In this document: piece by piece, positions 1 through 37,942 of the stretch
Position numbering within the stretch: position 1 is the stretch's first letter
How the letters are laid out: each line of letters opens with the position of its first letter
Source of the DNA: Paraglaciecola sp.
GTDB taxonomy: Bacteria > Pseudomonadota > Gammaproteobacteria > Enterobacterales > Alteromonadaceae
Length of the DNA: 37,942 bases
Assembly: GCF_030730205.1 (NCBI RefSeq)
Contig: NZ_JANQVQ010000226.1
Coordinates: 1-37,942, forward strand
Direction of reading: 5' to 3'
The notes under the pieces: model-generated
The model's input: the letters and a program-made list of their open reading frames with translations, nothing else
Database searches by the model: none
What the model was told of the DNA's origin: nothing
Made by a program: the position numbers and the translations under genes

Positions 1-1
1 T

Positions 2-76
2 AGGGGTATAGCCAAGTGGTAAGGCAGCGGGTTTTGATCCCGCCATTCGGTGGTTCAAGTCCATCTACCCCTGCCA
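2..76 (+). tRNA. tRNA-Gln (anticodon TTG)
   Basis: Full cloverleaf read by eye. A 7-bp acceptor stem pairs 2-8 with 66-72, followed by discriminator G73 and an encoded CCA at 74-76. The anticodon stem pairs 27-31 with 39-43 around a 7-nt loop whose central triplet at 34-36 is TTG, which reads CAA glutamine codons. The T-stem pairs 49-53 with 61-65 (one G-U) around TTCAAGT. It lies at the window edge, so it may be the last gene of a longer tRNA operon; the strong terminator just downstream fits this. Confidence 0.95.
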
Positions 77-94
77 TTTTACTGAGTAAAGTGC

Positions 95-127
95 AAAAAA
101 AAGCCAGACAATGTCTGGCTTTTTTTG
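95..127 (+). terminator. Rho-independent terminator of the tRNA-Gln unit
   Basis: An 8-bp perfect stem (102-109 with 113-120, loop AAT) is preceded by an A-run and followed by seven Ts with one interruption. The flanking A and T tracts extend the stem and make it usable in both directions. It lies 25 bp after the tRNA CCA end. Confidence 0.9.
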
Positions 128-247
128 TTTCTGCCCTGCGCTTCATTATTTATGCAATTTCATTCAATAAAATCTAAATCAATCAAACATTGTACCTAGA
201 CATAAAAGGCATACTTCGGCAGACTTCTATCAGTAATTCAACTACTT

Positions 248-1666
248 GTGGGTTCAATTTTGATTAACGATATCGTCTCAGCCATCAACAACGTGTTATG
301 GGGAAATGGTCAGGTACTCATTTATATGCTACTGGCAGCGGGCGTTTGGTTTACAGCACGTTTAGGATTTGTGCAAATACGCCACTTTGGTCATATGTTT
401 TCTATTATGAAAGGCAGCACCAAAAGCGACAAGTCAGGGATAAGCTCATTCGGTGCCCTGTGCACCAGCTTGTCAGCTCGAGTTGGTACCGGCAATTTAG
501 CGGGTGTTGCCGTGGCCATCTCTCTAGGTGGCCCAGGCGCCATTTTTTGGATGTGGGTTATCGCTATCCTCGGAATGGCAACCGGTTTTGCTGAAAGTGT
601 GTTAGGCCAGTTATATAAAGTCAAAGACACTAACGGTGAGTATCGTGGTGGGCCTGCTTACTATATTCAACAAGGTCTGAATAAACGCTGGTTGGCGGTA
701 ATTTTTTCTTTGTGCTTATTTTTGGGATATGGCTTCATTTTCAGTGCCGTACAGGCCAACACCATTACTGACGCATTAAATAACGCTTACGATATTCCCA
801 CCCACTATTCTGGTTTGGCTATCATCCTCGTAGCCGGACTGATCGTTATTGGTGGTTTACGAGCTATCGCACGATTTGCTGAATGGGTAGTGCCTTTTAT
901 GGCCCTGAGCTATGTTCTTGTCACTGTGGCGATCACCATAATAAATATCGATGTCGTCCCTGATATGTTGCTCAATATTGTTTATTCGGCCTTTGGTTTA
1001 CAAGAAGCAGGTGCAGGCGCCATGGGGGCGGCTTTCAAAAACGGAGTACAGCGTGGGCTTTATTCTAATGAAGCGGGCTCAGGAAGTGTGCCGCACGCTG
1101 CAGCAAGCGCAACGCCTAATCCCAACCACCCTGTTTCTCAAGGCTATGTGCAAATGCTGGGGGTATTTATCGATACTATGGTGCTGTGCACCTGTAGTGC
1201 CATTGTCATCTTGTTAGCTGGCGGTTCTTCGGGTGAACAAATGGAAGGCATACGCCTTACTCAAACAGCCATGAGCTCTCACTTAGGCGCGGGGGGAGCA
1301 GATTTTGTGGCAGCAGCCATCACCCTATTTGCGTTTACATCTGTAGTCGCTAATTACGCTTACGGTGAGAGTAATTTACATATCTTTAAGCTAGACAATA
1401 AAGTGGGAAAATCCGCTTACACACTCGGTTATTTAGCCATGATTTATTGGGGCTCAAGTGCAAATTTACCTGAAGTGTGGGCAGCAGCGGATATGGCGCT
1501 GGGATTAATGACCGTCATCAATATTATTGCCCTTGTTTGGATGACGCCAACTATTGTCTCTATTAGTCAAGATTACTTTAACAAACGTAAGTTAGGCAAA
1601 AACATGGAATATAAAACAGGCGACTGTGAAATTCAGGGTAAAAGCGAAAAAGGAATTTGGGACTAG
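248..1666 (+). CDS. Sodium:alanine/glycine symporter, AGCS family
   Basis: Inner-membrane Na+-coupled amino-acid importer of the AGCS (AlsT/DagA/GlyP-like) family, about 470 aa as usual for the family. The protein is hydrophobic throughout, with roughly ten membrane segments. Family signatures are clear: ARVGTGNLAGVA followed by GGPGAIFWMW near residues 78-102, and the SNEAGSGSVPHAAASA block near residues 275-290. The interval begins at a GTG with no good ribosome-binding site. A TTG at 260 (M-INDIVSAINN) has GTGGG seven bases upstream and gives an N-terminus closer to the family, so it may be the real start. The gene stands alone between the tRNA terminator and its own strong terminator. The exact substrate (alanine, glycine or another small amino acid) cannot be read from sequence. 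Confidence 0.9.
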   Translation: MGSILINDIVSAINNVLWGNGQVLIYMLLAAGVWFTARLGFVQIRHFGHMFSIMKGSTKSDKSGISSFGALCTSLSARVGTGNLAGVAVAISLGGPGAIFWMWVIAILGMATGFAESVLGQLYKVKDTNGEYRGGPAYYIQQGLNKRWLAVIFSLCLFLGYGFIFSAVQANTITDALNNAYDIPTHYSGLAIILVAGLIVIGGLRAIARFAEWVVPFMALSYVLVTVAITIINIDVVPDMLLNIVYSAFGLQEAGAGAMGAAFKNGVQRGLYSNEAGSGSVPHAAASATPNPNHPVSQGYVQMLGVFIDTMVLCTCSAIVILLAGGSSGEQMEGIRLTQTAMSSHLGAGGADFVAAAITLFAFTSVVANYAYGESNLHIFKLDNKVGKSAYTLGYLAMIYWGSSANLPEVWAAADMALGLMTVINIIALVWMTPTIVSISQDYFNKRKLGKNMEYKTGDCEIQGKSEKGIWD

Positions 1667-1689
1667 CTACGCGACTCTAGGGTAAAATA

Positions 1690-1723
1690 CCAAAAAGGAT
1701 GCCATTGCATCCTTTTTGGTTTT
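1690..1723 (+). terminator. Rho-independent terminator of the AGCS gene
   Basis: Perfect 13-bp stem (1690-1702 with 1707-1719) around a CATT loop, followed by TTTT, 23 bp after the stop codon. Confidence 0.92.
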
Positions 1724-2006
1724 AAGAAACGGATAAACTGGTCGTAGTGCTTACTCTTAGACCGCATCCAGCCACTTTTGAACAAGATGTTGCGATGAAG
1801 CAATGTCGTCTACCTTTCAAAAAGCGAGAGCACGAGACAAAGATCACTTAGGCATTCCGTTCTAGTTCGTAACGGGTGCTAGTGTTTTAGCCCCCCTAAC
1901 TCGGCATCGCTCAGGCTCAAGAGCCCACCATTTTTTCATTAAAGTGCTTCAATGAAGGATGGTAAAATTTCGCTGAATGAAAACATATCACAGCTAATTG
2001 GCGTTA
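1724..2006. other. Intergenic stretch, no gene recognised
   Basis: Between the AGCS terminator and the convergent acyl-CoA dehydrogenase gene. No convincing ORF was found on either strand. An imperfect inverted repeat around 1928-1952 (CCAT...TTCATT against AATGAAGGATGG) could help end the leftward acyl-CoA dehydrogenase transcript, but it has no T-run on that strand. Confidence 0.5.
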
Positions 2007-3161
2007 TTACACCTTGCCCAATATCCCACGGGCAATGACTTCTTTCATGATTTCTGAGCTACCCGCGTAGATAGTTTGCACTCTGGCATCGCGATAAAAT
2101 CTCGAAATAGGGTATTCTTCGGTATAGCCATAACCTCCAAAGAGCTGCAAACATTCATTGACCATAGTTAACTGCATCTCGGTGGCGGCCAGTTTTAACA
2201 TGGCGGCATCGCTTACAGTCATTGTTTGTTCGTTGTATTTAGCCATGTATTTTTCAAGTAAGGCACGGCATAGTTCTAATTCAGTTTGGCACTGAGCAAG
2301 TTTGAAACGCGTATTTTGAAATTGTCCCACAGATTGTCCAAATGCTTTACGCTGGCTCACGTAGTCAATTGTTAAATCTAGTGCTCCTTGCGCGTGTCCG
2401 ATGGCTTGTACAGCGCAACCTAGTCGCTCTCTTGGCAGTTCCTGCATGAGGTAAACAAAACCTTTGCCTTCTTCACCTAACAAGGCATCGCCGGGTATTC
2501 GCAAATTTTCAAAAAATAACTCGGCGGTATCACTACTGTGCTGGCCTAATTTTTCGATGGGTTTGCCTTTTGAAAACCCCGTTAAGTTGGTATCAACTAA
2601 AAATAACGATATTCCCTTTGCCCCCGCCTTAGCGTCGGTTTTGGCACACACAATGATCATGTCGGCCATATTACCATTCGTGATAAAGGTTTTAGAGCCG
2701 TTTAGGATGTAGTCATCACCTTCTTTAACCGCGCTAGTACGCATGTTTGCAACATCACTGCCAGCACCTGGTTCGGTCATGGCGAGAGCGGTTACCACTT
2801 CTCCGCTAACCATAGGCGGCAACCAACGATCCTTTTGTGCCTCAGTCGCAATATTCAGAATATAAGGAGCAACAATATTAGCGTGAATGTTATAACCTGT
2901 AGCCAGACCATGCAGTCCCAAACGACACATTTCCTCTTGAATCATTTGGCACACGGCAAAACTAGCACCCGCAGCACCATACTTTTCGGGCATATCAACC
3001 AGCAACATGCCTGCATCCCCCATGGTATTCCATACTTCTCTTGGCGTGTGATGGTTCTTTTCCCAACTGTCATAGTGAGGCAAAATTTCTTGTTGCAAAA
3101 ATCGTAACACCATATCGCGAAACATTTGGATCTCTTCACTACCACTATTTTTATTTGTCAT
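2007..3161 (-). CDS. Acyl-CoA dehydrogenase, long-chain (LCAD-like) type
   Basis: FAD enzyme that introduces the trans-2 double bond in acyl-CoA beta-oxidation, or in a branched-chain analogue, passing electrons to ETF. It has 384 aa, normal for the family, in the order N-terminal helical, middle beta and C-terminal helical domains. TEPGAGSDV (129-137) is the first family signature. YRDARVQTIYAGSSEIMKE near the C-terminus is the second. The usual YEG catalytic glutamate is Ala here; instead the ELPRERL segment carries Glu245, the position used by long-chain and isovaleryl-CoA dehydrogenases. The start at 3161 was chosen because AAAGGTAA precedes that ATG; an in-frame ATG 22 codons upstream has no such site and extends past the family N-terminus. 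Substrate chain length is uncertain. Confidence 0.92.
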   Translation of the reverse strand: MTNKNSGSEEIQMFRDMVLRFLQQEILPHYDSWEKNHHTPREVWNTMGDAGMLLVDMPEKYGAAGASFAVCQMIQEEMCRLGLHGLATGYNIHANIVAPYILNIATEAQKDRWLPPMVSGEVVTALAMTEPGAGSDVANMRTSAVKEGDDYILNGSKTFITNGNMADMIIVCAKTDAKAGAKGISLFLVDTNLTGFSKGKPIEKLGQHSSDTAELFFENLRIPGDALLGEEGKGFVYLMQELPRERLGCAVQAIGHAQGALDLTIDYVSQRKAFGQSVGQFQNTRFKLAQCQTELELCRALLEKYMAKYNEQTMTVSDAAMLKLAATEMQLTMVNECLQLFGGYGYTEEYPISRFYRDARVQTIYAGSSEIMKEVIARGILGKV

Positions 3162-3325
3162 CGTATTACCTTTGTGAAAATAGGAGCTAATTACCCTTAC
3201 GTATATTGTAGAGTCACAAAAGAGCACCCAACTCTAAAGGTGCCAAGTCGTATGATTGGAACAAGCCCTATGGATAGGGTCAAATCATTGATTTTTGGGT
3301 TAGCAGATTCAATAAAATGATAAGA

Positions 3326-3350
3326 AACGGATCAAAAATAATGATCCGTT
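3326..3350 (-). terminator. Probable terminator downstream of rbgA
   Basis: A 9-bp perfect inverted repeat (AACGGATCA at 3326-3334 with TGATCCGTT at 3342-3350, 7-nt loop). On the minus strand it is followed by TTTCTTAT, and it lies 50 bp after the stop of the GTPase gene. The T tract is short, so efficiency is uncertain. Confidence 0.55.
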
Positions 3351-3399
3351 AGTTTGGTGGAGGCTGTAGGTTTGACGCAATGGGATGTTAGGAACTTAT

Positions 3400-4416
3400 C
3401 TATCGTTTCTTTTTTGCGTTATCCGCTTTCATCTTGGCGGATATCTCACGCCGGTCTTGCTCGCGCTTTTCTTTGCGATCTCTTTTATCTGGGGTTAAAG
3501 AGCCGGTTTTGAACTTTTCTTTGCGTTGTAATTTTTCCGCTTCTTTTTTGGCAATGGCTTCGGCCATTAGTATCTCTTCTTGCGCTATCATATCTGGCGT
3601 TTCAAGGCTGATACGACCAATTTTAGCTGAACGGAATTCGTTAATTAATACTTCGCAAATTTTATGCAGATTAACTCTGCCTCCGGCCATTAATGCTCCT
3701 CGGCGCGCGGCAGCCAGTTCTAAAAATTTAACTTCGGTATTTGGGATTTCCTCTAATTGATAACGTTCTTTAAGGTATTTCGGGTAGGCTTTAATTAAAT
3801 AATCAGCTGTAAAAAAACCCACATCATCATATTCCATGGCCGTATCTTTTATTGAGCCACAGGCAGCTAATCGATACCCACTGTTAGGGTTTTCCAGCTT
3901 TGGCCACAATATGCCTGGGGTATCAAACAAGGTAATACCATTACCTAAACTAATGCGTTGTTGATTTTTAGTGACCGCGGCTTCATTACCAGTTTTAGCA
4001 ATCACACGGTCAGCCAAAATATTGATTAGCGTCGATTTTCCTACATTGGGTATACCAACAATCATGGTATGGATGGATTTAATACTGGCGTCTTTGGCCG
4101 GTAACATTTGTCTGACAAGTGTCAGTAGCTGTTTAATATTTGCAGGTTCTTGTGTGGTGGTGGCAAAGGTTTTTACACCTCTTTCCTGCTCAAAGTGCGC
4201 TTGCCAGCGCGCCGTCACCTCAGGATCGGCAAGATCGGTTTTAGTCATGACTTTTATGCAGGGTTTGTCTGCGCGCATTTGTGCGATTGCAGGGTTCTCA
4301 CTGGAATACGGAATACGTGCATCAAGCACTTCAATTAAAAGATCAACTTGGGGTAATGCTTCTTTTATTTCTTTTTGGGCTTTGTGCATATGCCCAGGAT
4401 ACCAATGAACCGCCAT
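3400..4416 (-). CDS. rbgA: Ribosome biogenesis GTPase RbgA/YlqF
   Basis: Circularly permuted GTPase that assists late assembly of the large ribosomal subunit. The 338-aa protein shows the permuted order of motifs: G4 TKTD at 58-61, then the G1 P-loop GIPNVGKST at 121-129, then G3 DTPG at 165-168. The N-terminus WYPGHMHKAQKEI is typical of RbgA/YlqF. The C-terminal 50 residues are very rich in Lys, Arg and Glu, an unusually basic tail suited to rRNA contact. The ATG at 4416 gives this family N-terminus; the longer reading frame from 4503 adds 29 residues with no family match. It lies about 100 bp downstream of the small membrane-protein gene on the same strand and may be read through from the ubiF unit. 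Confidence 0.93.
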   Translation of the reverse strand: MAVHWYPGHMHKAQKEIKEALPQVDLLIEVLDARIPYSSENPAIAQMRADKPCIKVMTKTDLADPEVTARWQAHFEQERGVKTFATTTQEPANIKQLLTLVRQMLPAKDASIKSIHTMIVGIPNVGKSTLINILADRVIAKTGNEAAVTKNQQRISLGNGITLFDTPGILWPKLENPNSGYRLAACGSIKDTAMEYDDVGFFTADYLIKAYPKYLKERYQLEEIPNTEVKFLELAAARRGALMAGGRVNLHKICEVLINEFRSAKIGRISLETPDMIAQEEILMAEAIAKKEAEKLQRKEKFKTGSLTPDKRDRKEKREQDRREISAKMKADNAKKKR

Positions 4417-4518
4417 AATAACGCCTAACTTTATATAATTAAGCGCATTGTACTGCATTAAGGGACTCAAGGTTAAGGCAAGAACAGAATTAGTTCTAAG
4501 CACTTTATCAGTGACAGC

Positions 4519-4695
4519 TTATCCGACTAAGTGTCTTATTAACTGCGCTAGAATTAACACAATAGCCAGTGGCAAAATCCACCGGCTTAGTTTGCTCATT
4601 TGCTCTGCAGACATTCTAAAACGTGAACGTTCAAGTAAGGGCACCACAATGAGTAGTGCCGCAAATAAAATAACCAGTATGATGACTATCGTCAT
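4519..4695 (-). CDS. Small two-helix membrane protein (58 aa), unknown function
   Basis: Reading the minus strand from the ATG at 4693-4695 gives 58 codons before TAA at 4519-4521. The product has a hydrophobic segment at about 3-20 (TIVIILVILFAALLIVV), a charged middle (ERSRFRMSAEQMSKLSR) and a second hydrophobic segment at about 39-53, so a hairpin inner-membrane protein is predicted. An AGGAAA ribosome-binding site sits five bases before the start. The gene begins 14 bp after the stop of the DUF885 lipoprotein gene on the same strand, so the two are very likely cotranscribed. I do not recognise the family. The support is the good ribosome-binding site, the spacing and the non-random amphipathic composition. 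Confidence 0.75.
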   Translation of the reverse strand: MTIVIILVILFAALLIVVPLLERSRFRMSAEQMSKLSRWILPLAIVLILAQLIRHLVG

Positions 4696-4709
4696 TACGC
4701 TTTCCTATT

Positions 4710-6545
4710 TCACTGGGCTTGGGTAGCTATCCACGCCAATACATCTTCACGCACCACAGACATTGGTCGAGCCCCAGGTAACAAAATCAGATCATGAAAG
4801 GCTTTAATATCAAACTTGTCACCTAAGGCTTTACTGGCGATATTACGCAATTCTACGAACTGCAACATACCCAGTTTGTAGCCCAATGCTTGACCTGGCC
4901 ACGCCATGTAACGCTCAACTTCGGCAACCACATCTGTCATTGAGGTACCAGTGGTCGTATGAAAATAGTCAATCGCGTGTTCACGGGTCCATTTTTTACG
5001 ATGTAAGCCAGTATCAACCACCAAACGCACGGCACGATAAAGTTCTGCTTGCAAGCGCCCTAAATCACCAAAGGGGTCATTTTCATACATACCCATCTCT
5101 TTGGCGACTAATTCAGAATACAGTGCCCAGCCCTCGACATAGGCATTAAAAGGGGCATTTTGTCTGAGTAAGCCAATATCTTGTTGCGCCATGTTTAGCG
5201 CAATTTGGAAGTGATGGCCTGGCACTGCTTCATGATAAGTCAGCGTTTTAAGAGAAAACGTGGGCACAGCGCTCATGTCACGCAAATTGATCCAATATAT
5301 TCCACCGCGCGTTCCATCCATTGAAGGTGGCGTGTAAAAGCCACCTGCCTCGCCCGCTTCCGATACAGCAGGGATACGTTTAACCGATACTTTTTGTGTC
5401 GGAATGGTATTGAAGTATTGACCCGCTTTGTTCATCACTGCCTGTACTTGAACATTTAAATCATCTAATAGACGTTGACGACCTTCATCTGAATCTTCAT
5501 ACAAAAATTGCGGCTGCTTTGCCAAGGCAACCATACGTTCGCCTACCGAGCCATCACTGTACCCATTTGCCCGCAAAATAGTGTCCATCTCGTTGCTAAT
5601 GCGGACGACCTCACTCAAACCAAGTTCGTGGATTTGATCAGCGCTCATCGCTGAATCACCTAGGTATTTTATCGCGTGTAAATACAGTTCTTCACCGCCT
5701 GGTTGTGACCAAATGCCATCATCAGACTTGGCCTTTTTCTCACTGGCAAGCACCGCGCCTCGAGCACGTTGGTAGGCGGGATAAACCACCGTTTCAACTA
5801 ATTCAGCCGCTTTGCTGACCATGTTTTCTTGTGTGGGTTTATCAATATCAGTACTGAGTATTTTTTTTGCAAAACTTGTTACCAAGCCGTGGTTATGGGG
5901 TTCTGGGGCGAGAAATCCGTCGAAAAATGCTAGGGTTTTTGGATGCAGTTTTGAGGGCAAGATGATGCCAATTCGTTGGTCATCCTCATACTTGTTCAAA
6001 ACATTGACGACAAAACTATCGAAGTTAGATAAACGAGCTAAATATTCTCTTGCTTCTTTAAGGGACTTTATTGCTTGTTGCTCTTGCATGACCTTGGGCA
6101 CATCAATGAGGGGACCCGAGATTTGATTGATAATATAAGGTAAATGGCCGCCCCAAGTATCGATATATCCACCGCTGAAATCAGTATCACCGGCATAATA
6201 ATTCAAAATTTCGCCAACCACCTTTTGTTGCAGAGCGTTAGCGGGCGTCAACAGTGTGCGGTTTATGGCCTTTAATTCATTGGCGCTATATTTCATCTCA
6301 TTTTGCAGGTTTTGCATACTGGCAATAGAATAGTCAGGTAAACGATCATTATAATTGCCCCCCACTTTTTCTGGCTCAATGGCTAACATGGTAGATAAGG
6401 TAGGCTGCTGGCTGGTGAAAGTTACGGTTGCATTATCGACTACTGCACTAAGTTGCTTATTAGCAATTTGTTCATCTGTTTGATTTGAGCATGCCACACT
6501 CAACAGCGAAAGCATAAAAGGGACGAGCAGTTTTTTTATTTTCAT
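4710..6545 (-). CDS. DUF885-family lipoprotein, putative metallopeptidase
   Basis: A 611-aa exported lipoprotein. The N-terminus has two lysines, a hydrophobic stretch and LSVAC with the lipidated Cys at 19. The YHEAVPGHHFQ motif at 437-447 is the HExxxGHH signature of DUF885, a family generally regarded as zinc-dependent peptidases; His438, His444 and His445 are likely metal ligands. The rest is largely helical, and the length is normal for the family. The gene starts 27 bp downstream of the ubiF stop and ends 14 bp before the small membrane-protein gene, suggesting an operon of three or more genes. Substrate is unknown. The lipoprotein assignment places it in the cell envelope, probably facing the periplasm. 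Confidence 0.88.
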   Translation of the reverse strand: MKIKKLLVPFMLSLLSVACSNQTDEQIANKQLSAVVDNATVTFTSQQPTLSTMLAIEPEKVGGNYNDRLPDYSIASMQNLQNEMKYSANELKAINRTLLTPANALQQKVVGEILNYYAGDTDFSGGYIDTWGGHLPYIINQISGPLIDVPKVMQEQQAIKSLKEAREYLARLSNFDSFVVNVLNKYEDDQRIGIILPSKLHPKTLAFFDGFLAPEPHNHGLVTSFAKKILSTDIDKPTQENMVSKAAELVETVVYPAYQRARGAVLASEKKAKSDDGIWSQPGGEELYLHAIKYLGDSAMSADQIHELGLSEVVRISNEMDTILRANGYSDGSVGERMVALAKQPQFLYEDSDEGRQRLLDDLNVQVQAVMNKAGQYFNTIPTQKVSVKRIPAVSEAGEAGGFYTPPSMDGTRGGIYWINLRDMSAVPTFSLKTLTYHEAVPGHHFQIALNMAQQDIGLLRQNAPFNAYVEGWALYSELVAKEMGMYENDPFGDLGRLQAELYRAVRLVVDTGLHRKKWTREHAIDYFHTTTGTSMTDVVAEVERYMAWPGQALGYKLGMLQFVELRNIASKALGDKFDIKAFHDLILLPGARPMSVVREDVLAWIATQAQ

Positions 6546-6572
6546 TTTGTTCTCTGGTAAGTCACTTTGTCA

Positions 6573-7748
6573 TTAAAGTCCCATCGCGTATTTCATTACC
6601 TTTGCTTTGATTGGGCCAGCTCTATTGGCTAAAAACAAACCAGTATTGCGCAGTACCTGCAGTGGTCCAAGTTCATTGCCAAAGGTAAGATAAAGTGCAT
6701 CCATTGCACTCATCATCAGTAGGTTATCTCGACGCCTACTTTGTTGATATTCTGCCAGCCAAGTGAGGTGCTTGCTGTGTAATTGTGTAACACTCTGTAA
6801 TTGCTTAAGGTTTTTAGCAAACACCCCAAGCAACGCTTGCACGTCCTTGAAGCCCAGGTTAACGCCCTGCCCCGCTAAGGGATTAATACTATGTGCAGCA
6901 TCCCCCACTAATACAACATTATCTTTAACATAATGATTGGCGTGCATTCGTGTAATAGGAAAGCTAGCAAAATCGAGGATCTCAAAATCCATTAACTCAG
7001 CGGGAAAGTGCTGCACAATTTGCTGTTTTAGCTGGGCCCTTGATAGGTTTTTAAGTTGTTGAATTTTGGCTGGGTGGTTGTACCACACCAGCGCCCCATG
7101 TTGGCCATATAGAGGTAAAAAAGCCACGGGGCCTTGAGGAGTAAATTGCTGCCACGTTATGTCTTGCTGCGGCGCGTTAATTTTAATATTAATGCCCAAG
7201 GCTTGTTGGCTGTAGTTCCAACCTTGTACACCGATATTGGCGCAGGTACGCACCAAAGAATTCACCCCATCTGCGCCGATTAATACTTTAGCCTCAATAA
7301 GCTGATCATTGTCTAAAGTGACTTTTACTGAGGGCTTTAGCTCAATTGATTTGATAGCCTGCTGCCAAAAACAACTGACATTAGCCAGGGAGTCTAGTCG
7401 TTGATGAGAGGCAAGTTGTATAACTCGGTTTTCAACAATATGACCTAAATGACTCACACCGATGTCAGCACAATTAAAATCAGTTCGTGCATCAGGTTTT
7501 TCCCACACAGATAATCGTTTGTAGGGGCACAATCGCATGTTTTCTACATGAGGCCAAATACCCAGCTCCTGAAAAAAACGCTCTGAGCTATAACTGATGG
7601 CTGAAACACGTAAGTCGGGTGCTTGCTCTGCGGCAAAGGGCTTTGGCATATAACGCTCAACTAACGCAACCGACAAACCCAATTGGGCTAAGCCAACGGC
7701 ACACGCAGATCCCACCATACCACCACCAACAATACATACATCAAACAA
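6573..7748 (-). CDS. ubiF: Ubiquinone biosynthesis hydroxylase UbiF-like
   Basis: FAD-dependent aromatic hydroxylase of the UbiH/UbiF/COQ6 family, acting late in ubiquinone synthesis on the membrane-associated quinol precursor. It has the Rossmann motif VGGGMVGSA at the N-terminus, the RVSAIS segment and the GDAAHSINPLAGQGVNLG second FAD motif. Similarity to E. coli UbiF as I recall it is extensive, including WQQFTPxGPxAFLPL, SLVWY/ALVWY, and a C-terminus ending in KYAMGL against KYALGL, which favours UbiF over UbiH or UbiI. An upstream in-frame GTG exists at 7769. TTG at 7748 is preferred because AAGGGG lies nine bases before it and the protein then starts just ahead of the FAD motif. Lead gene of the ubiF-DUF885-small protein unit. 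Confidence 0.9.
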   Translation of the reverse strand: MFDVCIVGGGMVGSACAVGLAQLGLSVALVERYMPKPFAAEQAPDLRVSAISYSSERFFQELGIWPHVENMRLCPYKRLSVWEKPDARTDFNCADIGVSHLGHIVENRVIQLASHQRLDSLANVSCFWQQAIKSIELKPSVKVTLDNDQLIEAKVLIGADGVNSLVRTCANIGVQGWNYSQQALGINIKINAPQQDITWQQFTPQGPVAFLPLYGQHGALVWYNHPAKIQQLKNLSRAQLKQQIVQHFPAELMDFEILDFASFPITRMHANHYVKDNVVLVGDAAHSINPLAGQGVNLGFKDVQALLGVFAKNLKQLQSVTQLHSKHLTWLAEYQQSRRRDNLLMMSAMDALYLTFGNELGPLQVLRNTGLFLANRAGPIKAKVMKYAMGL

Positions 7749-7979
7749 AATTAATTGCCCCTTAAACACGATTAAACCTAGTCTAACCAGTCAGATAGAT
7801 ACACACAATTAGCATTTTAAGCCCTTTGCTATTATCTTGTTATCTACGCCTCAATTGAGCTTTAGTTTATCTGCTTACAAATAAATACTTCCCTCGTTGT
7901 TTACGCCTGTTGCTTTACTCACTGAGATCATGAATCATCGGTAAAATGAATGGGCCAAAAGGATTAAAAAGTCGCTGAT

Positions 7980-9632
7980 GTGAAAAAACTTAATTTTGAA
8001 CAATACCGCATGTTAATTGTGGACGACCAAAGACCTTTTTTAACACTTCTCAAGGGTGTGTTAGTCAGTGCAGGCGCTAAGTCAATTGTCGCTAATCGCA
8101 CATGTGAGGCGGCCTTGGTCAGTTGTCGCAAAGAAAAGTTTGATTTTATTATCTGTGACCTGCACCTAGGCAATAATAAAAAAAACGGTTTTGAATTACT
8201 TGAAGAACTGCGAGAAAAAAATTACTTAAAACCTGAGGCAGTGTTTGTCATCATAAGTGCTGATGCCCAACGCCCTATGGTACTTGGCAGTATTGAAAAA
8301 CAACCTGATGAATATGTGGTTAAGCCTTTTTCTCAGGCTCAACTGGTAAAACGTCTTGAAAAAGCCCACTTGCGCCGACTGGCTATGGCGCCGATTTATA
8401 AGCAGCTATACAACAAAGAGCCTCTTGCTGCCATTGAGCTGTGTAAGCAAGTGGTAAAGACAGATAGCCGCTATAAAGAAATGGCTGGGCGCTTATTAGC
8501 GGAACTCTATTGGCAAGTAGGCCAATATAAAGAAGCCCAAACATGGTTAAATAGCTATCCAGACGATCATCATCAAACATGGCTAAACGTATCAAAAGCC
8601 CATACCGAACTGCTGCTTAAAAATTATAAATTAGCCATTGAAATAGCAAAAAAAGCGATCCGCCAAAACAGCTTATTGGTTGAGGCTCATGATATCGTGG
8701 CGCAAAGTTGGCTTAAATTAGACAATGTAAATGAAGCTGAAGCGGTCATCAACCACGCTTTGAAGCTCTCCCCTTTTTCTATTTCTCGGCATATGAAAGC
8801 CTGTGCCATCGCACGTAAAGCAGGCAATTTCGAAAAGATCATTGCTCACAGTCAATCAATATGGGACTGCTCTAAAAAATCTGTACACCGTGATCTCGCT
8901 TTTTTATGTGACCATGTCAGAAGTTACTTAGAAGTTGCAGAGCAACTAGAAGACTTTAGGGCCAGAGGTCGTTTTCAACAAGAGGCTTTGTACACGCTAA
9001 AACGCTATCGACATAACGAAGCTATCTCAAGTGCCGATGATAATTTTGATTTTGATATCTTTGAGGATATCGTAAAAGCCAGAATAGAAGGCCAAAATGG
9101 TAAGCTGTTCAACTCAAAACAGTTATTGGCACAAGCCCAACATAATATTGGGCAAAAATTCGCAGACTACCCGGCGCCGCTTATGCCTGACGCAATCGTT
9201 ACCTTGCTTGATTTAGGTGAATTTGAAGAGGCACAAGCACTCACAAGCCAATTTAACCAATGTTCAAAGTCACTTGATGATAATACTAAGGCATCGTTAA
9301 AAAGTGCCGCCTTGCGGAATGACAGTAAAAAAGCCCACTACAACAAATATAATCAGCTGGGGATCTCGCTTTATTCAGAAGGTAAATTTGAGGAGGCCTA
9401 CAGCGCTTTTAGCGAAGCACAAACTGCGGTTCCATTTAATATTGGTATTACCCTTAACCTCCTGCAATGCAGCCTGCGTTTGTTGCAAAAAACGACGAAG
9501 CCGGATTTAAGCTTGCTGAGCTCAACTAAACGCATTTTCAAACAATTGCAAAACAGCAACATGGCCGAGAAACATCAAGAAAAATTTGATCTATTAGTTC
9601 AAGAGCTTGATCCCTATTTAACGAAAAAATAA
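7980..9632 (+). CDS. Response regulator with REC domain and TPR-like repeats
   Basis: A 550-aa cytoplasmic protein. Residues 10-125 form a receiver domain with the acidic pair Asp15-Asp16, phosphoacceptor Asp60 (FIICDLH), switch Ser93 and Lys115 in VVKPF. The remaining 420 residues are helical with TPR-like units such as KLAIEIAKKAIRQNSLLVEA and NEAEAVINHALKLSPFS. There is no DNA-binding or catalytic output domain, so signalling is probably by protein-protein contact. The start is a GTG at 7980. AAAGGA lies about 17 bases upstream, which is far, so the start is not certain; the M11 codon would cut into the first beta strand. It is divergent from ubiF, and its stop is 5 bp from the stop of the convergent EamA gene. 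The partner kinase is not identifiable here. Confidence 0.88.
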   Translation: MKKLNFEQYRMLIVDDQRPFLTLLKGVLVSAGAKSIVANRTCEAALVSCRKEKFDFIICDLHLGNNKKNGFELLEELREKNYLKPEAVFVIISADAQRPMVLGSIEKQPDEYVVKPFSQAQLVKRLEKAHLRRLAMAPIYKQLYNKEPLAAIELCKQVVKTDSRYKEMAGRLLAELYWQVGQYKEAQTWLNSYPDDHHQTWLNVSKAHTELLLKNYKLAIEIAKKAIRQNSLLVEAHDIVAQSWLKLDNVNEAEAVINHALKLSPFSISRHMKACAIARKAGNFEKIIAHSQSIWDCSKKSVHRDLAFLCDHVRSYLEVAEQLEDFRARGRFQQEALYTLKRYRHNEAISSADDNFDFDIFEDIVKARIEGQNGKLFNSKQLLAQAQHNIGQKFADYPAPLMPDAIVTLLDLGEFEEAQALTSQFNQCSKSLDDNTKASLKSAALRNDSKKAHYNKYNQLGISLYSEGKFEEAYSAFSEAQTAVPFNIGITLNLLQCSLRLLQKTTKPDLSLLSSTKRIFKQLQNSNMAEKHQEKFDLLVQELDPYLTKK

Positions 9633-9637
9633 CGGTC

Positions 9638-10561
9638 TCAGACCTTCGGCTTGTTGGCTCTGCCCATAGAGGTTAATGCCGAGCCACAAATAACCACGCC
9701 AGCACCAATGTAGGCCCACAAATCAAGATCACTGGCTTTAATTTGCTCAGGAAAAAAAGACACCGCGATAAACATGCTGATAAAGGTAAATAAAGGTGCC
9801 AAAGAAATAACTGCGCTGACCTTTGAAGCTTGCCAAACAAACATCGCTTCAGTAAACGCCCCATAGGCAACAATGGTGTTTAGACAACAAAATAATAAGG
9901 CAAACAGCTGCAAATTATTCATGTCAAACAGCTGCTCCAGATTGGCAAAAGGCAATAACATCAAGGCACCTAGGGCGTAGATAAGCAAGGTAAGCTGTTT
10001 AGCCGTTAACACCCGTAACAAGGGCTTTTGCATGAGTGCATACGCCGCCCAACAGGTTGCAGCGAATATCACAATAATCACGCCCAAAGTAAAATGATCT
10101 AAGGATAAGAATAGGTCGCCTAAGCGATCATTAAAAAACAACATCAAGCCGGTAAAAATTAGCACGGCACCGCCAATCTCTATTTTTTTAAGGCGCTCAC
10201 CAAAAAAAAGTACTCCCCCTAACATCAATAAAAATGGGGCAACTTGCATCACCACTTGTGACGTTTCAGGTGAGAGGTACTCTAATCCTTTTACGTTAGC
10301 CACGTAGTTAAGCACTAAACATAAGGTAGCAACCACCAGCAACAGCCCTTTTTTCAAACCAAAGGATTTTAAACGCGGTACTGATTTTTTCCGCATTAAA
10401 ACAAATAGCACAAATAGCCCCGCGACCACAAACCGATAAAGGGTAATGGTTACAGCATCCATTGCCTCTAAACAAATTTTTAAAAATAGGGGTAAAATAC
10501 CCCACAATATAGCGGTTGTTAGAGACAAACCAAACCCATACCAATGCCTAATCGGATCCAT
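9638..10561 (-). CDS. EamA/DMT-superfamily transporter
   Basis: Inner-membrane protein of 307 aa with about ten transmembrane helices arranged as two EamA repeats (about 10-145 and 155-295), the standard architecture of drug/metabolite exporters. Repeat one contains LWGILPLFLK, TLYRFVVAGLFVL and a GGVLFFGERL block; repeat two contains AATCWAAYALMQKPLL. The start is an ATG with CAGG six bases upstream. The gene is divergent from pfkA. Substrate cannot be predicted from sequence; members export amino acids, metabolites or drugs. Confidence 0.88.
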   Translation of the reverse strand: MDPIRHWYGFGLSLTTAILWGILPLFLKICLEAMDAVTITLYRFVVAGLFVLFVLMRKKSVPRLKSFGLKKGLLLVVATLCLVLNYVANVKGLEYLSPETSQVVMQVAPFLLMLGGVLFFGERLKKIEIGGAVLIFTGLMLFFNDRLGDLFLSLDHFTLGVIIVIFAATCWAAYALMQKPLLRVLTAKQLTLLIYALGALMLLPFANLEQLFDMNNLQLFALLFCCLNTIVAYGAFTEAMFVWQASKVSAVISLAPLFTFISMFIAVSFFPEQIKASDLDLWAYIGAGVVICGSALTSMGRANKPKV

Positions 10562-10721
10562 TTAATGCCTGTTGCTTAAAATTAAAAAGTTAAAGTGGCT
10601 CAGTGCTGTTACTTACTGAATTTACGATGTAAAAGAATAATTTAAGCACAAATGTCCTTGTTTACTCGCGAACCGCATTCTACTCTTCTATCAATAAAAA
10701 CGAAGTGGGTAATTGCTATAT

Positions 10722-11726
10722 ATGCGAAAAATAGCCGTGTTAACCTCTGGTGGTGATGCTCCTGGAATGAATGCTTGTATTCGCGCAATTGTACTGACTG
10801 CGGAACACTTTGGCATCCAAGTGTTTGGTTATAAACACGGATTTAATGGTTTGCTCGATCAAGAATATCAGGCTCTCAGCGCTAGAAATGTCGCTAATAT
10901 TATTCAGCGTGGTGGCACCATTTTGCGCAGCGCACGCTGCCTTACCTTCAAAACAGACGAATCAGCAACACTAGCAGCTAAAAATCTGAATGCCTTAGGT
11001 ATTGAAGCCCTACTTGTTATTGGTGGTGATGGATCTTTTCATGGAGGGTGTCACTTAGCTGATCATTGGCAAGGTCAAGTTATTGGTTTACCTGGCACCA
11101 TAGACAACGATATATATGGTACGGATGCCACTATTGGTTATTTTACGGCAATTGAAACCGCATTAGAGTCTATCGATAAAGTCAGGGATACCGCTGACGC
11201 TTTCGAACGAATATTTTTGGTGGAGGTAATGGGCCGGCATGCGGGATTTATTGGATTAAGTGCCTGTTTGGCTTCCGCTTCCGATCACGTTCTGGTACCT
11301 GAACTGTGTGGTGATCTCAACGACGAATTAGACAACATCGTCACGCGGCTCAAAGCCACCATGACCAAAAGAGGACACAGTAGTTACATTATTATTGTGG
11401 CCGAAAATTTATGGCCAGGAGGCGTCACAGCACTTGCTCAAGAGCTACATGAAAAAACCCATGTAGAGTGCCGACCCGTTATTCTGGGGCATGTGCAACG
11501 AGGTGGCTCGCCAGTGAGTCAAGACCGCATTTTAGCCAGCAAATTAGGGGCATATGCAGTTGAACAAGCAATTGCCGGTAAAAGTAAAATTATGGTGGGT
11601 GAGCAAAACAACCGTGTTGTTGCCTACCCGATAGAACAAAGCTGGCAACAACAAAAAATGTTGGATCCTTATTTAGTCAAGATTCAACAAACGTTTTTTA
11701 ATATCAACAAGGCTCATCAACTTTAG
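10722..11726 (+). CDS. pfkA: ATP-dependent 6-phosphofructokinase
   Basis: Glycolytic phosphorylation of fructose-6-phosphate to the 1,6-bisphosphate; cytosolic. The 334-aa protein has the family motifs in order: LTSGGDAPGMN (8-17), RGGTILRSAR, IGGDGSFHGG, catalytic PGTIDND, VEVMGRHAG and LGHVQRGGSP. Glycine in GGDGS and in LPGTIDND fits the ATP type rather than the pyrophosphate type. ATG at 10722 gives the normal N-terminus MRKIAVLTSGG; a TTG three codons earlier is less likely. Against E. coli PfkA, Arg21 of the effector site appears kept but the Arg25 position is Leu, and the GKKH lysines (211, 213) are replaced by a KRGHSS segment, so control by ADP/PEP may differ. It converges on the LytTR gene with overlapping stop codons. 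Confidence 0.95.
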   Translation: MRKIAVLTSGGDAPGMNACIRAIVLTAEHFGIQVFGYKHGFNGLLDQEYQALSARNVANIIQRGGTILRSARCLTFKTDESATLAAKNLNALGIEALLVIGGDGSFHGGCHLADHWQGQVIGLPGTIDNDIYGTDATIGYFTAIETALESIDKVRDTADAFERIFLVEVMGRHAGFIGLSACLASASDHVLVPELCGDLNDELDNIVTRLKATMTKRGHSSYIIIVAENLWPGGVTALAQELHEKTHVECRPVILGHVQRGGSPVSQDRILASKLGAYAVEQAIAGKSKIMVGEQNNRVVAYPIEQSWQQQKMLDPYLVKIQQTFFNINKAHQL

Positions 11727-12553
11727 AGTTTAATCATTTCTTTCACTTTGTCGCGATGGCTGCGGCTGACTTTTAATTCACTGCCGTTGGCTAAAATTAA
11801 ATGGTACTCGCCACTAATATGACTAATGAGTTTCTGCACATAGTGGATATTAACAATAGCTGAGCGATGAACCCGAACAAATTTACGCGGATCAAGTTGT
11901 TGATCAAGCTCCTTCATGGTTTTACGCATGATGTGTGTTTGCCCAGTAGAGTGTACGCACATATAATCACCCGCGGCATCAATCCATTGAATATCACTAA
12001 TATTTACGCGGGTAATCTCTGAGCCATCTTTTATCGCTAACACATCTGGGTAGCTATGCTGCTCAATCGATTCACCATTAGCTAATTTTCGCAAAATATC
12101 TTCACAATCATCCCCGGTAAAATCTGCCACTAAACGCACTAATTTTTGCGTGTGATCACCTTCACTTTTCAGTCCAATATATGTCGCAACTTTCTCTATA
12201 GCAGAGGCTAAACGCTGACTGTCTACCGGTTTTAGTATGTAATCAAGCGCGTGCACATCAAAAGCTTTGATCGCATATGAATCAAACGCAGTCACAAATA
12301 TAATTAGCGGCATCCCTTGACCTAAGGCTTGTAACTGGTTAATCACTTGGAAGCCATTTAAACCTGGCATTTGAATGTCTAAAAATACTAAATCAGGACG
12401 CAACTGCGGAATAACGCTGAGCGCTTCTACGCCATTTTTACATTCACCCACTACTTCAACATTATCAAACTCTGCTAGGCGCAGACTCAAACCTTTACGA
12501 GCCAATGGCTCGTCATCCACAATTAACGCACTAATTTTCAAAAGAAGGCTCAC
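11723..12553 (-). CDS. LytTR-family response regulator
   Basis: DNA-binding response regulator of 276 aa. The REC domain (about 7-125) has Asp13-Asp14, phosphoacceptor Asp59 (FLDIQMP), Thr in FVTAFD and Lys in ILKPVD. The C-terminal LytTR domain (about 170-275) has the typical sequence IDAAGDYMCVH, KFVRVHRSAIVNIHYV and LKVSRSHRDKVKE. The reading frame opens with GTG at 12553, 23 bp inside the upstream kinase gene; a TTG at 12541 is an alternative start. Overlap with the kinase implies translational coupling and a cognate pair. The target promoters are not evident from the window. Confidence 0.93.
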   Translation of the reverse strand: MSLLLKISALIVDDEPLARKGLSLRLAEFDNVEVVGECKNGVEALSVIPQLRPDLVFLDIQMPGLNGFQVINQLQALGQGMPLIIFVTAFDSYAIKAFDVHALDYILKPVDSQRLASAIEKVATYIGLKSEGDHTQKLVRLVADFTGDDCEDILRKLANGESIEQHSYPDVLAIKDGSEITRVNISDIQWIDAAGDYMCVHSTGQTHIMRKTMKELDQQLDPRKFVRVHRSAIVNIHYVQKLISHISGEYHLILANGSELKVSRSHRDKVKEMIKL

Positions 12554-13616
12554 TTAATTCATGGGGAATACGGATAGTGACTTTTACACCACTTGGATTA
12601 TTTTGTGCAATCACAAAGGAAAAGTGATCTGCATACAAAGACTGCAGCCTTTCTCGTATATTGGTTAAACCAACGCCATTAGTTCTGAATAGCTCCCCCT
12701 CTTGCATATTGCAAATAGGACCATTATCGATGACCTCCAAGATTAAATCACTGCCAAAGGTGCTAGCTGAAATACTGATTTGCCCCCCTTCTTGAAGTTT
12801 TGAAATCGCATATTTGATGGAGTTTTCTATCAGCGGTTGCAATATCAAACTGGGTACCAAGGCCGCACTGGCTTTGTTTTGTATATCCCAATTGACTTGT
12901 AATCGGTCTTCAAAACGGACTTTTTCAATTTCTAAGTACAATTCAAGTGCTTGGATCTCCTGTTTCAGAGGCACCCGTTTGATGGGGTCTTTGTCTAAAG
13001 AATAACGCAAAAAATCACTTAAGCGCGACACCATAGCACCGGCCGTTTGATTGTCTTTCATTAAAATTAAGGTCGAGATTGCGTTCAGGGTATTGAACAA
13101 AAAATGAGGGTTGAGCTGATAACGTAACATTTTAATATGAGCTTGATGGGCCATAGATGACGCTTTAAGTACATTTTGTTTTTCTTTGAGTAACATTTGG
13201 TAGCTCTTAATGCCAAAGTAGGCACCAGTCCAGCATCCCATCACAATCAGAGCATCAACGGTATTATAAAAATACATATACCACTCATCAGGTTGAAACC
13301 CTTTTTTGTAGATAGTCCAATTGTTAAAGTTTTTAACCACCGCCCAAGCTAAAGCAACAACATACATACTAACAGTGACGATAGTGACCATTTTTATTGG
13401 CTTTAAGGTCATGGCCCAACGATATAGGTAACGCAAAGGTATGGTGAGTAACCAGCCCGCATAGGCATTGAGTATAATAATAAACAGCCATATGCTGCGC
13501 ATCTCAGCTAAAAACGACCCGATGTAATAAACAATGGCAAAACCGCACCATCCTGCGGTTTGCAAGGTCCAGAATAAGCGCTCTCGACTATCTACCCATT
13601 TTTCCCACTGATACAC
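12531..13616 (-). CDS. LytS-type sensor histidine kinase (His_kinase/HATPase)
   Basis: Inner-membrane sensor of 361 aa. The first 140 residues contain about four transmembrane helices with short loops and no large periplasmic domain. The LytS-type phosphoacceptor block LRYQLNPHFLFNTLNAIS carries His171. The ATPase domain includes PLIENSIKYAI (N-box), DNG (G1) and GVGLTNIRERL (G2). The GTG start is supported by AAGG six bases upstream. It is the first gene of a two-gene unit with the LytTR regulator. The ligand is unknown; pairs of this design in enterobacteria (BtsSR/YpdAB) respond to carboxylates such as pyruvate, but that cannot be transferred here. Confidence 0.92.
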   Translation of the reverse strand: MYQWEKWVDSRERLFWTLQTAGWCGFAIVYYIGSFLAEMRSIWLFIIILNAYAGWLLTIPLRYLYRWAMTLKPIKMVTIVTVSMYVVALAWAVVKNFNNWTIYKKGFQPDEWYMYFYNTVDALIVMGCWTGAYFGIKSYQMLLKEKQNVLKASSMAHQAHIKMLRYQLNPHFLFNTLNAISTLILMKDNQTAGAMVSRLSDFLRYSLDKDPIKRVPLKQEIQALELYLEIEKVRFEDRLQVNWDIQNKASAALVPSLILQPLIENSIKYAISKLQEGGQISISASTFGSDLILEVIDNGPICNMQEGELFRTNGVGLTNIRERLQSLYADHFSFVIAQNNPSGVKVTIRIPHELSEPSFEN

Positions 13617-13650
13617 AGCTTACCTTCAGAAATGAACTATTTGATTGAAT

Positions 13651-13688
13651 TATACAAAAAGAAGACCAAGCATACTGACTCTTGGTCT
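13651..13688 (-). terminator. Probable terminator of the DUF962 gene
   Basis: An 8-bp stem (AGACCAAG at 13663-13670 with CTTGGTCT at 13681-13688, 10-nt loop). On the minus strand it is followed by a T-rich tail (TCTTCTTTTTG), 40 bp beyond the stop of the gene at 13728. Confidence 0.65.
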
Positions 13689-13727
13689 GAGATTAGATGG
13701 GTTTGGTCGCAGATTTGAGAAGCTTAG

Positions 13728-14189
13728 CTAATAATTGATATTCAATCGTTTTAACCAGTGTCCCCACCACCACGCAGGGCCAACAAGTAAAAATTGCAGA
13801 TCTTTAAGAAAACTGGGTTTTTTACCTTCGATGTGATGACCCACAAACTGTAAAATCCACATAACGACAAAAATACCTAAACAAATCTGCCACACTGGTG
13901 TAGACAGGGTTTCAAGCAATTTTATGCCATAAAACGAGAGAATGGATAGCAAGGTCATTGCTGCACCAATTGGCCCGGATAACTTGAAATAATAATATAG
14001 CGCGGGGATAACAAAAACGTGGGCCCAAGTCACGTCAAAATGCGCTAAAAATACCGGTACTGGGAGCGACCACAATAAACCTAAGGTCACAAAGTAAATG
14101 GCGGGTACAGCAATGGCATGAATGAGAATATTCGTTTTGTTTTTATGGCTTTCACCATACTCATTTAAGAGAAATTCAATTTGACGCAT
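13728..14189 (-). CDS. DUF962/Mpo1-like membrane protein
   Basis: A small polytopic membrane protein of 153 aa with about four hydrophobic helices. It matches the DUF962 (YGL010w/Mpo1-like) family in pattern: an N-terminal YGESHKNKTNILIHAIAVP segment and a late FVGHHIEGKKPSFLKD segment, together supplying the conserved histidines. Yeast Mpo1 is an iron-dependent dioxygenase of 2-hydroxy fatty acids in the ER; whether bacterial members share that reaction is an inference. ATG at 14189 is preferred over the GTG two codons upstream because AGAGG lies five bases before it. It is monocistronic or read through from the PilZ gene upstream (gap of 91 bp). Confidence 0.82.
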   Translation of the reverse strand: MRQIEFLLNEYGESHKNKTNILIHAIAVPAIYFVTLGLLWSLPVPVFLAHFDVTWAHVFVIPALYYYFKLSGPIGAAMTLLSILSFYGIKLLETLSTPVWQICLGIFVVMWILQFVGHHIEGKKPSFLKDLQFLLVGPAWWWGHWLKRLNINY

Positions 14190-14280
14190 AGTCACCTCTT
14201 TTTTTATTATTAACTTTAATTTAACAAGGCAAACTCAAAGCAGCAATAGCTACATCATCTTAATTAAATCAAGCAGGCCT

Positions 14281-14964
14281 TTAATCTGTACTTAACATCA
14301 ATTTTTGTAGTAGTTGAGCCACTTCTTCTTCTGGGGTGTCAAATTTCAAACCGTAGTAAAACCATACCTCGTCTGACTTTGCGTTCATCACTGAACCTTT
14401 AAGTAAAAACGCATTCCCGTTTGCATCTTTAAATTGCATCTCAACATTTTGTTTTATGCTTGGCCGGGATTTAACTGAACGCTCAATACTAATCCGACAC
14501 CCCTTCAAGGAAATATCGCGGACGATACAAACACAAAGCTCAGCGTTGTGCTGGGTATCAATTAGCGTTACTGCCATTCTGGTTTGTGCCCGCGGCTCAG
14601 AGCGTAAATCGTGGCTTTGAATTGACAAGGGAAACGTTGTAAAGATAAGGTGGCTTGGCTTACTTAATATAAGTGTTACTCTTACTTTAAAAGCAATGAT
14701 TTCGCCTGTCTCATCCTCTAAGATGTATCGCACCACAAGGCTATTATCGGTATAAATAAAGTCTCGTAAACTCCCCCATTTGCTTTCATCTGGAAAACGA
14801 ATAATGACACAGCGGGTGCCATCCATTCCGACAAATTCGCTTCTTACTCGCTTAGTGGTGCTTGCAGAGGTAATTTGTAAATCAATTGGCGTACCAGGAC
14901 GCATAGAGCGTATTTTGCGTAAATCTTCATTACTCAAACCCACCTGTTCGTGCAAATTAGACAT
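14281..14964 (-). CDS. PilZ-domain protein (YcgR-like), cyclic-di-GMP binding
   Basis: Cytoplasmic protein of 227 aa with an N-terminal YcgR-like beta domain (about 20-115) and a C-terminal PilZ domain (about 120-222). The c-di-GMP motifs are both present: RAQTR (Arg125, Arg129) and DISLKG (Asp150, Ser152, Gly155). The domain layout matches flagellar brake and related c-di-GMP effectors, so a role in motility or surface behaviour is likely, but no flagellar or pilus gene is nearby. The start ATG has AAGGA about a dozen bases upstream. It is divergent from the M61 peptidase gene. Confidence 0.88.
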   Translation of the reverse strand: MSNLHEQVGLSNEDLRKIRSMRPGTPIDLQITSASTTKRVRSEFVGMDGTRCVIIRFPDESKWGSLRDFIYTDNSLVVRYILEDETGEIIAFKVRVTLILSKPSHLIFTTFPLSIQSHDLRSEPRAQTRMAVTLIDTQHNAELCVCIVRDISLKGCRISIERSVKSRPSIKQNVEMQFKDANGNAFLLKGSVMNAKSDEVWFYYGLKFDTPEEEVAQLLQKLMLSTD

Positions 14965-15087
14965 GCTTCATGCGATCCTTATTTTTATTATGTGCAGAGA
15001 TAACTTGATGGTAATTAAAGTTTTGCACAACAACAACATAAGAATCAGAACGAGACTTGAATCCCGGCACAATAACCTTGATCATGT

Positions 15088-16941
15088 ATGAATAAATTGA
15101 CCTGTAAAGGAAACATTCTTTTGACTACTCCCCCATTTTCTATTCATTACGACCTCAGAGTGTCGTCCGTCGCAGGGCATTTAATTGATGTCGACCTGAC
15201 CCTCCAACCCCCTAGCAAAAAAGGCCACAAATTAACTCTACCCGCGTGGATCCCGGGAAGTTACATGATCAGGGATTTTGCCAAGCACATAATCACACTT
15301 GTTGCCCGCACTGCAAATGGCGAAAAAGTAGCGGTAAATAAAATTGATAAGCAAACTTGGCAACTCCCTCCAAGTGATGGGGCGATTATTGTAAGTTATC
15401 AAATTTACGCTTACGATTTATCTGTTAGAGGCGCCTACATCAATGACCAATACGCTTTTTTTAATGGTTCTAATGTATTTTTGCAAGTCGAGGGGCACAC
15501 TTCCCAAGCATGCTCAGTCACTCTTGAACACTGCGATTATCCTGAACTGGATAGCACCAACATCGCCACCACCTTGCGCCTACTGACCTCGAATGAAATC
15601 GCTAAACTCACTAGTAACGGCCTTGAAAAATCAAGTTATTACGCTGACGACTATGCAGAGCTTATCGACCATCCAGTATTAATTGGTAAGTTTGACAGTC
15701 AGTTATTTTCTGTTGATGGGGTTGATTTTTCATTGGTTTTTGCTGGCGGTCATCAAAGCGATATGGCACGAATTACCGCTGATTTGAGCCATATATGCCA
15801 ACAACACCTCACCTTGTTTGGGAAACCTGCCCCGATTCAACAATATTTATTTATTACCCTGCTAACCGATGCGGCTTTTGGCGGTTTAGAGCACCGAGCA
15901 TCAACAGCCTTGATGTTTGCCCGTAACGATCTTGCTGACGAGACTGAACCTTCTGTACCCACTGAAGCGTATCGAAGTTTTTTAAGCCTATGTAGCCATG
16001 AGTTTTTTCATACATGGCATGTCAAACGGATCCGCCCTAGTGAACTAGTCGAAGGCGGACTTGCAACTGAGGTTTATTCCAAACAACTATGGATTTATGA
16101 GGGAATAACAAGTTACTACGATGATTTATTGTTGCAGCGTAGCAAGGTCATACCCGTAGAAGACTATCTACTTGTTGTGGGGCAAAACCTCACTCGATTA
16201 CAACGTAACAAAGGACGACTTAAACAATCAGTGGCCGCGTCAAGCTTTGATGCATGGACTAAGTTTTATAAACAAGATGAAAGTGCCATTAACCATATTG
16301 TCAGCTATTACAATAAAGGGGCCGTGCTTGCCATGTGCCTTGACTTACTGATACGGCTAAAGTCAAAACATCAGTACTCTTTAGACAACGTCATGCACGT
16401 ATTATGGGAACAATTTGGTCGCTGTGGAACTCCCACACCAGAACACGTCATCCATGATATTTTAGCCAAGCAACTCGGCTTAAATCTCAGTGAATTCTTA
16501 GCTAAGGCGGTTTATGGTACTGATGAACTTCCGGTTGAATCACTATTGGCTGAATTTGGCGTCGGATTGCATTACCGTACCCGAGTGGATAACAACGACA
16601 AAGGTGGAATGCCCAGTACAAAGGGCATCAAACATGACTTTGGTGCGGCGTATAAAATCAAAGAGCTTGGCGTTGAAATTACTCAAGTTGTAGAGCACTC
16701 GAGTGCATATGAGGCTGGCGTAGTAGTGGGTGACACGATTATTGCTGTTGATTCGTGGCAGGTCAGCGGCAGCAACTTAAGCACCTTAATTGACCGCTTA
16801 GTGCCCCAAAAGCCCAGTACTTTGTCTTTGTTGCGTGATAAACGTTTTCTTCAATTTAGCTTAATCACTCGCCCTGCCCCGCTAGATACTGTGTACTTAA
16901 GTATCGATGACTCAGAAAAATTAAAAACGTGGCTTGGCTGA
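15088..16941 (+). CDS. M61-family (glycyl) aminopeptidase with PDZ domain
   Basis: Metallopeptidase of 617 aa, usual length for the family. The N-terminal beta domain contains LPAWIPGSYMIRDFA (51-65), a hallmark of M61. GGLEHRAST lies at 265-273. The zinc motif HEFFH is at 304-308, with Glu338 in IYEGITSYY as likely third ligand. A PDZ domain occupies about 530-600. No signal peptide is apparent, so a cytoplasmic location is inferred. The ATG at 15088 lacks a ribosome-binding site; a TTG at 15121 has AAGGA nine bases before it and leaves the conserved N-terminus intact, so it may be the true start. Known members prefer N-terminal glycine, but specificity is not readable here. Confidence 0.9.
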   Translation: MNKLTCKGNILLTTPPFSIHYDLRVSSVAGHLIDVDLTLQPPSKKGHKLTLPAWIPGSYMIRDFAKHIITLVARTANGEKVAVNKIDKQTWQLPPSDGAIIVSYQIYAYDLSVRGAYINDQYAFFNGSNVFLQVEGHTSQACSVTLEHCDYPELDSTNIATTLRLLTSNEIAKLTSNGLEKSSYYADDYAELIDHPVLIGKFDSQLFSVDGVDFSLVFAGGHQSDMARITADLSHICQQHLTLFGKPAPIQQYLFITLLTDAAFGGLEHRASTALMFARNDLADETEPSVPTEAYRSFLSLCSHEFFHTWHVKRIRPSELVEGGLATEVYSKQLWIYEGITSYYDDLLLQRSKVIPVEDYLLVVGQNLTRLQRNKGRLKQSVAASSFDAWTKFYKQDESAINHIVSYYNKGAVLAMCLDLLIRLKSKHQYSLDNVMHVLWEQFGRCGTPTPEHVIHDILAKQLGLNLSEFLAKAVYGTDELPVESLLAEFGVGLHYRTRVDNNDKGGMPSTKGIKHDFGAAYKIKELGVEITQVVEHSSAYEAGVVVGDTIIAVDSWQVSGSNLSTLIDRLVPQKPSTLSLLRDKRFLQFSLITRPAPLDTVYLSIDDSEKLKTWLG

Positions 16942-16987
16942 TGGGCTTTAGCTTTGCGGCAAAGCACTAAGCTCGATTAAACGAATT

Positions 16988-17025
16988 GGTAAGTCACACA
17001 CGCTTTATTAATTGTGTGACTTACT
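16988..17025. other. Long inverted repeat between convergent genes
   Basis: An 11-bp perfect stem (TAAGTCACACA at 16990-17000 with TGTGTGACTTA at 17013-17023), extendable by one G-C and one G-T pair, with a 12-nt loop. It lies between the convergent stops of the M61 and hybrid-kinase genes. There is no T-run on either side, so it is not a classical terminator, though it could block both transcripts or mark an RNA 3' end. Confidence 0.5.
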
Positions 17026-17049
17026 GACAGTAGCGCTAACGCCTACTGG

Positions 17050-20000
17050 TTACGTTTGATTGTTCATACTGTGTTCGTGCTCATGCAAAACCGCCAGTGC
17101 CGCATTGTAATTAAGTTGCTCAATGGCGCTGAACAAAGTGTTAAATTGGGCCGTAGTTAACTGTTTACGCAGCACAAATTTAAAACCCTGCAGCGTATCC
17201 TGCGACAAAATTTTTCCTATACTGAGCAACGCTTTTAAAGAACCTAAAGTAAATTCAGCTTGCTCGCTCTGAGTCAAGACTCGCTCTTTTTCACTAAATT
17301 CTTCATCAACAATGGTATGTTTCAAATTGTCTAACACTTGGTTAAGAAGCTGAATCAATGTAGTCAATTCGATGCTTTGTTGTACTTGCAGACTTTGCTC
17401 TAACTCTTTCGCCTCGTGCATTAATTCCAGCGCACCTGCACTGGCCGCTAAGCCCTTAATGGTATGCAACAGCAAACCAATTTGACGAAGATCTTGTTGC
17501 GCCTCTAAGTGCTCGAGCTTCAGCGGAGTTTGATGATGATCAAAATAGAAACTTTTTAAAAATTTAAGATACAAACGCTTGTTGCCCGCTAGTAAATGCA
17601 GGCTTTGTTGCGTGTCAAAACCTGCCGCCTGAAGCGCAGAAATGAGCCGCAACTCTTTTGCATCGTTCTCTGCCTTTCTCTTATCTTGCCTTGCATCAGC
17701 GACATTTTTGTCATTAATTTCAATGCTGTCTGCTGATTTTTTTAACCACTTATTTATCGTCATCTTAAGACTATTTACATCTATCGGTTTGGCGATGTGA
17801 TCGTTCATACCAGACTCGGCAACTCGGGTAATATCTGCTTTCATCACGGCAGCCGACATCGCCAATATGGGCGTTAATTTATCCTGTAGTCGAATAGCTT
17901 GTGTGGCAGCAAAGCCGTCCATTACAGGCATCTGTAAATCCATCAAAATTAAATCAAATTGTTGTTGCTGAGTCATTTCAAGCGCTTGTTTACCATTGTT
18001 AGCAACAAAAACCTGCGCGCCAAAACCAGTGAGTATATCAACCGCCACCAACTGATTGGTGACATTGTCCTCAACTAATAAAATATCCCTGTCTTTTAAG
18101 TTAAGTTCACTGGTTGTTTTATTAAAATCAGCGTCCATGGGCTTATGACTAGAATCAACTGCTAATGTGCTATCGGCTATAGGTAGGGTAATTGAGAAGG
18201 TGAATACTGTGCCTCGGCCCAATTCACTGTGCACGACTATTTCTCCTCCCATCGCCTTCGCAAGCCCTTTGCTGATAGCCAACCCGAGCCCTGTTCCCCC
18301 ATAGTTTCGACTTATCGAAGAATCAGCTTGGGTGAAAGACGCAAACAGATTTGTCAGCTGTTCAGACGACATACCAATCCCTGTATCTGACACTTCAAAT
18401 ATAAGATTGTAAGTTTCTTGTTGCTGATCAACACTCGCAGTAGCCTCTTGCCAAATAGCAATGTGAACTTTCCCTTTTTCGGTAAATTTAACGGCATTAC
18501 CAACTATGTTGTTTAAAATTTGGGTAATACGCAGTTGATCACCGATAAAATAACGAGATTGTGTAGGAGACATATCAACAGAGAGTTCAATATGCTTTTC
18601 TTCTGCTAATAACGAAAATAAGCCAGCGACGTTATCCACCACCTCCGTTAAATCAAACACGTCATCCACTATGATCAACTTGCCTGCTTCCATTTTTGAA
18701 TAGTCAAGAATGTCATTCAGAATGTTGAGAAGGGATTTAGAGGAGGTCACTACTTTTGAGAGATATTGATGCTGTTTTTCTCCTAGTGGCATCTCCATAA
18801 CCAAATATGTCAAACCCAAAATAGCATTCATTGGGGTTCTAATTTCATGACTCATATTTGCCAAAAACTCACTTTTAATGGTGTTGGCTTTTTCAGCGGT
18901 CTCTTTAAGTGCAATAAGATTTTGTTGCATCAACTTCATCGGGCTAATATCTAAAAAACTGCCCATTACAAGACTAACCTCGCCTGAAGTAGTTCGCTCA
19001 AATACCGTGTTCTGCGCTAAACACCAGACCCAATGCCCTTGTTTGTGTTTAAAACGATACTCTAAGGTCAAACTATCATTACCGTCGATATTATTGGGAA
19101 TACGCCACATAAATTCGATAAATTGTTCATGATCAGAAGGATGAATAAGTGTCATAAATTCTTCAGCTGACATCTCATTGATTTCATCTAAGGTAAAGCC
19201 AGTCAATCGGGTATAACTTTCATTGATAAAGGTCGTGCTGTGACTATGATGGTCAAAAACGTAAACCCCGGTTAATGATGAATCAAAAGCTCGGCGTATA
19301 AAATTCTCCTTTTCAATCACATCCCTTTCGGCTTTTTTCTGTTGGGTGACATCTTGAAACAACACAATGAGGGTATTGGGACCGCTTTTGAAAGTGTGAT
19401 TTAAAAAGGTACCTGTTACTTGATCATCAGCATAGTTAATTACATCATTGACTTGGGCTTCTCCCGTTTCGAGTATGGTTCGGTAACGTGCTTCGATGTC
19501 TGAATTGGCTACATCAGGAAACGCTTCAGTTAACGTTTTTCCAATAAAAATACTGTTATCCATCCCCAAGATTTTGTCAGCAGCAGGATTATAGCCTTTA
19601 AGGATAAATTCATCGTTTTCCAGCTCAAACATGTGTAAACCAATGGGTAAGCTATCGATAATATCCCGCGTAATCTTTTCACTTTTTTCCAGCGCTGCCT
19701 GCGCTGCTAACCGCTCAGAAATATCGGTAATACTGGCATACACTACTGGTCCTCGATCCTGTACTCGATGGCGCAATACGATTTCGATCGGAATTTTTTT
19801 CCCTAGTTTAGTTACCCCATAAACCCGCCGGCCAGAAGCCATGTTTTTATTAATTTCAGGGTTTTGAAAAAAGCTCTTAATCAGGTTTGGGTGAATTGGC
19901 GCCATTTCTGACGCAACCAACACACTCACGTTTTGCCCTTCTAACTCCTGTTTTTCATACTCAAAGATTTGGCAAACCGCACTGTTTGCCACCAAAATAA

Positions 20001-20517
20001 GACCGTTATTATCTACTACCAAAATACCAATGTGGGCATTTTCAGTCGATTCGCGCAGTAACACATCTTGTTGTTTTTGATTTTCGAGTTGCAAACGAGC
20101 GAGCTTTTCGTTCCCAACTTGTTCAAGGGCTTCAACCAATTCATTCGGTGAGGGGATCTTCAGGAATTTTGGTATCGACTTATAGACAGCATATGCAGTA
20201 AAACAGGAAATAATTGCAGTGAGGGCTTTTGCCAATCCGTGAATGCCGTAAGTGCCGTGCCATATCACCACGATACTAATTAAATGGGTAATTCCACAAC
20301 ACAAAATAAATAAGGAAAAAAGTATGAAAATTCCTTTAAATTCAAGACCTGGACGCTTTTTAACAAAATAATAAATAGCGATAGGAATTGAAAAATACGC
20401 TAAGGCAATAAATACATCAGAAATGACATTCAGCCAGAGAATTTCAGGAGACCACCAATAGCAGTGGCCATGAGGCATATAGTCAGTTCTAAATAGGGCT
20501 TCAAACGAATCTTCCAC
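17050..20517 (-). CDS. Hybrid sensor histidine kinase with ethylene-receptor-like (ETR1) membrane domain, PAS, REC and HPt
   Basis: A 1155-aa membrane kinase. Residues 25-120 hold three transmembrane helices closely matching the ETR1 ethylene-binding domain: ISDVFIALAYFSIP (32-45) and LCCGITHLI (72-80). Asp34, Tyr41, Ile44, Pro45, Cys74 and His78 fall at a constant offset of nine from ETR1 Asp25, Tyr32, Ile35, Pro36, Cys65 and His69, the ethylene/Cu(I) residues. Three PAS regions follow (about 150-270, 285-400, 400-530), then HisKA with His557 (MSHEIRTPMN), HATPase (NAVKFTEKG, DTGIGM, GGTGLGLAIS), a REC domain with Asp860 (LILMDLQMPVMDG), and an HPt domain with His1018 (LHTIKGLAASAGA). The GTG start has GAGGTG five bases upstream. 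There is no separate regulator gene adjacent. Ethylene binding is an inference; the domain is known from plants and from cyanobacterial proteins such as Synechocystis Slr1212. Confidence 0.93.
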   Translation of the reverse strand: MEDSFEALFRTDYMPHGHCYWWSPEILWLNVISDVFIALAYFSIPIAIYYFVKKRPGLEFKGIFILFSLFILCCGITHLISIVVIWHGTYGIHGLAKALTAIISCFTAYAVYKSIPKFLKIPSPNELVEALEQVGNEKLARLQLENQKQQDVLLRESTENAHIGILVVDNNGLILVANSAVCQIFEYEKQELEGQNVSVLVASEMAPIHPNLIKSFFQNPEINKNMASGRRVYGVTKLGKKIPIEIVLRHRVQDRGPVVYASITDISERLAAQAALEKSEKITRDIIDSLPIGLHMFELENDEFILKGYNPAADKILGMDNSIFIGKTLTEAFPDVANSDIEARYRTILETGEAQVNDVINYADDQVTGTFLNHTFKSGPNTLIVLFQDVTQQKKAERDVIEKENFIRRAFDSSLTGVYVFDHHSHSTTFINESYTRLTGFTLDEINEMSAEEFMTLIHPSDHEQFIEFMWRIPNNIDGNDSLTLEYRFKHKQGHWVWCLAQNTVFERTTSGEVSLVMGSFLDISPMKLMQQNLIALKETAEKANTIKSEFLANMSHEIRTPMNAILGLTYLVMEMPLGEKQHQYLSKVVTSSKSLLNILNDILDYSKMEAGKLIIVDDVFDLTEVVDNVAGLFSLLAEEKHIELSVDMSPTQSRYFIGDQLRITQILNNIVGNAVKFTEKGKVHIAIWQEATASVDQQQETYNLIFEVSDTGIGMSSEQLTNLFASFTQADSSISRNYGGTGLGLAISKGLAKAMGGEIVVHSELGRGTVFTFSITLPIADSTLAVDSSHKPMDADFNKTTSELNLKDRDILLVEDNVTNQLVAVDILTGFGAQVFVANNGKQALEMTQQQQFDLILMDLQMPVMDGFAATQAIRLQDKLTPILAMSAAVMKADITRVAESGMNDHIAKPIDVNSLKMTINKWLKKSADSIEINDKNVADARQDKRKAENDAKELRLISALQAAGFDTQQSLHLLAGNKRLYLKFLKSFYFDHHQTPLKLEHLEAQQDLRQIGLLLHTIKGLAASAGALELMHEAKELEQSLQVQQSIELTTLIQLLNQVLDNLKHTIVDEEFSEKERVLTQSEQAEFTLGSLKALLSIGKILSQDTLQGFKFVLRKQLTTAQFNTLFSAIEQLNYNAALAVLHEHEHSMNNQT

Positions 20518-20760
20518 TCATTCACCTCGTATCATTGTAAAATCAAATTCAACCATAGTTGTATTCACGGCTAAAGCCTAATAAATACCTTTACCCTTCG
20601 CCCTACTATGTATTACAAACCAATACCTTACCAGCAACTTATATCTGAACATTAGGTAAATTAAATAAACTCCTGCCCTATATTCAATTTTTACGAGTGG
20701 CAATAAACCTAGTTCATTAAACAAGGTAAAAAGCACTTATTTTTCCTGTGTGCTAAACCA

Positions 20761-20774
20761 TGAAAACGTTTTTA
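20761..20774. promoter_or_regulatory. LacI-type operator, upstream copy
   Basis: TGAAAACGTTTTTA matches the palindrome TGAAAACGTTTTCA at 13 of 14 positions. It lies 240 bp upstream of the copy at 21001 and is a candidate auxiliary operator. Confidence 0.7.
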
Positions 20775-20970
20775 GTTATGTTTTTTAATTTTAGTTAACA
20801 GATTTTTTCTAATGCTCTGTTATTCCAACAAATTTCAGCTAACTTCAGCACATCAATTTACTTAATTTCACTGTTTTACTGGTGACACAGCAGAATAATA
20901 TGATGAGTCAGAAAACAGCCTGTCAAACAAAAAACGTTAACACTTTGTTAATTTTAAGCACAAACTTCTA

Positions 20971-20999
20971 TTGACACTTCCTTAACATAACCTTATTTT
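20971..20999 (+). promoter_or_regulatory. Sigma70 promoter of the first TonB-dependent receptor
   Basis: A perfect -35 TTGACA at 20971-20976, a 17-bp spacer, and TATTTT at 20994-20999. Predicted transcription starts at about 21006, inside the operator at 21001-21014, giving a 5' leader of about 95 nt. The same -10 sequence and spacer length occur at the symporter promoter. Confidence 0.75.
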
Positions 21000-21000
21000 A

Positions 21001-21014
21001 TGAAAACGTTTACA
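21001..21014. promoter_or_regulatory. LacI-type operator over the transcription start
   Basis: TGAAAACGTTTACA, 12 of 14 matches to the palindrome. It begins two bases after the -10 box, so bound repressor would block initiation of the receptor gene. Confidence 0.78.
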
Positions 21015-21099
21015 GAAACATATTCATTGGACTGACGAACTATTTTGTAAGCGATTCTATTTTGATTCAATAAACAGGAACACAAAAGGCCACTACACT

Positions 21100-24000
21100 A
21101 TGAACTCAAATAATAAATTTAATAAAACGCTACTTGCCAAAAGCATCAGTTTAATGCTCGGTGCGTCAGTGATGACGCCTCTTTTGGCACAAGAAGCGCC
21201 CATCTCTGATGATACAGAGGTAATTCAAGTACGTGGATTACGCTCAAGTATGCAAGAATCAATGAGCGTTAAGCGTGAATCAGCTGGGGTAGTTGATGCT
21301 ATTTCAGCAGAAGATATCGGTAAATTCCCTGATACTAACCTTGCAGAATCTTTACAACGTATAACGGGTGTTTCAATCAGCCGTGAAAATGGCGAAGGCT
21401 CACAAGTCACGGTGCGCGGTTTTGGTGCTGACAAAAACATGATTACCCTCAATGGTCGTACAATGCCAGCGGCCAGTGCTTTTGCTGGCAACCAAGGGAC
21501 GTCAAGGGCCTTTGATTTTGCCAACTTAGCCTCTGAAAGTATTCGCGCAGTTGAAGTATACAAAACCAGTAAGGCTAACATTGCCACAGGTGGTATAGGT
21601 GCAACGATCAACGTCATTACCGCCAAACCCCTCTCTCAAGGTGAAGGCTTTAAAGCAAGTATTGGGGCAAAAGCAGTCAGTGACACGACTAACCGCACTG
21701 GCTCAGACATTACCCCTGAAATATCTGGTATCATCAGTTATGCCAATGACGATGCGACGTGGGGCGTTGGCCTGACGGTTAGCCATCAAGAACGTGACAG
21801 TGGCTCCACCGCGTTTTTAGAAAACGACTGGCGTGTGAGTGAATGGATTCCTATTGGACAGCCTGGCGCTATTGCATTAACGGATACCGCTACGGTAACC
21901 AATGCGCCTGCTGCAGGTCAGTTATTTGCGATGCCAAATAATGCTTCATACAACATTATTGATACTCAACGGGTGCGTGACAACGCTCAACTGACGCTGC
22001 AATTTGCGCCTAGCGAAGACTTTACTGCTACTGTTGACTACACCTACGCCAAAAACAATATTGCAAACACTGTCAATTCTAAAAACATGTGGTTCAACAG
22101 GACCTCTGACAAGGTTGTTTTTGACACTGACCAGTCGGTTGCTACGGCTATTCTAATTTCTGAAGATGTCAGTGGTATCAAAACTGATGCCAACGGTGAA
22201 CCAGTACTCGACGCCAATGGCAACCCAGTGCGCATCGGTACGAAAGATAACAACAGCGATGCTCAAATCAACGAGCAAACCAACACCCTAAAATCTTTGG
22301 GTATTAATCTTGAGTATCATGTTAACGATAGCTTCAAATTAGTATTGGATGCCCACGACTCGTCTATGGAGAGTAATCCTGACGCGGCTTTCGGTGGTAG
22401 TAGCTTACAAATGGCGACCGCAACCCCAATTGGTTTCTATCAAACACTCGATTTTAGCACCAAATTGCCTGGCATTGATTTGATTATCAATGACTCTGAA
22501 AAAGGAAACAATAACGGTGTTGCTGATGTTGGCGATGTGGGTAGCCAAGTTATGCGCAGCTATTACTCCTCGCAAGCAAATGATATTACCCAGATCAAAC
22601 TAGACGGCAGCATTGAGTTTGATGAAGGTCGTTTTGACTTTGGTGTCGAAACTCGCTCCTCTGAGATGAACCAGCACTGGTCTGAAAACTACATGGCCTT
22701 AGGTGATTGGGGCGTCAGTAATCCGCGTGATGTACCAGACGGATTGCTTGAAGAATTTAATATCATGGCCGAGTTCGAAGATTATGACACTTCTGGCTCT
22801 GATCAATTCGGCTGGCGTGCAAAAACAGCGGGCGATATCTATGCTTTAGCTGATTGGGCTGCACAAGAATACGGTCACGATTACAGCTACAACCCTAATT
22901 TCAGTGAGAACCACAAAGTTGAAGAAGACACCAGTGCCATTTATGTACAGGTCGCGCTGCAATCTGAACTCGGTGGCATGCCAGTGAACTTTTTAGCCGG
23001 TGTGCGCTATGAAACCACTGATTCTAAATCCACTTCGTTTGTTTTGGTTCCAACCGCCATCAACTGGTTGGATAACAACGACTTTAACACCACTCGTTCT
23101 ACCGAAGCGACAGCTTTAGCGGCGAAAAACAGTTATGATCATCTTCTTCCTAGTTTAGATTTTGATATTACGCTAACTGACGAATTAAAAGCCCGTGCGT
23201 CATTTAGCCAAACTATTGCTCGCGCTAATTACGACCAGCTTAGAACAGCGGTAACAGGCCTTGGTACGAATGGACCCACGTTAACCGGTGGTTCACCCAC
23301 AGGGAATGCCTCTAACCCACTGTTGGTACCTTTGCACTCTAGTAACTTCGACCTCTCGGCTGAGTATTACTTTGATGATACTAGCTACGTATCTATAGGT
23401 TTTTACGATAAGCGAGTTAAAAACTTTATTGGCACAGAGCAAGTAGACGAAAATCACTTTGATTTACGCGATGTCACTAATGGTCCTCGTGCCTTAGCAG
23501 CCAGAGACGCTTTAGTTGAAGGCGGTTACGCTGTTGACGAAACATCTCTTTTTGTTATGACGGTTATTATTGATAACCCAGATGCTTTCCCGGGTGGCGC
23601 AGCTGACTATGTACCTGGCATTTCTTTTGGTGAGCAAATCGCAGCTGATTACGATGTCATTCCTAACTCTACTGATCCACAGACCTTGTTCTTAACCAGC
23701 AAACCGGTGAACAATAAAGACGCAAATATTTATGGTTTTGAAATTGCAGGCCAACATTTCTTTGGTGATACAGGGTTTGGTTTAGCGGCTAACTACACCA
23801 CCGTAAATGGGGATATTGGTTTTGACGTGACGGGTAGCCCAAGTGTGTCACAGTTTGCGTTAACCGGTTTAAGTGATACCGCCAACGTCGTATTGATGTA
23901 TGAAAAAGATGGTATCCAAGCACGTTTAGCTTATAACTGGCGTGATGAGTACCTCGCTGAAACATCACGTGGTAGTTCAAGAAACCCACGTTTTGTTGAG

Positions 24001-24180
24001 GCCTATTCACAAATTGACTTCAACGTAAGCTACGAAGTAAGCGAGCAGTTAACGGTATCATTCGAAGGTTTGAACTTAACGGGTGAAGACAGCCGCAGCC
24101 ATGCACGTTCAGAGCGTCAAATCTGGGATTTGTATGATTTAGGCGCGCGTTATCAAGTTGGTGCCCGTTACACCTTTTAA
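21100..24180 (+). CDS. TonB-dependent receptor, first paralogue
   Basis: Outer-membrane active transporter of 1026 aa, of the TonB-Xanth-Caul type often tied to carbohydrate uptake. The signal peptide covers residues 1-30, with cleavage after LLA. TEVIQVRG (39-46) serves as TonB-box-like segment. The plug domain includes ISAEDIGKFPDTNLAESLQR and the VTVRGFGADKNMITLNGR segment, followed by a 22-strand-type barrel ending in GARYTF with the terminal Phe needed for insertion. There is no N-terminal STN domain, so no direct anti-sigma signalling is expected. Two operators and a promoter lie upstream and a strong terminator directly downstream. Compared with the paralogue at 28704 it carries extra residues around 350-385, including a DANGxPV duplication. 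A cello-oligosaccharide substrate is inferred only from the locus. Confidence 0.93.
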   Translation: MNSNNKFNKTLLAKSISLMLGASVMTPLLAQEAPISDDTEVIQVRGLRSSMQESMSVKRESAGVVDAISAEDIGKFPDTNLAESLQRITGVSISRENGEGSQVTVRGFGADKNMITLNGRTMPAASAFAGNQGTSRAFDFANLASESIRAVEVYKTSKANIATGGIGATINVITAKPLSQGEGFKASIGAKAVSDTTNRTGSDITPEISGIISYANDDATWGVGLTVSHQERDSGSTAFLENDWRVSEWIPIGQPGAIALTDTATVTNAPAAGQLFAMPNNASYNIIDTQRVRDNAQLTLQFAPSEDFTATVDYTYAKNNIANTVNSKNMWFNRTSDKVVFDTDQSVATAILISEDVSGIKTDANGEPVLDANGNPVRIGTKDNNSDAQINEQTNTLKSLGINLEYHVNDSFKLVLDAHDSSMESNPDAAFGGSSLQMATATPIGFYQTLDFSTKLPGIDLIINDSEKGNNNGVADVGDVGSQVMRSYYSSQANDITQIKLDGSIEFDEGRFDFGVETRSSEMNQHWSENYMALGDWGVSNPRDVPDGLLEEFNIMAEFEDYDTSGSDQFGWRAKTAGDIYALADWAAQEYGHDYSYNPNFSENHKVEEDTSAIYVQVALQSELGGMPVNFLAGVRYETTDSKSTSFVLVPTAINWLDNNDFNTTRSTEATALAAKNSYDHLLPSLDFDITLTDELKARASFSQTIARANYDQLRTAVTGLGTNGPTLTGGSPTGNASNPLLVPLHSSNFDLSAEYYFDDTSYVSIGFYDKRVKNFIGTEQVDENHFDLRDVTNGPRALAARDALVEGGYAVDETSLFVMTVIIDNPDAFPGGAADYVPGISFGEQIAADYDVIPNSTDPQTLFLTSKPVNNKDANIYGFEIAGQHFFGDTGFGLAANYTTVNGDIGFDVTGSPSVSQFALTGLSDTANVVLMYEKDGIQARLAYNWRDEYLAETSRGSSRNPRFVEAYSQIDFNVSYEVSEQLTVSFEGLNLTGEDSRSHARSERQIWDLYDLGARYQVGARYTF
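22186..22233 (+). repeat. Imperfect tandem repeat, 2 x 24 bp, in the receptor gene
   Basis: Two consecutive 24-bp units (22186-22209 and 22210-22233) encode DANGEPVL then DANGNPVR, in frame, at about residues 363-378. The second receptor lacks this stretch and goes directly from VGGTKD to HNSD, so it is an insertion/expansion in a predicted extracellular loop. Confidence 0.8.
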
Positions 24181-24225
24181 AAATTAGTGTTTAACTCTAA
24201 TTTAACAATGTGTTAAAAATAGTAG

Positions 24226-24251
24226 AAGCCGCTGACGTCAGCGGCTTTTTT
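24226..24251 (+). terminator. Strong rho-independent terminator after the first receptor gene
   Basis: A fully palindromic GC-rich stem (AAGCCGCTG at 24226-24234 with CAGCGGCTT at 24239-24247, loop ACGT), with the T-run at 24246-24251, 45 bp after the receptor stop. It separates the abundant receptor transcript from the sapC-like gene that follows. Confidence 0.92.
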
Positions 24252-24337
24252 ATCCGTTTTAATTTAAGCTTCTCTGTGCTTGAAGTGCTAAAAATGCATA
24301 ACAGCGAGCAAAAAATAGTTAAGGAATGATAACAACC

Positions 24338-25063
24338 ATGGCGCAACATGTACTACTTGATAACGTGAGCCATCACGACTTAAAAGTCAGCCCATTATTT
24401 AAAGCAGAATTTGGCGATAATGTGAACACTGCGCTGACGTTCTCGACAGAATTAGAAGCCATGCAACGAGTTTATCCCTTATTTTTTAGAAAAGATCCGG
24501 CCACTCATCGCTTTCAATTGGTTGCCATGCTCGGGTTTAATAAAGATGAAAATTTATTTTTGAACTCAGCAAATCATACTTGGCAGGCTGAAGTTATCCC
24601 GGCGGTGATGGCCAAGGGGCCCTTTTTGATTGGCTTTCAAGATCAATCTAATCGAGGTGGATCAGATCAAGCACCAGTGGTACACGTTGATATGCAAAGC
24701 CCCAAAATTGACAAAGAAGCGGGGATCCCGGTATTTCTTGAGCACGGTGGTAACAGCCCTTACCTAGAGCACATTAATTCCTTACTGCTGACGATTTACC
24801 ATGGCATGACAGAGACTGAGAATATGCTTACGGCCTTTACTGAAATGGATTTGATTGAGCCTGTTGAGCTAGACATAACCCTCAATAACGGTGAACAGCA
24901 TAAACTGCATGGTAATTATACGATTAGCACAGAAAAATTGGCTGCATTGAGTGGCGAGCAATTGCAGGCTTTAAACCAAAGTTCCTATCTCAAGGCCGCT
25001 TTTTTTATTGCGAGCTCACTTAACAATGTTAAAAAATTGATAGCCATCAAAAATAATAAATGA
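24338..25063 (+). CDS. SapC-like protein
   Basis: A 241-aa protein of the SapC family (named after a Campylobacter fetus S-layer locus gene). The pattern fits in FxxELxxxxxxYPLFFRK near residues 30-50, LVAMLGFNKDENLFLN at about 60-75, and GPFLIGFQD. It has no signal peptide or membrane helix, so it is probably cytosolic. The biochemical role of the family is unknown. ATG at 24338 was chosen because the upstream ATG at 24326 directly abuts the AAGGA sequence, while this one is twelve bases away; the spacing is long, so the start is not firm. It is the first gene of a four-gene run with cupin, halogenase and DUF6445 proteins. The terminator just upstream means the run needs its own promoter or read-through. 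Confidence 0.82.
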   Translation: MAQHVLLDNVSHHDLKVSPLFKAEFGDNVNTALTFSTELEAMQRVYPLFFRKDPATHRFQLVAMLGFNKDENLFLNSANHTWQAEVIPAVMAKGPFLIGFQDQSNRGGSDQAPVVHVDMQSPKIDKEAGIPVFLEHGGNSPYLEHINSLLLTIYHGMTETENMLTAFTEMDLIEPVELDITLNNGEQHKLHGNYTISTEKLAALSGEQLQALNQSSYLKAAFFIASSLNNVKKLIAIKNNK

Positions 25064-25107
25064 ATTTAACCTTAAGTTTTGCACACTATTATTTGTAATC
25101 GAGACCA

Positions 25108-26151
25108 ATGAACACTATCACACGAATGACCCCAGTTATTGATGCCCACGATGTCAACCAGATAAAGGCTGAACTCACCTGTCGAACTGAACCTGTTATT
25201 TTAAAAGGGTTAGTCACACACTGGCCTTTAGTGAAAAAAGGCCTTGAGTCTGATGAGACCGTAATAGCGTATTTGAAATCCCATTACAATGGCAAACCTA
25301 CGGGGGTTTATGTGGGCGAGCCAGAGATTAACGGCCGCTTTGCCTATGATGAATCGGTAACTCAGTTAAATTTTTCTAATAAGAAATCTCAACTCGATGA
25401 GATGTTAGACGCCATTTTAATGAATAAAACACAAGATAAGCCCACTTCATTATACGTGGCTTCTAAGCGCATTGATTGGCATTTTCCTAGCTTAAAAGCA
25501 GAAAACACCCTCGACTTTCATGAAGACGCGTTTTTATCTTTAAGTGCAAAAGACGCTGATTTAATCGCTAGTATCTGGATTGGTAATAAAACCTTAGTTT
25601 CCTGCCATTTTGATGCACAAAGTAACATTGCGTGTTGCGTGGCCGGAAAACGCCGCTTCACCTTATTTCCACCTGAGCAAATTAATAACTTGTACCCTGG
25701 CCCACTTGAGCCCACACCCGGTGGCCAAGTGATCAGCATGGTGGATTTTAACCGGCCCGATTTTGACAAATACCCGCGGTTTGCCGAGGCCATCGAAGTG
25801 GGCCAAATTGCCGAGCTTGAACCTGGCGACGCCCTATTTCTACCAAGTATGTGGTGGCATCAAGTCGAAGCACTCAGCACCTTTAACGTGCTCGTTAATT
25901 ATTGGTGGAATACCAGCCCCATTTACCGCGGACAAGCCAACGATGCACTTACCCATGCACTACTGAGTATTAGAGATTGCCCTGCCCATGAAAAAAAGGC
26001 TTGGAAAGCAATTTTTGATTATTACATTTTTGCCGATGCCAATCATGCAGCCAGTCATTTGCCCGAAGCTGCCCAAGGCGTGTTGGGTAAGATTGAGCCA
26101 TTAACAGCCCGGCGTTTAAGAGCACAACTGCTTAACCAGTTAAATCGATAA
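25108..26151 (+). CDS. Cupin-like (Cupin_8/JmjC-type) putative 2-oxoglutarate/Fe(II) oxygenase
   Basis: A 347-aa protein with the N-terminal EPVILKGLVTHWP segment typical of Cupin_8/JmjC hydroxylases and a facial triad: His167 and Asp169 in SCHFDAQSN, and His251 in MWWHQVEAL. The core beta-barrel spans about 150-270 and includes GKRRFTLFPP and ELEPGDALFLPSMWW. The family includes asparaginyl/histidyl hydroxylases (FIH-like) acting on proteins, so a protein or peptide substrate is plausible but not shown. There is no signal peptide, so it is cytosolic. It sits 44 bp after the SapC-like gene and 23 bp before the halogenase gene, and very likely belongs to one operon. Confidence 0.88.
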   Translation: MNTITRMTPVIDAHDVNQIKAELTCRTEPVILKGLVTHWPLVKKGLESDETVIAYLKSHYNGKPTGVYVGEPEINGRFAYDESVTQLNFSNKKSQLDEMLDAILMNKTQDKPTSLYVASKRIDWHFPSLKAENTLDFHEDAFLSLSAKDADLIASIWIGNKTLVSCHFDAQSNIACCVAGKRRFTLFPPEQINNLYPGPLEPTPGGQVISMVDFNRPDFDKYPRFAEAIEVGQIAELEPGDALFLPSMWWHQVEALSTFNVLVNYWWNTSPIYRGQANDALTHALLSIRDCPAHEKKAWKAIFDYYIFADANHAASHLPEAAQGVLGKIEPLTARRLRAQLLNQLNR

Positions 26152-26174
26152 GCAAAATATTTCAGGAGTTAAGC

Positions 26175-27665
26175 TTGAATCAAGCACAAAAAAAACGAGT
26201 GATTATTGCAGGAGGCGGCACCGCAGGTTGGATTGCCGCTGCTGCTATGGCAAAACAGCTTGCCGGCACTGTAGACATTACCTTGATTGAGTCTGATCAA
26301 ATTAGCACGATAGGCGTGGGCGAAGCCACGATCCCGCCAATGCGCACATTCCATAAGTTATTAGGTATTAACGAACAAGACTTTATGCGCGCAACCTCCT
26401 CGACATTCAAATTAGGGATCTCATTTGAAAACTGGGGGAATATCGACCAGAAATATATCCATTCATTTGGGGTAACCGGCAAAAGCAGTTATTTAGCTGA
26501 ATTCGTGCATTTTTGGCTGCATGGTAAACAACAGGGTCACGATGCAGAGTACGGTGATTATTGTATTGAATTGCAAGCAGCTAAAATGGGCCGTTTTGCG
26601 ACCTCCGACAAATCAAAAATTAATTTTGCCTACCATCTTGAGGCCAGTCGTTATGCCTCGTTTTTAAGAGAATTTAGCGAAGCACGCCAAGTTAAACGAG
26701 TTGAAGGTAAAATAGTCCAAGTCAATCAAGCGACTAACGGCAGTGGATTTATCACCGGCTTGCAATTAGATAGTGGCGCCTTGATCGAAGGAGATCTATT
26801 TATTGACTGCAGCGGTTTTAGAGGCCTGTTAATTGAACAAACCCTCAACACGGGTTATGAAGATTGGTCACACTGGTTACCGTGCGACAGTGCGTTGGCC
26901 GTCCAAACAGCTTCTGTTAGTCCCGCGCCGCCCTATACCAGAGCCATCGCCCATGACAGTGGATGGCAATGGCGTATACCACTGCAACATCGCGTGGGTA
27001 ATGGCATTGTTTATTGTAGCAAGTATCTATCTGATGATGCTGCACGCCTGCGCCTACTTGACAATATTGAAGGACAAACCTTAACAGAGCCTTTGCAAAT
27101 AAAATTTAGAACCGGAAAGCGCCGCAAACATTGGAACAAAAACTGTATTGCTTTAGGGCTTGCCAGTGGATTTGTCGAGCCTCTTGAGTCTACTTCAATT
27201 CATTTAGTTATGATGGGCATCATACGCTTGATGAAATTATTTCCATATGAAGGCATCAACCCTGTCCTAGTGGAAGAATACAATCGAGAAACCAGTGAAG
27301 AGTTAGAGAAAATTCGCGACTTTATTATTTTGCATTACAAAGTCACTCAGCGAGAAGACAGTGCATTTTGGCGTTATTGCAAAAACATGGAAGTACCTGA
27401 CTCACTTAAACATCGTATTGAGCTGTTTAAGCGTAATGCTTACACCTACCAAGAACCCAACGAATTATTCAGAGTCGACTCTTGGACTCAAGTGATGTTA
27501 GGCCAAGGACTTATTCCTGACTCTTATCACCATATTGTAAAAACCATGTCTGATAACGAGCTCAATCAATTTTTGAACTCTATGCGTACCGGCATGAAAA
27601 GCGTTGCTGAATCATTGCCTATGCATCAGGACTTTATTGAACGCTATTGCAAAGCGAGCAACTAA
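26175..27665 (+). CDS. Flavin-dependent tryptophan-halogenase-family protein
   Basis: A 496-aa FAD protein. The dinucleotide motif GGGTAGW lies at 13-19, GVGEATIPP at 47-55, catalytic Lys79 in STFKLGISFENW (same number as in PrnA), the halogenase signature GWQWRIP with Trp264 and Trp266, and Glu338 in FVEPLESTS, which aligns with the PrnA active-site Glu. All key residues for hypohalous-acid chemistry are thus present. The start is TTG at 26175 with CAGGAG six bases upstream, a strong site. There is no signal peptide. Family members linked to TonB receptor genes (BrvH-like) brominate indole in vitro, but their natural substrate is unknown. A flavin reductase would be required, and none is encoded here. 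Confidence 0.92.
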   Translation: MNQAQKKRVIIAGGGTAGWIAAAAMAKQLAGTVDITLIESDQISTIGVGEATIPPMRTFHKLLGINEQDFMRATSSTFKLGISFENWGNIDQKYIHSFGVTGKSSYLAEFVHFWLHGKQQGHDAEYGDYCIELQAAKMGRFATSDKSKINFAYHLEASRYASFLREFSEARQVKRVEGKIVQVNQATNGSGFITGLQLDSGALIEGDLFIDCSGFRGLLIEQTLNTGYEDWSHWLPCDSALAVQTASVSPAPPYTRAIAHDSGWQWRIPLQHRVGNGIVYCSKYLSDDAARLRLLDNIEGQTLTEPLQIKFRTGKRRKHWNKNCIALGLASGFVEPLESTSIHLVMMGIIRLMKLFPYEGINPVLVEEYNRETSEELEKIRDFIILHYKVTQREDSAFWRYCKNMEVPDSLKHRIELFKRNAYTYQEPNELFRVDSWTQVMLGQGLIPDSYHHIVKTMSDNELNQFLNSMRTGMKSVAESLPMHQDFIERYCKASN

Positions 27666-27668
27666 GTG

Positions 27669-28373
27669 ATGCAACAACTTACACCGAGCGACAATATGAT
27701 CATCACCAAACATACTATTGGTGATGAGGCCTTACCATTATTGGTAGTAGACAATTTTATAGCTGAGCCTGAGGCCTTGATTCAGGAGGCGGGTTTTCGG
27801 GACTTTAGCCAAAACTCGCCCTATTATCCAGGCCACAGAGCCGAAGCTCCCCTCGCCTATCAACAGTGCTTACTTGCTTGTTTGACACCCACATTGGTGG
27901 ATGTTTTTCAACTACCCAGTGAGATACTTAGTTTGTCGGTTTGTCATTATTCGGTTGTTACCACCCCGCCCACTCAACTTAAGTTGTTACAACGTATTCC
28001 TCACTTTGATTCTCTGAATAAACACGGTCTTGCCGCCGTACATTATTTATTTCATGGCGAGCAAGGCGGTACATCTTTTTATCGTCATCGTAAAACAGGC
28101 TTTGAAAGCATCGATGAGAGCAGAAAAACAGCCTATTTTAGCTCCTTAGAAAATGAGAACGATGGCCCCAACATGCCAAAAATGAAAGACGGTTATATTA
28201 ATGGTGACACCCCTCTTTTTACGTGCATTGAGCAACAACGCGGAATCTATAATCGAATAATTGTATATCGTCGAAACACCTTACACTCTGGTGCTATTCC
28301 TAGCGATTTTAAGCCGCCGCTTAATTTACTCGATGGCAGATTAACGATCAGTAGCTTTATCGATTGTATTTGA
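27669..28373 (+). CDS. DUF6445-family protein
   Basis: A 234-aa cytosolic protein that follows the halogenase stop by 3 bp, so it is surely cotranscribed and probably coupled. The pattern fits DUF6445: LPLLVVDNFIAEPEALI near the N-terminus, YPGHRAEAP, RIPHFDSLN (a His-x-Asp pair), HYLFHGEQGGTSFYRHR, and a late RRNTLHSGAIP. The HFD...LHSG spacing followed by an Arg recalls 2-oxoglutarate/Fe(II) oxygenases of the prolyl-hydroxylase type, which would make it the third oxygen-using enzyme of the cluster. That reading is inference. The start is ATG 27669; a GTG immediately before it is the alternative. Confidence 0.8.
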   Translation: MQQLTPSDNMIITKHTIGDEALPLLVVDNFIAEPEALIQEAGFRDFSQNSPYYPGHRAEAPLAYQQCLLACLTPTLVDVFQLPSEILSLSVCHYSVVTTPPTQLKLLQRIPHFDSLNKHGLAAVHYLFHGEQGGTSFYRHRKTGFESIDESRKTAYFSSLENENDGPNMPKMKDGYINGDTPLFTCIEQQRGIYNRIIVYRRNTLHSGAIPSDFKPPLNLLDGRLTISSFIDCI

Positions 28374-28703
28374 TTCATCTTCCGTGGAAGCTTTTCTGTA
28401 AGCTGAGCCCGAGTTAGCATTCTTTTTAAATCCCCTCTCCCCCACTTGCTTTTCAATAGCATCCCGTAAAACGTCTTTCTGACTCACTTAAAAAATAAAC
28501 TTAGAAAATGTGAAATTAATGTTGTGGAAATGTAACTGCCATTCGTCTTGAGGTAGACGCAAATAAATCGTGAGCTTTTATATGGGCTGTTTTTTTCGCT
28601 GACGAAGTGGGAAAGGTAAAAATAGCTTCATCCCCCATCAGCTCTAAGATGCCATTTGCTTCGTTTTATCAACTGTAAAACAAAATAACAGGGACACATT
28701 TAT
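28374..28703. other. Control region upstream of the second TonB-dependent receptor
   Basis: A 330-bp gap. No good copy of the TGAAAACGTTTTCA operator was found; the nearest resemblance (GTAAAACGTCTTTC at about 28466-28479) is poor. CAGGGAC at about 28690-28696 serves as ribosome-binding site of the receptor. No strong terminator is seen after the DUF6445 gene, so read-through into the receptor gene is possible. Confidence 0.5.
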
Positions 28704-31700
28704 ATGAAAAAACCAAACCGTTTTAGCAAATCATTGCTTACGCAAAGCATCGCATTATTACTTGGTACAGGGACTGTTATGCCTGCCTTGGCACAAGAAG
28801 TAAGCACAGAAGATACCGAAGTAATCCAAGTCCGTGGTATGCGTTCAAGTATGCAAGAATCAATGTTTACCAAACGCGAGTCTTCGGGTGTGGTCGATGC
28901 CATTTCCGCCGAGGACATTGGTAAATTTCCTGACACAAACCTTGCAGAATCTCTACAACGTATTACTGGTGTGTCTATCAGCCGCAGCAATGGTGAAGGA
29001 TCACAAGTTACTGTCAGAGGTTTCGGCGCAGACAAAAACATGATCACCCTAAATGGCCGAATGATGCCAGCGGCGAGTGCCTTCGGTGATGGCGATGGTG
29101 GTTTTCAAGGAACAGGCCGTGCATTCGATTTTGCCAATTTAGCCTCAGAAAGTGTTCGCGCTGTTGAAGTGTATAAAACCAGTAAAGCCAATATTGCCAC
29201 TGGCGGCATTGGCGCCACCATCAATATTTTAACGGCAAAACCCCTAGACAAAGAAGGCTTTCAAGCCAGTGTTGGTGGCAAAGGGATTGTTGATACTACT
29301 AACCGCACGGGCAACGATGTCACGCCCGAGGTATCCGGTATATTCAGCTTCACCAATGATGAATCCACTTGGGGTGTGGGCTTGACAGTAAGTCACCAAC
29401 AACGTGATAGCGGTTCAACGGGTTTACTCATGAACGACTGGCGTGTGAGCCCTTGGATCCCATTAGGAGAGGAAGGTGCTATCGCCATGAGTGATACGGG
29501 TACAGTGACAAATGCACCAGCTGAAGGTCAATTGTTTGGCATGCCCAATAACGTCTCTTATAACACTTGGGACACCCAGCGTACTCGCGACAATGCTCAG
29601 TTGACCCTGCAATGGGCACCTAGCGATAACATCACAGCCACGGTAGATTACACCTATGCTAAAAACGATATAACCCAAGAAAAACACTCTAAAAATTCAT
29701 GGTTTACCCGCACCACTGACAATGTCACCTTCGACACAAACCAAGCGGTAGCGACCGCGGTGGTAATATCAGAGGCAGTAGGGGGCACGAAAGATCACAA
29801 CAGCGATGCGACCCTTTACAAACAGTCAAATGAGCTAAAGTCGTTGGGTATTAATCTCGAATATCAAGCAACAGATAACCTGTCTTTTAGCTTAGATGCA
29901 CATGACTCTTCAATGGAAAGTTTACCTGATGGCGGCAAATGGGGGGGGACCTTAACCGTTGCGACAGCAACGCCGATTGGTTTGTACAACACCTACAATT
30001 TTGAGGGCGACTTACCCATTTTAACCCAAGTAAACAATGACAGTATCAAGGGTAATGGCAATGGTGTAGATGATGTTGGTGACATTGGGAGTCAAATAAT
30101 GCGCTCTTTTTGGAACTCACAAACCACTGATATCAAACAATTTAAATTAGACGGAAGTCTAGAGTTTGATGATGGTCGCTTTGATTTTGGTGTCGAAACC
30201 AGAACCATGGAAACCAATCAAAAGTATTCAGAAAACTATATGCCCTTAGGCGATTGGGGCGTGTCTAACCCGATGGATGTACCTGAAGGTTTATTGCAGC
30301 CCTACAACATCATGGCAGAATTTGATGACTATGATACATCGGGTTCAAACCAATTTGGCTGGACCTCGAATGTGGTTGAGCTTGCTGATTGGGCCGCGCA
30401 GGAATACGGTCATGATTATAGCTATAACCCTAACTTTAGTGAAAACCATCGGGTAAAAGAAGATACTACCGCCCTTTATTTGCAAGTGTCTTTAAAAGGT
30501 GAACTTGGTGATATGCCAACTAATTTTTTAGCAGGTGTTCGCTATGAAACAACCGATGTTGACTCTACCTCGTTCTCATTACAAGTCAGTCAAATAGAGT
30601 GGTTAGACAACAACGATTATTTCTATCGCTTGTCTGATAATATTACAGCCATCAAAGGCGGTACTTCTTACGATCATTTGTTACCGAGTTTAGATTTTGA
30701 TATTTCAATCACTGATGAATTAAAAGCCAGAGCTTCTTTTAGTCAAACCATTGCAAGAGCTAACTATGATCAGCTCAGAACAGCCGTAACCGGTATCAGC
30801 ACTAATGGGCCTGCCTCGACCGGTGGCTCTGCAGTCGCTACGGCTTCTAATCCTGCTCTCGTGCCTTTGCAATCAAGTAACTTTGATTTATCAGTTGAAT
30901 ACTATTTTGCTGATACCAGCTATGTATCACTGGGCTTTTACGAAAAACGGGTTAAAAACTTTATTGGTACCGAGCAAGTTGAAGAGCCTCATTTTGGTTT
31001 AAGAGATGTAACCGCAGGCCCTCGAGCCCAAGCAGCAGCGGCTGCACTTGAAGCAGCAGGTTATGCAGTAGATGAAACCTCTTTATTTGTAATGACCGTG
31101 ATCATCGATAACCCGCAAGATTTTCCAGGTGGAATTGCTGACTATGAGCCAGGCATTACCTTCGGTGAGCAAATAGCTGCTGATTACGACGTCGTCCCCA
31201 ATGCAGATGATCCAGAAATGGTGTTTTTAACCAGTAAGCCAGTAAACAACAAAGAAGCACAAATTTACGGTTTTGAGTTAGCCGCTCAACACTTCTTTGC
31301 CGACACAGGTTTTGGCATCGCAGCCAACTACACTACCGTCAACGGTGATATCGGTTTTGACGATACAGGCAGCCCAGCAGTATCACAATTTGCTTTAACG
31401 GGCTTAAGTGACACTGCTAACATCGTACTGATGTATGAAAATGACAATATTCAAACTCGCCTTGCTTACAACTGGCGTGATGAATATTTGGCAGAAACCT
31501 CTCGTGGAGGCTCAAGAAACCCCCGTTACGTTGAGGCTTACGCTCAGCTAGATTTTACAATTAGTTATCAAGTTAACGAGCAGCTTTCGGTGTCATTTGA
31601 AGGTCTGAACTTAAGCGAAGAAAACAGTCGAAGTCATGGCCGTTCAGAACGTCAAGTATGGGATTTATATGATTTAGGCGCCCGTTATCAATTAGGTGCA

Positions 31701-31715
31701 CGTTACACCTTCTAA
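28704..31715 (+). CDS. TonB-dependent receptor, second paralogue
   Basis: Outer-membrane receptor of 1003 aa, close paralogue of the one at 21100 along its full length. Signal peptide 1-30 (MPALA then Q), TonB-box-like EVIQVRG, a plug with FPDTNLAESLQR, and a barrel ending in GARYTF. The plug and the C-terminal 300 residues are almost the same as in the first copy, while surface-loop regions differ (for example FGDGDGGFQGTGRAF against FAGNQGTSRAF, and the lack of the DANGxPV insert). Codons for identical stretches differ at many third positions, so the duplication is not recent. Downstream is a strong terminator. No clear operator lies upstream, so its control may differ from the first copy. 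Confidence 0.93.
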   Translation: MKKPNRFSKSLLTQSIALLLGTGTVMPALAQEVSTEDTEVIQVRGMRSSMQESMFTKRESSGVVDAISAEDIGKFPDTNLAESLQRITGVSISRSNGEGSQVTVRGFGADKNMITLNGRMMPAASAFGDGDGGFQGTGRAFDFANLASESVRAVEVYKTSKANIATGGIGATINILTAKPLDKEGFQASVGGKGIVDTTNRTGNDVTPEVSGIFSFTNDESTWGVGLTVSHQQRDSGSTGLLMNDWRVSPWIPLGEEGAIAMSDTGTVTNAPAEGQLFGMPNNVSYNTWDTQRTRDNAQLTLQWAPSDNITATVDYTYAKNDITQEKHSKNSWFTRTTDNVTFDTNQAVATAVVISEAVGGTKDHNSDATLYKQSNELKSLGINLEYQATDNLSFSLDAHDSSMESLPDGGKWGGTLTVATATPIGLYNTYNFEGDLPILTQVNNDSIKGNGNGVDDVGDIGSQIMRSFWNSQTTDIKQFKLDGSLEFDDGRFDFGVETRTMETNQKYSENYMPLGDWGVSNPMDVPEGLLQPYNIMAEFDDYDTSGSNQFGWTSNVVELADWAAQEYGHDYSYNPNFSENHRVKEDTTALYLQVSLKGELGDMPTNFLAGVRYETTDVDSTSFSLQVSQIEWLDNNDYFYRLSDNITAIKGGTSYDHLLPSLDFDISITDELKARASFSQTIARANYDQLRTAVTGISTNGPASTGGSAVATASNPALVPLQSSNFDLSVEYYFADTSYVSLGFYEKRVKNFIGTEQVEEPHFGLRDVTAGPRAQAAAAALEAAGYAVDETSLFVMTVIIDNPQDFPGGIADYEPGITFGEQIAADYDVVPNADDPEMVFLTSKPVNNKEAQIYGFELAAQHFFADTGFGIAANYTTVNGDIGFDDTGSPAVSQFALTGLSDTANIVLMYENDNIQTRLAYNWRDEYLAETSRGGSRNPRYVEAYAQLDFTISYQVNEQLSVSFEGLNLSEENSRSHGRSERQVWDLYDLGARYQLGARYTF

Positions 31716-31738
31716 CTATCCTCGTTACTTTTAGCTTG

Positions 31739-31767
31739 AAGGTCGCAGTGTTACTGCGACCTTTTTT
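31739..31767 (+). terminator. Rho-independent terminator after the second receptor gene
   Basis: A perfect 11-bp stem (AAGGTCGCAGT at 31739-31749 with ACTGCGACCTT at 31753-31763, loop GTT) followed by a T-run through 31767, 24 bp after the receptor stop. Confidence 0.93.
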
Positions 31768-31851
31768 CTTTAGCTTGCGCTTCACGTTTCTGCGACAAAA
31801 ACCGATGTTCCACTATCGCTTCACAGCCCACTTATTCAAGCCTCATTAAAA

Positions 31852-31865
31852 TGAAAACGTTTCCT
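31852..31865. promoter_or_regulatory. LacI-type operator, upstream copy
   Basis: TGAAAACGTTTCCT, 11 of 14 matches to the palindrome, with an intact left half. It lies 260 bp upstream of the perfect copy at 32112, similar to the 240-bp spacing in front of the first receptor. Confidence 0.62.
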
Positions 31866-32110
31866 GTTTACTGATTTGTATTCTTGTTAGGGAGTAAATC
31901 CTCTCTCTTTGATAATAAAGAACATCAACAACTCGTCCTATTATTGTAAAAAGATTAAGAAAAAATTTAAACCAAATAAATCAGAAACTTAAAGAGACAA
32001 AAGAGAGTTATTTTGATGCTCAACGAAAATAGCGCTCGATAAAAAACAGTGATACTTTACTAAAAATTCTAAATCACCACTGATAATTTACAAAATAATT
32101 ACAATTAAAA

Positions 32111-32139
32111 TTGAAAACGTTTTCAAAATACTTTATTTT
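32111..32139 (+). promoter_or_regulatory. Sigma70 promoter of the symporter-phosphorylase operon
   Basis: TTGAAA at 32111-32116, a 17-bp spacer, and TATTTT at 32134-32139. The -35 box and half of the spacer are covered by the perfect operator, so repressor and RNA polymerase would compete directly. Confidence 0.7.
32112..32125. promoter_or_regulatory. Perfect LacI-type operator TGAAAACGTTTTCA
   Basis: A fully symmetric 14-bp palindrome with central CG, the form bound by many LacI/GalR-family repressors whose recognition helix reads an AACGTT core. It overlaps the -35 box of the operon promoter. Confidence 0.85.
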
Positions 32140-32286
32140 ACTGCAGAAAATTTGTCAGTGTTGTTATGAAGTCATTACCGACTATGATAGTGCCCGCGAG
32201 CAACTGGAGTAAGAATTCCTTGCGCAATTGGCCAGCATTCACACCTTGAGTAATGACTACGTATCTAACAATCTTGGAAAGAACAA

Positions 32287-34155
32287 ATGAAGATAGCCTT
32301 AGTTGACCTTATTATTATTGTGGCTTATTTAGCGGCAATTATAGGCATTGGTTTTTATTTAAAAAAACGTGCAGCCCAAAGTATGGACGACTATTTTGTC
32401 GGCGGTAAAAAGCTGCCGTGGTACTTGTTGGGTTTGTCTAATGCCTCAGGCATGTTCGATATCTCAGGCACAATGTGGTTGGTGACCTTGTGTTTTGTGT
32501 ACGGCATGAAGAGTATATGGATCCCTTGGTTATGGCCGGTTTTTAACCAAGTATTTCTGGCCGTCTATCTTTCGATGTGGTTACGTCGGTCTAACGTTCT
32601 GACTGGCGCGGAATGGATGCGAACGCGCTTTGGTGATGGCCGCAGTGGCAAATTATCTCACATGGTGGTGATTGCCTTTGCGGTAATTGGTGCACTTGGC
32701 TTTCTAGCCTATGGTTTCGTCGGTATTGGTAAATTCATTGAAATTTTTATTCCGTGGGAAAACGTCTCACCCTACCTCCCCTTTACGATTTCAGCGGCCT
32801 ATGTACCCCATTTCTATGGCATCGTTTTTACGTCTATCGCCACGCTATACGTCATTTTAGGTGGCATGATGAGCATAGTATGGGCCGACGTTTTGCAGTT
32901 TTCCATCATGACCTTCTCTGCCTTGTTTATTGGTGTGGTTGCCATGATACAAGTGTCACCAGAAACCCTTCAAGCAGCCGTACCCGCTGGCTGGATGGAT
33001 CCCTTCTTTGGTTGGAACTTAAATTTAGATTGGCAAGGCATTTTCGCAGAAGTAAATGACAAAATTCTGTCTGACGGTTTCTCGCTCTTTAGTATTTTTG
33101 TGATGATGACCTTATTTAACGGTATTTTTAAAAGTGCCGCAGGTCCAATGCCTAACTACGATATGCAAAAAATCCTTGCCACTAAATCCCCCCGTGAAGG
33201 CGCACTAATGAGCGGTTTTGTGTCGATTATTTTGATGCCGATCCGCTACTTTATGATTGCAGGTTTTACGGTTTTGGCAGTGGTTTACTACCAAAAACTA
33301 GATTTGATGTCAGGTGGGCAATTAGACTTCGAAAACATTTTACCGAGTGCGATTTTAGAATTTGCCCCTGTAGGTATTATGGGCTTAGTTTTAGCCGGCC
33401 TAATCGCCGCTTTTATGTCTACTTTTGCATCAACTGTTAACGCGGTACCTGCTTATTTAGTCAACGATGTTTACAAGCGTTACATTAACCCTAAAGCCAA
33501 TACCAAAACGTTGATTCATACCAGTTACCTTGTGTCGATTCTAGTAGTGGTACTCAGCACCGTGATTGGTCTGTATATCGAAAGCATCAATAGTATATTG
33601 CAACTTTTAGTGTCTGGTCTTTGGGCTGGTTATGCTATTGCGAATGTTCTGAAGTGGCATTGGTGGCGGTTAAATGGCTATGGCTATTTTACTAGCATGC
33701 TGGCCGGTTTAGTGTGCTTTATTGTGATTGCTTTTATTCCCGACTCTGCCTTTAGTGTCCCACGAGAAATGGTTGCGCTATATGCCTTCCCACTGATCCT
33801 GCTGATAACTGGCGCCGTCTGTATTGGGGTCAGTTTACTGACCCCGCCAGAGGATGAAGCCTTATTAAAACGCTTTTATAAAAACGTAAACCCTTGGGGA
33901 TTTTGGGGGCCCATTCGTCTAGCAGTTAAGTTAGACGATCCTAACTTTGCCGCAAACGGGGATTTTAAGCGAGACATGTTCAATATCGTCATAGGGGTAG
34001 TCGCGCAAACGTGTTTGGTTGCCTTACCTATTTTTGCGGTGATTAAAGAAGGCTGGTCAAGCCTATGGACACTCAGCATATTCATCATTTGTGCTTGGAT
34101 ATTAAAACGCAATTGGTACGACAAGCTTCCACAAGAGACTACAAATAATGCTTAA
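32287..34155 (+). CDS. Sodium:solute symporter (SSS family), probable cellobiose/glucoside importer
   Basis: Inner-membrane Na+-coupled transporter of 622 aa with about 13-14 hydrophobic helices, starting with a short external N-terminus and IALVDLIIIVAYLAAIIGIG. MDDYFVGGKKLPWYLLGLS (32-50) is the typical SSS block after helix 1, and the GLIAAFMSTFASTVNAVPAYLVNDVYKRY region near residues 375-405 is the conserved helix-8/9 segment containing the second sodium site. GGAAAG five bases before the ATG is a strong ribosome-binding site. The gene overlaps the GH94 phosphorylase gene by 8 bp, so import of the phosphorylase substrate (cellobiose or a related glucoside) is the natural inference. Expression is predicted to be controlled by the operator at 32112. 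Confidence 0.92.
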   Translation: MKIALVDLIIIVAYLAAIIGIGFYLKKRAAQSMDDYFVGGKKLPWYLLGLSNASGMFDISGTMWLVTLCFVYGMKSIWIPWLWPVFNQVFLAVYLSMWLRRSNVLTGAEWMRTRFGDGRSGKLSHMVVIAFAVIGALGFLAYGFVGIGKFIEIFIPWENVSPYLPFTISAAYVPHFYGIVFTSIATLYVILGGMMSIVWADVLQFSIMTFSALFIGVVAMIQVSPETLQAAVPAGWMDPFFGWNLNLDWQGIFAEVNDKILSDGFSLFSIFVMMTLFNGIFKSAAGPMPNYDMQKILATKSPREGALMSGFVSIILMPIRYFMIAGFTVLAVVYYQKLDLMSGGQLDFENILPSAILEFAPVGIMGLVLAGLIAAFMSTFASTVNAVPAYLVNDVYKRYINPKANTKTLIHTSYLVSILVVVLSTVIGLYIESINSILQLLVSGLWAGYAIANVLKWHWWRLNGYGYFTSMLAGLVCFIVIAFIPDSAFSVPREMVALYAFPLILLITGAVCIGVSLLTPPEDEALLKRFYKNVNPWGFWGPIRLAVKLDDPNFAANGDFKRDMFNIVIGVVAQTCLVALPIFAVIKEGWSSLWTLSIFIICAWILKRNWYDKLPQETTNNA

Positions 34156-36619
34156 TCAAGATAAAAGTAACGAACAACACTTTGGCTATTTCGATGATCA
34201 ACATCTCGAATATGTGATAACCAGTCCATTTACCCCCACACCTTGGATCAACTACCTTGGCAATGATGGTTTTTATGGCTTGATATCAAATACTGCCGGT
34301 GGTTACTGCTTTTATCGAGACCCTAAGTTTCGTCGCCTAACCCGTTATCGTTATAACAGTGTGCCGATAGACAACGGTGGACGTTATTTTTATATTAATT
34401 GTGATGGACAGCAATGGTCGGTCTCTGGCCGCCCCATGCATACAGAGCTTGATGAATATCGCTGTCATCACGGCATGGGATACAGCCGTTTTTACGCACG
34501 TAAAAATGACATTGCTACTGAGTTGACCACGTTTATCCCCCTTAATACCAAAGCTGAAGTCCACAGTTTGACCCTTACGAATCAAAGTGATAGCGGCAAA
34601 AATATCGACTTGTTTTCTTTTATCGAATGGTGTTTATGGAATGCCGAAGACGACGGAACTAATTTTCAACGTAATCTGTCAACCGGTGAAGTGGAAGTTG
34701 AAGGCAGTACGATTTATCACAAAACTGAATACCGTGAACGCAGAGATCATTATGCCTTTTATTCGGTCAATCAGCCGATTGCAGGCTTTGAGACTGATCG
34801 AGAAACGTTTTTAGGGCCCTATCGCGGCTTTGAACGCCCAATAGCTGTCGAAAAGGCCGAGATGCAAAACTCCATCGCAAGAGGTTGGTCACCCATTGCC
34901 TCACACCATATAAAGTGTGAACTTGCGGCAGGGGAAAGTAAAACGCTGATTTTTGTTTTAGGCTATTGTGAGGTCGAGTCGGCGCATAAATGGCAAGCGC
35001 CAAATATCATTAACAAAGCACCTGCACAGCAATTACAACAACAATTTGATAGTCCAGAAAAAGTCGCCAGTGAATTAAAAAAACTGGCCGATTATTGGCA
35101 CACACTACTCAATAAAATGACGGTCAATTCACCAGATGAACGCTTTAATCGCTCGTTAAATATTTGGAACCAGTACCAAAACATGGTGACGTTTAACTTG
35201 TCACGCAGCGCGTCTTTTTATGAGTCTGGCATTGGTCGAGGCATGGGCTTTAGGGATTCAAATCAAGACACTATAGGCTTTGCACACATGGTACCTGAAA
35301 AGGTCAAAGAACGTATTTTAGATTTATCTGCCACGCAAAAAGCAGATGGCTCTGCCTACCACCAGTACCAACCCTTAACCAAAAAAGGTAATGCCAATAT
35401 CGGCGGTAACTTTAACGATGATCCGATGTGGATGGTGCTATCAACGGCTAATTATATTAAGGAAACTGGCGACTTTAGTATTCTGGATGAATTAGTAATT
35501 TATGACGGCCAAGCCCTTGCCACCCATAACCATTTTGATCATCTAGAACGCGCTTTTAATCATGTGATCAACAATCTGGGCCCGCACGGATTACCACTTA
35601 TCGGTCGTGCAGATTGGAATGACTGCCTTAATCTCAATTGTTTTTCCGAAGATCCTAATGAGTCTTTCCAAACCACTCAGCGCGGCGCGTCAGATGTGGC
35701 AGAATCTGTGATGATTGCTGGCCAATTTGTGCTTTATGGCCAAGAGTTTGTTAATTTGTGTCAGCGCATCGGTAAAGACGAACTGGCAGCCAAGTGCTTA
35801 GGCCATGTTGAGAAAATGCGTCTTAGCGTTGAGCAATATGGTTGGGATGGTCAATGGTATCTGCGTGCCTATGATGCGCTGGGTAATAAAATTGGCAGTC
35901 ACGAATGCACTGAGGGCAAAATATTTATTGAGTCACAAGGCTTTTGTGCCATGGCAGGTATCGGCCTAGCGCAAGGTAAACCGCTTCAGGCTATGCAAGC
36001 AGTCGAACAACATCTGGTTACCGATTATGGCATCATGCTAAACCAACCCGCGTTTAGTCGTTACAGCAAATATTTGGGTGAAATCAGCTCTTATCCGCCC
36101 GGTTATAAAGAAAACGCCGGTATTTTTTGCCATAACAATCCTTGGATCACGATTGCTGAGGCCATGTTAGGTCGAGGTGAAAAAGCTTATGAATATTTCA
36201 GCAAAATAACTCCCGCTTATTTGCAAGACGTGCAAAACCTGCACAAGACTGAGCCTTATGTATATAGCCAAATGATTGCAGGTAAAGATTCAGCCCACCC
36301 TGGTGAGGCAAAAAACTCGTGGTTAACCGGAACTGCAGCGTGGAACTACTACGCCGCCACACAATATATTCTGGGCATCAGGCCCGATTACGATGGATTA
36401 TTGATTGACCCGTGCATATTACCTACATGGAAAACCGTATCGATAAGCCGTGAGTTTCGCGGTGCACACTATCAAATTGAGCTGCGTAATCCGCTAGGGC
36501 TGAGTAAAGGCCATATAAAGCTGACGATTGATGATCATGCTATCGAGGGCAATTTAGTTGATTTTAAACGGTATCCCAACCGTCATCACATTATCGCTGA
36601 ACTCACATCACTTGCTTGA
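34148..36619 (+). CDS. GH94 cellobiose phosphorylase
   Basis: Cytosolic inverting phosphorylase: cellobiose plus phosphate gives alpha-glucose-1-phosphate and glucose, saving one ATP. The protein has 823 aa, the size of cellobiose phosphorylases and shorter than cellodextrin or laminaribiose enzymes. The N-terminal beta-sandwich (about 10-290) includes PWINYLGNDGFYGLIS, FRRLTRYRYNSVP and HKTEYRERRDHYA. The (alpha/alpha)6 catalytic barrel carries GIGRGMGFRDSNQD (361-374), GSAYHQYQPLTKKG, and GRADWNDCLN (486-495) with the general-acid Asp. PPGYKENAGIFCHNNPW and EAKNSWLTGTAAWN follow. These blocks match the Cellvibrio/Cellulomonas gilvus enzyme as I recall it, which supports cellobiose over chitobiose. 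The start overlaps the symporter stop by 8 bp, implying translational coupling. Confidence 0.95.
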   Translation: MLNQDKSNEQHFGYFDDQHLEYVITSPFTPTPWINYLGNDGFYGLISNTAGGYCFYRDPKFRRLTRYRYNSVPIDNGGRYFYINCDGQQWSVSGRPMHTELDEYRCHHGMGYSRFYARKNDIATELTTFIPLNTKAEVHSLTLTNQSDSGKNIDLFSFIEWCLWNAEDDGTNFQRNLSTGEVEVEGSTIYHKTEYRERRDHYAFYSVNQPIAGFETDRETFLGPYRGFERPIAVEKAEMQNSIARGWSPIASHHIKCELAAGESKTLIFVLGYCEVESAHKWQAPNIINKAPAQQLQQQFDSPEKVASELKKLADYWHTLLNKMTVNSPDERFNRSLNIWNQYQNMVTFNLSRSASFYESGIGRGMGFRDSNQDTIGFAHMVPEKVKERILDLSATQKADGSAYHQYQPLTKKGNANIGGNFNDDPMWMVLSTANYIKETGDFSILDELVIYDGQALATHNHFDHLERAFNHVINNLGPHGLPLIGRADWNDCLNLNCFSEDPNESFQTTQRGASDVAESVMIAGQFVLYGQEFVNLCQRIGKDELAAKCLGHVEKMRLSVEQYGWDGQWYLRAYDALGNKIGSHECTEGKIFIESQGFCAMAGIGLAQGKPLQAMQAVEQHLVTDYGIMLNQPAFSRYSKYLGEISSYPPGYKENAGIFCHNNPWITIAEAMLGRGEKAYEYFSKITPAYLQDVQNLHKTEPYVYSQMIAGKDSAHPGEAKNSWLTGTAAWNYYAATQYILGIRPDYDGLLIDPCILPTWKTVSISREFRGAHYQIELRNPLGLSKGHIKLTIDDHAIEGNLVDFKRYPNRHHIIAELTSLA

Positions 36620-36622
36620 GAA

Positions 36623-36654
36623 CGCCGGCACAATCACGCCTCTGTTTGCCGGCG
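36623..36654. terminator. Possible bidirectional terminator between GH94 and lacI-type genes
   Basis: An 8-bp GC-rich stem (CGCCGGCA at 36623-36630 with TGCCGGCG at 36647-36654, 16-nt loop) fills the 46-bp gap between the convergent stops. A T-run is lacking, so termination by this element is only likely, not certain. Confidence 0.5.
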
Positions 36655-36665
36655 GCTTGACTCTA

Positions 36666-37685
36666 TTAAGGACGAGGTGCGGGCCCTGTACTGGCTCTCA
36701 CCTTAAGTTCAAAAGGCAAAAACTGTTTACCCGGCTTGACTTTATTACCGCGCAACTGCTCTAACAATAAATTGATACACGTCGTGCCTATTTCCTTTAA
36801 TGGTTGGTGCACCGTGGTCAGCGCCGGCGTGACAAACTCAGCATAATGAATGTCGTCAAAGCCCATCACTGAGATATCTTCTGGGATCATAAAGCCTTGT
36901 TTTTTTAATAACTTCATTACCCCAATTGCCATCTCATCATTGAAGCAAAAGATCGCGGTAGGACGTTGACGTAGTAACAATAATTGCTCCGCACTACTCA
37001 CCCCAGATACAACCGTATAATCACCCCGAATTTGCAGGTTACTATCCACCTCAATTCCAGCGTTTTGTAATGCAAGGATATAACCTTCTAAACGTTCATT
37101 TGAACTTGGTACATCTATAGGGCCAGTTATTGCCGCAATCCGTTGATGACCTTGCGAGATTAGGTAATTAACCGCTGCACTAGCCGCCGCAACGTTATCG
37201 ACTGCAACTTGCACAATTTCATCGTTATTCATGCTTTCGTTCGCGTTGACCATAGGCGGAATCTGCTCAAGCAAAGGCAAATTTGGATCAATCTTAAATG
37301 GCATGCGAGAACCAAAAAGCAAAATTCCGTCGGCTTGTCCAGAGCTCACGAGGTCAGCGTAGTGGCGTTCACGCTCGATCAAACCTTGGGTATCACCGAG
37401 CAAAATAGAATAACCAGCACTTTGTGCGCCCTGCTCGATAGCCCGTATAATCCCAGCATTCACAGGATTAGTAATATCAGGAATAATTGCCACAATATTG
37501 CCGCTTTTACGGGTTCGCAAACTGGCACCAATGCGATTAGGTCGATAGCCCATTTCATCTACTATCTTTTTAACCTTATTCAAGGTTTTTTTTGATACGA
37601 GCTCTGGCGAGCTAAGTACCCTAGAAACGGTTGCGGGAGAGACTTTTGCAAGGGCTGCAATATCTTTAATACCTACAGTTGCCAC
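36666..37685 (-). CDS. LacI/GalR-family transcriptional repressor, probable cellobiose-locus regulator
   Basis: A 339-aa repressor. The N-terminal helix-turn-helix VGIKDIAALAKVSPATVSRVL (4-24) and the hinge region MGYRPNRIGASLRTRKSG are typical of the family. A periplasmic-binding-protein-like sugar domain follows, with VAIIPDITNPVNAGIIRAIE, DGILLFGSR, AITGP and SVMGFDDIHYAEFVTPALTTVHQP. The start is a GTG at 37685 with only a weak ribosome-binding site, but no other start fits the family N-terminus. It converges on the GH94 gene. LacI-type palindromes occur upstream of its own gene, the symporter operon and the first receptor, so it is the best candidate to bind them and to be released by cellobiose or a derivative. 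It resembles CelR/CebR-type regulators in context, not proven by sequence. Confidence 0.92.
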   Translation of the reverse strand: MATVGIKDIAALAKVSPATVSRVLSSPELVSKKTLNKVKKIVDEMGYRPNRIGASLRTRKSGNIVAIIPDITNPVNAGIIRAIEQGAQSAGYSILLGDTQGLIERERHYADLVSSGQADGILLFGSRMPFKIDPNLPLLEQIPPMVNANESMNNDEIVQVAVDNVAAASAAVNYLISQGHQRIAAITGPIDVPSSNERLEGYILALQNAGIEVDSNLQIRGDYTVVSGVSSAEQLLLLRQRPTAIFCFNDEMAIGVMKLLKKQGFMIPEDISVMGFDDIHYAEFVTPALTTVHQPLKEIGTTCINLLLEQLRGNKVKPGKQFLPFELKVRASTGPAPRP

Positions 37686-37728
37686 AAATAATTCGCTTAA
37701 TTTTACTAACGTAGCTAAAGCTTAACAT

Positions 37729-37742
37729 GTAAATCGTTTTCA
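37729..37742. promoter_or_regulatory. LacI-type operator near the repressor gene start
   Basis: GTAAATCGTTTTCA: the right half is perfect, the left half degenerate (11 of 14 positions). It lies 44 bp upstream of the repressor start codon, suggesting autoregulation. Confidence 0.5.
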
Positions 37743-37886
37743 GCTAGCTAAACACCTAAATATTATCAATTTTTTTCAATACACTACGCTTCTTTTTGTG
37801 TATTTATTTACTTGCAGTACTTCACGCTAAAACAGCGTCAATTGAGCCACATTGCTTAAAAACATAATTCATAAATAAAATTTACA

Positions 37887-37900
37887 AAAAAACGTTTTCT
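37887..37900. promoter_or_regulatory. LacI-type operator near the right window edge
   Basis: AAAAAACGTTTTCT, 11 of 14 matches with an intact AAAACGTTTTC core. It lies 202 bp upstream of the repressor start and may serve the repressor gene or a rightward gene beyond the window. Confidence 0.55.
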
Positions 37901-37942
37901 TAAATATTGATAACAGAAAATGGGGTGTAGAAGCAAAAAAAA

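Follow-up and report, generated by a model that had tools for sequence, protein, structure and literature searches.

A SapC, Cupin_8, flavin-dependent halogenase and DUF6445 gene module probably tied to TIGR01782 TonB-dependent receptors in Paraglaciecola sp.

Four adjacent genes encoding a SapC-family protein, a Cupin_8 protein, a flavin-dependent halogenase and a DUF6445 protein lie between two TonB-dependent receptor genes in contig NZ_JANQVQ010000226.1 of Paraglaciecola sp., analysed over 37,942 nucleotides (the window). Since many Proteobacteria carry related sets next to receptors of this kind, comparison of loci argues that the four genes very probably form a real functional unit tied to the receptor. 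The module may be this genome's version of an operon that is accessory to TonB receptors of the TIGR01782 beta-glucan/beta-glucoside type and acts on an exported polypeptide, a reading put forward tentatively and at somewhat less than even probability. The features of the region are as follows.

21100..24180, + strand: TonB-dependent receptor 1 (TIGR01782; 664.8 bits), with a signal-peptide-like N-terminus by eye
24226..24247, no strand assigned: perfect hairpin rich in GC, with a T-rich stretch after it, in the gap between receptor 1 and the module, terminator/attenuator-like by consensus match only
24326..25063, + strand: SapC-family protein (PF07277; Pfam 209.7 bits), alternative start at 24338
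25108..26151, + strand: Cupin_8 protein, FIH/JMJD5-like putative Fe(II)/2OG hydroxylase (Pfam 250.3 bits; H167, D169, H251)
26175..27665, + strand: flavin-dependent halogenase of the BrvH/Xcc4156 type ('B-type'; Trp_halogenase 638.9 bits), TTG start
27666..28373, + strand: DUF6445 protein, predicted 2OG-Fe(II) oxygenase by fold (238.4 bits), GTG start or ATG at 27669
28704..31715, + strand: TonB-dependent receptor 2 (TIGR01782; 664.4 bits)
31738..31764, + strand: terminator-like hairpin 3' of receptor 2, by consensus match only
32287..34155, + strand: sodium:solute symporter (SSF)
34148..36619, + strand: GH94 protein, nearest to cellobiose phosphorylases
36666..37685, - strand: LacI-family regulator

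The Pfam scores of all four module proteins are far above the cut-offs. As originally predicted, their genes are neighbours on the + strand, with gaps of 44, 23 and 0 or 3 bp (the last depending on the start chosen), and no hydrophobic N-terminal signal was seen in the four proteins on reading by eye. The SapC start had been placed at 24338, which is the second in-frame ATG of an open reading frame beginning at 24326. Both flanking reading frames pass the curated TIGR01782 cut-off of 310 bits, so that the module does sit between two TonB receptors; these are 74% identical over their aligned parts. The label 'cellobiose locus' also holds, since the GH94 protein matches a cellobiose phosphorylase in the PDB with 1153.6 bits. 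Terminator-like sites number 11 in the region against a shuffle mean of 11.3 and are thus not in excess.

The arrangement is conserved well beyond this genome. Among the best 80 halogenase loci found, 67 contain a receptor, 61 a cupin, 60 a SapC gene and 12 a DUF6445 gene, with contiguous SapC–cupin–halogenase genes in 55. The orders receptor–halogenase–SapC–cupin–halogenase (28 loci), receptor–SapC–cupin–halogenase (22) and halogenase–DUF6445 (12) occur, and one open reading frame of 741 residues fuses a halogenase to DUF6445. A less biased sample of 39 loci with 64 halogenases includes a receptor in 34 loci, and 55 of the 64 halogenases have a receptor within four genes. SapC and the cupin are each present in 11 of these 39 loci, so that neither is essential to the halogenase–receptor pair; both occur together in six and DUF6445 in eight. 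The general rule is a halogenase with a receptor, the larger set being found mainly in one receptor lineage. Halogenase and receptor identities between classes correlate with r = 0.71 (null −0.009, s.d. 0.095; 0 of 500 shuffles), and as judged by this measure the two co-diversify across classes.

The receptors themselves show the same association. Receptor 1 scores 1239 bits on a profile of module-linked receptors, compared with 262–584 bits for receptors of the same genome without a module gene, and all 11 genomes with a receptor-2-like receptor (E <= 1e-60) belong to the 16, out of 200, that contain the halogenase. Two receptors of fair similarity (38% identity) lack any nearby module gene; this receptor type can therefore exist without the module. 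Such receptors, and the optional nature of SapC, the cupin, DUF6445 and the additional A-type halogenase, would fit genes that are neighbours by chance and have no joint function, but the conserved order, short gaps, cross-class linkage, gene fusion and intact active sites contradict this explanation and make it extremely improbable. The random co-occurrence named in the original prediction as refuting is not seen: gene order and receptor linkage are conserved among the best 80 loci, and receptor linkage also in the less biased sample. An oxygen-dependent, receptor-tied module as first proposed is favoured by the operon, the correlation, the active sites, the DUF6445 fold and the fusion, but its four genes are no fixed set, all four families occurring together in only 4 of the 39 loci.

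The predicted hallmarks of the halogenase are all present (K79, W264xW266xI268P and E335-P-L-E338), together with the features of PF04820, namely GGGTAGW as the GxGxxG FAD motif and W264QW266RIP. The K/W/W/E residues are kept in 132 of 132 aligned homologues, and the catalytic lysine and glutamate in 191 of 199; the eight exceptions are two short reading frames (390 and 382 residues), each gapped at one position, and six members of a separate degenerate group. The loss of active-site residues in most homologues, also named beforehand as refuting, is thus not observed. The three best PDB matches are 6y1w (611.8 bits), 9luq (559.5 bits) and 6frl (437.3 bits); 9luq is named only 'Tryptophan halogenase'.

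The predicted HxD...H triad of the cupin is likewise real (H167, D169 and H251) and is kept in 68 of 68 aligned and 12 of 12 further proteins. Its best PDB matches are the protein hydroxylases FIH and JMJD5. It aligns to FIH 181–289, including the FPP-x-Q-x-x-x-LYP stretch, and shares HxD...H with it, but an arginine (R182, in 68 of 68 and 12 of 12 further proteins) occupies the position of the 2OG-binding lysine of FIH; arginine at this position may still bind 2OG. The HxD and the late histidine and arginine noted in DUF6445 are H113, D115, H207 and R225, which are invariant in 15 of 15 sequences of one alignment and 19 of 19 of another. The predicted model (pLDDT 93.9) matches 2OG oxygenases with a Foldseek probability of 1.00 (best row E 1.8e-5), HygX and SnoK being the best fold matches. 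Fold and HxD..H..R liken the protein to HygX, SnoK/SnoN and prolyl hydroxylases, although the match is distant, with 9–14% identity and TM-scores of about 0.3–0.5 in the rows shown. Pfam describes DUF6445 as a family of unknown function; the modelled fold and HxD..H..R identify it as a predicted 2OG-Fe(II) oxygenase, a further O2-using enzyme of the module.

The resemblance of the cupin to FIH, an oxygen-sensing hydroxylase, also fits a regulatory role, in which the cupin and its partners would act, in response to oxygen, halide or 2OG, on a regulator or on some protein that works with the receptor, so that receptor output tracks oxygen or carbon status. All of the module enzymes belong to families that need O2, and the hairpin between receptor 1 and the module would permit separate expression. 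However, no regulator is fixed in the operon, LacI-type genes varying in position and being missing from many of the best 80 loci, and we know of no precedent for halogenation as a regulatory mark. This explanation is considered improbable.

The SapC protein of the window scores 312 bits on the profile of module SapC proteins. Its predicted model (from an alignment of five sequences) reaches a pLDDT of only 62.9 and matches no PDB structure at E <= 0.001. Outside the module, SapC genes have exported-protein genes within two genes in 16 of 36 loci. This export context holds for 24 of 140 near genes and 14 of 311 far genes (p 2.7e-5), a p-value that is optimistic because the loci were hand-picked and the export tags were set after the neighbours had been inspected. 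The gene context suggests that SapC may act as an adaptor. SapC of Campylobacter has a role in S-layer export; the tie to it is one of family name only.

The neighbouring genes bear on the nature of the substrate. The recurrent neighbours in the best 80 loci, taken from a scan of the ten commonest-type groups with one representative each, are GH3 (22), MFS_2 (13), GH16 (12), GH1 (11) and MFS (9); together with glucokinase, GH1 and GH3 recur near relatives of the module. These neighbours point to use of beta-glucans or beta-glucosides as the probable context. The module could tailor an indolic or phenolic small molecule by halogenation and hydroxylation; this might be the aglycone moiety of a beta-glucoside taken up by the cell, or a brominated metabolite produced in the presence of the glycan as a signal, ligand or weapon. 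GH94 provides the locus with cytosolic beta-glucoside metabolism, and module enzymes located in the cytosol and encoded next to a sugar phosphorylase could work on a small molecule that is imported. The nearest folds to DUF6445 belong to small-molecule tailoring oxygenases, and the available text of the relevant reports describes activity in vitro on indole and indole derivatives for Xcc4156 and BrvH (PMC7336383, PMC7313196). Against this, natural-product or aglycone-degrading enzymes are not recurrent among the ten groups scanned in the best 80 loci, and both the tight co-diversification with the receptor and the presence of SapC are left unexplained. Small-molecule tailoring is thus quite possible, but we would expect it to prove wrong.

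The available portions of this literature describe the natural substrates of BrvH/Xcc4156-type halogenases as unknown (PMC7336383) and report that Xcc4156 (PMC7336383) and BrvH (PMC5945002) have open active sites and do not accept free tryptophan, the authors proposing larger substrates or peptides. The window halogenase lacks the short motifs of free-tryptophan halogenases in the part of the published table considered: it reads ATIPPM and HSFGV, like the group C rows, and not motifs of groups A/B such as ATFSTV and HPFER (PMC8269204). The open site described as MibH-like (PMC5945002) would also be compatible with tailoring of a ribosomal peptide encoded elsewhere, as MibH acts on a lanthipeptide. 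However, no precursor gene was found in or beside the operon, and 591 small reading frames in and around the operons formed no cross-locus cluster in a short-peptide blastp search of limited sensitivity (E 1e-3); a ribosomal peptide substrate is considered very improbable. Because of the open site in relatives, the FIH-like cupin, the SapC context and the lack of a precursor peptide, an exported protein, with the receptor precursor as the first choice, is the candidate substrate put forward here, with rather limited confidence.

A receptor precursor had been among the substrates first suggested, but a search of the sequences for a covarying receptor tryptophan that might be halogenated failed once phylogeny was taken into account. 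An early hint at W537 of receptor 1 came from tryptophan in linked receptors against phenylalanine in two relatives lacking the module, but it was alignment-dependent, a second alignment giving those relatives tryptophan as well. In a scan of 738 column/residue combinations over 134 receptors W537 ranked first, with tryptophan in 85 of the 105 receptors that have a B-type halogenase nearby and in 4 of 29 without one. With more controls (170 receptors, two unclassified ones left out) the counts became 86 of 105 and 14 of 63, and its rank fell to ninth of 736, level with the eighth. For receptors not belonging to the main clade (34 versus 52) the association gave p 0.055, and among 12 phylogenetically independent contrasts two were concordant, one discordant and nine silent. 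W537 was therefore rejected as a halogenation site and regarded as a clade marker, no receptor residue covarying after phylogenetic control. Many columns also differ when receptors from operons with one halogenase (33) are set against those from operons with two (22), a comparison made without phylogenetic control and read as clade differences.

Under the preferred reading of an accessory operon acting on an exported polypeptide, the fullest operon would comprise the receptor, an optional A-type halogenase, SapC, the Cupin_8 hydroxylase, the B-type halogenase and an optional DUF6445 oxygenase, while outside the main receptor lineage the halogenase would stand beside the receptor with fewer partners. 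The cytosolic enzymes would act on one export-bound polypeptide, for which the precursor of the operon's own receptor is the likeliest candidate. SapC would present the unfolded precursor, the halogenase would brominate an aromatic side chain using FADH2 supplied by a general flavin reductase, and the cupin and DUF6445 would hydroxylate side chains, all before Sec export. The resulting mark could tune the receptor or protect it, for example from phage or bacteriocins. The stronger version, a halogenation and hydroxylation system dedicated to outer-membrane receptor precursors with SapC delivering the unfolded receptor before export, is regarded as doubtful. If true, receptor precursors would be the native substrates so far missing for BrvH-type halogenases.

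Polysaccharide utilisation loci of Proteobacteria that carry TIGR01782 receptors likewise combine a receptor with glycoside hydrolases, a symporter and a LacI regulator; neither a halogenating or oxidative module inside such a locus nor a description of the four-gene operon was found in the open-access literature searched. BrvH (6FRL) and Xcc4156 (6Y1W), which both rank in the top three PDB hits for the halogenase of the window, are 'group C' halogenases, and brvH is likewise adjoined by a second halogenase gene according to the available text (PMC5945002). The earlier statement that BrvH-type halogenases occur near TonB receptors agrees with the loci counted here but was not found in the literature searched; the main texts on Xcc4156 (PMC7336383) and BrvH (PMC5945002) contain no mention of 'TonB' or 'SapC', and the latter none of 'cupin'. 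The present data link the BrvH/Xcc4156 group to receptor operons, suggest a growth condition (beta-glucan or cellobiose) and the partners with which these enzymes may act, and, from the predicted model, would place DUF6445 among the 2OG-Fe(II) oxygenases. In contrast to BrvH and Xcc4156 as published, the window halogenase belongs to a receptor operon that also encodes SapC, Cupin_8 and DUF6445.

The SapC, Cupin_8, flavin halogenase and DUF6445 genes of the window are adjacent and are flanked by a TonB receptor on each side, the two receptors being 74% identical over their aligned parts.

Features of the window between and including the two receptors
21100-24180, TonB receptor 1 (TIGR01782, 664.8 bits)
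24226-24247, perfect hairpin (T-rich tail) in the gap separating receptor 1 from SapC
24326-25063, + strand, SapC (ORF and profile match)
25108-26151, + strand, Cupin_8 (ORF and profile match)
26175-27665, + strand, flavin halogenase (ORF and profile match)
27666-28373, + strand, DUF6445 (ORF and profile match)
28704-31715, TonB receptor 2 (TIGR01782, 664.4 bits)

A second terminator-like hairpin is located 3' of receptor 2; the region as a whole has 11 terminator-like sites versus 11.3 in shuffles, and thus no excess. Receptor 2 is followed by a sodium:solute symporter, a GH94 gene and a LacI regulator on the opposite strand. The assignment of the locus to cellobiose in the original prediction is sound, because the GH94 protein scores 1153.6 bits against a solved cellobiose phosphorylase versus 437.7 against chitobiose phosphorylase.

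A scan of one genome for each species, with five aligned halogenases from the window's own genome as query, gave at least 590 confirmed loci, of which the best 80, a set biased toward close relatives, were annotated on the halogenase strand with profiles built in this analysis, contig-cut loci being counted too. Among these best 80 of at least 590, a receptor is present in 67, Cupin in 61 and SapC in 60 loci; SapC, Cupin and halogenase are contiguous in 55, the order receptor-halogenase-SapC-Cupin-halogenase is found in 28 and receptor-SapC-Cupin-halogenase in 22, and DUF6445 lies immediately 3' of a halogenase in 12. Median gaps in the 80 loci are 2.5 bp (SapC-Cupin), 10 bp (Cupin-halogenase) and 15 bp (halogenase-DUF6445), and in one Comamonadaceae contig halogenase and DUF6445 are fused in a single 741-aa ORF (fetched locus L068, 9986-12211). 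The hosts are, by record title, Alpha-, Beta- and Gammaproteobacteria, with one titled just proteobacterium. A SapC-Cupin-halogenase(-DUF6445) unit near a receptor is therefore conserved. Neighbour groups, each named from a single representative, include GH3 (22 loci), MFS_2 (13), GH16 with malectin (12), GH1 (11), MFS (9 and 5) and glucokinase (5), and LacI-type genes are present in many loci; these recurrent neighbours point to the use of beta-glucans and beta-glucosides, consistent with the GH94 of the window.

In a less biased survey of 200 Proteobacteria, with up to seven candidates scored per genome and a list that is not exhaustive, a window-like halogenase (E<=1e-30) was found in 16 genomes, the window's own among them. 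The matches listed outside the own genome form 40 neighbourhoods, one of which (G318) has no receptor of the module type; among the other 39, which the counts cover, a receptor is present in 34 and lies within four genes, on either strand, of 55 of the 64 halogenase ORFs longer than 350 aa. SapC and Cupin each occur in 11 of the 39 neighbourhoods, both together in six, DUF6445 in eight and all four families in four. Because SapC and Cupin are sparse and all six neighbourhoods with both have a receptor that reaches 1100 bits or more with the module-receptor profile (1239 and 1244 bits for the window receptors), the larger gene set characterises a single receptor lineage, the pairing of halogenase and receptor being the general rule. 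A receptor resembling receptor 2 (E<=1e-60, up to four candidates scored per genome) was found in 11 of the 200 genomes, all 11 within the 16 with a halogenase. The own genome has nine halogenases, seven adjoining a TIGR01782-type receptor, one (contig C291) next to a receptor-like ORF of a different type, and one on a 4.7-kb contig (C69) without a receptor.

Three further stretches of the own genome were noted. SapC and DUF6445 near an opposite-strand receptor on contig C304 (L016:9257-10727), with neither halogenase nor cupin in the fetched sequence, are a reduced version of the module. On contig C18, a match to only the final 45 DUF6445 profile positions downstream of a halogenase (L009:8327-8461) is probably a decayed copy. 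In a separate stretch (L012:3412-4200), a 262-aa protein with no Pfam match is flanked by a receptor-like ORF on one side and a halogenase on the other.

For 60 receptor-halogenase pairs, the correlation of receptor with halogenase identity is r=0.84 when all pairs are included (null 0.12) and r=0.71 for comparisons between taxonomic classes (null -0.009, sd 0.095), the classes being assigned by record title; 0 of 500 within-class shuffles reached either value. In a tree of 170 receptors (114 near a halogenase, 56 not), halogenase presence requires 12 Fitch changes, versus 47 on average in 300 shuffles (lowest 39). These comparisons show joint inheritance and transfer of receptor and halogenase, a pattern that is by itself silent on the substrate. 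Parts of the set are plasmid-borne: of five plasmid records with DUF6445, three were inspected, namely a mobilizable Sphingomonas sanguinis plasmid (receptor-DUF6445-halogenase), a Catenovulum megaplasmid (DUF6445, halogenase, receptor and GH3) and Asticcacaulis excentricus pASTEX01 (DUF6445 and a receptor in a glycan locus, with no halogenase within the stretch shown).

In operons with two halogenases the paralogues differ: WxWxIG is present in 27 of 29 copies between receptor and SapC, and WxWxIP in most copies that follow the cupin. The window has only the latter type. Excerpts of published work describe a second halogenase gene alongside brvH (PMC5945002) and sponge Hyphomonadaceae that carry BrvH-like genes in tandem (PMC7313196). 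A phage collection contains 78 records with a halogenase match at E<=1e-5. The names of 67 include Synechococcus, Cyanophage or Prochlorococcus, and those of two Pelagibacter; of ten matches listed, two unannotated faecal records are 45-52% identical to the halogenase and the others 28-31%.

All 132 halogenase ORFs with a length of 400 aa or more retain Lys79, Trp264, Trp266 and Glu338, and in a wider set the Lys and Glu are retained in 191 of 199. Two of the eight exceptions are short ORFs, and six represent a third, degenerate gene located close to intact halogenases, a candidate non-catalytic partner in these receptor loci.

Degenerate halogenase homologues without the catalytic Lys/Glu (fetched locus: coordinates)
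L206:7886-9346
L210:9041-10528
L212:7481-9214
L213:7994-9481
L218:10535-12031
L220:7644-9281

The cupin His-Asp-His is retained in 68 of 68 and a further 12 of 12 sequences, and the DUF6445 His-Asp-His-Arg in 15/15, 19/19 (partly overlapping sets) and 8/8. DUF6445 produced no significant match among PDB sequences (best E 0.19); its predicted model (pLDDT 93.9) resembles 2OG-Fe(II) oxygenases, HygX and SnoK among them (probability 1.00; TM-scores reaching ~0.5), and DUF6445 is assigned to that superfamily.

SapC showed no sequence match in the PDB and its predicted model was not usable; its wider family, found in 104 of 299 Proteobacteria, provides a hint at function. Among 40 SapC places hand-picked from the matches listed, one per genome, four belong to the module, and 16 of the other 36 have an export-type neighbour within two genes, the tags (giant ORF, TpsB, HlyD-, M50- or SecA-like protein, outer-membrane efflux protein, another TonB receptor) having been selected after inspection of the loci. 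On the module SapC profile, SapC from full SapC-Cupin-halogenase operons scores 251-335 bits and non-module SapC 108-205; SapC from receptor-halogenase loci without cupin (120-234) overlaps the latter range. An unusual cluster of export type is present near SapC in L155, L158, L161 and L162, with giant ORFs (L158, 3234 aa; L162, 3176 aa and RTX repeats) and HlyD-, M50- and SecA-like proteins. In L160, L163, L180, L183 and L193 SapC lies near TpsB-type (ShlB/FhaC) proteins, with a giant ORF in several and an intervening IalB-family gene in L180 and L193.

Excerpts of the papers on Xcc4156 (PMC7336383) and BrvH (PMC5945002) give the native substrate of each as unknown, with free tryptophan not accepted and an open site that could admit larger substrates or peptides. 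The main rival reading, that the module substrate is a small aromatic molecule, is possible though somewhat doubtful. The open halogenase site, the resemblance of the cupin to FIH and JMJD5, the export context of SapC and the finding of no precursor peptide gene in or around the operons favour an exported polypeptide instead. It is tentatively proposed that the module is a cytosolic unit that would modify a polypeptide on its way to export, the receptor precursor foremost, with SapC presenting it to the unit. The bolder reading, that the module halogenates the receptor, is unlikely. An excerpt of a metatranscriptome paper offers the guess, without data, of a possible action of phage and Colwellia halogenases on virus-host receptor interactions (PMC11337851).

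A halogenated receptor tryptophan might covary with the halogenase. Trp537 of receptor 1 ranked top of 738 in a first scan (85 of 105 linked versus 4 of 29 unlinked receptors) and ninth of 736 with more unlinked receptors (86 of 105 versus 14 of 63). Given this drop, and independent contrasts of which two were for, one against and nine silent, Trp537 was not taken as evidence of a halogenation site, and sequence alone therefore identifies no receptor site.

The four families are all already known by name, and no description of the operon as a system was found in the open-access literature; it is rated here as a locus for glycan utilisation that carries a module for oxidative modification. Among solved structures, the halogenase is best matched by Xcc4156 (6y1w), 9luq (titled just tryptophan halogenase) and BrvH (6frl), and the cupin by FIH and JMJD5. 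In FIH a lysine binds 2OG, whereas the module cupins have an invariant arginine at the same position.
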